This document shows positions 1-49,978 of a DNA stretch of 49,978 nucleotides, one piece after another; position 1 is the first letter of the stretch, and each line of letters begins with the position of its first letter. The stretch spans positions 1 through 49,978 of the forward strand of contig JACRFL010000014.1 in the NCBI GenBank assembly GCA_016217905.1, written 5' to 3'. Source of the stretch: Candidatus Kaiserbacteria bacterium. GTDB lineage: Bacteria > Patescibacteriota > Minisyncoccia > Phycocordibacterales > Phycocordibacteraceae. Both the position numbers and the translations under genes were made by a program. The notes beneath the pieces are model-generated. The model ran no database searches. It was not told the origin of the DNA and saw only the letters and a list, made by a program, of their open reading frames with translations.

Positions 1-2
1 CC

Positions 3-932
3 CACGAGACGCGCGCAAACATTTCTCAATTTTGGGCGCGCGAACCGGGCCTCGTCGAGGCATTTTTCGAATTCATTTCCGAGTGCGAGCCGCCCGAGAT
101 AGACGCAATCGCGGTCACGGCGGGCCCCGGCCTTGAGCCCGCGCTCTGGGTCGGCATCAATTTCGCAAAAGCGCTGGCGCTCGTTTGGGACAAACCTCTC
201 GTTGCGGTTAACCATATGGAGGGCCATATATGTGCTGCACTCGCATACAGTGCGCATGAGAAACTCATTATCAAAAACGTCGAACTCCCGACGCTCGCCC
301 TCCTCATTTCTGGCGGGCACACCGAACTTGTGCTCATGAAGAAGTGGCTCGAATATGAGCTTATCGGACAAACGCGCGACGATGCGGTGGGCGAAGCATT
401 TGACAAGGTTGCCCGCATGCTCGCGCTTCCCTACCCGGGCGGCCCTGAAATATCGCGCCTTGCCGAGGAAGCCCGTAAACTTGGAGGCCCGGCCTCCAAG
501 TTTACGCTGCCGCGGCCAATGATCGATTCGCTCACCTGCGATTTCTCGTTTGCGGGACTGAAAACTGCCGTGCTATATTTGTTAAGAAATAATCCAAACG
601 TGACCGAACGCGAGAAAAAATACATTGCGCACGAATTCGAGAACGCGGTCGCGGACGTTTTGTGGAAGAAGACGTCGCGAGCACTCGAGGAGACCGGCGC
701 CCGCACGCTCGTAATCGGCGGCGGCGTCTCGGCGAACACGCACATCCGGCGCGTATTCACAGAAAAAATTAAAAACGAATATCCGAACGTGACGTTCCGC
801 ATTCCCTCTGCCGCCCTCACCACCGACAACGCCGTCATGATTGCGCTCGCCGGCTTCTACCATGCTCTTCGTGCTGAATATATCGAACCCATCGACAAGC
901 TCAGGGCAAGTGGCAATCTGTCGCTCGCATAA
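3..932 (+). CDS. tsaD: tRNA N6-adenosine threonylcarbamoyltransferase TsaD, 5' end outside window
   Basis: Frame 3 is open from the window edge (HETRANISQFW...TAGPGLEPALWVG...VNHMEGH...ISGGHTEL...DFSFAGLKTAV...GGGVSANTHIR); HMEGH metal-site motif. The ORF-track start at 216 is internal. Confidence 0.96.
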   Translation, partial: HETRANISQFWAREPGLVEAFFEFISECEPPEIDAIAVTAGPGLEPALWVGINFAKALALVWDKPLVAVNHMEGHICAALAYSAHEKLIIKNVELPTLALLISGGHTELVLMKKWLEYELIGQTRDDAVGEAFDKVARMLALPYPGGPEISRLAEEARKLGGPASKFTLPRPMIDSLTCDFSFAGLKTAVLYLLRNNPNVTEREKKYIAHEFENAVADVLWKKTSRALEETGARTLVIGGGVSANTHIRRVFTEKIKNEYPNVTFRIPSAALTTDNAVMIALAGFYHALRAEYIEPIDKLRASGNLSLA

Positions 933-959
933 TCCCGCGTATTTGCTATATTTCAAAGA

Positions 960-3139
<2,180 letters not shown>

Positions 3140-3143
<4 letters not shown>

Positions 3144-3844
3144 CTCCCACCACGCTCGGCTACGCGTTTATCGGCGGACTGCTGCCGTCTTTCATTTGGC
3201 TTTATTTTCTCCTCAAGGAGGACGCGAGCCATCCGGAACCTAAAAAGCTTATTGCACTCGCGTTTGTTGCGGGTATGGCGGCGGTACCGCTCGCCCTTCC
3301 GCTTGAGCAATATGCGAAGGCGCATCTCACGGACGCCCGGTCGTTCTTTACCGCGTGGGCGCTCATCGAGGAGACACTTAAGTACGTCATGGCCGCAACA
3401 TTCATACTCTGGCGACGCGCGGTTGACGAGGCTCCTGATTACGTCATTTATATGATGACCGTGGCGCTCGGCTTCGCTTCGGCGGAGAATATGCTCTTCC
3501 TCATTGCGCCGCTTTCAAACGGGCATGTCATTCCCGCGCTTTTCACCGGCGACCTGCGCTTCCTCGGGTCCACTCTGCTTCACGTCATCGCCTCCGCAAC
3601 GATCGGCCTCGCGTTCGCGTTCTCGGCGCACGGCGGTCCGGTGACTCGCGTGGCCGCCGCATCGCTCGGACTTATCCTCGCCACCGCATTGCACGCCGCC
3701 TTCAACGCGCTTATCATTAGCGAAGGCACGTCGACCACGCTCGCCGCATTCTTTCTCGTTTGGACGGTCGCCGTTGTCTTCTTCGCGGCATTCGAAGTGT
3801 TGAAGTATTTCCAGTATCGCGATTCCACTAACATCACGCACTAA
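3140..3844 (+). CDS. PrsW-family intramembrane metalloprotease
   Basis: Multi-TM protein with EETLKY and later His motifs (LLHVIASATIG, ALHAAFNA). GTG start at 3140 overlaps the valS stop (GTGA). Confidence 0.8.
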
Positions 3845-3849
3845 ACCCT

Positions 3850-4359
3850 ATGAACATGAAGCGATCCTTTTTCGAGCGTCTCTCCGGAAACCCGTCCGTC
3901 GGCGACGCGTTCGATTCCTTCGACGAGGAGTCGCCTGTCGCGGCGGTCCCGCGCGGCAAGGAAATCCCGGCGCGCGCAAGCGGCACGGGGACTAGACCGG
4001 CACCGCTTGACGACGAGCCGCAGGGGTCCGAAGGTCAGCTCCCCGTCGACGTGCACCAGACCGCAAGCGAGATTGTGATTCGCGCGTTCGTCGCGGGCGT
4101 GCGTCCCGATGAACTCAATATTTCCATAAGCCGGGACATGGTTGAGATCGAGGGTTCGAGAATGGAGCGCGACCAGGTCGCCGGCCCCGACTATTTCACC
4201 CGCGAACTCTTCTGGGGCTCGTTCTCGCGCACGATCCTCCTCCCCCAGGAAGTGGATGTCGAAGCGGCGTCCGCGAGCGCCAGGGACGGTCTTCTCACCA
4301 TCATCCTGCCGAAGCTTGACAAGGCCAAGCAGACGAAGCTGCGCGTAAAAGCTGGCTGA
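3850..4359 (+). CDS. Hsp20/alpha-crystallin family small heat shock protein
   Basis: LPVDVHQTASEIVIRAFVAGVRPDELNISISRDMVEIEG...FSRTILLPQEVDVEAASASARDGLLTIILPK. Confidence 0.92.
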   Translation: MNMKRSFFERLSGNPSVGDAFDSFDEESPVAAVPRGKEIPARASGTGTRPAPLDDEPQGSEGQLPVDVHQTASEIVIRAFVAGVRPDELNISISRDMVEIEGSRMERDQVAGPDYFTRELFWGSFSRTILLPQEVDVEAASASARDGLLTIILPKLDKAKQTKLRVKAG

Positions 4360-4401
4360 TGTCGTTGTCATCGCAGCGATGTTCCTACGAGGGCTTCCAC
4401 A

Positions 4402-4420
4402 CGCGGCGGTAGCCGCCGCG
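4402..4420. terminator. GC-rich hairpin downstream of hsp20
   Basis: CGCGGCGG-TAG-CCGCCGCG; no strong T tract. Confidence 0.4.
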
Positions 4421-4457
4421 CGGGAAAATTCCGAGATTTCCGACATGTGTCGGGTGA

Positions 4458-4533
4458 TGGTGCTTGGACCCGGGCTCGAACCGGGGACCCCTTCCTCTTC
4501 AGGGAAGTGCTCTACCAACTGAGCTATCCAAGC
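4458..4533 (-). tRNA. tRNA-Phe (GAA), CCA encoded
   Basis: Reverse complement gcttggatagctcagttggtagagc...CTTCC-CTGAAGA-GGAAG...ggttcgagcccgggtccaagcaCCA. Confidence 0.95.
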
Positions 4534-4549
4534 GATTCGGGACTTACGG

Positions 4550-4831
4550 CTATCTCGGTTTAAATGAGTTTATCAGCTTTTGTAGGTCAGCGGAAGTCGG
4601 GAGGCCAAAGAGACCCGACGGCGCGATACCGGTCGTCGCGGAGAATTTCGTGACGAACGGCTGAAGATATTGTTGGTAGAGATAGATGGGCGTGATAAGA
4701 ATGACGAGCCAGACAATGATCGTCGCGACAACGCCGTAGACCTGATGACGGCGGATAGCCCGGAGCATCTGGTGATTATCTTTTACGAGCGCGTGTATCT
4801 CTTCAAGTTGGCGTCTTACCTCGGGATCCAT
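4550..4831 (-). CDS. small membrane protein of unknown function
   Basis: 93 aa, charged N-terminus and one TM (YGVVATIIVWLVILITPIYLY); TATACT 10 nt upstream of the ATG. Confidence 0.7.
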   Translation of the reverse strand: MDPEVRRQLEEIHALVKDNHQMLRAIRRHQVYGVVATIIVWLVILITPIYLYQQYLQPFVTKFSATTGIAPSGLFGLPTSADLQKLINSFKPR

Positions 4832-4854
4832 ATATCCCCCAGTATAGCAGATTT

Positions 4855-4929
4855 TGGTGCCACTAGCAGGAATCGAACCTGCATTTAGGGCTTAGGAGTC
4901 CCTCGTTCTATCCATTGAACTATAGCGGC
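4855..4929 (-). tRNA. tRNA-Arg (CCT), CCA encoded
   Basis: Reverse complement gccgctatagttcaatggatagaac...CTCCTAA loop...ggttcgattcctgctagtggcaCCA. Confidence 0.93.
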
Positions 4930-4937
4930 CGAAGCGG

Positions 4938-5180
4938 TTACGCGGTAATGCCGAGAGAGGACACGAGCCTTTCCTGGTCAAAACCGATGATCATCTCGTC
5001 CCCGACGAAGATGACCGGTACGCCCATCTGGCCTGACTTCTGGATCATTTCCTGGCGCTTTTCAAGGTCATGTGCGACATCAAATTCGGTATAGTTAATG
5101 CCTTTTTCCTTAAGAAAATCCTTGGTCATCTGACAGAAATGGCAGGTCGGCGTGCTGTAAATGGTGATGGGTTTGTTCAT
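4938..5180 (-). CDS. glutaredoxin-family protein
   Basis: MNKPITIYSTPTCHFCQMTKDFLKEKGINYTEFDV...MGVPVIFVGDEMIIGFD; CHFC active site. Confidence 0.92.
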   Translation of the reverse strand: MNKPITIYSTPTCHFCQMTKDFLKEKGINYTEFDVAHDLEKRQEMIQKSGQMGVPVIFVGDEMIIGFDQERLVSSLGITA

Positions 5181-5232
5181 GTATGTGTAGTTACCCGACG
5201 AGTATACCATGCCGGGTTATCCACAGAAATGC

Positions 5233-5306
5233 TGGTGCGGAATGGGAGAATCGAACTCCCGCCCGTTGCTTGGGAAGCAACTGTTCTACCACTAAACCAA
5301 TTCCGC
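5233..5306 (-). tRNA. tRNA-Gly (CCC), CCA encoded
   Basis: Reverse complement gcggaattggtttagtggtagaacagttgcTTCCCAAgcaacgggcgggagttcgattctcccattccgcaCCA. Confidence 0.94.
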
Positions 5307-5314
5307 TATCTTCT

Positions 5315-5653
5315 TTAGAACCAGTTCACTATCCGCTGCCACCAGGACGGGGTCGTCGTCGGAGTCGCAGAGGCGGGCGGCACCACAACGATAACCTCTT
5401 CTTCCGGCCGCGCAACCCCGAACGCCGTCCGAATGGCCGCGTCCCTTCCCCTCTCCGTCGAGAGAGCGGCGAGGCTTGCTCCGAGCGCCGCCTTGCGCGT
5501 CTCGATCTCCCGGTACTGCCACTTCGCCTCGCGCGCCTGCGACACGGCGACGCGCGTCTTACTCGCAAGCCCCCAGATGCTTGAAACGAGCCAGAAAGCG
5601 GCGAGCAGAAGAACGCCGATGAGGGCCCCTCGCCGCCACTGTTTCGTGCGCAT
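5315..5653 (-). CDS. FtsB/DivIC-like septum formation initiator
   Basis: MRTKQWRRG + TM + coiled coil ending TAFGVARPEEEVIVVVP. A TATACT box 8 nt upstream of this ATG argues against the longer ORF start at 5677. Confidence 0.75.
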   Translation of the reverse strand: MRTKQWRRGALIGVLLLAAFWLVSSIWGLASKTRVAVSQAREAKWQYREIETRKAALGASLAALSTERGRDAAIRTAFGVARPEEEVIVVVPPASATPTTTPSWWQRIVNWF

Positions 5654-5665
5654 TAAACCAAGTAT

Positions 5666-5724
5666 AGCGCAAAACAAGGTTTGACCTTAATTCAGATTTC
5701 CAAGGTCAAACCTTGTTTTGCGCT
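5666..5724. repeat. 23-bp-arm inverted repeat (CAAGGTTTGACCTT core) abutting the lepA stop
   Basis: AGCGCAAAACAAGGTTTGACCTT (5666-5688) / AAGGTCAAACCTTGTTTTGCGCT (5702-5724), perfect complement. Confidence 0.9.
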
Positions 5725-7552
5725 ACTCGGTTGATGAGTGCACCATCTTCATAAAGACTTCTTCGGGAATGTTCACTTTGCCGCGGCCGCGCTCGAGCAA
5801 TTTCTTCTTGCCGCGCTTCTGTTTGTCGAGAAGCTTGTTCTTGCGCGAGACGTCGCCGCCGTAGAGGTAGCCGGTAACGTCCTTGCGCATCGCGGAGAGC
5901 GTCCGTGAGGCGATGATGCGCCCGAGCGAGCGCGCCTGTATCTTCGTGACGAAGAGCTGCTTAGGCAAAATCGCGTGCAGCTTCTCGACCATTTTTTCCG
6001 CTTCCTCCTCCACGCGACGACGCGCGACTACCCGCACGAACGCGGGCACCGCCTCCTCGGCGACGAGCACGTCAAGCCGCACGACATCCGCTTCTCGCTC
6101 CGGAAGAATCTCGTACGAAAGCGAAGCGTACCCCGAAGATATACTCTTCAATTTGTCGAAAAAGCCGCGCATGAGCTCCCGGAGCGGCATCTCGATGCGC
6201 ATCTCGACGCGGCCGTCCTGGTACGTCTCGGTATGAAGCGTCTGCGCCTCGTGATCGTAGAGCATCTGGATGAGCGCGCTCACGAATTCGGGCGGCGTGA
6301 TGATAATGACTTTTGTCCACGGCTCTTCGATCTTCTCGATGTCGCCGTGCTCGGGGAATTTCGCGGGCGTGTAGACGGTTTCTCGCGCGCCGTTCATTTT
6401 TGTCACCACGTACGAGATCGTCGGAATGGTCACGATGAGCGAAAGGCCGAATTCTCTCCGCAAGCGTTCCGTGACGATCTCAAGGTGCAGAAGCCCGAGG
6501 AAGCCGCATCGAAATCCCCTCCCGAGCACGCCGGAGGACTCTTCCTCAAAAGAGAGCGACGAGTCGGAGAGCCGGAGCCGCTCGAGCGCCTTCCGCAGGA
6601 GCGGAAGGTCGTCCTGGCTCTCCGGGTACACCGACGCCCACACGACCGGCCGCGGCCGCTCGTAGCCTGGAAGAGGCCCGAGGATGCCCTTCGCGAGACC
6701 GATAGTGTCGCCGACCGCGACGATACCCGGCTCTTTGATTCCGGTGACGATGTAGCCTATTTCGCCGGCAGAGAGCGAGTCGGCGGGCGTCTCCCCCGGC
6801 GTGAAGACTCCGGTCTCGAGGGCGATGAAATCCTTCTCTGCGGCATGAAAAGCAAGCGGTTGCCCTTTTTTAAAGGTGCCGTCGAATACGCGCAGGTAGA
6901 CCGCGATGCCGCGATGCGTCGAATACGAGAAATCGAAAATGAGGCCGCGCGGCTCCTCCGCGGCCAGAGCGGCCTTGCGCGACGGGGGTGGTATGCGGTT
7001 CACGATCGCTTCGAGCAACGCATCGACCCCTTGTCCCGTCTTCCCCGAGACGGCAAGAACATCGTCGGGAGACATATGCACGAGTTTCGCAAGTTCGGCC
7101 TTCACTTCGTCGGTGCGCGCCGCCGGTGCGTCTACCTTGGAGACAACCGGAATGATGACGCACTTTTGTGCCACGGCGGCGGCAAGAGTCGTCAAGGTCT
7201 GCGCCTGTACGCCCTGCGTCGAGTCGACCAGGAGAAGCACCCCCTCGACCGCGTGGAGCGCGCGCGAGACCTCGTAGGAAAAATCGATGTGCCCGGGCGT
7301 ATCGATCAGGTTGAGGACGAATTCCCGTCCCTCGCTTCGCTCGGGACCTGCAGAATGGTACGCCATTCTTACGGGTTGCATTTTGATGGTGATGCCGCGC
7401 TCGCGCTCGAGATCCATGCGATCGAGCACCTGGTCGCGCATAAGGCGCTCTGGAATGGTGCCCGTGCGCTCGAGCAAGCGGTCGGCCAGGGTCGACTTCC
7501 CGTGGTCGACGTGCGCGATAATCGAAAAGTTGCGGATGCGGTTTTGGTTCAC
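5723..7552 (-). CDS. lepA: elongation factor 4 (LepA)
   Basis: [43 protein letters not shown]-terminal MKMVHSSTE. Confidence 0.97.
   Translation of the reverse strand: MNQNRIRNFSIIAHVDHGKSTLADRLLERTGTIPERLMRDQVLDRMDLERERGITIKMQPVRMAYHSAGPERSEGREFVLNLIDTPGHIDFSYEVSRALHAVEGVLLLVDSTQGVQAQTLTTLAAAVAQKCVIIPVVSKVDAPAARTDEVKAELAKLVHMSPDDVLAVSGKTGQGVDALLEAIVNRIPPPSRKAALAAEEPRGLIFDFSYSTHRGIAVYLRVFDGTFKKGQPLAFHAAEKDFIALETGVFTPGETPADSLSAGEIGYIVTGIKEPGIVAVGDTIGLAKGILGPLPGYERPRPVVWASVYPESQDDLPLLRKALERLRLSDSSLSFEEESSGVLGRGFRCGFLGLLHLEIVTERLRREFGLSLIVTIPTISYVVTKMNGARETVYTPAKFPEHGDIEKIEEPWTKVIIITPPEFVSALIQMLYDHEAQTLHTETYQDGRVEMRIEMPLRELMRGFFDKLKSISSGYASLSYEILPEREADVVRLDVLVAEEAVPAFVRVVARRRVEEEAEKMVEKLHAILPKQLFVTKIQARSLGRIIASRTLSAMRKDVTGYLYGGDVSRKNKLLDKQKRGKKKLLERGRGKVNIPEEVFMKMVHSSTE
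7327..7347 (-). repeat. palindromic GPERSEG-type element inside lepA
   Basis: GTCCCGAGCGAAGCGAGGGAC on minus strand, encoding GPERSEGR between AYHSA and EFVLNLIDTPGH. Confidence 0.7.
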
Positions 7553-9231
7553 GGGCGTATCGGTTCTTCGGCCGAAGGCGCAAGCGCGTCGGAACGTTTA
7601 CCCGGTACGCGGATGAGCTTGCGCAGCGCTCCGGCGACGATGCGGAACTCCTCGTTCTCGACAACGTAGAGCGCGAGCGCAGCGACGAGGAGGCCGGCGA
7701 TACCAGCGAGAAGCCCCTCGACGAAGACGGCCATAAGCGTCGTGAGCGGGGCGATACCGCCCTCAAGCGCGAGCACCGCGTACGTCGCCGCACCGCCGGC
7801 AAGAGCGGCTACGGCACCGTCTATAAGCGGCCTTGCGAGCGTACGCGCGAGCCCCGGAGAGACGCTCCGAAGAGCGAAGAGCGAGAGGACGGCAAGCGAG
7901 ATCTGTCCGAGCGTCGCGGCGAGCGCGACGAGCACGATGGCCGTCCCCGGAACGTCGGCGACCTTGAGAATCGCCGCGAGCGATGCCGGCGGCCCGTTTG
8001 ATGGCATCGCGAGAAACGCGACGGCGAGGAACACGGTTAGCGCGCCACCGGCAATCTGATAGAGGAGCGGCCGCCAGGACTGCCGCGCGGCATAGAGCGC
8101 TCTCGAAAAGAGGAGCACAAGCCCTTGCGCGACGAGTCCTACGGCAAAAATCGCCAGAAGAGCGGCGGTCAGGCGCGTCGCATCCCAGTCGAATGCGCCG
8201 GTCCCGAGCACGACGCGCACGATATGCGCCCGCAAGACGACGATGAGCCCGACGGACACGACCGACCAGAGGATGACGTGCCGCGCGCCCGCCGAGAGTA
8301 TGCGCGTGAATTCTTCCCGCCGCTCAGGGCCCGAGGCCTCGGAGAGGGCCGGGAACGCCGCAACAGCGTAGGACGCTCCGATAAGCGCGAGCGGAACCGC
8401 TTCGAGGTTGCTCGCGAATGTAAAAACCGATACCGAGCCTGTGCCAATTCTCGACGCGAGGGCGGTGAGCACGAGCGCCGTGACCGAACCCATCCCGAGC
8501 GCGAGAGAACGTGGGATGGAGTCCCGCACCACCCCCGCGATGATCGCGGCCGACGGGAGGCACGGGCGCGGAAGCGCGCCGGCCTCGATGACGACCGGCA
8601 CGTTCACGAGAAGATACGCGATCGCGCCGAGAATGACGCCGAAACCGATCCCCGGCAATCCCCAGAGCGGATAGAAAAAGACGGCGCCGAGGATGATGCC
8701 GACGTTGTAGAGTACCGGCGAAAGCGCGAAGAGCGCGAAGCGCCGATGCACCTGCGTTACGCTCCCGAGGATGCCCGAGAGCCCGAGCAGGATCGGCTGC
8801 AGAAGGAGCATGCGCGCGAGAAGGACGAAATCGGCATGGTAGGGGGAGGCGGCAAAATCCGGGTACAGGAACGCGAGGAACTGCGGAATGAAAACCGCGA
8901 GCGCGCCGCAGAGGACCCCCCCGACGCCAAGAAGAAAGGACGCCGATTCGGAGAGAAGCCTGCGCGTTCCTTCACGGTCCATCCCGGCGATGCGCGGAAT
9001 AAGAACGTACGCGCTCACAAGCGACGCGACGAGCGCGAAGACGAGATCCGGAACGCGGAACGCCGCGTAGTAAAGGTCGAGGACCGGGCCGGCGCCAAAC
9101 GCATGCGCGAACGTCCTGTCGCGCAGGAGCGCGAGAAGCTGCGCGGCGAGCGTGAGCGCGGCAAGAAGATACGCGGCCTGATGCAGGCCGCGTATCGGTG
9201 TCGCGATCCTCTCGAGAATGCGTCGAACCAT
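7549..9231 (-). CDS. murJ: MurJ/MviN-family lipid II flippase
   Basis: About 14 TM; ALTLAAQLLALLRDRTFAHAFGAGPVLDLYYAAFRVPDLVFALVASLVSAYVLIP; 4-nt overlap with lepA start. Confidence 0.9.
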   Translation of the reverse strand: MVRRILERIATPIRGLHQAAYLLAALTLAAQLLALLRDRTFAHAFGAGPVLDLYYAAFRVPDLVFALVASLVSAYVLIPRIAGMDREGTRRLLSESASFLLGVGGVLCGALAVFIPQFLAFLYPDFAASPYHADFVLLARMLLLQPILLGLSGILGSVTQVHRRFALFALSPVLYNVGIILGAVFFYPLWGLPGIGFGVILGAIAYLLVNVPVVIEAGALPRPCLPSAAIIAGVVRDSIPRSLALGMGSVTALVLTALASRIGTGSVSVFTFASNLEAVPLALIGASYAVAAFPALSEASGPERREEFTRILSAGARHVILWSVVSVGLIVVLRAHIVRVVLGTGAFDWDATRLTAALLAIFAVGLVAQGLVLLFSRALYAARQSWRPLLYQIAGGALTVFLAVAFLAMPSNGPPASLAAILKVADVPGTAIVLVALAATLGQISLAVLSLFALRSVSPGLARTLARPLIDGAVAALAGGAATYAVLALEGGIAPLTTLMAVFVEGLLAGIAGLLVAALALYVVENEEFRIVAGALRKLIRVPGKRSDALAPSAEEPIRP

Positions 9232-9245
9232 CGCCCTATACTAAC

Positions 9246-11609
9246 TCATTTGACGGGAGTCGACGAGACCGTGAGGAGGTTCGCTGGGAACGGATTCTTC
9301 CCCGCTTGAAGCGCCGAAAGCTGTGCGGCGACCGCTTTCGCATTCTCGTCCGACATGGCCGCGATCGCCTGCATTTGGGCGAGAGCGCTGCCGAGGTCGC
9401 CTTGCTTGGCGTACACCGCCGAGAGGAAGTAGCGCGCGTTCGCGAACTGCGGATTCGCCGTGACCGCGGCACCCAGTGCCGCGGCTGCGTTCGCGAAGTC
9501 GTTCTGCGCCGCGTAGAGGATACCGACCTGGAAGAGAACGTTCGGATCGTTCGGCGTGAAGTAGGCCGCCGCGAGCGCCGAAGCGAGCGCGTCCTTGATA
9601 TTGCCCTCCTGGACCTCGAGCTGCGAGAGGAGGAAGATCGCGGTCGCGTAATCCTGCTTGAGCGCGATCGCGGCCTTCAGGTTCTCTTTCGCCGCGGCGA
9701 CATTTCTATTCGCGATCTCAAGCTGCGCGAGGATATAGGGGATCTGCGGGTTCGTGGGGCTCTGCGCTCGGGCCTTTTCGTACGCGGTTTTCGCGCTTTC
9801 ATAGGCGCCCGAGACGCGCAGCGGCACCGCTTGAGCGTAGAGATTGCCGAGCGCGAGCCAGTTCTGGTAGTGAGACGGATCGAGATTGGTCGCGGTCAAG
9901 GCGGCGTTCACGCCCGCAGAAAGAGCGGTCTGGTACGCCTGCTGGGCCTCGTTTCGAGACAGGGTCGAGGACGCCGCGATGCGATTGAGCCGCTCGTTCG
10001 CGATGCTGGCCTGGACCTGGTAGGCGGCAGCGGACGGCGCGAAGGAGATCGAACTGCGTGCGGCTTCGTCCGCCTTGTCGAGGTCGCCGGCAGAGAGCGC
10101 GGCGACGGCGCTCGCGAGCTGACTCCGCGAAACGTAGTGCTCGACGAGAGAGTACGCCGCGACGACCGAGGCGAGAAGGAGGATAGTGAGCGAAAATACG
10201 ATGACGAAGCCGAGGCGCGGACTGCGCGAGAATATGACCCCCCACTGACGACCCCCCGCCGCGTGGCGCGTCGTTGAAGCGAAGATACCCGCGAAGACAA
10301 ACGCGAGTACGAGCACGAGCGCGCTCGGCAGGTCGAACACGGCGATCGCGAAGAGGTAGACGGCACCGACGAACGACACGATCGAGACGTACTGGATGAA
10401 CGCATCCTCCGGCGTACGCAGGATAAGCGTTCGAAGGCCGAGTCCGATAAGAAGAGCGAGAAGGACGAGCCACGCGAGCGCTCCGACTATACCGGTCGTC
10501 ACGAACGAGGTCGGGATGAAGCCGATGCCGGAGGAGAAGTCGGCGTTCCAGAAGACGGTCGAGTTGAGCGACGCATCGCGGTACTTCACCCATTCGGCGC
10601 CGAACGTGCTCGGACCCGAACCGAAAGCCGAATAGGTTTTCTGAGCGACCGAAAGCGTCGACTGCCAGGACGGACGGACGTTGAGCACGTTCACGTGAAG
10701 CGAACTCGCGAGCGCGCCGCCGAGCGCGCCGCCGATGAGGAAGAAGAGAGATACGGCGAGCACGACAAGCGGCATAACGAGCGACCGATTCCCCTCCTCC
10801 GCCTCAAGCGGGGCTTCGTCCACGACGACGGCTTCGTCAAGGTCGGCGTCGACGGTCTTCGCGCCGCGCCGCATGACCGCTTCGACGAAAAGACCCAGCG
10901 AGGAGAGGGCGACAAGCGTCCAGACGAGCGAAGAATTCGCAACAGCAAGCAGGAAGAGCGCGACTGCGCCAATGAGCGCAAGGGCGCGCCCTGTGCGGGG
11001 TGCGAGGTCGAGGAACCGCAGCGTTATGAGGATGGCGACGACGCCGAGGCCGAGGAGCGACGCGAGGTCGGAGAAAGAGCCCGTCGGCGAGAATGCGGGA
11101 GAAACGGTGCCCGGGAAGAACTGCCCGACGACGAGAACGAGCGCTTGCAGCGCGACAACGGCGCCAAGCGCATAGGCGCCCGCGCGAAGGAAGGAATGAT
11201 AGTGTTCCGGGCGCCGCACGACGAGCGCAGCGAGCGTACCGAGGCACGCCGCCGCGCCCATGAAGCCGAGCGTGTCCGCCTCAAACGCCGTCCCCCAAAA
11301 GGAGTTTTCGAACGAAACGCCGGAAAACGCCGTCGAGAGCGCGTACGCGATCGTCGGAAGCCAGAGCGCGCCGACGAGCGCCAAGGGCGGGAAGATCATA
11401 TTCCCGCGCCCGAGACGCGCGAGAATATAGAGCGCGAGCGTGACGATCGCGCCACCGCTAAGCAGAAAGGCCTTCAGTGTCGCAATCGGAACCGACGACG
11501 ACGGAATAAACGCGAACACGGCCGCGACGAGAGTGATGATAAACGCCCACATACTGATAACATCGAGCGAACGGCGGCTCGACACACTGACCGGTTGTTG
11601 CGGAGGCAT
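9246..11609 (-). CDS. membrane protein with O-antigen ligase-like TM region and C-terminal TPR repeats
   Basis: Many TM helices, then TPR-like repeats (NPQIPYILAQLEIANRNVAAAKENLKAAIALKQDYATAIFLLSQLE). Likely start MPPQQP at 11609. Confidence 0.8.
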   Translation of the reverse strand: MPPQQPVSVSSRRSLDVISMWAFIITLVAAVFAFIPSSSVPIATLKAFLLSGGAIVTLALYILARLGRGNMIFPPLALVGALWLPTIAYALSTAFSGVSFENSFWGTAFEADTLGFMGAAACLGTLAALVVRRPEHYHSFLRAGAYALGAVVALQALVLVVGQFFPGTVSPAFSPTGSFSDLASLLGLGVVAILITLRFLDLAPRTGRALALIGAVALFLLAVANSSLVWTLVALSSLGLFVEAVMRRGAKTVDADLDEAVVVDEAPLEAEEGNRSLVMPLVVLAVSLFFLIGGALGGALASSLHVNVLNVRPSWQSTLSVAQKTYSAFGSGPSTFGAEWVKYRDASLNSTVFWNADFSSGIGFIPTSFVTTGIVGALAWLVLLALLIGLGLRTLILRTPEDAFIQYVSIVSFVGAVYLFAIAVFDLPSALVLVLAFVFAGIFASTTRHAAGGRQWGVIFSRSPRLGFVIVFSLTILLLASVVAAYSLVEHYVSRSQLASAVAALSAGDLDKADEAARSSISFAPSAAAYQVQASIANERLNRIAASSTLSRNEAQQAYQTALSAGVNAALTATNLDPSHYQNWLALGNLYAQAVPLRVSGAYESAKTAYEKARAQSPTNPQIPYILAQLEIANRNVAAAKENLKAAIALKQDYATAIFLLSQLEVQEGNIKDALASALAAAYFTPNDPNVLFQVGILYAAQNDFANAAAALGAAVTANPQFANARYFLSAVYAKQGDLGSALAQMQAIAAMSDENAKAVAAQLSALQAGKNPFPANLLTVSSTPVK

Positions 11610-11681
11610 GGTGAATTCTGTTGTTCTTATACGGTGGTAATACACTCCAGTATACTCCGCGACCGCCTTTGTCTAGAGACT

Positions 11682-11710
11682 CTTCCACACGAAATGAAGT
11701 GTGGTATAAT
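11682..11710 (+). promoter_or_regulatory. rnpB promoter; consensus -10 TATAAT
   Basis: TATAAT at 11705-11710, six nt before the rnpB 5' end; weak -35 CTTCCA with 17-nt spacer. Confidence 0.75.
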
Positions 11711-11715
11711 GGCGA

Positions 11716-12059
11716 AGACCGGGCCAGGCGATCGCTCTTGTCCGCCGCCGCAAGGCTTTGGCGCGACGAGAGAGGAAAGTCCGAACACGGGCCGCCTCTC
11801 GGGGCGGCAGGAAGGTAGCGGGTAACGCCCGCACGCCGCAAGGCGAGAGGTGACCACAGAGACGCCAAAGCCGAAAGGCAGAGGGTTCCTTCGGGAATAG
11901 TTCCGTCGAAAGGCGGAAGTGCAACGAACAAATCCTTACCCCCGTGCAAGGCCGTATCGTCGGCGCGAAGCGTCGGCGGGGTGCCGCTCGAGCTCACAAG
12001 CAATTATGAGCCAAGATAAATGATCGTCCGCGACAGAATTCGGCTTATCGGCCCGGTCT
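11716..12059 (+). ncRNA. rnpB: RNase P RNA
   Basis: P1 helix AGACCGGGCC/GGCCCGGTCT; conserved GAGAGGAAAGTCCGAACAC and ACAGAATTCGGCTTATCGGCC. Confidence 0.96.
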
Positions 12060-12067
12060 AAAATTAT

Positions 12068-12107
12068 GCACACACCCGCGCTCCTGCGCGGGTGTGTGCT
12101 TATTTTT
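12068..12107 (+). terminator. rho-independent terminator after rnpB
   Basis: GCACACACCCGCG-ctcctg-CGCGGGTGTGTGC followed by TTATTTTT. Confidence 0.92.
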
Positions 12108-14493
12108 ACACTATTTCGCACGTCCCGCCGGCGCAGGCGAGTTCCTTTTTCATCTCCGTCTCATCCTGGCGCTCGTACGTAATAAGTTTAGAATAATCCA
12201 CTTTCGGGAAGCGGGCCACGCGCTCCTCATATTCCTCTTCCGTTATTGTTTCGTACGGCGCGAGGCGATACACGTGGTTGCTTCGCGGGAGAAAGGAGAG
12301 ACCGCCGATAATATTCCAGTTCTTCTGGATCCAATCGACGACACCGATCCACTCGTCTTCGCTCACTGAAATGGTCGCCGACGGATTGTGTTCGGTGTAG
12401 TTCAGCTTCACCCGCTTCCAGTACTCAAGCTGATCGAGCGCGGTGAGGTCATCCTTGAAGCGCGCCTCCTTCGAGTGATCGGGCGCTTTTACCGGGAATT
12501 CGAACACGAACGTGTTCGCTTCTTCGAGCGACTGCCCCACTTCCGGATAATACGGAACGCCCTGGTCACGCAACATTTTGAAGAGCGAATCGGTCGCGCT
12601 GATGCGCACGCGACGGATATAGTACGGCGCGTGGCGCGGGTGGATGCCGGAGGAACAGTTAAAAGTCTGGGAGACGGAGCCGGAGGGCTTCACTGCGGTG
12701 ATCGCCATCGACCGCTCAATGCCGAAACGCTTCGCGTAGGCGACATTCGTCTTCACCGCCATGTCGCGGATCTTGCGCATCACTTCCGGCTGTCGCGCCG
12801 CAGGCGAATCCCATTGACCGGTTACCGAGACGCCGAGGAGCCGCTCCGCCCTGTTGTGGTCCGTCCAATCCTGGGAAATGTAGCTAAACTTTGTCAGGGT
12901 CGACTGATAAGTGCCGAGAATGGACGCGAGGCGCGCCTTGCGCAGAAGGGACGTCTCCGTATCGCTTGCGCGCGCGATCACCTCGGAGAGATTGCAGAAC
13001 TGCTTGGACTGCAGGATGATTTCGGCGCAGGGGTTCGTGCCGATAGAGCCGCGCACGACGCCGTCCTCGCCGATGAATCCGACCTTTTTGAAGTAGTCTG
13101 CGCGGCGCGCGGGGAAGGTTTTTGCGAGCGATCCTCGGTTGAAGATTCCCCGCTCGCCGCTTCCGCTTTTCATGAGCGCGACCCACTCGTCCATAAGCTC
13201 GGCGTTAGTCGGCTGCACCTCGTAGACGGCGGAGTTGTTCGCGACCGAACGGTGCGGATCGGTCATAAAGAACTGACCTTTCTTCGCATCGCGCATCTCC
13301 ACGTCGTCGAGATCGGAGAGCGAGATCATCGCCGTGCGGCGCACGCCGCCCGCGACCACGCACTCCCCTATCTTGCAGATGATGTCGTGCGCATCGATCG
13401 AGCGCAGGCGGCGTCCCTGCCGGGCGAGAACATGCTCGCGCGCAAATGCGAGCAGGGAGCGCAGCGGTTCGGGACCGCTTGCTTTCCCGCCCATCGTCTT
13501 CAGCCGCGCGCCCGCCGGACGGATCTGGGAGTAATCGAAGGCGATGTCTTTGCCTGCATACCACGTGGTGAGCCCGAGGGTGAGCGCGTCGCACCACCCC
13601 TCTTTCGAGTCAGCGATGACGTGCGCCGGCAGTTTTTCTCCCATCTGTTTCCTGATCTGCGGGAGCTGTTCGATATTTTGGCTCTCGACCGCAAAGCCGA
13701 CGCCGCATCCCTGCATCGAGAGGTACATGATCTCGGCGAAATCTTCGAGCTTGGTCGGCGCAATGAAGGTGCAGTTATAGGCGCAGGTGTTGCAGCGGCG
13801 CGCCGCCTCGCCGGCAAATTGCATAAGCCGCATCGACGGCATCACTTCCTGCTTCAAAATGCCCATGCGCACCTCCGCGTACTCTTTTTCGGTGAGCCTA
13901 TCGCCGAGATTCTCGCGCATGAAGCTCATATAGCGATCCACGGTCTCCACCCACGTTTCGCGCCGCCCCTCTTCGGGAATCCATTTCGCATACGTACGCA
14001 GATAGACGAATTCGCCGAGCGCGTTTCCTGCAAAGTATTTTTTGCTCTCCTCCGCGAGCTTCCGCACATGCTCGGGTATCTCGACGTGTGCCGCGCGCAG
14101 TTGTGCGCGTTTATCGCGGTACAAAATGTATGCTTTCGCCGTCTTTACGTAGTCGTTCAAAATAAGATATTTTTCGACCGAATCTTGCATGCCTTCGACC
14201 GTCGGAAGAAAACTCTTGTATTTTTTAGAAAACCGAGCGAGCTCGCCCGCAACCTGATGCGCCACAAGCACCGCGTCTTCTTGACCTCCCTCTCCGGCTT
14301 CGATCATCGCTTTCCATACCGCGGTGGAAATTTTATCGAAATCGAACGGCACGAGCCGTCCGTCGCGCTTCTCGACCTGCGGGATCATCTCGCGATAGCG
14401 GAGCGTTTCTCTCGAAGCGGGCGGTTCGATCGCTTTCGAAACGGGAGTTGGGGACGTTTTCGTACGAGCGGTGATTTTCGCGGTCTTCGACAT
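12106..14493 (-). CDS. nrdJ: adenosylcobalamin-dependent (class II) ribonucleotide reductase with N-terminal ATP cone
   Basis: VEKRDGRLVPFDFDKISTAVWKA (ATP cone), CNTCAYNCTF, NPCAEIILQSKQFCNLSE, AVKPSGSVSQ, C-terminal CAGGTC dicysteine; no radical-tyrosine or glycyl-radical motif seen. Confidence 0.9.
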   Translation of the reverse strand: MSKTAKITARTKTSPTPVSKAIEPPASRETLRYREMIPQVEKRDGRLVPFDFDKISTAVWKAMIEAGEGGQEDAVLVAHQVAGELARFSKKYKSFLPTVEGMQDSVEKYLILNDYVKTAKAYILYRDKRAQLRAAHVEIPEHVRKLAEESKKYFAGNALGEFVYLRTYAKWIPEEGRRETWVETVDRYMSFMRENLGDRLTEKEYAEVRMGILKQEVMPSMRLMQFAGEAARRCNTCAYNCTFIAPTKLEDFAEIMYLSMQGCGVGFAVESQNIEQLPQIRKQMGEKLPAHVIADSKEGWCDALTLGLTTWYAGKDIAFDYSQIRPAGARLKTMGGKASGPEPLRSLLAFAREHVLARQGRRLRSIDAHDIICKIGECVVAGGVRRTAMISLSDLDDVEMRDAKKGQFFMTDPHRSVANNSAVYEVQPTNAELMDEWVALMKSGSGERGIFNRGSLAKTFPARRADYFKKVGFIGEDGVVRGSIGTNPCAEIILQSKQFCNLSEVIARASDTETSLLRKARLASILGTYQSTLTKFSYISQDWTDHNRAERLLGVSVTGQWDSPAARQPEVMRKIRDMAVKTNVAYAKRFGIERSMAITAVKPSGSVSQTFNCSSGIHPRHAPYYIRRVRISATDSLFKMLRDQGVPYYPEVGQSLEEANTFVFEFPVKAPDHSKEARFKDDLTALDQLEYWKRVKLNYTEHNPSATISVSEDEWIGVVDWIQKNWNIIGGLSFLPRSNHVYRLAPYETITEEEYEERVARFPKVDYSKLITYERQDETEMKKELACAGGTCEIV

Positions 14494-14548
14494 GAATGGC
14501 GGCGGTTAGTGCCTGATAAGATGACGAGCGTTTCTTGACAATAAGTGT

Positions 14549-14572
14549 ACTCCCGTTCTCGGGGAAACGGGA
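14549..14572. terminator. intergenic hairpin between nrdJ and the DUF192 gene
   Basis: CTCCCGTT-ctcgggga-AACGGGAG; no T tract. Confidence 0.45.
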
Positions 14573-14584
14573 GTGTGGACAGCG

Positions 14585-15043
14585 TTATTCTGTAACGCTT
14601 GGGAAATTTTTCAATGAGAGCGGGGTGCCCTTCTGGATGTCGTGCGCACGTGCGAAGCCCGCGGCAGTTTCAAGGACATAACGGGCCGGCTCTGCTGGAT
14701 AAAAGACACTTGGATATGTCGAGGTCGCGACATCGCGAGCGATCGATACGACCTGTCCTTTATCGTCCAGCCAGAAAATGTCAAGTGGCACGAGCGTATC
14801 TTTCATCCAAAAGCCGTAGCGTCCAGCTTTTGGGAATACGAAAAACATCCCATAGCCGTCCGGGACGCTCCCTCGACCGGCTAGTCCTCTTTCTCGAGCC
14901 GCGTCGGTTGTCGCATACTCGATTCTCAAGGACACTCCGCCAAACTCCGCTTCCCGCTGTTGCGCCGGCCGTTCTGTCCTATATACGATGGCCGCGGCCA
15001 CCCCCGCTACAACGAAAAGTGCGATGTAGAAATACCGCGGCAT
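14585..15043 (-). CDS. DUF192-family exported protein
   Basis: N-terminal TM; GMFFVFPKAGRYGFWMKDTLVPLDIFWLDDKGQVVSI...YVLETAAGFARAHDI. Confidence 0.9.
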   Translation of the reverse strand: MPRYFYIALFVVAGVAAAIVYRTERPAQQREAEFGGVSLRIEYATTDAARERGLAGRGSVPDGYGMFFVFPKAGRYGFWMKDTLVPLDIFWLDDKGQVVSIARDVATSTYPSVFYPAEPARYVLETAAGFARAHDIQKGTPLSLKNFPSVTE

Positions 15044-15074
15044 GGAGGCTAGTGTAGCTTGACACCGTCCCGCA

Positions 15075-16031
15075 TCATGCCCGCGGCGAGCCGTATGATG
15101 CGGCCGTATAGGCTGCTATCGGAAGCGTATTCGATTCGGCGAACGTGAAGTGATGCGCGACCATCTCTCCCCACATGCGGTTGTACCAGAGCCGATACCC
15201 CTCGCTGCTCGGATGCATCCGATCTTTTGAATAATACTTCGCGGGTTCTTCGAGAAATGGGTTCGGGGAGAAGCCGAGACCCTCTTTGCCGGTGTAGAGC
15301 TCGACGAGCGGGACGTTCATCTTCGTGGTCACCCTTCTGAAGATCTCGTACACTCGATGCGTCCTCCGGCTCAACAACGAGCGGACGAGACGCGGGAATA
15401 TGGGCGCCCCGCCGAGATTCGCATAAAAGAGAACGATGATCTGGTGTTCGGCTCTCCGGATGGCTTCCTGCAGAAGGCGCGTGAGATCTTCCTCCAGCGC
15501 GCGCAATCCCGTATAGCGCAGGATGTCGTTCCCACCCGTGCAAATGATGATGAGGTCGAAGTTGCCCGGACCCGCGCGACGTATCTGGTCCGTCGCCTCC
15601 CTCACCACGGACCCGTTAACCGCCGTATTGACGATCTCGGTCTGCGGGAAATCGTGTCCGAGCCGTCCGGCGATCGTGTCTTCTGCCCTGTCGGCACCCG
15701 TGCCGTACGCGGCGCTATCGCCGATGATGAGAATCCGCTTCCCTCCCGGACGCGCCGCAGAGTACGCTTTCGGCCGCTGCCACACGAACCGAACTTCATG
15801 CATGAGGAACCAGATCATCTGCAGCACCTTCAACGTCGTGAAAAGCGACGCGAACTGCAGCAGGAGGATGCCAAGCGGGATGAGCGCGAACACCGCTTCC
15901 GTGCCGCCGGACGCGAGGCCGGACGCGACCGCTTCGGCATTCGCGACGGTTCTCGCGAGAGCGAAGGAGAAAGCGTCGGCGACAAGCCCCCCGAACGCAA
16001 TGGAGCTAGAGCGCAAAGCTTCCATCATCAT
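15075..16031 (-). CDS. membrane-anchored SGNH/GDSL hydrolase (copy 1)
   Basis: IIGDSAAYGTGA, TGGND, DRMHPSSEGYRLW (GDS, GxND, DxxH). Confidence 0.85.
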   Translation of the reverse strand: MMMEALRSSSIAFGGLVADAFSFALARTVANAEAVASGLASGGTEAVFALIPLGILLLQFASLFTTLKVLQMIWFLMHEVRFVWQRPKAYSAARPGGKRILIIGDSAAYGTGADRAEDTIAGRLGHDFPQTEIVNTAVNGSVVREATDQIRRAGPGNFDLIIICTGGNDILRYTGLRALEEDLTRLLQEAIRRAEHQIIVLFYANLGGAPIFPRLVRSLLSRRTHRVYEIFRRVTTKMNVPLVELYTGKEGLGFSPNPFLEEPAKYYSKDRMHPSSEGYRLWYNRMWGEMVAHHFTFAESNTLPIAAYTAASYGSPRA

Positions 16032-16764
16032 GCGCGAGAGCCAAAAGAACGGCTCCTCTCATCTGGTCGTACCAAACGCCGTACCCCGCGTCATTCGGAT
16101 GCGTCTTGTCGCGCGAGAAAAGGTTGCCGGCGGAAAGCTCGTCCGAATCCTCCCGGAACAACGGAACGAACATAATCCCCTCCTCGTGAGCGAGGTCTCG
16201 AAAGAGAATGTGGAACCGCCGCGCCCGCGCCTGGTAGAACCGCGAGAGCGGAAATAGATAGAGCGGCGCGAGCCCGGTGTTGTTCGGACCAACAAGAACG
16301 GTCTTCCGGCCGCATTCGCGGCAATCGGCAAGCACTCCCTTGAGCGTGCGGCCTACGCGCAAGAGCGGCCTGCCGTGCACGAGGTCTATGCCGCCGAGCA
16401 TGATGATGATGAGGTCGTACGCGCCGGGGCCTTTTGCGCGAACCGCCTCCCGGAGCACCTCTCGCGCATGCGAGAGATATCGTCCGGTCTTGCTGTTATT
16501 TTCTATATACGCGTCGGGGAAGTCCGCGCCGAGCCTCCCGACGACCGAGTAGCGACTGTGGCTCGTACCCGTACCGTACCCGGTGCTGTCGCCGATGAAG
16601 AGTATCTTCGTCGCGGCCGCCGGATCGATCCGTTCGAATTTCCGTACGGAGGCGGTCATCATCCGCGAGATGTTCAGGTGCCGCAGTATCCACACCGTGG
16701 TCAAAACGCCATAAAGCGCCAGGGCGAAGAGGAGCGCGAGGGTGATTGTCTGAAGGACGCTCAT
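16006..16764 (-). CDS. membrane-anchored SGNH/GDSL hydrolase (copy 2)
   Basis: FIGDSTGYGTGTS, MLGGIDL, DKTHPNDAGYGVWYDQM; overlaps copy 1 by 26 nt. Confidence 0.85.
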   Translation of the reverse strand: MSVLQTITLALLFALALYGVLTTVWILRHLNISRMMTASVRKFERIDPAAATKILFIGDSTGYGTGTSHSRYSVVGRLGADFPDAYIENNSKTGRYLSHAREVLREAVRAKGPGAYDLIIIMLGGIDLVHGRPLLRVGRTLKGVLADCRECGRKTVLVGPNNTGLAPLYLFPLSRFYQARARRFHILFRDLAHEEGIMFVPLFREDSDELSAGNLFSRDKTHPNDAGYGVWYDQMRGAVLLALAHDDGSFAL

Positions 16765-16782
16765 ATCGGTGGAATTCGTGGA

Positions 16783-18336
16783 TCAGTTTGGGATGATCCG
16801 GTACTGCTTTGTGCCGTTGACAAGCACAATGTCGCCCTCCGAAAGGCCCGAAACGATCTCGACGTAGCCGTCGACGCTGTGAACGCCGAGCGCGACGCGC
16901 GTGCGCACGGCGTTCGAGCCGACGAGCCGCAAGACCGATGCGTCGTCGCCAGCACCCGTCACCGCGGCGATCGGAACCGAGAGAGCGTGCGGCTTGTCGC
17001 CGGTCCGGATAAAGGCTCTCGCGGTGAGCCCCGGCCTAATGCGCGGATCGGCATGAACAAAGTACGCGGTCACTTTGAAATTTGGCACGCCGCTTCGGAG
17101 GGTGGCCGCCGGGTCGATGAGACCGAGTGTACCGTCGAAGGAGACGCCGGGAAACGCATCCAGCTCGATGGCCACGCTCTGGCCGACAGCGATCTCGGCG
17201 TAATGGATCTCCGGAACGTATCCTTCTATCTTGAGCGCCCCGTCCGAGATGAGGGATACGACCGGCATGCCGGCCTCGACCGTCTCGCGCGGCTTGGCGT
17301 TTACGGCCGTGACCACGCCGCCAAACGGCGCGACGATGCTTTGGTCCCGTATCTCGTCCTCAAACTCGGCGACCTGCGCCGACACGTTCCAGACGACCGC
17401 CTGCTGGGCGGCGATCGTCTCGCTTGTGGATCCAGCCTTTTCGAGCGCAAGCTGGTTTTGCGCGACGGCGACTGCCGCCTGCGCGGAGAGTACGCTTTGG
17501 TCGGCCGCCGTCAACGCGTTGTTCGCCGACGTGACCGAGGTACGCGCCGAAGCGATCGCCGTCTGGCCGGAGGCGGACTGCGCCGGGCCGCCCGCCGCAA
17601 GCAGGCGCGTCAGGCCGTCGAGAATCTCCGAAACGGTTTGCAGGTACGCGTGCATTCCCGCGCTTGCGGAGAGAAGGTCGCCCGCGCTCATGCCGGGAAG
17701 CGCGAGGATGCGCGCGCTCCATGACGAGAGGTCGACATCGATTCGGCGGCGCTCCGCAAGAACGCGCAGACCGAGTTGAGTATCGCTCGCGGGAATCGTG
17801 AGTCCTGAATTGGTCATCGACGGGTTCTGGACAAACTGGTCGATGGTGAACCGGACGGCGATATCGCTCGCGCTCTGCGCCGCGCGAAGCGCGTCTAAGA
17901 GCCCTTGGACGGCGTTCGCGAGGGCCGTCTCGCCGCTTGCCAGCCGCGCCTGCGTCACGGCGATCTGTTCGAGCCGCACGCCGTTTTTGAGGTCGCGCAA
18001 TCTCGCCCGCTCGGCTTCGAGCGTCGCGCGCACCTGGGCGAGCCGGTTCGTCAGCGTCGTGCGCTGTAGGATAGCGAGCGTCGTGTTCGTCGCCACCGAA
18101 TCGCCCACGACAACCGGGAGCAAGTCGACGATACCGCCGTTCTTAAACGCAAGGTCGACGGTGTCCGCCGCCTTCGTCTCGCCCGAGATGCTGACCGACG
18201 CGGCAAGGCGCCGGTACGCGACGATCTCGGGAACGAAAGAGTTCTGCGTTTGGCTCGCATTCACGTAGTACGCGGCTCCCGCCATGATTGCGATCATGAT
18301 GCCTACGACGCTTCCGATGAGAATCGAGCGGTTCAT
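16783..18336 (-). CDS. HlyD/MacA-like efflux periplasmic adaptor subunit
   Basis: N-terminal TM, biotinyl-lipoyl-like VDLAFKNGGIVDLLPVVVGDSVATNTTLAIL, long coiled coil, IVAPFGGVVTAVNAKPRETVEAGMPVVSLI, IRPGLTARAFI. Confidence 0.88.
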   Translation of the reverse strand: MNRSILIGSVVGIMIAIMAGAAYYVNASQTQNSFVPEIVAYRRLAASVSISGETKAADTVDLAFKNGGIVDLLPVVVGDSVATNTTLAILQRTTLTNRLAQVRATLEAERARLRDLKNGVRLEQIAVTQARLASGETALANAVQGLLDALRAAQSASDIAVRFTIDQFVQNPSMTNSGLTIPASDTQLGLRVLAERRRIDVDLSSWSARILALPGMSAGDLLSASAGMHAYLQTVSEILDGLTRLLAAGGPAQSASGQTAIASARTSVTSANNALTAADQSVLSAQAAVAVAQNQLALEKAGSTSETIAAQQAVVWNVSAQVAEFEDEIRDQSIVAPFGGVVTAVNAKPRETVEAGMPVVSLISDGALKIEGYVPEIHYAEIAVGQSVAIELDAFPGVSFDGTLGLIDPAATLRSGVPNFKVTAYFVHADPRIRPGLTARAFIRTGDKPHALSVPIAAVTGAGDDASVLRLVGSNAVRTRVALGVHSVDGYVEIVSGLSEGDIVLVNGTKQYRIIPN

Positions 18337-18350
18337 GCGCTACACTTTCA

Positions 18351-19079
18351 TTATAGGCCATACGCCCCTCCCTCCCGAAGGGAGGACGGCACGGCTGGGG
18401 GGTGCGTTTCTGTACCGACCGCCAACAGCGCACCGTCGCGAAGCTCGAGCACGCGATCCGCGAGCGCAAGCGATTCTTTCTCGTGCGTCACCATAATGAT
18501 GGTCGCTCCGCCGCGATGAATCTCGCTGAACATGTCGAGGACCTGCCGCGCGCTCGCGCTGTCGAGATTGGCGGTCGGCTCGTCGGCCAGGATATACGGC
18601 GGCTCGTGCGCTATGGCGCGGGCGATGGATACCCGCTGCTGCTGCCCGCCCGAGAGGCGCGCGGGTTTCGAAGAGAGGCGGTCGCCGAGTCCGACCCGCA
18701 CAAGCGCGGCGCGCGCGGCGGCCTCCGCGCGCGGGTAGCTCTCGCCGCGCATGATGAGCGGCACGAGTACATTATCGAGCGCAGTCATCTCCGGCATGAG
18801 GCCGTAGTCCTGGAAGACGTAGCCGAAACGCTCGAGCCTCAGATCGGTGCGCGCGTTGTGCGCAAGCGAGCTCGCGGGAATGCCGTCGACCGATACGACG
18901 CCGTCGTTTGGCGTATCGAGGAGGCCGAGCTGGTAGAGCAGGGTCGACTTCCCGCTTCCGGAACGACCGGTGATGACGACCATCTCTCCCGCTTTCGCCG
19001 CAAAATCCAAATGTTCGAAAAGCACGAACACGCTTTCGCCGGAGAGGAACTGCTTTTTGAGATCGCGTGCTTCAAGCAT
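18351..19079 (-). CDS. MacB/LolD-type ABC transporter ATP-binding protein
   Basis: [17 protein letters not shown] (Walker A), [14 protein letters not shown] (signature), [11 protein letters not shown] (Walker B). Confidence 0.95.
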
Positions 19080-19090
19080 GGGACGAGACG

Positions 19091-20389
19091 TCAGCGGCCG
19101 AGAACGGCATCCACGATCTCCTGCCGCAGGATAAGGCGCGCGGGAATGAAGCTCGCGAGAATGATGGCGACGACGAGAACGAGCGCTTTGACGACCGCTT
19201 CGATGAACGACACCGTCAAGATGCCGTTGCTGAACGGAAAGTCGATCGGGTACGCGATGAAGTACGGCTCGATGAGCGTGAAGAGCAGGAGCATGCCGAT
19301 TGCCGCGCCGACGATCGCGTAGAGCACCGATTGCGCGATGTAGCCGATCTGGATGCCGGAGGCCCGGATACCGATGGCCTGCAGGATGCCGATGGACCGG
19401 CGGCGCGTGATGATGTTTACGAAGACGAGGATGAAGATAACGATGAACGCGACCGCGAGCCCGATGCCGCCGAGAAACGATCCGAGCTTGTTGAATGTCG
19501 TGGCGAAATCCTGGAAGAATACCGGCTCCGACTCCTGCGCAAGCTGTATCTTGGCGTCGGCGTTGATCGCGGACAGCGCGAGCTGTCCCTTGACCGCCGC
19601 CGCGTCGGCCCCCGGCGCGAGCTTGATGGCGATTTCATTCACGCCGTCGTCGGTACGCCCAAGCAGGGCGCGCAGCTGCGCGTCGACCATGAACACCCGC
19701 AGATTGAGCTCCTGTATCTTGCTCGCCACGATCCCTTTCACGGTCATTTCGTGCTCGATGCCCCCCACGAGGATGCGCACCTTGCTCCCGACGCCGACGT
19801 TCGGGATCGGCGTGGATCCGGGAATGCCCGTGAGCGTTTTGTATCGCGCGAGAAGGCTCGTGCCGATCAGCACCTGATCGTAGTCGCTCGGCTGAAGGTA
19901 CCGGCCCTCGATGACGAGGCGCGAGAGGCCGGTCGTCGCGTCTTCGGCGACGGGATTAATGCCGGCGACATTCGTGGGGATCGTATCGGCCTCGTCCTGC
20001 AAGAGTAGCTTCCCGGCATAATTCCCCTCGAGCGCCCCCTCGGCCAGGTAGCGAGGCGAGAAGGACGCGATAGCGGGCAACGCGCGGAGGTAGGCCAGTG
20101 CGTCGGGAGAGTTCTGTATCGAGTCCTTCTCCCGATGATTCGTGAGGATGATGTCGCCGCTGTAGTACTGCAGACGCTCGCTGCGCAAGCCCTGCACGAT
20201 GCCGACCATGACGCCGCTCACGACGAGCAGGTTCAGGTACGTGAGGACCATGACCACGATGATGAGCAGACTCGTGCCGATGTTCGCGCGAACCTGCCGA
20301 TTGGCGATGAAAAATCCGACGCGTACGGCATTCCAGGCGCGCGAGGATGCGAGCCGACTACGGACGGGGACGTTCGGGGCGTCGGTCAT
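19091..20389 (-). CDS. MacB/LolC-type (FtsX-domain) ABC transporter permease
   Basis: N-terminal TM, large extracytoplasmic domain, C-terminal TMs with ITRRRSIGILQAIGIRASGIQIGYIAQSVLYAIVGAAIG. Confidence 0.9.
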   Translation of the reverse strand: MTDAPNVPVRSRLASSRAWNAVRVGFFIANRQVRANIGTSLLIIVVMVLTYLNLLVVSGVMVGIVQGLRSERLQYYSGDIILTNHREKDSIQNSPDALAYLRALPAIASFSPRYLAEGALEGNYAGKLLLQDEADTIPTNVAGINPVAEDATTGLSRLVIEGRYLQPSDYDQVLIGTSLLARYKTLTGIPGSTPIPNVGVGSKVRILVGGIEHEMTVKGIVASKIQELNLRVFMVDAQLRALLGRTDDGVNEIAIKLAPGADAAAVKGQLALSAINADAKIQLAQESEPVFFQDFATTFNKLGSFLGGIGLAVAFIVIFILVFVNIITRRRSIGILQAIGIRASGIQIGYIAQSVLYAIVGAAIGMLLLFTLIEPYFIAYPIDFPFSNGILTVSFIEAVVKALVLVVAIILASFIPARLILRQEIVDAVLGR

Positions 20390-21507
20390 CGCTCGTGCGG
20401 CGAGCGTGCCGCGTGTTCAAGGGGTGCCGCGACTTCGACCAGCCGCTCAAACGGCAGACGCGAAGTGCGTCCGCCGGGCGCGCGTCCGCGCCCGACGCGA
20501 AACAGAAACGCGATTCTTCCGCGTTCGACGCCGAATATGCGCGCGATCCCCTCGCTTCCCTCGACAAGGCGTTGCCGCTGCGCGCGCGAGAACATCCGCT
20601 TCCCCTCCTCCGTTTCCACGCTAAGAGAAAGCAGGATGACGCCGTTGAGCGGATGCAGACTGAGGCCTTCCCGGGTCGCGGCAAGCCACACGCGCTCGGT
20701 AAGCCGGCCGACGCGCACCCAGTCGGCAGGGGAATCCCCCGGGAGAAGCATGATGCCGTACCCGCCGCTCTCGCGGTAGATAATCCGCTGCTCGAGCGAA
20801 ATAAACCGGTGCAGGCCGCAGGCGATCCCGATCCGCATGAACCACCAGTGCCGCATGAGCTGCATGAATCCCCAGGTGAAGGGCGGCGCGGCGAGTGTCG
20901 GGAAATAGAAGCCGATGCGGCGGCGGTCGTCCTCGCGCCGCGTCCAATTGATATGCGAGAAGATGTAGGCGTGCAGCCGCTTGATGCTGAAGATGAGCTC
21001 GTCGTGAAGCGAGGCGATCGTCGCGAGTTTTGCGACCGACTGCCGGTCGTCGAGAAGCTTGATCTCGCCGAGCGCCCTGTCCTCGGTCGCGCTAAGGAGC
21101 GCCGCTCGCTCGGCGTCCGCGAGCGGCACACGGCGGTACGGCCTGCGGTTCGTAACGCGCGCGGCGAGGAAGTCCGCGAGCGGGTCGGGCGCGACGCTCG
21201 GGTCCTTCAAGAGCGCCAGCACCGCGATAAGCAACGGGCACGCCGGATCGGGGAAGTATGAGATCTCCGCGCGATACCCGCGCGTCGTCGCGGCGACGGA
21301 GGCATTTTCGATCGCAGCGCCAAACGACAGATAAGAGGCCTGGCTGTTGTCGCGGCTGCCGCTGTAAAGCGTGTGCAGCGGATCGTCGGACGATTCGTTC
21401 CAAAGCTCGATCGATTCGCCGCGCACGACCCACCGCCACGGCTGCGTATTGTCCCCCGAGGGCGCGCGAAGGGCCTGCTCGAGGACGAATCGAATATCAT
21501 CAGTCAT
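20386..21507 (-). CDS. Acg-like nitroreductase-family protein
   Basis: LEQALRAPSGDNTQPWRWVV, SYLSFGAAIENASVAATTRGY, VTNRRPYRRVPL, GYGIMLLPGDSPADWVRVGRLTERVWLAATREGLSLHPLNGVI. Confidence 0.8.
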   Translation of the reverse strand: MTDDIRFVLEQALRAPSGDNTQPWRWVVRGESIELWNESSDDPLHTLYSGSRDNSQASYLSFGAAIENASVAATTRGYRAEISYFPDPACPLLIAVLALLKDPSVAPDPLADFLAARVTNRRPYRRVPLADAERAALLSATEDRALGEIKLLDDRQSVAKLATIASLHDELIFSIKRLHAYIFSHINWTRREDDRRRIGFYFPTLAAPPFTWGFMQLMRHWWFMRIGIACGLHRFISLEQRIIYRESGGYGIMLLPGDSPADWVRVGRLTERVWLAATREGLSLHPLNGVILLSLSVETEEGKRMFSRAQRQRLVEGSEGIARIFGVERGRIAFLFRVGRGRAPGGRTSRLPFERLVEVAAPLEHAARSPHER

Positions 21508-21584
21508 GGAATCCGGGTTCCGAGTGCTCCGCGTGCGCCAACAGACATTACCGTCAGTGTACTACGGTCATACCCGTGCCTCTA

Positions 21585-21613
21585 TTGGAATATGCGACGG
21601 AGGTGGATATACT
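21585..21613 (+). promoter_or_regulatory. predicted promoter of the thiF-plsC-PPTase-ACP-feeM operon
   Basis: TTGGAA (21585-21590), 17-nt spacer, TATACT (21608-21613); ATG at 21620 sits near +1. Confidence 0.65.
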
Positions 21614-21619
21614 GTCGGC

Positions 21620-22492
21620 ATGGACTCGACATCGCTTCCGCCCGCGTGGTCATACCGCGAGGCGTTCGATCGCAATATCGGACTCATATCGGAAGAAAAT
21701 CAGGAGAAGCTGCACGCGACGCACGTGGCCATCGCGGGCATGGGCGGCGTGGGCGGCATCTACGCGACGACCTTGGCACGGCTCGGCATCGGGCGCTTCA
21801 CCATCGCCGACCCGGACCGGTTCGAGCTCTCGAACACGAACCGTCAGCAGGGCGCGAGCGCCCCGACCTTCGGCGCGAGCAAGCGCGCGACGATGGAACG
21901 GCTCATCAGAGAAATCAACCCCTCCGCAGAGATCCGGTCATTTGAGGCGCTCGCGAGCGAGAACGCCGGCGATTTCTTAGCCGGCGTCAAGATCGCGATT
22001 GATGGCATCGACTTCTTTTCTATCGCGCCTCGCCGCCTGCTCTACCGCGAGAGCCGCGCGCGCGGCATCCCCGTCCTCGGCGCGGCTCCCATCGGGTTCG
22101 GCTCTTCGATGATCAATTTCGATCCTGCCGGCGTAAGCTTCGACGATTATTTCGACATCCGCGACGACCTGACCGAGCAGGAGCAGATCTTCCAGTTTGC
22201 GCTCGGCCTCGCTCCGCTCCTGTTGCAGCGCCCCTATTTCGCGCCGAAAGGCATCGACTTTGTCGGCCATCGCGCCCCCTCCTCGGTGCTCGGTACGCTC
22301 GCCTGCGCGAACATGGTCGGCTGTGAGGTCTACAAGATCGTCATCGGCCTGCCCTACGAGAGAGCGCCCGTGTCGCGACAGTTCGACCCGTACGTGCGCA
22401 AACTCCGGCGCTGCACACTTCGCGGCGGCAATCGCCACCCGATCCAGCGGATTAAAAAGTGGTACTTTAAGCGCGTATTCGGCTTGGCATAA
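21620..22492 (+). CDS. ThiF/MoeB/E1-like adenylyltransferase-family protein
   Basis: HVAIAGMGGVGGIYATTLARLGIGRFTIADPDRFELSNTNRQQGA (Rossmann GxGGxG, DxD, N-RQ). Alternative start 21506. Confidence 0.9.
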   Translation: MDSTSLPPAWSYREAFDRNIGLISEENQEKLHATHVAIAGMGGVGGIYATTLARLGIGRFTIADPDRFELSNTNRQQGASAPTFGASKRATMERLIREINPSAEIRSFEALASENAGDFLAGVKIAIDGIDFFSIAPRRLLYRESRARGIPVLGAAPIGFGSSMINFDPAGVSFDDYFDIRDDLTEQEQIFQFALGLAPLLLQRPYFAPKGIDFVGHRAPSSVLGTLACANMVGCEVYKIVIGLPYERAPVSRQFDPYVRKLRRCTLRGGNRHPIQRIKKWYFKRVFGLA

Positions 22493-22595
22493 GGCTCCTC
22501 CGGCGCCGGGCCCTTATCCACCGCGGAACTTTTCGCGCCGCACAAGCGGGCGGCAGGTGGTATCTTGATAGGTAAGATCTTCCCGTCCCAGACAC

Positions 22596-23240
22596 ATGAT
22601 TCAACGTATTGGCAAGCGGATAGGATCTATCGCCGTCAACGGCTATTTCGCTACCACCCAGTTCGCGACAACGCCTCTTGATTGGTGGCTCTCGCGACGC
22701 ATCGGCCTCAGCGTGTCTATGCCGTCCGGCCTGTATGTGCCGAGCGGCACGCTCGTGCTCGCGAACCATCGCAGTCTACTTGATGCTTTTCTCGTGACCT
22801 TCCACCTCGGGAGGCAGAACTGGCTTACCGCCATCCCGGCCCGCTGCCCGCTGACTTCCGCCTACGCGCGCAGGCCGATTCTCGGCCCGATCTTGAAGAT
22901 GTTCGGGGCCTACGACATTGGCAATACCTCAATCGAGCGGGCCAAGAAACTCCTCTTCACGCGCGACCTTCTCGACCGCAAACATACGGTCATCCTGTTT
23001 CCCGAGGGAAAAATAGTCGAGAAAGGGGTCGTCGTGGATGAATTCCAACAGGGGGCGCAGATGCTTTTCGCGCACGATTACCCGACGCTTTTCGTGCGCC
23101 TGTCTGGCTTTGACACCCGCTCGTTCATCCATCCAAAGACGGTGACGAACGCCCGCATGGTCTACAGCGATATCATCCGCGGCGACGCGGCGACCAAGCT
23201 TGAACGGTTGCGCGAATTCTTCGGCGCCGAAGCCGCATGA
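22596..23240 (+). CDS. PlsC-like lysophospholipid acyltransferase-family protein
   Basis: LANHRSLLDAF (NHxxxxD) and ILFPEGKIVEKG (FPEG). Confidence 0.82.
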   Translation: MIQRIGKRIGSIAVNGYFATTQFATTPLDWWLSRRIGLSVSMPSGLYVPSGTLVLANHRSLLDAFLVTFHLGRQNWLTAIPARCPLTSAYARRPILGPILKMFGAYDIGNTSIERAKKLLFTRDLLDRKHTVILFPEGKIVEKGVVVDEFQQGAQMLFAHDYPTLFVRLSGFDTRSFIHPKTVTNARMVYSDIIRGDAATKLERLREFFGAEAA

Positions 23241-23851
23241 CCGGCGCCTTCCTGCGCTGCGCGAGCGACGACCGAACCGCTCTCCACGAGGCGGGAGTCG
23301 CCGCAGCACGCCTGGCAATCTGGAACGCGTCTCGCGAAACGAACCGCGGCGCGACGTTTGCGTCAATCAGTGTCAAAAAAGATGCTTCCGGCAAGCCGCA
23401 CGGGCGCGTCCGGGGAAGACGCCGCCCGGTCGCCGTTTCCATTTCTCATTCTTTCCCGTTCGCATTCGCCGCCGCCGAGGCGGCGGCGGCCGTTGGCGCC
23501 GATGTCGAGCGCATTCGCGATTTTTCGTCCGTTGTACGCGACGCCTTTCTCACCCCTGCGGAGCGGGAGATTGTCGAATCCGCGGCGCCCGACGAGCGCG
23601 CCCGCCTGCGCACTCTCTGTTGGTCGCTGAAAGAGTCCGTCCTAAAAGCTCTCGGGACCGGCCTCCGGGTGCACCCCGTTCGCGTCGACCTGACGCCCGT
23701 GCTGCGGGGCGATTCTCCCGCCCTGAGCGTGTGCGGCGTCCTACGGGCCGTCGAAGCGCGCTCCTGGCGGATCGGGGACGATTTTGTCGCCGCGGCGGTT
23801 GTGATTCCGATCCGTTCCGCGTATGATTGGCAACATGCCGCGAAACGCTGA
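23237..23851 (+). CDS. 4'-phosphopantetheinyl transferase (Sfp type)
   Basis: VAVSISHSFPFAFAAAEAAAAVGADVERI and LCWSLKESVLKALGTGLR match GxDxE and WxxKEAxxK motifs. Confidence 0.88.
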   Translation: MTGAFLRCASDDRTALHEAGVAAARLAIWNASRETNRGATFASISVKKDASGKPHGRVRGRRRPVAVSISHSFPFAFAAAEAAAAVGADVERIRDFSSVVRDAFLTPAEREIVESAAPDERARLRTLCWSLKESVLKALGTGLRVHPVRVDLTPVLRGDSPALSVCGVLRAVEARSWRIGDDFVAAAVVIPIRSAYDWQHAAKR

Positions 23852-24122
23852 TACGGAGTTGCGCGACACGGTCATCTCCCTCATAGCGGGTACGCTGAAG
23901 GTGCCTGCCGCCGATATTCGCGACTCGAGCAAGCTCGCCGATATCGCTCCAGACTCGATTGCGCTTTTCGAGCTCCTCGTTCGGCTCGAGAAAGAGCTCG
24001 GCCGGCGCGTAGAGTACGAAGAAATAGCGCACATCGAAACCGTCGGGGACGTCATTACATACGTCGCTAGTCTGCCCAACGATCAAACGGCAGGACCTCC
24101 CGCGCCAGAAACGCCGGCATGA
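23835..24122 (+). CDS. acyl carrier protein
   Basis: About 95 aa with DSSKLADIAPDSIALFELLVRLEKELGRRVEYEEIAHIETVGDVITYV; Ser of the DSI motif is the predicted phosphopantetheine site. Confidence 0.88.
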   Translation: MPRNADTELRDTVISLIAGTLKVPAADIRDSSKLADIAPDSIALFELLVRLEKELGRRVEYEEIAHIETVGDVITYVASLPNDQTAGPPAPETPA

Positions 24123-24718
24123 GCGCCTCTCCCCCGTCCTGCCGGCCCCTGCGCGACGAGGAGGAACGCCGCGCCGCTCGGGAGATCGTGCGGCGCGTAT
24201 ATGAGAAACAAGGATATGACGTGAACAGCGGAAGCATCGCACGCTATCTCGATGGTCCGGATGCCGCGACCTTCGGCCTTTTCTACCAGGATGCGCTCTA
24301 CGCCACCATTTCAGTTGTCGGCGACGGCGCGCAGGGCCTCCCAATGGATACCATTTATGCTGACGAACTTGCGCCCTGGCGCTCCGAAGGAAAAAAGCTC
24401 GCAGAGGTTGTGCAGTTTGCCGTTGATCATGACGTCTACGTAAAAATCTCCGGCAAAAAACCATCCCCGTTTGAAGCGGCTCCCCTGTTTGCGGCAGTGT
24501 TGTCCCATGCGCTTCAGAAACATATTGATTATTTATGCATTTCAATAAATCCAAAACATGACCGGTTTTACGGCATGCTTGGCTTCAAGCAGATCGGAGA
24601 ACTGAAGCACTATGCTTCCGTCAACGCGCCGGCCATCGCTCGCGCTTTTTATGTTCCCGATTGGAAAACACATCCTTTTATAGCAAGCTTCATGGACAAA
24701 GAAATGCTTCGCACCTGA
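24119..24718 (+). CDS. FeeM-like N-acyl amino acid synthase (GNAT/autoinducer-synthase fold)
   Basis: GLPMDTIYADELAPWRSEGKKLAEVVQFAV and YLCISINPKHDRFYGMLGFKQIGELKHYASVNAPAIARAFYV resemble the FeeM-domain pattern; ATGA overlap with the ACP gene. Confidence 0.8.
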   Translation: MSASPPSCRPLRDEEERRAAREIVRRVYEKQGYDVNSGSIARYLDGPDAATFGLFYQDALYATISVVGDGAQGLPMDTIYADELAPWRSEGKKLAEVVQFAVDHDVYVKISGKKPSPFEAAPLFAAVLSHALQKHIDYLCISINPKHDRFYGMLGFKQIGELKHYASVNAPAIARAFYVPDWKTHPFIASFMDKEMLRT

Positions 24719-24767
24719 TTTCGTTTTGATGCGGTGAGATGTTAACCTTTGCGCGAACCTTTTTCGA

Positions 24768-24813
24768 GCAGCGGAAGACGGCAGCGGAAGGGCAGCGGAA
24801 GACTGTCTTCCGC
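24768..24813. repeat. GCAGCGGAAG direct repeats (x3) plus palindrome GCGGAAGACTGTCTTCCGC
   Basis: GCAGCGGAAG at 24768, 24781, 24792; palindrome 24795-24813, identical at 39050-39068. Confidence 0.85.
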
Positions 24814-24818
24814 AGGCG

Positions 24819-25412
24819 CTCGGGTCGGGGCTACTTTTTCTGAAAAATGAAGTTGAGATAGTTCTTTGAGCGAGGCTTGAATGTCTCAAAGTAATCAAAA
24901 AAGTTTCTTTGCCAGACGATTGGGCTAAATGGATGTTAGCGGAAAATGAAAAAGATAAATCGGTGGAAGCCCAATCGTCTACGCTTTTTGCAGATAACAC
25001 AAAAGCCGAAATTTCTCTTTTGGATTCCAAGATTGAGAAGCTGATGAATGCCTATTTAGAGAACGCACTTTCACTAGAGGAATATCGAGATGCTAAAAGT
25101 GCGTTGGTTAACCAAAAACAGCTTCTCAAAGAGAAATTAGCGGCTTTTGAGCAAAAAACGAATAATCGGTTCGAACTTGCCGAAAAGTTTTTGAAATACA
25201 ATATAGAATTGGTAAACGAGAGTACAAATGAAGAAAAACTTCATTTGTACAAAAAAGTCGGTTCGAACTTTCAAATTAAGGATCGAACCGTCTTTTTTGA
25301 GCCACGCGGAACGTGGAAAAACCTTTTGGATTCGGGAATTTTTGGCGGGAATGCGTTTGTGTCGCGCCTGCGGCGCGACCCCATTTCGGCTTCCAATTCC
25401 GATTTCCAATTT
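24819..25412 (+). pseudogene. C-terminal remnant of a large serine recombinase
   Basis: Frame ...KNEVEIVL*ARLECLKVIKKVSLPDDWAKWML...LDSKIEKLMNAYLENALSLEEYRDAKSALVNQKQLLKEKLAAFEQ...NEEKLHLYKKVGSNFQIKDRTVFFEPRG; TGA at 24867; no resolvase domain; AT-rich relative to neighbours; runs into tRNA-Ser. Confidence 0.75.
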
Positions 25413-25502
25413 TGGCGGAGGCGGAGAGATTCGAACTCTCGAGACCCTTTCGAGCCTGCCGCCTTTCCAAGGCGGTGCACTAGACCACTATGCGACGCCT
25501 CC
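25413..25502 (-). tRNA. tRNA-Ser (GGA), CCA encoded
   Basis: Reverse complement ggaggcgtcgcatagtggtctagtgcaCCGCC-TTGGAAA-GGCGGcaggctcgaaagggtctcgagagttcgaatctctccgcctccgCCA; long variable arm. Confidence 0.95.
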
Positions 25503-25563
25503 GTTCGTATCATATTGCGCTATTATGCGCTTTTTCTCAAGACACATGATCTTTTAAAATAGG

Positions 25564-25590
25564 AAATGCCGGGCGTTGTCCGGCATTTCT
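25564..25590. terminator. intergenic hairpin
   Basis: GAAATGCCGG-gcgttgt-CCGGCATTTC. Confidence 0.6.
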
Positions 25591-25602
25591 GGAGAAAATC
25601 CG

Positions 25603-25788
25603 CTATCGAATTTTCGCGCCTCCGCCAAGCGCGACAGGATACTTCAGACGCCGCCGAAAGCGCGTATTCAATGGAACCTTAAAATGGATCTTTGCAATGA
25701 AGCCGCCAAGGCGGGCAGCGGGCAACTTTGCGATCCTTTTTATCTTCCCGCCTGTCTTCCCGCCCGACTTGTGTATATGTTTCGCCAT
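25603..25788 (-). CDS. 61-aa highly basic protein of unknown function
   Basis: MAKHIHKSGGKTGGKIKRIAKLPAARLGGFIAKIHFKVPLNTRFRRRLKYPVALGGGAKIR; GGAGAAG upstream of ATG. Confidence 0.6.
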   Translation of the reverse strand: MAKHIHKSGGKTGGKIKRIAKLPAARLGGFIAKIHFKVPLNTRFRRRLKYPVALGGGAKIR

Positions 25789-25910
25789 TGCCTTCTCCTC
25801 CAGGTACGGCCTCCTCCAGGTTGAGGATGCGTCCACGGGCGAGCTTACCATCAAAGCAACGTTACAACAATGGAATGCGCACAAAGCCCCTTATAATGGC
25901 CCTGTATATT

Positions 25911-26807
25911 TTACTTTTCAAGTAGAGCTTGGATTCTTTGTTGAATGGGCGGATGCGTTGAAAACATCTTCTCGATCCAATTTGAACTTCCTTCCCTTTT
26001 CGCACCGAATGGATCACCGATAAAGAGGTGCGCCGTCGCAAGGTTCGCGCTCTGCATCGGAGCAGTGTAGCTACCGATCTTCCCGAGCGCGGAAGCGAGT
26101 CCTTCGGGGTAGCGCGTGAGCAGAGCGCCCGAGGCGTCGGCGAGATATTCGCGTCTGCGCGAAACGGCAAGTTGAATGAGCTTCGCGGCGACAGGGGCAA
26201 GTATGATGCCGACAACGGCGACGATCATGAAAAGTGCATTCCCCTGTTTGTTATCGTTTCCTCGCCCGCCGCCCCAGAAAGACATGCTCAAGAAAATATC
26301 CGCCACAATGGCGACGAAGCCCGCAAGCACTACCGCAACCGTCATAAGGAGGATGTCGCGGTTCTTGATATGCGAGAGCTCGTGGCCGACGACGCCCTCG
26401 AGCTCGCTTCGCGTCATCATCGAGAGCAATCCGGTCGTCGCGCAGACCACCGCGTGCGTCTCGTCGCGGCCGGTCGCAAAAGCGTTTGGCGCCGGATCGT
26501 CGATCACATAGAGCTTCGGCTTTGGCAGGCCCGCCGCGATGGCGAGGTTCTCGGTGACGGTATAGAAATCAAAGAACTCTTCCCGCGATGCCGGCCGCGC
26601 ATGATTGAGAGAGAGCACCAGCTTGTCCGAGGCCCAGTACGCGTAAAAATTCGTCATGACGGCAATGAGAATGGCGATATAGAGGATACCCGGATTGCCG
26701 TAGTACCAGGAAATGGCATATCCGGCCGCGATGACGACGAGGAGGAAGCCGATCACGAGCGCCCACGTCCGGCGGATGTTACTCGAGCGCTGGTTGTAGA
26801 GATTCAT
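25911..26807 (-). CDS. htpX: HtpX-family zinc metalloprotease
   Basis: VVGHELSHIKNRDIL (HExxH), DDPAPNAFATGRDETHAVVCATTGLL, FSTHPPIQQRIQAL. Confidence 0.95.
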   Translation of the reverse strand: MNLYNQRSSNIRRTWALVIGFLLVVIAAGYAISWYYGNPGILYIAILIAVMTNFYAYWASDKLVLSLNHARPASREEFFDFYTVTENLAIAAGLPKPKLYVIDDPAPNAFATGRDETHAVVCATTGLLSMMTRSELEGVVGHELSHIKNRDILLMTVAVVLAGFVAIVADIFLSMSFWGGGRGNDNKQGNALFMIVAVVGIILAPVAAKLIQLAVSRRREYLADASGALLTRYPEGLASALGKIGSYTAPMQSANLATAHLFIGDPFGAKREGSSNWIEKMFSTHPPIQQRIQALLEK

Positions 26808-27435
26808 GTTCCGTATGTACTTCGACTCGGTTTTTCCCGCCATTCTTCGCGCGATAGAGGGCCTCATCGGCCAGTTTCAGCAGCATCTTCGCGTCGATCG
26901 AACTCTCCGATGACACGACGCCGAAGCTTGCCGTAACTTTCAGTCCAGGATATTGGTCGAATGTGAGTTGTTCAATTTTAGAACGCACATCTTCGGCATG
27001 ACGGACAGCGGCTTCAACACTTGCCCCCGGCATGAGCACAATCAATTCTTCTCCTCCGAAACGAGCTGCTGTATCTGACGCGCGTTCTGACTCTATAAGC
27101 ACTTCTGAGACTTTCCGGAGTACTTCGTCACCCGCCGAATGCCCGAGAGTATCATTTACTCTCTTAAAATGATCGAGATCGATCAGAATAAGCGAGACTT
27201 CTTTTAGCGGCTCGGTATGCATACGTTTCTCCCGTATCTCCCCACGAATGATCTTGAGCGCCCCATCAAGCTCGCGCTCAAAGACTTTGCGCGTCTTCAA
27301 CCCCGTTAAATGCTCGAATTCATGCCGTTCGTCTTGATCTGCGATGTAATCGAGCAAATACTTACTACGCTCAAGAACAAGCTCGTGCTCTTCTTCGGGG
27401 GTCGTGGGCCGTTCAAATTTTGGACGCTCTCCCAT
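26779..27435 (-). CDS. GGDEF-domain putative diguanylate cyclase
   Basis: LTGLKTRKVFERELD...LILIDLDHFKRVNDTLGHSAGDEVLRKVSEVL...ARFGGEELIVLMPG (GGEEL)...ADEALYRAKNGGKNRV. Confidence 0.92.
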   Translation of the reverse strand: MGERPKFERPTTPEEEHELVLERSKYLLDYIADQDERHEFEHLTGLKTRKVFERELDGALKIIRGEIREKRMHTEPLKEVSLILIDLDHFKRVNDTLGHSAGDEVLRKVSEVLIESERASDTAARFGGEELIVLMPGASVEAAVRHAEDVRSKIEQLTFDQYPGLKVTASFGVVSSESSIDAKMLLKLADEALYRAKNGGKNRVEVHTEHESLQPALE

Positions 27436-27439
27436 AGCG

Positions 27440-28006
27440 CTAGAACTGCACTTTCACCGGCTCCTTGGCGGCGACGTCGCTCGCGCCGAGCTCGAAGAGA
27501 TCCATCGGTTTGAAGCTGAAGGAGGAAGCGACGAGATTTCCGGGGAAAGACTGAATGGCGGTGTTGAGCGCCATCACCGTCGTGTTGTAGAAGCGGCGGG
27601 AAGACTGGATTTTATCCTCGGTATCGCCGAGCTCCTTCTGCAGCTGGAGGAAATTCTGGTTCGCCTTGAGGTCCGGGTATGCCTCGGAGACGGCAAAGAG
27701 CGTCTTGAGGGCGCCCGAGAGCTGGTTCTCGACCTGCGCCTGCGCAGCGGGGGTCATGTTCGAGGCGCCCATCGCGGCCGCGCGCGCCTTTGTCACCGTG
27801 TCGAAGGTCTTCGACTCGTGCGCGGCGTACCCCTTCACGGTCTCGACGAGATTCGGGATAAGATCGTAGCGGCGCTTCAACTGCACCGCGATGTCGGCCC
27901 ATGCTTCCTTCGCCTGATTGACAAGCGTAACAAGGCGATTGTACGCCCCGATAACCCAGAGCACGACGACTGCGACAAGTATGAGGATGATTGTGGTTGT
28001 AGACAT
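27440..28006 (-). CDS. lemA: LemA-family protein
   Basis: N-terminal TM, YNRLVTLVNQAKEAWADIAVQLKRRYDLIPNLVETVKGYAAHE; TATAAT 8 nt upstream of ATG at 28006. Confidence 0.94.
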   Translation of the reverse strand: MSTTTIILILVAVVVLWVIGAYNRLVTLVNQAKEAWADIAVQLKRRYDLIPNLVETVKGYAAHESKTFDTVTKARAAAMGASNMTPAAQAQVENQLSGALKTLFAVSEAYPDLKANQNFLQLQKELGDTEDKIQSSRRFYNTTVMALNTAIQSFPGNLVASSFSFKPMDLFELGASDVAAKEPVKVQF

Positions 28007-28025
28007 GCCTCCCATTATACCAAAA

Positions 28026-29156
28026 CTAGCGCACCGCGCGCGCAACCGCTTTAGTCACGCGCGGGTCGAGCAGATCGGGGATGATCTTGGCGGGCGAGGG
28101 CTTCGCTACGAGTGCCGCGAGCGCGCGGGCGGCTCGCAACTTCGTTGCTTCCGTTATCTTCTTCACGCCCTTGTCGAGCGCGCCGCGGAAAATGCCGGGG
28201 AACACGAGCGCGTTGTTGATCTGGTTCGGGAAGTCGGAACGGCCCGTCGCGACGACCGTCGCGCCCGCGCGCTTCGCCGGCTCCGGCAAAATTTCCGGAT
28301 CGGGATTCGCGAGAGCGAAGACGATCCCCCGCGAGGCCATGATCTTCACGTGTTCGGGGCCGAGCACTCCCTTGCCGGAGACGCCGACGAACGCGTCCGC
28401 GCCCCGCATCGCTTCCGCAAGGTCGCCCGCGACCTTGCGCGGGTTCGTGAGCGCCGCGAGCTCCGCCTTGTGCGCATTCAAGCCGGCGCGACCCGTATGG
28501 ATGACGCCGGCGCGGTCGAGCACGACCACGTCCCGTATCCCCGCCGCAACGAGAAGCTTCGCGACAGCTGTACCGGCCGCGCCGGCGCCGCTCACGACGA
28601 CCTTCAACTTCTTCATATCCTTCTTCACCACCTTCGCGGCATTCGTGAGCCCCGCAAGGACGACGATCGCAGTGCCGTGTTGGTCGTCATGCATGACGGG
28701 GATGTCGAGTTCCTCGACAAGCCGCCGCTCGATCTCGAAACACTGCGGCGCAGCGATATCTTCAAGATTGATGCCGCCGAAGGCTGGCGCGATCGCTTTC
28801 ACTGTTTTAATAATTTCCTCCGGGTCGTGGGTATCGAGCACGATGGGCCATGCGTCGATGTCCGCCTTCACCTTGAAAATAAGAGCCTTCCCCTCCATCA
28901 CCGGCAGGGCGCCGTAGGGGCCGATATTCCCGAGGCCTAAGACTGCCGAGCCGTCGGAGACGACCACAACGCTGTTTTTCTTCACTGACATCTTCCGCGC
29001 GTCTTCCGGATGCGCGGCAAGGTGGAGCGACGCGACGCCGACGCCCGGCGTGTACCAGAGCGAGAAATCGCTTTTCCCTTTAAGCTTGACGCGCGTCTTC
29101 GTCTCGATGCGCGCGCCCTGCTTCTTGTAGGCCGCAAGTATTTTTTTCGTGTCCAT
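28026..29156 (-). CDS. NAD(P)-dependent malic enzyme
   Basis: LWYTPGVGVASLHLAAHPEDA, VVVVSDGSAVLGLGNIGPYGALPVMEGKALIFK, MHDDQHGTAIV. Confidence 0.94.
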   Translation of the reverse strand: MDTKKILAAYKKQGARIETKTRVKLKGKSDFSLWYTPGVGVASLHLAAHPEDARKMSVKKNSVVVVSDGSAVLGLGNIGPYGALPVMEGKALIFKVKADIDAWPIVLDTHDPEEIIKTVKAIAPAFGGINLEDIAAPQCFEIERRLVEELDIPVMHDDQHGTAIVVLAGLTNAAKVVKKDMKKLKVVVSGAGAAGTAVAKLLVAAGIRDVVVLDRAGVIHTGRAGLNAHKAELAALTNPRKVAGDLAEAMRGADAFVGVSGKGVLGPEHVKIMASRGIVFALANPDPEILPEPAKRAGATVVATGRSDFPNQINNALVFPGIFRGALDKGVKKITEATKLRAARALAALVAKPSPAKIIPDLLDPRVTKAVARAVR

Positions 29157-29181
29157 AGTAGAGGACTAGTATACTATAGGC

Positions 29182-31362
29182 GTGCATTACGACGATACTA
29201 TTGAAAAGCATTTTACGCGGCTCCGGCCGGAGCAAAAAAAGGCATTGCATAAGCTCGGGATACGGACCATTCGCGATTTGTTGTATCACTTTCCCGCGCG
29301 CTATGAAAACGCGGGGCCGACGGGGACGATTGCAGGTGTGGCCGTAGGCGCGGAGGTGACACTCTATGGCACGGTGCGCAAGCCGGACATCAGAAAGACG
29401 TGGAAGACCCGTCGGCCGATCGCCGAGGCATGGCTTGAGGACGCGTCGGGGAAAATTAAGATGATGTGGTTCAGTCAACCCTATATCGCCAAATCGCTCC
29501 ACGACGGCATGGTGGTGAAGGTGAGTGGAAAAGTGGCAGGAACGGGGGCCAAAATATACTTGGCCAATCCGGAGATCGACAGGTCGCCCATCACACCGGA
29601 GGATGCGCACGATTCTCTCTTTCATCAAGGTCGAACCTTGCAACAAGGTTCGACCTTGGATACGGCACGGTATCCCGTGTATCCCGAGAGCCAGGGTGTC
29701 TCCTCACTCTGGCTCATGCATGCGATACGGAAAATCTTCGAGACTAAAGCGCATGAACACATCGAAGACCCTATTCCTGCTGACATCCTCGCGCGTTACA
29801 ACCTCCCCTCGCTCTCATCCGCGCTCGTTTTCATACACGCGCCGCATAAGTTATCTGATGCGACTGCGGCCCGCAAGCGATTCGCCTTCGAAGAGGTGTT
29901 CGCGCTCCAGATTGTGATGCAGCGGCGACGGCGCGCGCTTCTACAGGAAGAGGCGCTGCCGGTCGCGGTCGACCGGCGCGCGCTTGCCGACTTCGTCGCC
30001 TCCTTCCCCTTCCCCGCGACTGCGGCGCAGATGCGCGCAATCGACGCCATTGTCGCGGATTTTGAAAAAACGCACCCGATGCTTCGGCTGCTTGAGGGCG
30101 ATGTGGGTAGCGGCAAAACCGCGGTCGCTGCCGCGACCGCGTACATGGTGGCAACCTCCCTACCCAAGGGCCGCATAGCAGGCACACTACAAGTCGCCTA
30201 TCTCTGTCCCACCGAGATCCTCGCGAAGCAGCATTTTTCCACATTCGTTTCTTATTTTAGGGACCATCCCATCCCCATCGGCCTCATCACGGGCAGCGAG
30301 TGCCGCAAGTTCCCTTCCCGCGTGCGGTACGAAGAGTCCGCAAAAATTGCGAAGCCGGCGTTCAAAAAAATGGTCGCGAACGGCGAGATACCGATCGTCA
30401 TCGGCACGCACGCGCTCATCGAGAAGTCGCTCTCACTTCGATATTTCGCCTACGCCATCATCGACGAGCAGCACCGCTTCGGCACCGTCCATCGGCAAAA
30501 GCTGGCGACAAAAGGCACCATCGCGCCTCACTTACTTTCAATGACGGCAACGCCCATCCCCCGCACGCTCGCGCTCACGCTCTACGGCGATCTCGATCTC
30601 ACCCTTCTCGATGAAATGCCGTTGGGCAGAAAAACAATCATCACTCAGGTGCTTGCTCCGAAAGAGCGTGAAGAGGCGTACACGCGCGTCCGAAAGGAGC
30701 TCGCGCTCGGTCATCAGGCGTATGTCATCTGTCCGCGCATCGACGAGCCCGACCCCGCCAAGGAGCTTGCGCTTCAGGCGAAGTCGGTCAAAGCAGAGGC
30801 GGCGCGCCTCAAGAAGGAAGTGTTTCCCCACGCAACAATCGATATTCTGCACAGCAAGATGCGGCCGGCAGAAAAAGAAGCGACGATGAAAAAATTCGAG
30901 ATGGGAGAAGTCGACATTCTCGTTGCCACCTCGGTGGTGGAGGTGGGCGTCAACGTCCCGAACGCGACCGTCATCCTGATCGAAGGCGCTGAGCGCTTCG
31001 GGCTCGCGCAGCTCCACCAGTTGCGCGGCCGTGTCTTGCGCAGCACGTACCAGTCCTACTGCTTCGCACTCCCTGAATCGTTCGGCTCTTCGACGCGCGA
31101 GCGCATGAAGGCGTTTGTTACCGCGAAAAACGGCTTCGAGCTCGCGGAATACGACCTCGCGCTTCGCGGCGCGGGCGAACTCGCGGGCGGGAAGCAGTGG
31201 GGCGTCTCCGACATCGCGATGGAGGCGCTGAAGAACATTAAACTCGTGGAGGCGGCACGCGCCGAAGCAGCGCGCCTCGTCGCGAGCGATCCGGAATTAC
31301 GAAATTATCCGGAACTCAAAGCCCGCGCCCGCACCATCGACCGGCAGATGCATTTGGAATAA
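29182..31362 (+). CDS. recG: ATP-dependent DNA helicase RecG (GTG start)
   Basis: LLEGDVGSGKTAVAAA, IIDEQHRFG, SMTATPIPRTLALTLYGDL, VATSVVEVGVNVPNAT, QLHQLRGRVLR. Confidence 0.97.
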   Translation: MHYDDTIEKHFTRLRPEQKKALHKLGIRTIRDLLYHFPARYENAGPTGTIAGVAVGAEVTLYGTVRKPDIRKTWKTRRPIAEAWLEDASGKIKMMWFSQPYIAKSLHDGMVVKVSGKVAGTGAKIYLANPEIDRSPITPEDAHDSLFHQGRTLQQGSTLDTARYPVYPESQGVSSLWLMHAIRKIFETKAHEHIEDPIPADILARYNLPSLSSALVFIHAPHKLSDATAARKRFAFEEVFALQIVMQRRRRALLQEEALPVAVDRRALADFVASFPFPATAAQMRAIDAIVADFEKTHPMLRLLEGDVGSGKTAVAAATAYMVATSLPKGRIAGTLQVAYLCPTEILAKQHFSTFVSYFRDHPIPIGLITGSECRKFPSRVRYEESAKIAKPAFKKMVANGEIPIVIGTHALIEKSLSLRYFAYAIIDEQHRFGTVHRQKLATKGTIAPHLLSMTATPIPRTLALTLYGDLDLTLLDEMPLGRKTIITQVLAPKEREEAYTRVRKELALGHQAYVICPRIDEPDPAKELALQAKSVKAEAARLKKEVFPHATIDILHSKMRPAEKEATMKKFEMGEVDILVATSVVEVGVNVPNATVILIEGAERFGLAQLHQLRGRVLRSTYQSYCFALPESFGSSTRERMKAFVTAKNGFELAEYDLALRGAGELAGGKQWGVSDIAMEALKNIKLVEAARAEAARLVASDPELRNYPELKARARTIDRQMHLE
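29626..29658. repeat. 33-bp palindromic element in frame inside recG
   Basis: CAAGGTCGAACCTTG-CAA-CAAGGTTCGACCTTG; exactly 11 codons (QGRTLQQGSTL). Confidence 0.9.
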
Positions 31363-31366
31363 ATTG

Positions 31367-31440
31367 TGCGCGCGCCAGGACTCGAACCTGGACATCGGGC
31401 GTGTATAAGACGCCTGCTTTACCAATTAAGCTACGCGCGC
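31367..31440 (-). tRNA. tRNA-Ile (TAT anticodon), CCA not encoded
   Basis: Reverse complement gcgcgcgtagcttaattggtaaagcaGGCGT-CTTATAC-ACGCCcgatgtccaggttcgagtcctggcgcgcgca; anticodon UAU. Confidence 0.88.
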
Positions 31441-31454
31441 GTTCCCCTATAGAA

Positions 31455-32129
31455 TCATACACCGTCTGTCACGGCAAACTCGCTACGAATATAATCGAGA
31501 GACATGCGGACATATTCAGAAATATCTCGGTTCTCATAGATAAGATTGCAGGTACCATGACCGAATTTCTGCGGATAGGAAAGTCCGCTTCTCTTAGAAG
31601 TTTTTATATACGGCTTTCTGAATGATGTCAGCGGTAAGTCGAGGGCTTTTGACCAATAACTCAATTCCCTGCGTACATTCATATCTGTATAGAGATGTAC
31701 ATATACTCTTAAACGGTTCCTTGGGACACCGAGCAATTCGAGCCATTGGATAAAGAAGCGAATCATAGCTGGATCGGTGTTTGAAAGTGAGGTACTTGCC
31801 GGCATCGTTTTTGCTCCTTCTCCCCAGTACAAGAAAAGGCTGGCGATGAGAAGCTCTCTCTTACTCAGAGTCCTTATATCCTTTGCGGCGCGCTTCCGAA
31901 CCTCTGCCCACCGACTCTCGCGTTTACGACGCATGGTATTGCTAAAACGTTCTATACGAACTGCATTCCAGTCACGCAATTCTCGCAGCCGCTTCTCCGG
32001 TAGAGGCATGTCATGCAACCAAAGACTCAAAGAACTTTTGCTCACTTTGAGCTTTTCTTTTATCTGGCTATAGCTCGCGCCTTTTTTGCGCATCTCAATT
32101 GCTTCTGATTTCTTTTTACGGAGTGCCAT
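31455..32129 (-). CDS. HTH-domain protein, possibly LAGLIDADG-like endonuclease-related
   Basis: N-terminal HTH (MRKKGASYSQIKEKLKVSKSSLSLWL), ELLIASLFLYWGEGAK...LSNTDPAMIRFFIQWLELLGVPRNRLRVYVHLY...FGHGTCNLIYENRDISEYVRMSLDYI. Confidence 0.6.
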   Translation of the reverse strand: MALRKKKSEAIEMRKKGASYSQIKEKLKVSKSSLSLWLHDMPLPEKRLRELRDWNAVRIERFSNTMRRKRESRWAEVRKRAAKDIRTLSKRELLIASLFLYWGEGAKTMPASTSLSNTDPAMIRFFIQWLELLGVPRNRLRVYVHLYTDMNVRRELSYWSKALDLPLTSFRKPYIKTSKRSGLSYPQKFGHGTCNLIYENRDISEYVRMSLDYIRSEFAVTDGV

Positions 32130-32306
32130 ATGTGAACCTTTATATACAAAGTATAAAACCCATACTCTATAAATTGAACTTCAGCGGGTGGACAAAGGTA
32201 TTGACTCTCGCAAGACACGGCGCTACTGTACAATCTGTTTTTGTTGTACCTTGCTGTAAAAAGTTGTAAGTTGTCTTCTTTCAAAAACAAACCAAAGAGG
32301 GTCAAA

Positions 32307-32747
32307 ATGGGAAGGACAGAAAGGTCGAGAGAGTCGGGAAGGGCATGGAAAGGAACGACACGACACGACACCATCACGGTGTGCGGTGAATTCCTCCACA
32401 TTGAGGACATCGGCGGCGGAAGGACAATGGCGCGTCTACTCGACGGTGCCATCGCGGTGATGTGCGGTAATGCGCACGTCATCGACGACGCGAACGTGCC
32501 GATCGAGCCGGAAACGATTGTTATCTGCCCAAAAGAAGTACTGAATGGTTCGGTAGAAAAATTCCGATTCAGGGTTGGGGTGCCGATCGAAGCGATTGAT
32601 CCCGGCGAAGGGCACTCGTCCTACGTTCTTCCCTGGAGTACTCTGGTCGCCCCGACGATTGCGAAGAGCCGGTGTCGGAGCGTTGGTCCATGCAACGACG
32701 CCAACATCCGTTGCGGCAACTGCTGCAACAATCCTAAGAAACGGTAA
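32307..32747 (+). CDS. hypothetical protein with cysteine-rich C-terminus
   Basis: 146 aa ending AKSRCRSVGPCNDANIRCGNCCNNPKKR; AGAGGG upstream; terminator downstream. Confidence 0.6.
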   Translation: MGRTERSRESGRAWKGTTRHDTITVCGEFLHIEDIGGGRTMARLLDGAIAVMCGNAHVIDDANVPIEPETIVICPKEVLNGSVEKFRFRVGVPIEAIDPGEGHSSYVLPWSTLVAPTIAKSRCRSVGPCNDANIRCGNCCNNPKKR

Positions 32748-32771
32748 AACAGAGGGGGAAAGGCCTCGAAG

Positions 32772-32800
32772 CCCCGGACACGTTGCCGGGGTTTTACATT
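32772..32800 (+). terminator. rho-independent terminator
   Basis: CCCCGG-acacgttg-CCGGGG followed by TTTTACATTTT. Confidence 0.8.
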
Positions 32801-32808
32801 TTCAATGG

Positions 32809-34746
32809 CTACAGCTGCACCGGAGTGAGTGTGATGCCCTCCTCCTCTTTCGACTTCGGCGTGATGCCGTTCGCAATCAAAATCTTTTCGAACTCGCTTC
32901 GCTCAATGGTCTCTTTCTCGGTAAGCTCTTTCGCGATCGCGTCGAGCGCTTCGCGATGCTCCCTGATGACTTTCGCGGCGCGCTTCTTCGCTTCTTCGAT
33001 GATACGAGAGACCTCGGCGTCGATCTGCGCGGCCACCTGCTCCGAATACGGCTCGCTCCCGAGCTGCCGGTCGCCGAACGCGATGGGTCCCAGTTTCTCG
33101 CTCATCCCGTAGCGTATGACCATGTCGCGCGCGAGCGCGGTGATGACCATGAGATCGTTGCTCGGCCCCGTCGTCACATCGTCAAAAAGCATTTCTTCCG
33201 CGACGTAGCCGCCAAGCGTCGCGGCGATATCGTCGAGGAATTGCTTCTTCGATTGCATCTTGCGGTCGTCAAACGGAAGCTTCAGCGTATAGCCCGCCGC
33301 TCTCCCGCGGCTGATGATGGAGATTTTGTGCACCGGGTCGGCGTGTTCGAGTACCGAGGAGACGAGCGCGTGGCCGGCTTCGTGATACGCGGTCAATTCT
33401 TTTTCCTTCTTGCTGAGCAGGTGCGACTTGCGCTCCGGGCCGAGCATCACCTTTTCTATCGAGCGGATGAGGTCGTACTGTGTCACCTCCGTCCGATTCT
33501 CGCGCGCGGCGAGGATAGCGCCTTCGTTCATGAGCGAGTAGAGCTCGGCACCTGAGAAGCCGGGGGTGCGCTCGGCGATAATCTCCAGAGCGACGTCCGG
33601 TCCGAGCGGCTTCTTGCGCGCATGTATCTTGAGAATTTCCTCCCGGTCGCGGCGGTCGGGGAGGTCGATGGTCACGCGTCGGTCGAAGCGCCCGGGGCGT
33701 AGCAGGGCGGGGTCAAGCACGTCGGGCCTGTTCGTCGCCGCCATCACCACGACCTTCTCGGTCGGTTCGAAACCGTCCATCTCGACCAAGATCTGATTAA
33801 GCGTCTGTTCGCGCTCGTCATTGCCGCCGCCCATGCCGGTACCGCGCACGCGCCCGACCGCGTCGATCTCGTCGACAAAGATGATCGCGGGCGCGGCCTT
33901 CTTCGCCGTCTGGAAGAGGTCGCGCACACGAGAGGCGCCGATGCCGACGAACATCTCGACGAACTCGCTCCCCGAGATGGTGAAGAACGGCACGCCCGCC
34001 TCGCCGGCCACCGCGCGCGCAAGCAGCGTCTTGCCGGTACCGGGTGCGCCCATGAGAATAATGCCTTTCGGAATGCGCGCGCCGATATCGAGGAATTTTT
34101 TCGGGCTCTTGAGAAAGTCGACGATCTCGAGGAGCTCCTCCTTCGCTTCGCGGGCGCCGGCGACATCCGCGAAGGTGACTCTTTGCGAGAGGTCGGCGGG
34201 GTCCACCACGCGCGCCTTCGACTGACCGAAGCTGAAGGCCTGCATCCCCGCCCCCTTCACCTGCCGCGACAGGAACCAGAAAAAGAACCCGATAAAGAGA
34301 AGTGGGAGCAGGACTGGCGCGAGCGTGAGGAACCAGAACTGGAGTCCGGATTGTCCCTGTATCGTGATCGAGACCTTTGAGAGCTCTGCGGGTGTTACGC
34401 CGTACGTCGCTAGCGTTTCTGGGAGCCCTGAGGATGGGTCCTTGCGCGAGGTCTTGTTGGATTTGTCGACGTATACAAGATTGAGCGAGTCGCCGTTGAC
34501 CGTAATCGCGCTTACCTTCCCCGCAGCGACATCTGCCGCGACAACCGAGAGCGGAACGCTTTCCGTCGGCCGAGTAAGATCGACGATAAGGGAATACGCG
34601 CTCATGAGAAAGAGGAATATGAGAACGGTGGTGATGAGATTGCCGAAAAAAGACGGGCCGCCAAAGGCGGTTTTCCAGCCGCCGCGACCCGGAAGCGGGA
34701 CGAGCGACTTCTTCTTTTTCGGCTTCTTCGGCGGTACCGTAGGCAT
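32809..34746 (-). CDS. ftsH: ATP-dependent zinc metalloprotease FtsH
   Basis: [46 protein letters not shown] (HExxH). Confidence 0.98.
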
Positions 34747-34754
34747 AATAGGGT

Positions 34755-34762
34755 ACTATACT
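34755..34762. promoter_or_regulatory. overlapping divergent -10 boxes of ftsH and smpB
   Basis: ACTATACT: TATACT for smpB (34757-34762) and TATAGT on minus for ftsH (34760-34755). Confidence 0.55.
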
Positions 34763-34769
34763 CTTTCGT

Positions 34770-35213
34770 ATGGCCCTCGTCGAATATAAAAAGGCATTTT
34801 TAAAATACGCGCCGCTTGAGCGCTTCACGGCGGGACTCGAACTCATGGGCACCGAGGTGAAAGCGCTCCGAAACAAGCTCGGTTCGCTCGACGGCGCGCG
34901 AGTGGTAGTGCGCGGCGGCGAGGCGTTTATCGTCGGTATGACTATCCCGCCCTACCAAGCCGCGAATACGCCGAAGAGCTACGACCCGGAGCGTCCGCGC
35001 CGCCTCTTGCTCACCAAGAAAGAGATAGTCGCGCTCGCCGCAGCCGAATCGAAAAAGGGCTTGACAATTGTACCTCTTGAGGTGTATACTGGCAAGAGGT
35101 TCGTAAAGGCGCGCATCGCGATAGTCCGCGGCAAAGGCAAGGCCGACCGCCGCGAGGACTTGAAGAAGCGCGATGCCTCGCGCGAAACTGCGAGAGTTTT
35201 GAAAAACCGCTGA
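34770..35213 (+). CDS. smpB: SsrA-binding protein SmpB
   Basis: ERFTAGLELMGTEVKALRNKLGSLDGARVVVRGGEAFIVGMTIPPYQ...RLLLTKKEI...GLTIVPLEVYTGKRFVKARIAIVRGKGKADRRE. Confidence 0.96.
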   Translation: MALVEYKKAFLKYAPLERFTAGLELMGTEVKALRNKLGSLDGARVVVRGGEAFIVGMTIPPYQAANTPKSYDPERPRRLLLTKKEIVALAAAESKKGLTIVPLEVYTGKRFVKARIAIVRGKGKADRREDLKKRDASRETARVLKNR

Positions 35214-35255
35214 TCAGTCGCCTAAAGGATATTTTTAGGATAAAGTATTTTTTAG

Positions 35256-35659
35256 GGGGGTGACCGGCTTTGACGGTCTGTCCTTTGAAAGACGTGCGAC
35301 GCAGTGCACGCTCGTATGACACTTACAATCCAACGAGCAACCAAACTTGCCAAGAACACTCTTGCAAGCGTAAAGTCTCCGTACTTCGGTATGCGTGATT
35401 TTGCGTTCGCACACGTTTCCGCTTCGGCGTAACGTGCGCGACGTTCATCCTCCCCTCGTTTCTGCAGGAGGAGGGATGGGCGGAATAATCTGCAGAATCG
35501 GTGCGCGGAATCCCGGCCGCCGCGCTTAAATAAGGGATCGGGCGGGAATGGTTTCGTCTGCGTTCCTTGCATCCTGCCTTAGACACTAACGCTGACTATG
35601 CGTCGTAGAAGCGCTTTCAGAGCCAGATTCGGACCGGGGTCCAATTCCCCGCACCTCCA
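35256..35659 (+). ncRNA. ssrA: transfer-messenger RNA (tmRNA)
   Basis: 5' GGGGGTGACCGGCTTTGACGG and 3' GGACCGGGGTCCAATTCCCCGCACCTCCA; adjacent to smpB. Confidence 0.95.
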
Positions 35660-35665
35660 CAACTA

Positions 35666-35700
35666 AGCAAAACGCCACCTCAAAAGGGTGGCGTTTTGCT
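35666..35700. terminator. bidirectional terminator after ssrA
   Basis: AGCAAAACGCCACC / GGTGGCGTTTTGCT. Confidence 0.88.
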
Positions 35701-35708
35701 AAAAATTA

Positions 35709-35723
35709 CAAGGTTCAACCTTG
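35709..35723. repeat. CAAGGTTCAACCTTG palindrome followed by TTTTATTT
   Basis: Same CAAGGTT/AACCTTG core as at 5666-5724 and 29626-29658. Confidence 0.8.
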
Positions 35724-35773
35724 TTTTATTTGGCGGCGCAGGCACAGTGTGATACGGAGAGTGCGGAAATGTT

Positions 35774-37558
35774 CTAGCGGCGCGCCTTCGCGCGGTCGTT
35801 TTCGGTCAGATATTGCTTGCGCAAGCGTACCGACTTCGGCGTGATTTCCAGATATTCATCATCGGCCATGATTTCCATTCCGCGTTCGATGGTGAGATCG
35901 AATATCGGCACCAAGGTGAGCGCCTCGTCCATGCCCGAGGAGCGGACGTTTGACTGGGCCTTGCCCTTCGTCGGGTTCGCCATCATCTCTTCGCCCTTTG
36001 ACGTATTCCCTATCACCATGCCCTCATACACCTCGGTCGCCGGCTTGATGTAGAGCTGGCCGCGATCCTGGAGGTACCAGAGCGAGTAGCCGAGCGCCTT
36101 ACCGGTCGCAATCGAGATCATCGAGCCGACCTGGCGCTTCTTAATCTCGCCCGCGTACGGCTTGAAGCCGACAAAGTGCGACGAGAGGATACCCTCTCCC
36201 TTGGTATCGATGATGAACATGTTTCTATATCCGAGGAGTCCGCGCGTCGGGCCCTGGAGCGTGAGGCGGACGATATTTCCGTGCTGCGTGAGGTTCTGCA
36301 ACACGAAAGCGCGGAGTCCAAGCTTCTCAATGATTGCACCCTGAAACTCCGAAGGGGTGTCGATAACAACTTCCTCAAAGGGTTCGAGCTTCATACCGCC
36401 TTCTTCGCGAGTGATGACGTGCGGCTGCGAAACCTGGAGTTCGTACCCTTCGCGGCGCATGTTCTCGAGAAGAACGGCGACATGGAGCTCGCCGCGACCG
36501 GAGACGTGAAATATTTCTGTTTTATCGAAATCGATTTTGAGACCGACATTAACCTCGAGCTCTTTTAAGAGTCGATCGCGGATCTGGCGGCTCGTCACAT
36601 ACTTCCCTTCTTTGCCGGCAAAGGGTGAATTATTGACGAGGAAGTTGAGTGCAATGGTCGGTTCATCGACTGCAATGGCCGGCAACGGCGCGGCCGATTC
36701 ATCGGTGGTGACCGTCTCGCCGATATAGATGTCGGGGAGGCCCGCAACAAGCGCGATGTCGCCCGCGCTCGCTTCGTCTGTCTCGACGCGCTCGAGACCT
36801 TTGAAGGTGAAGACCTTCGTCGTGCGGGCCGCGCGCGTCGTGCCGTCTGGCCTCTTGATGAACACCTGCTGATTCGGGTTGACCGTCCCTTGATAGATGC
36901 GCCCGACGGCAAGCCGCCCCATGAAATTGTCGTACGCGAGATTGAAGGGCTGGAGCATGAGCGGGGCACCTGCGGACGCCCCCGCGTTGGCTGCCGGCAC
37001 CTTCTCGAGAATCATATCGAGGAGCGGCGTGAGATCTTTGCGTTCATCCGCCAAGTTTTTAATCGCGATTCCCTCGCGCCCAATCGAATAGATCACCGGG
37101 AAGTCGGATTGCTCGTCCGAGGCACCAAGCTCGAGAAAGAGCTCGAGCACCTGGTCGTGGGCGCGGGCGGGGTCGGCCGCTGGCTTGTCGATCTTATTCA
37201 ATACAACGATGGGCTTGAGACCGAGCTCAAGCGACTTTTTCAATACGAAACGAGTCTGTGGCATGGGCCCTTCCTGCGCGTCGACCACAAGCAATACCGA
37301 GTCAATGGAGCGCAGTACGCGCTCGACCTCAGAGCCGAAGTCAGCGTGGCCAGGCGTATCCACGATATTGATCTTGGTACCCTTGTACTCGACCGCCGCG
37401 TTCTTGGCGTAAATGGTAATGCCGCGCTCGAGCTCGATCGCGTTAGAGTCCATCGTCGTGCCCTCCGCCGCCGCGCCCGTCTGCTTGAGGATAGCGTCGG
37501 TGAGCGCGGTCTTCCCGTGGTCGACGTGCGCGATGATGGCGATGTTCCTGATTTCCAT
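35774..37558 (-). CDS. typA: translational GTPase TypA/BipA
   Basis: [69 protein letters not shown]. Confidence 0.97.
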
Positions 37559-37629
37559 AAAATAAAAATGGCCGTCGGGCCGGTCGCTTTAATATACAAC
37601 AATAACGAACCTGATGCAATGATCCTCGG

Positions 37630-39009
37630 TCAGAACCAGAACGAGGCGATCGCGGCAACGCCTGAAACTATCATTGCGCCGATAGTTATCCACCCCATAA
37701 AGGAAACAAGCGGACGATTCGCGTGCCTGCCCATCAAGCGTTTGCTGCCCGAAAGACGCACCACGAAGAAGAGGATAAAGGGCGCGATGACGCCATTTGC
37801 GACGGCGGCATAAATGAGCCCTCTGATCGGGTCGAGATGCGCGAAGTTGAGCGCGATGCCGAGCGCCATCGAGACGATGATGACGCCATAGAAGGCGTAT
37901 GCCTGCTTCAGCTTCTGGTGCAAGCCGTGTTTCCACCCGAGACTCTCCGCTATCGCGTACGCGCTTGCGCCCGCGAGGACCGGTACGGCGAGGAGCCCCG
38001 TCCCGATGATGCCGAGCGCGAAGAGCAAGTATGCGAACTCGCCAAACGGCTTGAGCGCGAGCGCCGCATCGGCTGCAGTCGCGATATCGGTCACGCCAGA
38101 CGCGTAGAGCGTTCCCGCGACCGCAGCGAAGATGAAAAAAGTAATGAGATTGGAGAAAAACATTCCGCTCCACACGTCGGTGCGCATGCGACGCAGAGAA
38201 TGTCCATTCATTTGCTCGCGGCGTTCCTCGATGGTCGTCTCTCCCTTCAGTATACGCTCCTCGACCTCCTGCGACGTCTGCCAGAAGAAAAGATACGGTG
38301 AAATGGTTGTCCCGAGCACGGCGCAGACGAGAAGGATTTGATCCTTTGAGAACGTGATCGACGGGACAAGAGTATGGCGGACGACCTCGCCCCAATCGAG
38401 ACCGACGGAAAGCGCAACCGCAACGTACGAGAAGAGCGCGAGCGCCAGATACTTCAGATATTTTGCGTACCGCGCATAGGTGGTGAATATCTGAAGGCCG
38501 AGACTCACGAGAGCGAAGAGGATAACGAGCAGTTCGAATCCGAAATTCGGCAGGAGAAGCCGCGTCCCCGCCGCCATCGCGCCGAGATCGGCCGCGATGT
38601 TAAATGCGTTGGCGGAAAAGAGGAGTATCGTCACCGCGTAGAGCGCTCCTTTCGGGTAGTAGCGACGGATATTCGCCGCGAGCCCCTGACCGCTCACGAT
38701 CCCGATGCGCGCGCACATTTCCTGCACCGTCGCCATGAAGGGATACGTGAAGAGCGAGAGCCATATCATCTGGAGCCCATACTTCGCGCCCGCCTGCGAG
38801 TAGGTGGCGATACCCGAGGGGTCATCGTCGGCGGCGCCGGTGGTAAGCCCGGGACCAAGAGTGTCCCAATACTCTTCCGCGCGCTTGAATGGCCGCTTGC
38901 CGGTAAGTATCTTTTCTTCTTTCTCGACAAATTCGACTGTTTCCTCTAACACTTTCCCCGGCACTTCAAAAATTTCTTCGGCTTCTTTTTCAAGCTTTTT
39001 TCTCTCCAT
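37630..39009 (-). CDS. Nramp-family divalent metal transporter
   Basis: LGPGLTTGAADDDPSGIATYSQAGAKYG plus 11-12 TM; MCARIGIVSGQGLAANIR. Confidence 0.9.
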   Translation of the reverse strand: MERKKLEKEAEEIFEVPGKVLEETVEFVEKEEKILTGKRPFKRAEEYWDTLGPGLTTGAADDDPSGIATYSQAGAKYGLQMIWLSLFTYPFMATVQEMCARIGIVSGQGLAANIRRYYPKGALYAVTILLFSANAFNIAADLGAMAAGTRLLLPNFGFELLVILFALVSLGLQIFTTYARYAKYLKYLALALFSYVAVALSVGLDWGEVVRHTLVPSITFSKDQILLVCAVLGTTISPYLFFWQTSQEVEERILKGETTIEERREQMNGHSLRRMRTDVWSGMFFSNLITFFIFAAVAGTLYASGVTDIATAADAALALKPFGEFAYLLFALGIIGTGLLAVPVLAGASAYAIAESLGWKHGLHQKLKQAYAFYGVIIVSMALGIALNFAHLDPIRGLIYAAVANGVIAPFILFFVVRLSGSKRLMGRHANRPLVSFMGWITIGAMIVSGVAAIASFWF

Positions 39010-39049
39010 ATGTACGTGCCACCATTCTACACTATTGTTCCTTGAATTT

Positions 39050-39083
39050 GCGGAAGACTGTCTTCCGCAAGTTGTCTTCCGCA
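39050..39083. repeat. GCGGAAGACTGTCTTCCGC palindrome plus extra half copy
   Basis: GCGGAAGACTGTCTTCCGC (39050-39068) then GTTGTCTTCCGCA; identical to 24795-24813. Confidence 0.85.
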
Positions 39084-39123
39084 GTTTCGAATTACTTTTA
39101 TAACTTCCATTTCATTAAGATTA

Positions 39124-40587
39124 TCACTTCTCCAAATCCAGGACGTCGTCGACGCGTATCTGTGCGACAAATTCGGGGACATGGCTGACGAGTGTCATCG
39201 CTCCCTCGTACTGGTCGAGCGCCTTCGCGATCACCGGCAGATGACGGAAGTTGATGTGGTTTGTCGGTTCGTCGAGGATGAGGAGCCCGGGACGCTCAAG
39301 CACCAGCGAAGCGAAGGCGACGAGGCCCTTCTGTCCTTCGGAAAGGCTGCCGATCTTGATGTGGATGATGTCTCCCGTAAGGAGAAAGCCGGAGGCGGTC
39401 GCGCGCAGCCGCTCTTCGTCGGGCTTGTCTTGGGCTTGCCGAAGAGCTTCAATCACGGTTTGTTCAAAATCTAGAGTGGAGAAATCCTGGCGATAGTAGC
39501 CGACCTTCACCCCTTCGGCGATGGTCGCACCCTCCGCGACGCCGCGCGCGATCGCTTCAAGGAGCGTGCTCTTGCCGATGCCGTTTGAGCCGCGTAGAAG
39601 CAAATGATTATTTTTGCGGAGCGCAATATTCGCTTTCTTCACGACCGGTTTTCCCTTCGGCGAGAGTACCGAGTAGGACGTAAGTGAGAGTACGACGCCA
39701 CTTAATTCCTCTTGTGCAGGGATAGTGAATGGCCGGATGGTCCTATCTTCTTTGCGCACATCGACTTTCTCTTCTTCCATCTCCTCGACTTCGGTGCGCA
39801 TCTTCTTCGCGACGAGGCGCATCTTCCCGCCTTTCTGTGCGAAGAAGTTCGCTTTGTCCTTATTCTCCTGAATCTTCTTCTCGAGCTGAGCGTTCTTCCG
39901 ATTTTCTTTGTCGATGCGAACGAGGATGTCGCGCTGCACATCGTGATAATTCCCCGGATACTGCTCGATCTTCCTCGTGAAGACGTCGAGATAGAGGACG
40001 CCAATTGTGAACGCATTGAGGAAGTCCGCATCGTGCGAAATAACGATGCAGGTCTTCGAGTAGTCGACAAGAAACTTCGTGAGATGCTCGATACCGCGGG
40101 CATCGAGATTGTTGGTCGGCTCGTCAAGGAGAAGCAGATCGGGATTCTGGATGAGCGCAGAGGCCAAGAGCAGGCGCGCCTGCTGGCCGCCGGAGAAGCT
40201 CTTCATGATGCGATCGTGCAACTTTTCGTGACCTTTCAGATTTACCACTTCGAGCACATCATCTATTTTCGGATCGATATCATAGACCGTCTTGTCGAAA
40301 TAACTCTGGAAGAACGCACGCACCGTAAGCTCCATCTTCTCGCGCGGAATGACCTGCGACGCTATCGCCACTTTCATACCATGACTCATGTGTATCTCGC
40401 CGTCCTCGGGCTTGAGGGCTCCAGTCATAAGCGAGAAGAGTGTCGACTTCCCCGCACCGTTCTGACCCATCACTGCCATCTTCATCCCGCGCCGCAAGGT
40501 GAAAGAGACCTCATCCAAGATGGGTTTATTGTGGCCATATTCGAAAGAAACTCCTTTGAAGTTGATGATACTCTCTTCGCGTGCCAT
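39124..40587 (-). CDS. ABC-F family ATP-binding protein
   Basis: Two ABC cassettes (GQNGAGKSTLFSLM, GSNGIGKSTLLEAI; two LLLDEPTNNLD-type Walker B), basic/acidic linker, no TM. Confidence 0.93.
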   Translation of the reverse strand: MAREESIINFKGVSFEYGHNKPILDEVSFTLRRGMKMAVMGQNGAGKSTLFSLMTGALKPEDGEIHMSHGMKVAIASQVIPREKMELTVRAFFQSYFDKTVYDIDPKIDDVLEVVNLKGHEKLHDRIMKSFSGGQQARLLLASALIQNPDLLLLDEPTNNLDARGIEHLTKFLVDYSKTCIVISHDADFLNAFTIGVLYLDVFTRKIEQYPGNYHDVQRDILVRIDKENRKNAQLEKKIQENKDKANFFAQKGGKMRLVAKKMRTEVEEMEEEKVDVRKEDRTIRPFTIPAQEELSGVVLSLTSYSVLSPKGKPVVKKANIALRKNNHLLLRGSNGIGKSTLLEAIARGVAEGATIAEGVKVGYYRQDFSTLDFEQTVIEALRQAQDKPDEERLRATASGFLLTGDIIHIKIGSLSEGQKGLVAFASLVLERPGLLILDEPTNHINFRHLPVIAKALDQYEGAMTLVSHVPEFVAQIRVDDVLDLEK

Positions 40588-40737
40588 ATCGTGTTACCCT
40601 ATCGCACTTTCATAGAAAGAAAAAGGAAACCAGTGAATGGTTCCCCCTCAACAAGTAGATACTATGGTAGACTTTTATAAGTTTTGCAAACACAAACAAA
40701 GTTATCCACAGGTGGGGGAGAAATAGGAGGTGCTACC

Positions 40738-41403
40738 ATGAGCCCATTACCCCGTGCGTGTAATACAGTTCAAATGCAATCAATCATTCAAGCCCTCACC
40801 TGGCGCGAGGCGACCAGGAAGTTCGACACAGAAAAAAAGCTCACCAGCGAGCAGCTCTACATCCTGGTCGAGGCGGCGCGACTCTCACCCTCGTCGTTCG
40901 GCCTTCAGCCGTGGAAACTCGTCGTCGTCTCCGACCCAGTAGTGCGCGCGAAGCTCCGCGAAGCATCGTGGAACCAGCCGCAGATCACCGAAGCGTCGCA
41001 GTTGTTCGTCTTTGCGGCGCAGATGCCGACCCCTGAGCTCGTCGACGCTTTCGTCGCAAACATCAGTGCCACGCGCGGCGCTCCCGTAAAATCGCTCGCG
41101 GGACTCTCGCAGATGATAAAGGGTTCCATCGAGAGCAAAACTGAGGCGGAACGGATCGAGTGGGCGAAGAAGCAGGCATATCTTGCGCTCGGCGTCACGC
41201 TCGCAAGCGCCGCAGTGCTCAGCATCGATGCCTGCCCGATGGAAGGATTCGATGCTGACAAGTATGACGAGATACTCGGCCTCTCCGAGCGCGATCTTCA
41301 TACCGCCGTCATTATGACGGTCGGCTTCCGCATCGCAGAAGAAGCGGCTATCGAATTGAAGAAAGTCCGTCCTGCTAAGGAGGACCAGATCATCGAAGTC
41401 TAA
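40738..41403 (+). CDS. NfsB-like NAD(P)H nitroreductase
   Basis: REATRKFDTEKKLTSEQLYILVEAARLSPSSFGLQPWKLVVV, YLALGVTLASAAVLSIDACPMEGFD; AGGAGG upstream of ATG 40738. Confidence 0.92.
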   Translation: MSPLPRACNTVQMQSIIQALTWREATRKFDTEKKLTSEQLYILVEAARLSPSSFGLQPWKLVVVSDPVVRAKLREASWNQPQITEASQLFVFAAQMPTPELVDAFVANISATRGAPVKSLAGLSQMIKGSIESKTEAERIEWAKKQAYLALGVTLASAAVLSIDACPMEGFDADKYDEILGLSERDLHTAVIMTVGFRIAEEAAIELKKVRPAKEDQIIEV

Positions 41404-41412
41404 TCAAACAAG

Positions 41413-41453
41413 AAACAGTCCCCGTACCACTTTCGGTGGTACGGGGACTGTTT
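41413..41453. terminator. strong rho-independent terminator
   Basis: AAACAGTCCCCGTACCA-ctttcgg-TGGTACGGGGACTGTTT, then TCTATTC. Confidence 0.93.
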
Positions 41454-41485
41454 TCTATTCTACCCAACACGCGTATAGTGCCGGT

Positions 41486-42214
41486 ATGCAGAAACCGAAC
41501 GGGGAAGTGGCCGCCTACCCGATGCGCGTCAACAAATACCTCGCGCACGAAGGGGTTGCAACGCGGCGCGGGGCGGACGAGCTTATCGCCCGAGGGAAGG
41601 TACTGATAAACGGTCGCGTCGCGACTCTAGGCGAGAAAGTGAACAAAGGCGATACGGTCGAGCTCCGCGGGAATAGTTCTCCGAAGAAGTTTCTCTATTA
41701 CGCCTACAACAAACCCGTCGGGGTCATTACGCATTCGCCGCAATTTGGCGAGAAATATATCACGCAAGGCGCTGGATTGCCGAAAGACGTATTTCCCGTC
41801 GGCCGCCTCGACAAGGACTCGAGCGGGCTCATCATCCTCACCAACGACGGTCGCGTGACCGACCGTCTCCTCAATCCCGAGTACGACCACGACAAGGAGT
41901 ACCGCGTGCGCACCGCGGAGCCGCTCCGCGAGAGTTTTAAGAAATATATGGAGACGGGCGTCGACATCGGGGGGTATCTCACCAAGCCGTGTATCGTGCG
42001 CAAGACTGGACCCAAGAGTTTTAACATTACGCTGACCGAGGGCAAGAAGCACCAGATACGCCGGATGGTCGCCGCGCTCCACAACACGGTCGTCGAGCTC
42101 GAGCGCGTGCGTATATTGAATGTACACCTTGAGGATCTCGCGCCAGGCGCATGGCGCCTCATCCTTGGTGACGAACTCAAAACATTTCTCGCGCAAATCG
42201 GGATGGAAAATTAA
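41486..42214 (+). CDS. RsuA/RluB/RluF-family pseudouridine synthase
   Basis: S4 domain ([31 protein letters not shown]) and [18 protein letters not shown]...[13 protein letters not shown]. Confidence 0.94.
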
Positions 42215-42588
42215 TTTTCCTTCTTCTCGAAGTCGAGGCAGACGGAGTTGATGCAGTAGCGCTTGCCGCCGGCTTCCTGTGGACCGTCATCGAAGACGTG
42301 CCCCAGGTGCGCGCCGCAGGTCTTGCAGACGACTTCGGTGCGTGACATGCCGTGGCTCGCGTCCTCTCGCAGTTTGATGTGTTCGAGATTCGACGGGTCG
42401 GTGAAGCTCGGCCAGCCGGTGCCAGAATCGAATTTCGTGTCGGACGAGAAGAGTTCCGTCCCGCAGACGGCGCACCGGTACATCCCCTTCTCGTGATTGT
42501 CGACGTACGCGCCAGTAAAGGGCGCCTCGGTCCCGCCCTCGCGCGCAACGCGCTTAAGCTCTGGTGGTAGTTCTTGATCGGATTTCAT
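42211..42588 (-). CDS. msrB: peptide methionine (R)-S-oxide reductase MsrB
   Basis: [49 protein letters not shown]. Confidence 0.97.
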
Positions 42589-42589
42589 T

Positions 42590-43132
42590 TTAAGAATGAT
42601 TGGCTTTTAATAACTCGGCAAACTTCTCCTGAACCTTCTCCACCTTCGGGCTGATGATGAGATTGCAGTAGGCTTGCTCGGGGTTGCGCGCGAAGTAGTC
42701 TTTATGATAATTCTCCGCTTCATAAAACTCGGTGAGCGGCTTCACCTCGGTCACCACATGTCCGCCCTCCTTCGACGATGCTTCGACCTCGCGGATAAAC
42801 GCCTCCGCTTCTTCTTTCTGTGTGGGCGTCGTGTAGAGCACTATTGAGCGGTACTGCGTGCCGACATCGTTCCCTTGCCTATTCAGCGTCGTCGGGTCGT
42901 GCGTTGCGAAGAAGACGGTCAAGAGCGTACGGAAGGAGACTTTCGCCGGGTCGTATTCGATCCGTATCACTTCGGCGTGCCCTGTCTCCCCGCCGCACAC
43001 CTCGTCGTACATCGGGTTCGCCTTCGTCCCGCCAGCGTAGCCGGGCGCCACCGACACGACGCCGTCAAACATCCTGAACACCGCTTCCGTGCACCAGAAG
43101 CATCCGCCGCCGAATACTGCAATGTTTGTCAT
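42590..43132 (-). CDS. msrA: peptide methionine (S)-S-oxide reductase MsrA
   Basis: [57 protein letters not shown]. Confidence 0.97.
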
Positions 43133-43171
43133 AGTGTGTACGTTATTCCACCATATTACGCGAGTTCCGGG

Positions 43172-44263
43172 TTACCCGAACGTGAACGCGTAGAAGCGGA
43201 GTCCCTTTCCTTTAATTTTTAACTGGAGGGTGTGCGCTCCCGGTTCCAGATTACGGATAAACTTGTAGAGCCGGCTCTCTTTAATCGTAACGGTGCCTCC
43301 CGCTCCTACGTCCGCTCCGCCGGAAGCTCCGACCGGCTTGCCGTCCTGCAATACCTCGACTGCAGTCGCGGTATCCGCGTCGGCCACGATGTACACCTCT
43401 TTCGCATTATATCGGTACTCTACGGAGGCGTCGGAAACCGACTCTGCGTATTCGGGGGTGATATTCCACATCCCGCCGAGATACAGAGCATTCGGCACGG
43501 GAGCTTGCGGCAGCATGAACGTCTGCGCTCCCGCGCGGCCGGAAGTGCCGTTCGCGAGGTATTCGTTCCTGGACGAACCGAAGTATGTTTCCGGACTTCG
43601 GGCGGTATTCTTTTCCACCGCTATACCGGAAGCAGCCAATTTTTGATCCAAACTAATCTTGTTTTCACCAAGTACCTTGGCTCGCTCGGCAAGCAGCTCG
43701 CGGATTTTCATTTCTGTCTCTTCGTATGCGCCTTCGCCAATATGGTCGTACACAACGTTCCCGTTAATATCGATAAGATATTTTCTCGGCCAGAATTGGT
43801 TGCCCCACGCGCGCCATGTCCCATAATCGTTATCGAGAACGACCGGATAGGTAATGCCGGCTTCTTTCATGGCGGCACGGACATTGTCGATATTTTTTTC
43901 AAACGCGAACTCCGGTGTATGGATTCCGACGATCTCAAGACCTTTGTCCTTATATTTCTCATACCATGCCGTGATATGCGGAAAGGTGCGCCGGCAATTG
44001 ATGCAAGAGTACGTCATAAAATCCACTAGAATAACCTTCTTCCCGATTAATTCGCCGAGGGTGATCGGCTTTGCCGAACCATCAGAATTCATGCCGGTGT
44101 TCAGAAAACCCGATGGATTTTCAATCTCTACATACGGCTGCTTTGCTTCGAGAGAAGATGCCTGGGTACTTCTATTTGGTTTTTGCTGCAACAGCAGAGT
44201 GAGACCGGCACCGATTACCCCGAACAGTAATATCCCTCCGAGAATGGACATGGATTTACTCAT
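43172..44263 (-). CDS. membrane-anchored TlpA/DipZ-like thioredoxin-fold protein
   Basis: N-terminal TM, ILVDFMTYSCINCRRTFPHITAWYEKYKDKGLEIVGIHTPEFAFEK (CINC), DipZ-like C-terminal domain. Confidence 0.92.
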   Translation of the reverse strand: MSKSMSILGGILLFGVIGAGLTLLLQQKPNRSTQASSLEAKQPYVEIENPSGFLNTGMNSDGSAKPITLGELIGKKVILVDFMTYSCINCRRTFPHITAWYEKYKDKGLEIVGIHTPEFAFEKNIDNVRAAMKEAGITYPVVLDNDYGTWRAWGNQFWPRKYLIDINGNVVYDHIGEGAYEETEMKIRELLAERAKVLGENKISLDQKLAASGIAVEKNTARSPETYFGSSRNEYLANGTSGRAGAQTFMLPQAPVPNALYLGGMWNITPEYAESVSDASVEYRYNAKEVYIVADADTATAVEVLQDGKPVGASGGADVGAGGTVTIKESRLYKFIRNLEPGAHTLQLKIKGKGLRFYAFTFG

Positions 44264-44988
44264 AGCTGTATTCGTTGAAGAATATTCTGCTCCCATTTTA
44301 CGGAATCAACGAACCCGCTCTCGAGAATCTTTACCTGCACCACCTTGTCGTATCCTGTTGCAACAAAGATACCCACTGCGATAAAGAGAACGCCGACGGT
44401 TCGCTTAAACCAACCGCGTGAATCCGCGGCTATCGTAAGCCGGTCAGCGAAGCGCTGTCCCAAGAGCCCAATGAGGAGAAGTATCATTGAGAGTCCTAGG
44501 GTATACGTTAAGAGGTACAGGGAACCGAGCGCGAAACTTGCTGGAAGAACAGAAGCAAGAATCACGAAATACGTCGGGGAACAGGACGAGAAGACAGGGC
44601 CAAGCGCTGCACCGATCAATACATCGCCCCAGAAACTTTTTCTCTGGTATCCCGCGCCGACCAGCTTATGAGAGTCTCTCGACAATGCGGCGACTCCCGG
44701 CATTTTTTCCCACAACACAGGGAACACGAATACGAGACCAAAGAGGACGAGAATACCTCCCGAAGGATACTTCCAGAACTCCGGCGGCACCATAATAAGT
44801 GCCGTCGAAAATTTGAGAAGATAGGTGAAGAGAATGATCGAGAGCGAGAGAGACCCGACAACGAGGTACGGCGTCCATGTACTTCTTCCCGTCGCCGAGG
44901 TGCCGATAACAACCGGAAGTAAAGGCAGGATGCACGGTGCGAGAACGGTGAGAACACCTGCGATGAATGAGATGGCGAGGAAGGTCAT
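44260..44988 (-). CDS. ccdA: CcdA/DsbD-like thiol:disulfide transmembrane transporter
   Basis: MTFLAISFIAGVLTVLAPCILPLLPVVIG...GPVFSSCSPTYFVILASVLP; six TM. Confidence 0.93.
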   Translation of the reverse strand: MTFLAISFIAGVLTVLAPCILPLLPVVIGTSATGRSTWTPYLVVGSLSLSIILFTYLLKFSTALIMVPPEFWKYPSGGILVLFGLVFVFPVLWEKMPGVAALSRDSHKLVGAGYQRKSFWGDVLIGAALGPVFSSCSPTYFVILASVLPASFALGSLYLLTYTLGLSMILLLIGLLGQRFADRLTIAADSRGWFKRTVGVLFIAVGIFVATGYDKVVQVKILESGFVDSVKWEQNILQRIQL

Positions 44989-44993
44989 TCGTT

Positions 44994-45479
44994 TTACTTT
45001 ATGTTTGTGACGAATTCTGCAAGAGTCAGCCCGCCGCTCCACTTCGTGATCTGATTTCCAGACGCGTCAACTTGCACAAGCGTATGCTGGTAGGTAACGC
45101 CATACTTCTGTTTCAGAGCGGTTGAATTGTCGTAGTCAACATCGAGAATCGTAACGTCTGCCGGAATATCTTTGAGATGCGAACGGATATCGGCATCAAG
45201 CGCCTTACACGTGGGACACCAACCTGCTCGGAAAAAGAGCACCACTTTCCCCGTTGCAGCTTTTGCAATTTTCTCCGGCGAATAGACTTCGTAGCTTCCC
45301 GCCTTCGCCATCATCGCCGCGCTCTCGTCTTTTTTGGGTGCCATTGCGTCGTTAGGCTGTCCAACTGCCGTACTGCCCTTCTGCACCATGGCAACATCGT
45401 TTGCATTTTGACCGAAAAAGGTGAACCACCCTATCCCCGCCAATGCAATAATCGCCGCACCGATAAGAATCTTTGTCAT
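44994..45479 (-). CDS. extracytoplasmic thioredoxin-family protein
   Basis: N-terminal TM/signal, VVLFFRAGWCPTCKALDADI (WCPTC), VTYQHTLVQVDASG. Confidence 0.92.
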   Translation of the reverse strand: MTKILIGAAIIALAGIGWFTFFGQNANDVAMVQKGSTAVGQPNDAMAPKKDESAAMMAKAGSYEVYSPEKIAKAATGKVVLFFRAGWCPTCKALDADIRSHLKDIPADVTILDVDYDNSTALKQKYGVTYQHTLVQVDASGNQITKWSGGLTLAEFVTNIK

Positions 45480-45513
45480 GCTCGTGTCGCTATTATTTTT
45501 TATTAATTAAAAA

Positions 45514-45539
45514 CCGTGCCCCCAGTATAGGGGGCACGG
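45514..45539. terminator. terminator between trx gene and DUF membrane gene
   Basis: CCGTGCCCCC-agtata-GGGGGCACGG; TTTTTAATTAAT on minus side. Confidence 0.88.
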
Positions 45540-45567
45540 AAATAAATGTAAAGTCGGTTTTACACAC

Positions 45568-45930
45568 CTACCGGTAACGTTCTGAATGGAGGCGCGCCAC
45601 AAGCTTGGAAACGACCATGGCGCCGAGCGCGGCGGAGATCCACGGGTCGATAGAGTCGGAGAATCCCTGGAAGACGAGCGCGAGCGTGAGTACGGCGATT
45701 CCGGTAAGGTATGCGACGCGGCCCGCGTGCATCGTGTGAACCGCTTCCCGCTCGTCGTCGGCCCTCTCGTACATCACGAAGCCCGCCCACACGGCGACGA
45801 GTACCGCCGCACCAAGCAGGACTGCCATCTGGGCCGCCGCCGGCATCCACAGCATGAATGGATCGGAGAGAAGCGTGAGCAGCCCGACCAGAACCACTGC
45901 CGTACCTATGTATAAAAATTTATTTGTCAT
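45568..45930 (-). CDS. DUF2178-like small membrane protein
   Basis: Four TM with YERADDEREAVHTMHAGRVAYLTG; start MTNKFL at 45930. Confidence 0.65.
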   Translation of the reverse strand: MTNKFLYIGTAVVLVGLLTLLSDPFMLWMPAAAQMAVLLGAAVLVAVWAGFVMYERADDEREAVHTMHAGRVAYLTGIAVLTLALVFQGFSDSIDPWISAALGAMVVSKLVARLHSERYR

Positions 45931-46141
45931 ATGTGCCATGGGAGATATGGAAAATATCTTCGATAGGCGCCTTAAACACCGCGGCGATCTTGAGCGCGAG
46001 AAGGACGGAGGGCGTGTAGTGCCCTTTTTCAATGGCGATGACCGTCTGGCGGGTAACGCCGACTCTCTCCGCGAGCTCTTCCTGGGTCAGGCCTTTTTTA
46101 GTGCGTAGGGTATGCACGGAATTTACAATATATTCTGCCAT
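45920..46141 (-). CDS. XRE-family transcriptional regulator
   Basis: LRTKKGLTQEELAERVGVTRQTVIAIEKGHYTPSVLLALKIAAVF. Confidence 0.94.
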   Translation of the reverse strand: MAEYIVNSVHTLRTKKGLTQEELAERVGVTRQTVIAIEKGHYTPSVLLALKIAAVFKAPIEDIFHISHGTYDK

Positions 46142-46272
46142 TGTCTTGCCTGAATCATTGTACCGTATCTTGGCCGAGTCAGTAGGTCAAGGCGGGTTAA
46201 CATCCGCCATTGTGCACGCACCTAGACTGTGCGTCGATACGAACCTCGATTGAGACATAGGGATACCTTAAC

Positions 46273-46899
46273 TTATTTGAGCAAGGGAGCGAGAACAGGA
46301 TAGATGCGCTCCGCGATGATCCTGTTCCCGGCGTCGTTGGGGTGAATTGAGTCCTCCATAAATTCTGCGTTCCCGAAGAGGCCGTCGAGGACGTTCGAGA
46401 CATACGCCGTGTGGTAGATGTCGCGGAGCTTCTCAAACTCCTGGGCGAATTTGTCGCCAAAGAGATTCCCTTTTACCCCGAGCAAGAGGACTATCGCGCC
46501 TCTGGATTGGATACTCTCGATCAGCTTCGCAAGATTCGCGAAGGTCGTCTCGATCGGGACTTTTTTCAAGTGGTCATTGCCGCCAAGGAGAAGCAATACA
46601 ACCTTGGGGCGATACGGGTCGAGCTCGCTCACGCGCGCCAAGCCGTCGGCGGTCGTGTCGCCGGGCACGCCGAGATTAATAATCTCGCGCCCGGTCTGTC
46701 GCGAGAGGAGCGAGACGAAATCGTTCCCGTTGGTCGCCCCGCTCCCCGCGACCAAACTGTCGCCGAAGGCGATGATGTCCGTCCCCGCCGACGGGAAGTT
46801 TGTGATCGCATCATCCCGCGTGAAAGAGAAAAAGAAATATCCGACACCGGCGAATATAAGAATCGCCGCGGCCATTCCCCACGTGGCTGCTTGACTCAT
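46273..46899 (-). CDS. SGNH/GDSL hydrolase, arylesterase/TesA-like
   Basis: DIIAFGDSLVAGSGATNGNDFVSLLSRQ, LLLGGND, DSIHPNDAGNRIIAERI; N-terminal TM. Confidence 0.92.
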   Translation of the reverse strand: MSQAATWGMAAAILIFAGVGYFFFSFTRDDAITNFPSAGTDIIAFGDSLVAGSGATNGNDFVSLLSRQTGREIINLGVPGDTTADGLARVSELDPYRPKVVLLLLGGNDHLKKVPIETTFANLAKLIESIQSRGAIVLLLGVKGNLFGDKFAQEFEKLRDIYHTAYVSNVLDGLFGNAEFMEDSIHPNDAGNRIIAERIYPVLAPLLK

Positions 46900-46904
46900 T
46901 ACGA

Positions 46905-48032
46905 TTACCGCCACTCCTTTACCACTTGCCACTTGAGGTCGATGATGACGCCGACACTGATGAGAACAGCGACCGCCCGCACGAGCCACCCAAGAAGCGG
47001 TATGAACCCGAGGATCCCGAAGACAACTACGCCAAGTAGGATAGTCCTCCACGAAACCTCGCTCTCACCCTTCGAGAAATAGCCGAAGAGGAAGCTCCCG
47101 ATGATGATAGGCGCGACAATCCAGGAGATGAGAGTCAGGGCAAAGAAGCTGATGAAGCCGAGAACACCAAACGGTATGCCGAGCATCGTCACTATCAGCA
47201 AGACCGACACGACGGGGAGCGCGATAAGGGTAAGGAGCCCTCTGCCGAGCTCGAGGAGCGGACGTTCCACCGCCTTCGCGACCGCCTCTTTGCTGTACCG
47301 GCGGAACACGAGACCGAAGATAAGTGCACAGGTAAGAAGAACGAGGAACTTGCCCAGTATCAATGCAGAGATAAGCCCCGCGGCGAGGGCGGCCGGCACC
47401 TGCTTGGAGGCGCGCGGCGTATACTTCACCTCTCCATGCACCTCCGCACCGGTCTCCTTGACGAGCTCTTTGTCGGCCTTGTAGGAAATATCTTTGTAGA
47501 GAATCGCCAGCGGGCCGAGCGTTACCTTGTCTGCCTCGATAGTGACATTGCCCTTAATCGGCGCGTTGATGTAGACATTCCCTCCTCCGATTTTAAGATT
47601 GCCGGCGACCGGCGCGTCTATCCGCACGGTACCGGCACCGATTACAACATCGCCCCCAACTCCCGGCCCGCCGACGGACACTTGCCCGCCTCCGACGAGG
47701 ACGTCACCGCCCACCCTGCCCTGTATGACGACGCTGCCGGCGGCGGCGCGAATATCGTCACCAACGTTCGAAAGAATCGTGACATCCCCGCCGCCAAAGA
47801 GCACATCCGCTCCAACGTCTCCGTTGAGAAGAATATTGCCTCCCGTCGCTACCACGTCGCCCGTCACGTTCCCGGTATCCGTCACGCTGCCGCCGACGAT
47901 GTACAGATCACCGGTAATGCGCTCACTGGACAGCACCGTCGGTTGCTCGGCGATACGGAACTCGGCCGCGAGCGAGACCATAGGGATGGTCAACGCCGCG
48001 ACAGCCGCGAGATACGAAAATGACTTTTTCAT
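46905..48032 (-). CDS. signal-peptide protein with bactofilin-like beta-helix domain and C-terminal TM region
   Basis: Signal peptide; repeated G-D-V/G-N pattern (GDLYIVGGSVTDTGNVTGDVVATGGNILLNGDVGADVLFGGGDV...); hydrophobic C-terminal segments. Confidence 0.82.
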   Translation of the reverse strand: MKKSFSYLAAVAALTIPMVSLAAEFRIAEQPTVLSSERITGDLYIVGGSVTDTGNVTGDVVATGGNILLNGDVGADVLFGGGDVTILSNVGDDIRAAAGSVVIQGRVGGDVLVGGGQVSVGGPGVGGDVVIGAGTVRIDAPVAGNLKIGGGNVYINAPIKGNVTIEADKVTLGPLAILYKDISYKADKELVKETGAEVHGEVKYTPRASKQVPAALAAGLISALILGKFLVLLTCALIFGLVFRRYSKEAVAKAVERPLLELGRGLLTLIALPVVSVLLIVTMLGIPFGVLGFISFFALTLISWIVAPIIIGSFLFGYFSKGESEVSWRTILLGVVVFGILGFIPLLGWLVRAVAVLISVGVIIDLKWQVVKEWR

Positions 48033-48097
48033 AATTATGTAGGGTTAATTAATGCTCTTCCTTATAATATACCTACCCGCTACCGCCGGCGTCAGTG

Positions 48098-48238
48098 TCA
48101 AGCGCCGCGAGCTTTCTTTGGCTTCTTTTTAGAAAGCATCATCGCGTTCTTTACCTTCCCTTCGAGCCGAGGCGGGCGCGTGAGATGATTCTCCGCGCGC
48201 AACAGCTTCTTCTTGTCGAGTGGTCCATGCTTGTTCAT
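48098..48238 (-). CDS. 46-aa basic protein, below the ORF-track length cutoff
   Basis: MNKHGPLDKKKLLRAENHLTRPPRLEGKVKNAMMLSKKKPKKARGA in the gap between two genes on the same strand. Confidence 0.4.
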   Translation of the reverse strand: MNKHGPLDKKKLLRAENHLTRPPRLEGKVKNAMMLSKKKPKKARGA

Positions 48239-48269
48239 ACGGCTCCAGTATACCGTGCGGATATTCTCT

Positions 48270-49001
48270 TCAAAGCGGGTGCGCGTTGCCCAGATAATAT
48301 TCGAGCGTATAGATCCAGTCCGCCTCTGCGGCCGGCTGCTGCCTCTTCTGCCCCAGAAGCCATTCGAGATAGCTTCGATCGATGCGAGCGACGTCCTCTA
48401 TCCGCTCGCCGCTGTGTTTGCCGAAGCGCAGCGTCGTGAAGAGCAGCGGGCGCGCCGATATCTCGACCATCTTCGCGAGCGCGGCCTCTTCGCTCCCCTC
48501 CTGTTCCACCACCTTCTGGAGCAGCCTCTCGAAGAGTGCTTCCAAGACGAGCACGTCGCCCCACGCGTCGTGCGCCGTCGCCTCTACCTCAAGCCCGAGC
48601 AGATAGCGCAGGTACTGCAGCCGGTATACCCCTATGGTCTCTTTCGTATCGAGTGCGCGAGCGATTTTATAGGTGCAGATGGTCCGGGACGGCGTGATGC
48701 CCTCGCGCGCGAGCATCGCCAGGTCAAAAGCCGCATTGTGCGCGACGGTGATCACCTCGTCGCTCTCAAGCAAACCTTTCAGTCCCGGGTACTCGGGCGC
48801 GTCTTTGAATGCCGGTTTCCCCGCCACCATCCGCTCGGTGATGTGGTGAATGGCCATCGACTCTATCGAGATCAGCACCGGCGGTTTGTAGAGCGCGTTT
48901 ACGACTGGCGCGGCCCTGCTGCGCTCCTTCACCGCGAGCTGGCAGAGCCGATCGGCTTCGCCGTTCCCCGTCGTCTCGGTGTCAAGAAAAATAATTTTCA
49001 T
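48270..49001 (-). CDS. DEDD-family 3'-5' exonuclease (ExoX-like)
   Basis: MKIIFLDTETTGNGEADRLCQLAV, HNAAFDLAMLAREG, HDAWGDVLVLEALF; C-terminal FGKHSGERIEDVARIDRSYLEWLL. Confidence 0.88.
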   Translation of the reverse strand: MKIIFLDTETTGNGEADRLCQLAVKERSRAAPVVNALYKPPVLISIESMAIHHITERMVAGKPAFKDAPEYPGLKGLLESDEVITVAHNAAFDLAMLAREGITPSRTICTYKIARALDTKETIGVYRLQYLRYLLGLEVEATAHDAWGDVLVLEALFERLLQKVVEQEGSEEAALAKMVEISARPLLFTTLRFGKHSGERIEDVARIDRSYLEWLLGQKRQQPAAEADWIYTLEYYLGNAHPL

Positions 49002-49008
49002 CTCATCG

Positions 49009-49509
49009 CTACACTGCGAGACGCTCGATCTTTCGTTCCCGATGGTGTTTATACTCATGCCACGCGAGCACGACGAAAATCGCGTCGAAAATCGTAACCG
49101 CGGCCAGGAACAGGGAGTGGTGGATCCCGATACGATAGATTTGGTACGTCATGAAAAACAACGTGAACCCGATGGTCACGAGATACGCCCAGTGCCTGTC
49201 CCGATACAGTTGGATCGTCAAAAAGATGTTCAGGATGCCGTGCGCCAGCAAGTATACCGCGGCGAATGTCCGAGCGTCGCTCGGCACGTTTTGGAAAATC
49301 TGCACGAGAAAGTTTATAAAAACGTCGTTGGGATCTTCCAGTAATTCGTGGGAAGTGACCGAAAGCAGCGAGGTGCCCGGAGCCGCCCTGCTCAAAAACA
49401 AGAAGAGAACGCCGCCGAGGGTTTCCCAGACGCCGTTTACGCCCTTGAGGAAAATCCCGAGTTCGAATAGCCGGTGCCAGTATTTTTGTGCGGATGTATG
49501 TTCCATCAT
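49009..49509 (-). CDS. DUF2127-family membrane protein
   Basis: LFELGIFLKGVNGVWETLGGVLFLF...AVYLLAHGILNIFLTIQLYRDRHWAYLVTIGFTLFFMTYQIYRIG. Confidence 0.85.
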   Translation of the reverse strand: MMEHTSAQKYWHRLFELGIFLKGVNGVWETLGGVLFLFLSRAAPGTSLLSVTSHELLEDPNDVFINFLVQIFQNVPSDARTFAAVYLLAHGILNIFLTIQLYRDRHWAYLVTIGFTLFFMTYQIYRIGIHHSLFLAAVTIFDAIFVVLAWHEYKHHRERKIERLAV

Positions 49510-49667
49510 TGACGGCTGACTGTCATGGTCTCAAATACGTGGAGTAAGGCCTTGTAAGAATATTTTAGCATCCCTTCTACTCCTTATGCGAGCCGTCTCG
49601 GTCTGTAGGGTGTCTTTGTGAATGTTACAAATGAGACACAAAACACCCGTCTCGGTCTCTGTCTCAT

Positions 49668-49840
49668 TTACAATGGCTTGCCGTTTTTGTACCACTCCAG
49701 CGCAATAATTTCTCCTGCCCTTTCAGAAATTCCTACAACCAAAAATAATCCAAGTTTATAGCCATAACCACCAAGCTCTTGAGTTAAGCCTTCTATCTTC
49801 CACAGATCATCACGCTCTGGTCGGTTGTTGGTTTCAAGTG
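49668..49840 (-). pseudogene. C-terminal ORF fragment truncated by IS insertion
   Basis: Minus-strand ...LETNNRPERDDLWKIEGLTQELGGYGYKLGLFLVVGISERAGEIIALEWYKNGKPL* interrupted at the IS end. Confidence 0.55.
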
Positions 49841-49978
49841 GTGTGGACCCCTTTCATTGCACGCCATCCTTGTTAGTTGAATTGTATGGCCGTGCGGCCT
49901 GAAGCGCAAACTGCATAGGCGGCATCTTCAGTGCGGAGTGGATTCTGGTGTGGTTGTACTGCCAGATAGTCTGATAGA
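49841..49978 (-). mobile_element. 3' end of an IS3/IS481-like element; transposase C-terminus, continues beyond window
   Basis: Minus frame YQTIWQYNHTRIHSALKMPPMQFALQAARPYNSTNKDGVQ* (stop 49854-49856); TGTGGACCCCTTTCA as probable terminal inverted repeat. Confidence 0.85.

Follow-up and report, generated by a model that had tools for sequence, protein, structure and literature searches.

Introduction

To our knowledge, no N-acyl amino acid synthase has been studied better than FeeM, which has so far been obtained from an uncultured soil microbe only. FeeM was reportedly cloned from soil DNA of anonymous origin 20 years ago, is regarded as a well-studied enzyme and is said to be functional in E. 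coli. For its residue Glu95 a catalytic role was proposed (PMC4897644). The fee cluster of the eDNA clone CSL12, from which FeeM originates, is described in the literature as carrying the acyl carrier protein (ACP) FeeL paired with FeeM, and a separate decarboxylase, FeeG, which according to a review oxidatively decarboxylates N-acyl tyrosine (PMC8762209).

In Mycobacterium tuberculosis, TyzACB, comprising a separate NAS-fold acyltransferase, a ThiF cyclase and a nitroreductase-superfamily desaturase encoded together, yields an acyl-tyrazolone (PMC10404671). The same three activities lead to acyl-oxazolones in OxzAB of Pseudoalteromonas rubra and TrzAS of mycolic-acid bacteria, in which ThiF and oxidase are fused (PMC12856293). 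Operons with NAS, ThiF and nitroreductase genes are also described for stieleriacine, thalassotalic acid and kyonggic acid, where they give N-acyl dehydrotyrosines (PMC12479983). Finally, all three domains occur in a single 989-aa chain, a PRK14852-type protein encoded on the Nitratidesulfovibrio plasmid pDVUL01 near exosortase/PEP-CTERM-type genes. For Patescibacteria, fatty acid synthesis is considered to be absent and biosynthetic gene clusters to be few (PMC12455944).

In this study, we analyzed a gene cluster within a stretch of 49,978 nucleotides, hereafter the window, from a Patescibacterium with a genome of 0.61 Mb (assembly 95% complete), in agreement with an earlier sequence-only reading that had suspected a CPR host. 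In our view, the region 15075-24718 probably codes for a pathway to N-acyl amino acids or acyl-oxazolones that depends on ACP, draws on scavenged acyl chains and has an exporter of its own.

Organization of the gene cluster

The cluster consists of two divergent operons. The rightward operon encodes a ThiF-like enzyme, PlsC, an Sfp-type 4'-phosphopantetheinyl transferase (PPTase), ACP and FeeM, while the leftward operon encodes a flavin nitroreductase, a MacB-type permease, an ABC ATPase, a HlyD-type adaptor and two GDSL hydrolases. The features are as follows (identities refer to the orthologues in the cluster of genome REEB413):

15075..16031, minus strand: GDSL/SGNH hydrolase 2 (PF13472, E 2.1e-21; 50% identity)
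16006..16764, minus strand: GDSL/SGNH hydrolase 1, overlapping hydrolase 2 (PF13472, E 2.5e-17; 42%)
16783..18336, minus strand: HlyD/MacA-type membrane fusion (adaptor) protein (TIGR01730, 141 bits, above cut-off; 54%)
18351..19079, minus strand: ABC transporter ATPase, LolD/MacB type (PF00005, E 1.8e-29; 68%)
19091..20389, minus strand: MacB/FtsX permease (PF12704 and PF02687; 61%; 4-nt overlap with the nitroreductase gene)
20386..21507, minus strand: nitroreductase-superfamily flavin oxidase, ThiF-linked (FDO-A-like), proposed desaturase (PF00881; PRK14851; 52%)
21620..22492, plus strand: ThiF/E1-like adenylating enzyme, proposed oxazolone cyclase (PRK08223, 325.7 bits, above cut-off; PF00899, E 1.4e-36; 69%)
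22596..23240, plus strand: PlsC-like acyltransferase (PF01553; NHxxxxD and FPEG motifs by inspection; 66%)
23237..23851, plus strand: Sfp-type PPTase (PF01648, E 1e-16; 44%)
23823..24122, plus strand: ACP, serine in a DSI motif (PF00550, E 1.1e-9; 53%)
24119..24718, plus strand: FeeM-type N-acyl amino acid synthase (PF21926, E 1.6e-32; PDB 2g0b, E 1.8e-79)
24909..25352 (end approximate), plus strand: integrase/serine recombinase relic, C-terminal part, outside the pathway (phrog_95 integrase, positions 455-560 of 651, E 3.2e-6)
25413..25502, minus strand: tRNA-Ser(GGA) (ARAGORN)

For the ThiF-like gene, ATG at 21620 is the most likely start. The sequence-only reading had placed the locus at 20386-24718. 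Its six genes were all present, each scoring above the curated cut-off of its named Pfam family, and the 4-nt overlaps it had listed between the PlsC and PPTase genes (23237-23240) and between the ACP and FeeM genes (24119-24122) were found again. Its extent has to be corrected, since the nitroreductase gene overlaps the permease gene that heads the leftward run to 15075. With this run, the locus roughly doubles in size compared with the first listing and takes in the MacB/ABC/HlyD exporter and the GDSL hydrolases.

Distribution and genomic context

All 11 cluster genes are present in unchanged order in REEB413, and because the order of the whole set is kept in another genome, the genes do not lie together by mere chance. 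Across 85,462 species, a pattern scan returned REEB413 only, besides the window's own genome, and the cluster occurs in 2 of the 93 genus members. Two further families of the same class contain variants; in G467 the cluster is rearranged and includes the nitroreductase gene, while G778 carries it without a nitroreductase gene within the 20-kb stretch examined. The expected co-occurrence of the genes in related genomes was thus observed. Among viral sequences, IMG/VR contained no relative.

The GC content is 62.6% in the cluster, 56-59% in the flanks and 42.5% in the stretch from the FeeM gene to the tRNA gene. The recombinase relic marks a border of the island, and tRNA-Ser(GGA) is likely a border or insertion landmark; the same tRNA gene is present in the syntenic stretch of G013, a genome without the cluster. 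No direct-repeat attachment sites were found at the island borders, and promoter and terminator scans remained at chance level. The elevated GC content and the integrase relic at one border would also fit DNA of a foreign bacterium assembled or binned into a CPR genome. Such an artefact is hardly credible, as the region lies on a single contig whose flanking NrdJ, DUF192 and HtpX share 57-86% identity with their counterparts in other members of the genus, and as in another CPR genome the GC content of this cluster is typical of the genome (57.5% vs 57.8%). On the strength of these genus-typical flanks and the second genome, contamination was rejected.

Relationship of the synthase to eDNA FeeM

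Over 181 residues the product of 24119..24718 is 66% identical to eDNA FeeM (PDB 2G0B; 65-66% depending on the alignment), making it the closest genomic relative of this enzyme among those found here. It scored 113 bits with the FeeM family profile PF21926 (cut-off 27), so that the earlier assignment as a FeeM-like synthase holds and the best match is of FeeM type rather than an unrelated GNAT family. Its E96 aligns with Glu95 of FeeM, and every aligned CPR homologue has a glutamate at this position. In the tree, the window FeeM and CSL12 FeeM were grouped with support of 88/89. A nested position of CSL12 FeeM within the CPR clade was not retained, as the rival tree joining the two CPR rows was not rejected (AU p 0.297); both proteins are best regarded as members of the same small clade, with no finer placement.

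As with the FeeL/FeeM pair, the ACP gene of the window adjoins and overlaps the synthase gene, FeeL being compared by description only. The proximity to the founding enzyme of the fee cluster and the co-conservation of PlsC and ACP in all four CPR versions would also suit a fatty acid enol ester, or another decarboxylated or esterified N-acyl tyrosine derivative as reported for the eDNA cluster with its FeeG. ThiF and nitroreductase would then supply a dehydro or activated intermediate, which PlsC would esterify with a second, ACP-bound acyl chain. We regard this product as unlikely: a separate decarboxylase gene like that of FeeG is not recognisable in the window cluster, FeeM is the sole CSL12 protein compared, and some steps are shared with the acyl-oxazolone pathway.

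The ThiF-like enzyme, the nitroreductase and the three-enzyme core

In the alignment of ThiF homologues, the GMGGVG motif, N74-R75-Q76, K88 and D131 (DGID motif) were all invariant. D131 is presumably equivalent to D217 of TrzS. Among the closest relatives with a solved structure is TcdA (E 1.5e-15), an enzyme that activates an amino-acid carboxylate for ring closure. The nitroreductase had been read as Acg-like, yet its score was higher with PRK14851, a model of the ThiF-linked oxidase (163.9 bits, covering model positions 328-667, which form the nitroreductase half of a ThiF fusion), than with the Acg/Rv3131 model (149.5 bits, under that model's cut-off of 199). Both ThiF and nitroreductase thus match the PRK14851 fusion. 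Together with FeeM, they correspond to the three parts of the pDVUL01 protein, which differs from the window in being one protein and in its low identities of just 31% (NAS), 40% (ThiF) and 26% (nitroreductase).

Being a member of the E1 superfamily, the ThiF-like protein might alternatively activate a ubiquitin-like or sulfur-carrier protein unrelated to acyl chemistry, with the genes forming a loose cargo island. This we consider very improbable. A ThiS/MoaD-like gene could not be recognised in the cluster. Across lineages, ThiF either neighbours NAS and nitroreductase or is joined to them in a fusion, and at least 8 other CPR genomes pair ThiF with NAS-like genes; fusion and synteny already speak against this role.

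The NAS-fold acyltransferase, ThiF-like cyclase and nitroreductase-superfamily oxidase are encoded together in the window, and this is kept in REEB413 and G467. The three enzymes form a core already known from the acyl-oxazolone pathway (OxzAB, TyzACB, TrzAS) rather than a new combination, and the earlier impression that no system of this composition had been described does not hold (PMC10404671, PMC12856293, PMC12479983). Differences exist nevertheless. TyzA is a distant, longer acyltransferase using acyl-CoA, and the tyz cluster is described without ACP, PPTase, PlsC or a MacB/HlyD exporter; unlike OxzAB and TrzAS, which use acyl-CoA, the window encodes ThiF and oxidase separately and has an ACP. 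The stieleriacine-type clusters belong to other phyla and contain methyltransferases, and the accessible part of their description does not mention a set of ACP, PPTase and exporter (PMC12479983).

ACP and acyl supply in the host genome

The unusual part is the setting, an ACP-bearing cluster in a 0.61-Mb Patescibacterium in whose 95% complete assembly no ketoacyl synthase, no PlsX and no PF00501 ligase were found. The cluster ACP is the sole PF00550 match found in its own genome, and of the 93 genus species only the window genome and REEB413, both cluster carriers, have an ACP above the cut-off. A pathway with its own ACP and PPTase, as proposed from the sequence, is thereby borne out, while the term 'self-contained' was too strong, as these searches found no source of acyl chains. 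A second locus of the genome is of TrzS type; a PaaK-like ligase at this locus is a candidate acyl source only.

The PlsC-like gene is the sole PF01553 gene found in the genome, and the exporter belongs to the MacB/Lol superfamily. Ornithine lipids involve an N-acyltransferase and a PlsC-like O-acyltransferase. A similar membrane aminolipid could be imagined here, in which PlsC adds a second chain to the N-acyl amino acid from FeeM and the Lol/Mac-type exporter brings it to the surface of a cell unable to make phospholipid acyl chains. Such a lipid seems quite improbable, as it leaves ThiF and nitroreductase without a role and we know of no FeeM that introduces a 3-hydroxyacyl chain in the manner of the ornithine lipid enzymes. 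Furthermore, because only 2 of 93 genus members have the cluster, its product is not a housekeeping membrane lipid.

Proposed pathway

For the acyl-oxazolone pathway, we infer the reactions, substrate, step order and export as follows. PPTase would prime the cluster ACP, which would be loaded with a fatty acyl chain scavenged, not made, by the cell. FeeM would use this acyl-ACP to acylate the amino group of an amino acid, tyrosine being the most likely one. Adenylation of the free carboxylate by the ThiF-like enzyme would then allow the amide oxygen to close the oxazolone ring, and the flavoenzyme of the nitroreductase family would desaturate the Cα-Cβ bond. Export would proceed by the MacB/ABC/HlyD complex. 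The PlsC-like acyltransferase and both GDSL hydrolases may act on acyl esters, either in supply or in tailoring.

The close similarity to the ACP-dependent, crystallised FeeM with E96 at the Glu95 position, the retained adenylation residues of ThiF with TcdA among its closest solved relatives, and the matches of ThiF and nitroreductase to the PRK14851 fusion and, including FeeM, to the three-part pDVUL01 protein all point to this pathway. Its conservation in REEB413, G467 and G778 and the restriction of genus ACPs to the two cluster genomes are likewise consistent with it. By analogy, TyzA/TyzB/TyzC (PMC10404671) and TrzA/TrzS (PMC12856293), for which the same three activities were reconstituted experimentally, support it as well. 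Against it stand the searches for an acyl-ACP route, which found none, the use of acyl-CoA and not ACP by the characterised TyzA, TrzA and OxzA, and the stieleriacine-type ThiF and nitroreductase clusters, in which dehydrotyrosines but no oxazolone were seen (PMC12479983). Since G778 lacks the nitroreductase in the stretch examined, the end product may differ or desaturation may be dispensable.

Implications

The cluster suggests a genomic home for FeeM. More tentatively, the eDNA clone behind FeeM may itself have come from a Patescibacterium, and reduced, epibiont-like bacteria may produce and export N-acyl amino acid or acyl-oxazolone molecules out of host lipids, with an ACP retained for that alone. 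The use of an acyl carrier protein in a cell without fatty acid synthesis thereby becomes a testable question. If the proposed pathway is correct, it would provide a concrete candidate for the kind of small molecule by which Patescibacteria might act on hosts or competitors.

Extent and gene content of the cluster

All six genes proposed in the sequence-only reading are present, each matching its named family. The product interpreted there as FeeM-like is indeed of the FeeM type, with 66% identity over 181 residues to FeeM from environmental DNA (eDNA), its sole solved relative found:

24119-24718, + strand: FeeM-type N-acyl amino acid synthase (PF21926, 113 bits; PDB 2g0b, E 1.8e-79)

A further 4-nt overlap connects the nitroreductase gene with the next leftward gene, encoding a MacB/FtsX permease, followed by genes for an ABC ATPase, an HlyD/MacA-type adaptor and two GDSL hydrolases. 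As these genes join the nitroreductase gene, the unit comprises two divergent operons (15075-24718), one half encoding enzymes, the other an enzyme plus an exporter.

Relation to acyl-oxazolone pathways

The composition had been considered undescribed, which is wrong, since the core of N-acyl amino acid synthase (NAS), ThiF and nitroreductase is already known. In the Tyz pathway, C12-tyrazolone arises from L-Tyr through acylation by TyzA, desaturation by TyzC, a member of the nitroreductase superfamily, and cyclisation by the ThiF-like TyzB (PMC10404671). TrzAS performs the same chemistry on tryptophan and requires the ATP-binding Asp of the ThiF domain (PMC12856293). The cluster ThiF retains GxGGVG, NRQ and the DGID aspartate, and TcdA is among its closest solved relatives. 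Among curated models, this ThiF fits PRK08223 best and the ThiF-nitroreductase fusion PRK14851 next; the latter is also the best model for the cluster nitroreductase. In a Nitratidesulfovibrio plasmid protein, NAS, ThiF and nitroreductase form a single chain, which argues for sequential action of the three. The cluster is set apart from the Tyz, Trz and Oxz pathways by a synthase closely homologous to FeeM, accompanied by an ACP and a PPTase of its own, and by the PlsC-like enzyme, the GDSL pair and a dedicated exporter. For this cluster, we infer the substrate, where the acyl chains come from, the end product and its export.

Contig C15 of the window genome carries a further ThiF and nitroreductase pair, which matches the Rv1355c/TrzS type (271.7 and 177.5 bits) and is accompanied by a PaaK-like ligase, a HisC-like aminotransferase and a 7TM histidine kinase; no FeeM-type gene was seen at this locus. 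It is kept in REEB413 (G042, same genus), where it neighbours NRPS/PKS genes, one for NRPS adenylation and one for a 2026-aa PKS-NRPS hybrid; such genes are rare for the phylum.

Second ThiF and nitroreductase locus
L083 (window genome, G000:C15), 8461-16518
L082 (REEB413, G042:C7), 8687-16111

Acyl supply

The single PP-binding domain of the window genome (0.61 Mb, 95% complete) is the cluster ACP, and PF01553 is represented by the cluster PlsC only. Ketoacyl synthase, AMP-binding PF00501 and PlsX gave no match in this genome; control genomes gave the expected matches. Of 93 genus members, just the two cluster genomes have an above-cutoff ACP, and REEB413 alone has a full ketoacyl synthase, which lies within its NRPS/PKS locus. 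According to a survey, Patescibacteria lack fatty acid synthesis and recycle lipids from other bacteria, biosynthetic clusters are seldom found in them, and the two transfers exclusive to them are an acpP and a lysophospholipase gene (PMC12455944). Putative methionine sulfoxide reductases B and A (42211-43132), assigned by inspecting translation starts, may hint at oxygen exposure, as required by an O2-dependent desaturase.

Borders of the probable island

Between FeeM and tRNA-Ser(GGA), an AT-rich relic aligns to an integrase profile of 651 residues, over its positions 455-560:

24909-25502: AT-rich patch with relic of an integrase/serine recombinase C-terminus, and tRNA-Ser(GGA)

In the cluster-free genome G013, the same tRNA-Ser, HtpX, DUF192 and NrdJ genes lie together, and in REEB413 the cluster adjoins the tmRNA gene. 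Hence the cluster looks like an inserted island, although a search for flanking repeats at its borders gave none. G013 also has a stand-alone NAS gene (37% to the window FeeM) between tRNA-Ile and recG (L018, G013:C5, 11006-11701), in the part of the chromosome that holds the cluster in the window, with the partner genes absent.

Distribution in Patescibacteria

The presumed CPR host type was borne out, and the cluster genes co-occur in related genomes. REEB413 has 11 of 11 genes in identical order (42-69% amino-acid identity). G467, from another family of the class, has ThiF, PlsC, PPTase, ACP, ABC, HlyD, FeeM, nitroreductase and two MacB-type permeases in rearranged order. G778, from a third, keeps PlsC, ThiF, ACP, PPTase, MacB, ABC, HlyD and FeeM; nitroreductase is absent from its 20 kb cluster stretch. 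A 221-aa protein without Pfam match is encoded there between ThiF and ACP (L078, 5076-5741). Cluster GC is near that of the host in REEB413 (57.5% vs 57.8%) and low in AT-rich G467 (34% vs 39.5%); these values point to a long stay in the host genomes and not to recent contamination.

When 85,462 species genomes were scanned for a pattern of conserved FeeM peptides, REEB413 was the only one returned, in a set from which the window's genome and close to identical ones may have been excluded; as exact peptides are demanded, moderately diverged relatives elsewhere would escape. In the tree, FeeM of the window, REEB413 and eDNA clone CSL12 (source of 2g0b) form one group (support 90/95), with window and CSL12 together inside it (88/89); a topology uniting the two CPR sequences was not rejected (p 0.297). 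The nearest genomic relatives found for the crystallised FeeM are thus Patescibacterial, and a Patescibacterium is a plausible donor of the CSL12 gene.

About 3% of the Patescibacteria sampled have FeeM-family genes, commonly with an adjoining ThiF gene. Unlike such pairs, the complete cluster is seldom found: just 6 of the 384 class genomes searched had any FeeM-profile match. ThiF-like genes adjoin FeeM/autoinducer-synthase-like genes, without the ACP/PPTase/exporter set, in at least eight further Patescibacteria (L023, L026, L059, L060, L061, L062, L064 and L066). These pairs suggest that small acyl-transfer systems form a broader family in CPR bacteria, and the cluster itself carries a known enzyme core in an unexpected host.

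What the first reader, a model, noticed from the sequence alone, without database searches (positions are those of the whole stretch)
29626..29658. 33-bp palindromic element inserted in frame inside recG
Seen: CAAGGTCGAACCTTG-CAA-CAAGGTTCGACCTTG, perfect 15-bp arms, exactly 11 codons (QGRTLQQGSTL) just before the conserved YPVYPESQG segment. Its core matches intergenic repeats at 5666-5724 and 35709-35723. Known analogue: Rickettsia palindromic elements that insert into ORFs. Inference: a mobile palindrome tolerated in a surface loop.
Basis: partly seen in the sequence, partly recalled or inferred. Interest (0 to 1): 0.75.

Follow-up and report, generated by a model that had tools for sequence, protein, structure and literature searches.

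The report
In-frame mobile palindrome in Patescibacteria recG
The 33-base palindrome in this bacterium's recG gene is a pair of mobile hairpin repeats (a REP pair) of a kind paired with its own single-strand DNA transposase, and in these tiny bacteria such repeats regularly sit in frame inside essential genes, including the transposase gene itself.

Summary
In detail: 29626-29658 is CAAGGTCGAACCTTG-CAA-CAAGGTTCGACCTTG, in frame in recG (codons 153-163). It is a doublet of a REP-type palindrome (core AAGGTYNRACCTT) whose cognate gene is a RAYT (REP-associated Y1/HUH transposase) of Patescibacteria. In 80 RAYT loci the same palindrome usually lies on both sides of the gene (56/77 versus 0/1069 control windows). 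In 36/78 it also lies in frame inside the RAYT gene near codon 53, its core following the flanking REP (32/36 versus 3.6 expected); for this family it encodes QG[RS]TL, the peptide seen in RecG. The recG insert is absent from most of 70 congeners; in other species the same loop holds at least ten palindrome families, three of them shown to flank RAYTs. The own genome has seven REP families; about 21 of 47 sites lie in frame in conserved genes (TopA, LeuRS, AlaRS, TsaD and others). Intragenic REPs are known elsewhere, so this is a new variant of a known kind. Unusual: heavy use of coding DNA, a co-diversifying copy inside the transposase, no GTAG/CGTC tag, copy-specific inverted arms, reuse of the same loops. 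Movement by the RAYT is inferred, not shown.

The parts
29626..29658 (.). REP doublet (REPIN-like, 3-nt spacer) in frame in recG, encodes QGRTLQQGSTL
29626..29640 (.). REP unit 1, CAAGGTCGAACCTTG
29644..29658 (.). REP unit 2, CAAGGTTCGACCTTG (reverse complement of unit 1)
29182..31362 (+). recG (726 aa), host gene of the insert
5665..5725 (.). Intergenic doublet of the same family: cores 5676-5688 and 5702-5714, spacer AATTCAGATTTCC, perfect 11-bp outer arms TAGCGCAAAAC/GTTTTGCGCTA
35709..35723 (.). Intergenic single REP of the same family, followed by TTTT (terminator-like)
474..506 (.). In-frame REP of another family (CTTGGAGGCCNGGCCTCCAAG) in tsaD, encodes KLGGPASKF; cognate RAYT on contig C3 of the same genome
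24795..24813 (.). REP of the family GCGGAAGACNGTCTTCCGC, whose RAYT lies on contig C15
39048..39070 (.). REP of the family GCGGAAGACNGTCTTCCGC upstream of an Nramp gene

Best explanation
The 33-bp element is a REP doublet (REPIN-like): two copies of a RAYT-recognised palindrome in inverted orientation. A RAYT (Y1/HUH single-strand transposase) flanked by the same palindrome in related genomes probably recognises the hairpin in single-stranded DNA, cuts beside it and joins it elsewhere. When it lands with a length divisible by three in a length-tolerant loop, the gene survives and carries a neutral 5-20 residue insert; the palindrome reads without a stop in every frame. In this genome no intact RAYT of the AAGGT type was found, so the recG copy is probably a resident left by an earlier or transferred RAYT. 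Shown here: palindrome, RAYT association, internal RAYT copy and its co-variation, in-frame insertion, presence/absence between relatives, hot-spot loops. Inferred: RAYT catalysis, the single-strand route, neutrality of the peptide.
For: RAYT genes with the same palindrome on both sides: 56 of 77 versus 0 of 1069 control windows. In-frame internal copy near codon 53 in 36 of 78, its core matching its own flanks in 32 of 36 versus mean 3.6, maximum 11 in 500 permutations. The RAYT fits Y1_Tnp over the cut-off and its model is closest to 4er8, a RAYT bound to a REP hairpin (E 1.1e-5); H83 and Y141 (aligned with Y115 of 4er8) are invariant and H81 at least 90% conserved. In the genus, genomes with a close RAYT (58% identity or more) carry 4-25 copies, the others a median of 0 (Mann-Whitney p 2e-6, not corrected for relatedness). 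The recG insert is absent in most of 70 congeners, and other palindrome families occupy the same loop. Three of these recG-loop families have copies bracketing RAYT genes: AAGGT, GGGTGGACAC in G013, GGACATC in G007, G048 and G069 (coordinates). Own-genome REP families pair with own RAYTs on C3 and C15 and a RAYT remnant on C3.
Against: No transposition was observed. The GTAG/CGTC tag of described REPs is missing. The RAYT scores below NCBIfam's REP_Tyr_transpos cut-off (50.5 of 80 bits). The own genome, 95% complete, has no intact RAYT of this type, and several genomes with many copies (e.g. G039, G047, G052, G082) show only more distant RAYT relatives. The five species with the identical recG doublet are scattered on the RecG tree, which needs repeated insertion at one position, or loss, or transfer of a very short tract.
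Confidence: 0.87

Rival explanations
1. An old insertion in recG, inherited vertically and kept because the DNA or the peptide has a function (RecG loop function, a regulatory hairpin in the mRNA, or a RAYT binding site in a repair gene).
For: All 10 palindrome codons are identical in five species, against 80 of 481 comparable codons (17%) in the rest of recG. Insertions also occur in many other replication, repair and tRNA genes.
Against: The five carriers are scattered on the RecG tree (5 changes, as many as shuffled labels; log-likelihood 105 worse as one clade, AU p 0.04). Most RecGs of the genus lack the insert and others carry unrelated palindromes in the same loop, so the sequence is not required.
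Confidence: 0.12
2. The palindromes are intrinsic terminators or other transcription signals that arose locally.
For: The copy at 35709-35723 is followed by TTTT, and some intergenic copies lie just behind a gene.
Against: About 45% of REP sites in this genome lie in frame inside conserved genes. The core sequence, not only the hairpin, is shared between copies and with the flanks of RAYT genes.
Confidence: 0.03
3. A DNA uptake or other genome-wide recognition sequence (USS/DUS, Chi-like), not a mobile element.
For: A short conserved core present both in genes and between them.
Against: Only 11 cores in 610 kb, patchy between congeners from none to 54, inserted as extra codons rather than evolved in place, and tied to RAYT genes.
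Confidence: 0.02
4. The five identical recG copies come from transfer of a short recG segment between species rather than separate insertions.
For: Same position and register in scattered lineages.
Against: Codons outside the palindrome are diverged along the gene, so the tract would have to be very short; other families in the same loop show that the site is hit again and again.
Confidence: 0.15

Closest known systems
REP/REPIN elements with RAYT (TnpA_REP) genes, the 'REPtron' (Pseudomonas, E. coli, Stenotrophomonas, Marinomonas; PMC3116915, PMC3733652, PMC8266576)
   Same: Short palindromes, inverted doublets with a short spacer, palindrome on both sides of a Y1/HUH RAYT gene, one palindrome family per RAYT, patchy copy number.
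   Different: No GTAG or CGTC tag; fully symmetric core; about half of the sites in frame in conserved genes; an in-frame copy inside the RAYT gene that follows the flanking palindrome; outer arms that are perfect inverted repeats but differ from copy to copy.
Intragenic GTAG/CGTC REPs (PMC3733652: O. terrae, Thioalkalivibrio, Thauera, Xanthomonas, R. conorii)
   Same: In-frame REPs that encode short inserts, in repair, replication, aminoacyl-tRNA synthetase and tRNA-modification genes; doublets common; recB of two Xanthomonas hit at about the same site.
   Different: Other phylum, other palindromes, untagged. Here one recG loop holds at least ten families in different species, and intragenic sites are common rather than exceptional.
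Rickettsia palindromic elements (RPE)
   Same: In-frame palindromic inserts in housekeeping proteins of a small-genome bacterium. PMC3733652 equates RPE-4 and RPE-6 with CGTC REPs.
   Different: RPE-1 is described there as longer; the elements here are about 13-61 bp and tied to a RAYT. RPE sequences were not compared here.
IS200/IS605 transposons (TnpA Y1) and MITEs
   Same: Same transposase superfamily and recognition of single-stranded hairpins.
   Different: RAYT protein of about 220 aa; palindromes on both sides of the RAYT gene have the same core as the dispersed repeats.

Membership tests
REP/REPIN with RAYT | RAYT (Y1/HUH) gene flanked by the palindrome | tested here: met
   56/77 loci with a matching palindrome on both sides, 0/1069 controls; own C3 and C15 RAYTs
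REP/REPIN with RAYT | RAYT fold and catalytic residues | tested here: met
   PF01797 over the cut-off; model closest to 4er8; H83 and Y141 invariant, H81 at least 90%. NCBIfam REP_Tyr_transpos hit only below its cut-off
REP/REPIN with RAYT | Palindromes dispersed, with inverted doublets (REPIN) | tested here: met
   54 cores in G013, 16 doublets in the part held; doublets in 32 of 191 genomes, reversed control 0
REP/REPIN with RAYT | Conserved GTAG or CGTC tetranucleotide at the foot of the hairpin | tested here: not met
   GTAG 3 versus 4.0 expected, CGTC 4 versus 5.6 in 338 flanks outside the palindromes. The tag defines the two large described super-families; the element is filed as RAYT-associated REP-like, not as a GTAG or CGTC REP
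REP/REPIN with RAYT | Mainly extragenic | tested here: not met
   About 21 of 47 sites in frame in conserved genes of the own genome; at least 11 such sites in G013
REP/REPIN with RAYT | RAYT binds and cuts the hairpin | not testable with these tools
   needs biochemistry
Rickettsia palindromic elements | In-frame insertion in many unrelated proteins | tested here: met
Rickettsia palindromic elements | Sequence relationship to an RPE family | not tested
   no RPE sequence was compared
Intrinsic terminator | Hairpin followed by a T run at gene ends | tested here: not met
   fits the single copy at 35709 but not the coding copies
DNA uptake sequence | Hundreds of copies over the genome | tested here: not met
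   11 cores in 610 kb, absent from many congeners

The most novel reading that the evidence does not exclude
Patescibacteria host REP/RAYT systems whose normal habitat is coding DNA. The RAYT gene carries its own REP in frame and the pair evolves together. Insertion or later strand-switching makes a perfect inverted copy of the target flank around each doublet, and the same loops of replication, repair and tRNA enzymes are reused as landing sites by unrelated REP families: a distinct, coding-adapted form of single-strand transposition.
Probability: 0.35. Interest if true: 0.8.

Novelty: new variant of a known kind. Interest (0 to 1): 0.64.

Why it matters
No paper on REP or RAYT systems in Patescibacteria/CPR was found in the held library, although RAYT-like genes are common there. 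If right, very small genomes with little intergenic room carry many REP families by placing them inside essential proteins, which explains odd short inserts in annotated CPR proteins. It offers natural insertion scanning of tolerant loops in RecG, TopA, aminoacyl-tRNA synthetases and repair enzymes. It also makes two open questions testable: how REPs spread, and why intragenic REPs in unrelated phyla keep appearing in DNA repair and tRNA genes. The in-frame REP inside RAYT genes predicts self-recognition or autoregulation.

Tried and rejected
No RAYT relative was found in viral contigs. GTAG/CGTC tag: looked for, not found. Terminator and uptake-sequence readings rejected (see rivals). One vertically inherited recG insertion: not favoured by the tree, though the AU test is borderline (p 0.04). 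Enrichment of insertions in DNA repair/replication genes looks striking in G013 (DnaG, DnaE, TopA twice, UvrA, UvrB, UvrC) but was not calibrated: conserved genes of tiny genomes are mostly informational, and uvrB, uvrA and uvrC lie within a few kilobases. Not every palindrome is an insertion: the core in the G013 exonuclease III gene (YSKVEP) aligns without extra residues and may be chance or in-place change; AAGGTATCACCTT at G013 C2:132776 looks like chance.

Full report
OBSERVATION. Window 29626-29658 reads CAAGGTCGAACCTTG-CAA-CAAGGTTCGACCTTG. Each half is itself a palindrome and is the reverse complement of the other half, so the whole folds into a 15-bp hairpin as single-stranded DNA (-16.4 kcal/mol, z -9.4). 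It lies in frame in ORF 29182-31362, RecG by Pfam, as codons 153-163, QGRTLQQGSTL. The copies named at 5666-5724 and 35709-35723 are real. With up to two mismatches the 15-mer pattern is found 5 times in the window against 0.33 in shuffles.

GENOME AND RELATIVES. The window is contig C10 of a 610-kb Patescibacteria-type genome in 15 contigs. The core AAGGTYNRACCTT occurs 11 times there without mismatch. Among 195 relatives 67 have CAAGGTYNRACCTTG, 0 to 25 copies even within the genus, against almost none for the reversed control. With a free centre, G013 has 54 cores and G039 39, reversed control 0. Many copies are inverted doublets with a start-to-start distance of 25-28 and a related spacer such as AGCCCAGAATTCTC or AAATCCGAATCCTC.

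THE PARTNER GENE. In G136 and G013 the palindrome sits just before and just after a RAYT gene and also in frame inside it, encoding QG[RS]TL, the peptide seen in RecG. A scan of one genome per species kept 80 related loci, from named Parcubacteria-type lineages (Kaiser-, Nomura-, Yonath-, Adler-, Lloyd-, Taylor-, Zambryski-, Ryan-, Yanofskybacteria and others). Matching palindromes on both sides within 120 bp: 56 of 77, against 0 of 1069 control windows in the same loci. The core differs between RAYTs (AAGGTYNRACCTT, GAGGTYNRACCTC, AAAGGACNGTCCTTT, TAGGTCTTGCCTA, AAGGACTCCCCTT and others). In 36 of 78 loci an internal palindrome at nucleotides 135-205 shares the core of its own flanks; one of these (L312, an A/T-only match) is doubtful. 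Own-flank matches were 32 of 36, against 3.6 on average and 11 at most when loci were permuted. Internal and flanking REPs therefore diversify together. The AlphaFold model (pLDDT 90.9) puts the internal copy in the lowest-confidence stretch, residues 51-60, between a helix and the strand that leads to the HUH motif. Its best PDB match is 4er8, a RAYT bound to a REP hairpin. The HUH histidine H83 and Y141 (opposite Y115 of 4er8) are invariant in 66 sequences, H81 nearly so. Genomes of the genus with a close RAYT have 4-25 copies, the others a median of 0 (p 2e-6, relatedness not corrected).

OWN GENOME. At least seven palindrome families are present. CTTGGAGGCCNGGCCTCCAAG flanks the RAYT on C3 (5706-6374) and occurs twice in frame inside it. 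GCGGAAGACNGTCTTCCGC brackets the RAYT on C15. GGACGTNNNACGTCC brackets a RAYT fragment on C3 (13791-13907). The AAGGT family of the recG insert has no intact RAYT in this 95%-complete assembly. Of 47 sites, about 21 lie in frame in conserved genes other than RAYT, judged by similarity to G013 on both sides of the site: RecG, LeuRS, TopA, AlaRS, HisRS, TsaD, TsaE, MiaA, Tgt, TrmD, PrmC, DnaX, HolB, RNase HII, transketolase, a P-type ATPase, a cysteine desulfurase and others. In G013 in-frame copies lie in DnaG, DnaE, TsaD (two sites), TopA (two sites), DusB, UvrA, UvrB, UvrC, AlaRS and peptide deformylase, mostly with the extra residues missing or different in the own genome.

THE RECG LOOP AS A HOT SPOT. 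In 70 RecGs of the genus the loop before YPxYPES is 46-51 residues between fixed anchors in most species and up to 82 in others. T. maritima RecG (1gm5) is about 15 residues shorter here. The longer loops hold palindromes of at least ten families: AAGGTCGAACCTT doublet (5 species), AAGGTGGAACCTT, GAGGTTCAACCTC, AAGGTCTAACCTT, GGACATCCGATGTCC, GGACAAGTCNGACTTGTCC, GGGAAAGTCAGACTTTCCC, GGGGATGTTAAACATCCCC, GGATTTAAATGTTAAACATTTAAATCC and GGGTGGACACNNNGTGTCCACCC, with two families stacked in G015. For two further recG-loop families the RAYT link was seen: GGGTGGACAC copies bracket a RAYT at G013 C2:58161-58918, and GGACATC copies bracket RAYTs in G007, G048 and G069 (coordinates). Other loops are reused as well: TsaD, AlaRS and TopA are hit at the same place in the own genome and in G013 by different families or different doublets.

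AGE. The five species with the identical 33-bp recG doublet (apart from the spacer codon) share all 10 palindrome codons, while only 80 of 481 comparable codons (17%) are identical elsewhere in recG. The carriers are scattered on a RecG tree built without the loop (5 changes; best tree with one clade 105 log units worse, AU p 0.04). Repeated insertion at one position, or conversion of one REP by another, fits better than one old insertion with neutral decay; nucleotide-level selection is not excluded.

ARMS. In G013, 11 of 16 doublets are enclosed by perfect inverted repeats of 5-12 bp, and these arms differ between copies (own arms pair over 5.5 bp on average, arms of different copies over 1.2). 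The same holds more weakly across genomes (3.0 versus 0.71). In UvrB, UvrC and DnaE of G013 the arm on one side appears to encode the conserved residues of the family, so the other arm looks like an inverted copy of it (reading by eye, inference). Strand switching on the hairpin during replication or gap repair would do this. It is not proven.

COMPARISON. Function: works like a REP/REPIN population served by a RAYT (PMC3116915, PMC8266576). Membership: RAYT fold, flanking palindromes and inverted doublets are met; the GTAG/CGTC tag is not found and 'extragenic' is not met. Intragenic REPs, also in uvrA, uvrB, dnaE, aminoacyl-tRNA synthetase and tRNA-modification genes, were described in other phyla, and RPE-4/RPE-6 of Rickettsia are CGTC REPs (PMC3733652). 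So in-frame REPs as such are not new. New here, as far as the held library shows, are their presence in Patescibacteria, the co-diversifying in-frame copy inside RAYT genes, the recurrent use of one loop by unrelated families, and the copy-specific arms.

Noticed in passing
own genome C3:5697-6374 (L152): A RAYT gene with two in-frame copies of its own REP (QLGGRASKL and QLGGPASKL) plus one copy on each side of the gene.
   Followed up: yes
own genome C3:13740-13946 (L152): A 117-nt RAYT fragment enclosed by two GGACGTNNNACGTCC palindromes, apparently a decaying REP/RAYT unit whose REPs persist at about 11 sites.
   Followed up: partly
recG residues ~320-342 in G087, G015, G032, G063 (L115-L118): A second, non-palindromic insertion of about 20-40 residues just before the conserved LQVAYL motif of RecG.
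   Followed up: no
G013 C5:127466-133128 (L225): Neighbouring uvrB, uvrA and uvrC all carry in-frame REP doublets within about 6 kb.
   Followed up: partly
L026, L028, L032, L033: A gene that looks like TyrRS (by eye) carries an AAGGTYNRACCTT palindrome at a matching place in four relatives, with different but always complementary outer arms.
   Followed up: no
own genome C8:104, C11:127146, C14:108, C15:108: The palindrome CCCGCCCCNNGGGGCGGG lies close to the ends of several contigs, probably a repeat that broke the assembly.
   Followed up: no
G013 C9:3077 (L228), exonuclease III: A REP-like core in a conserved motif (YSKVEP) without extra residues compared with the own genome: chance or in-place conversion.
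   Followed up: partly
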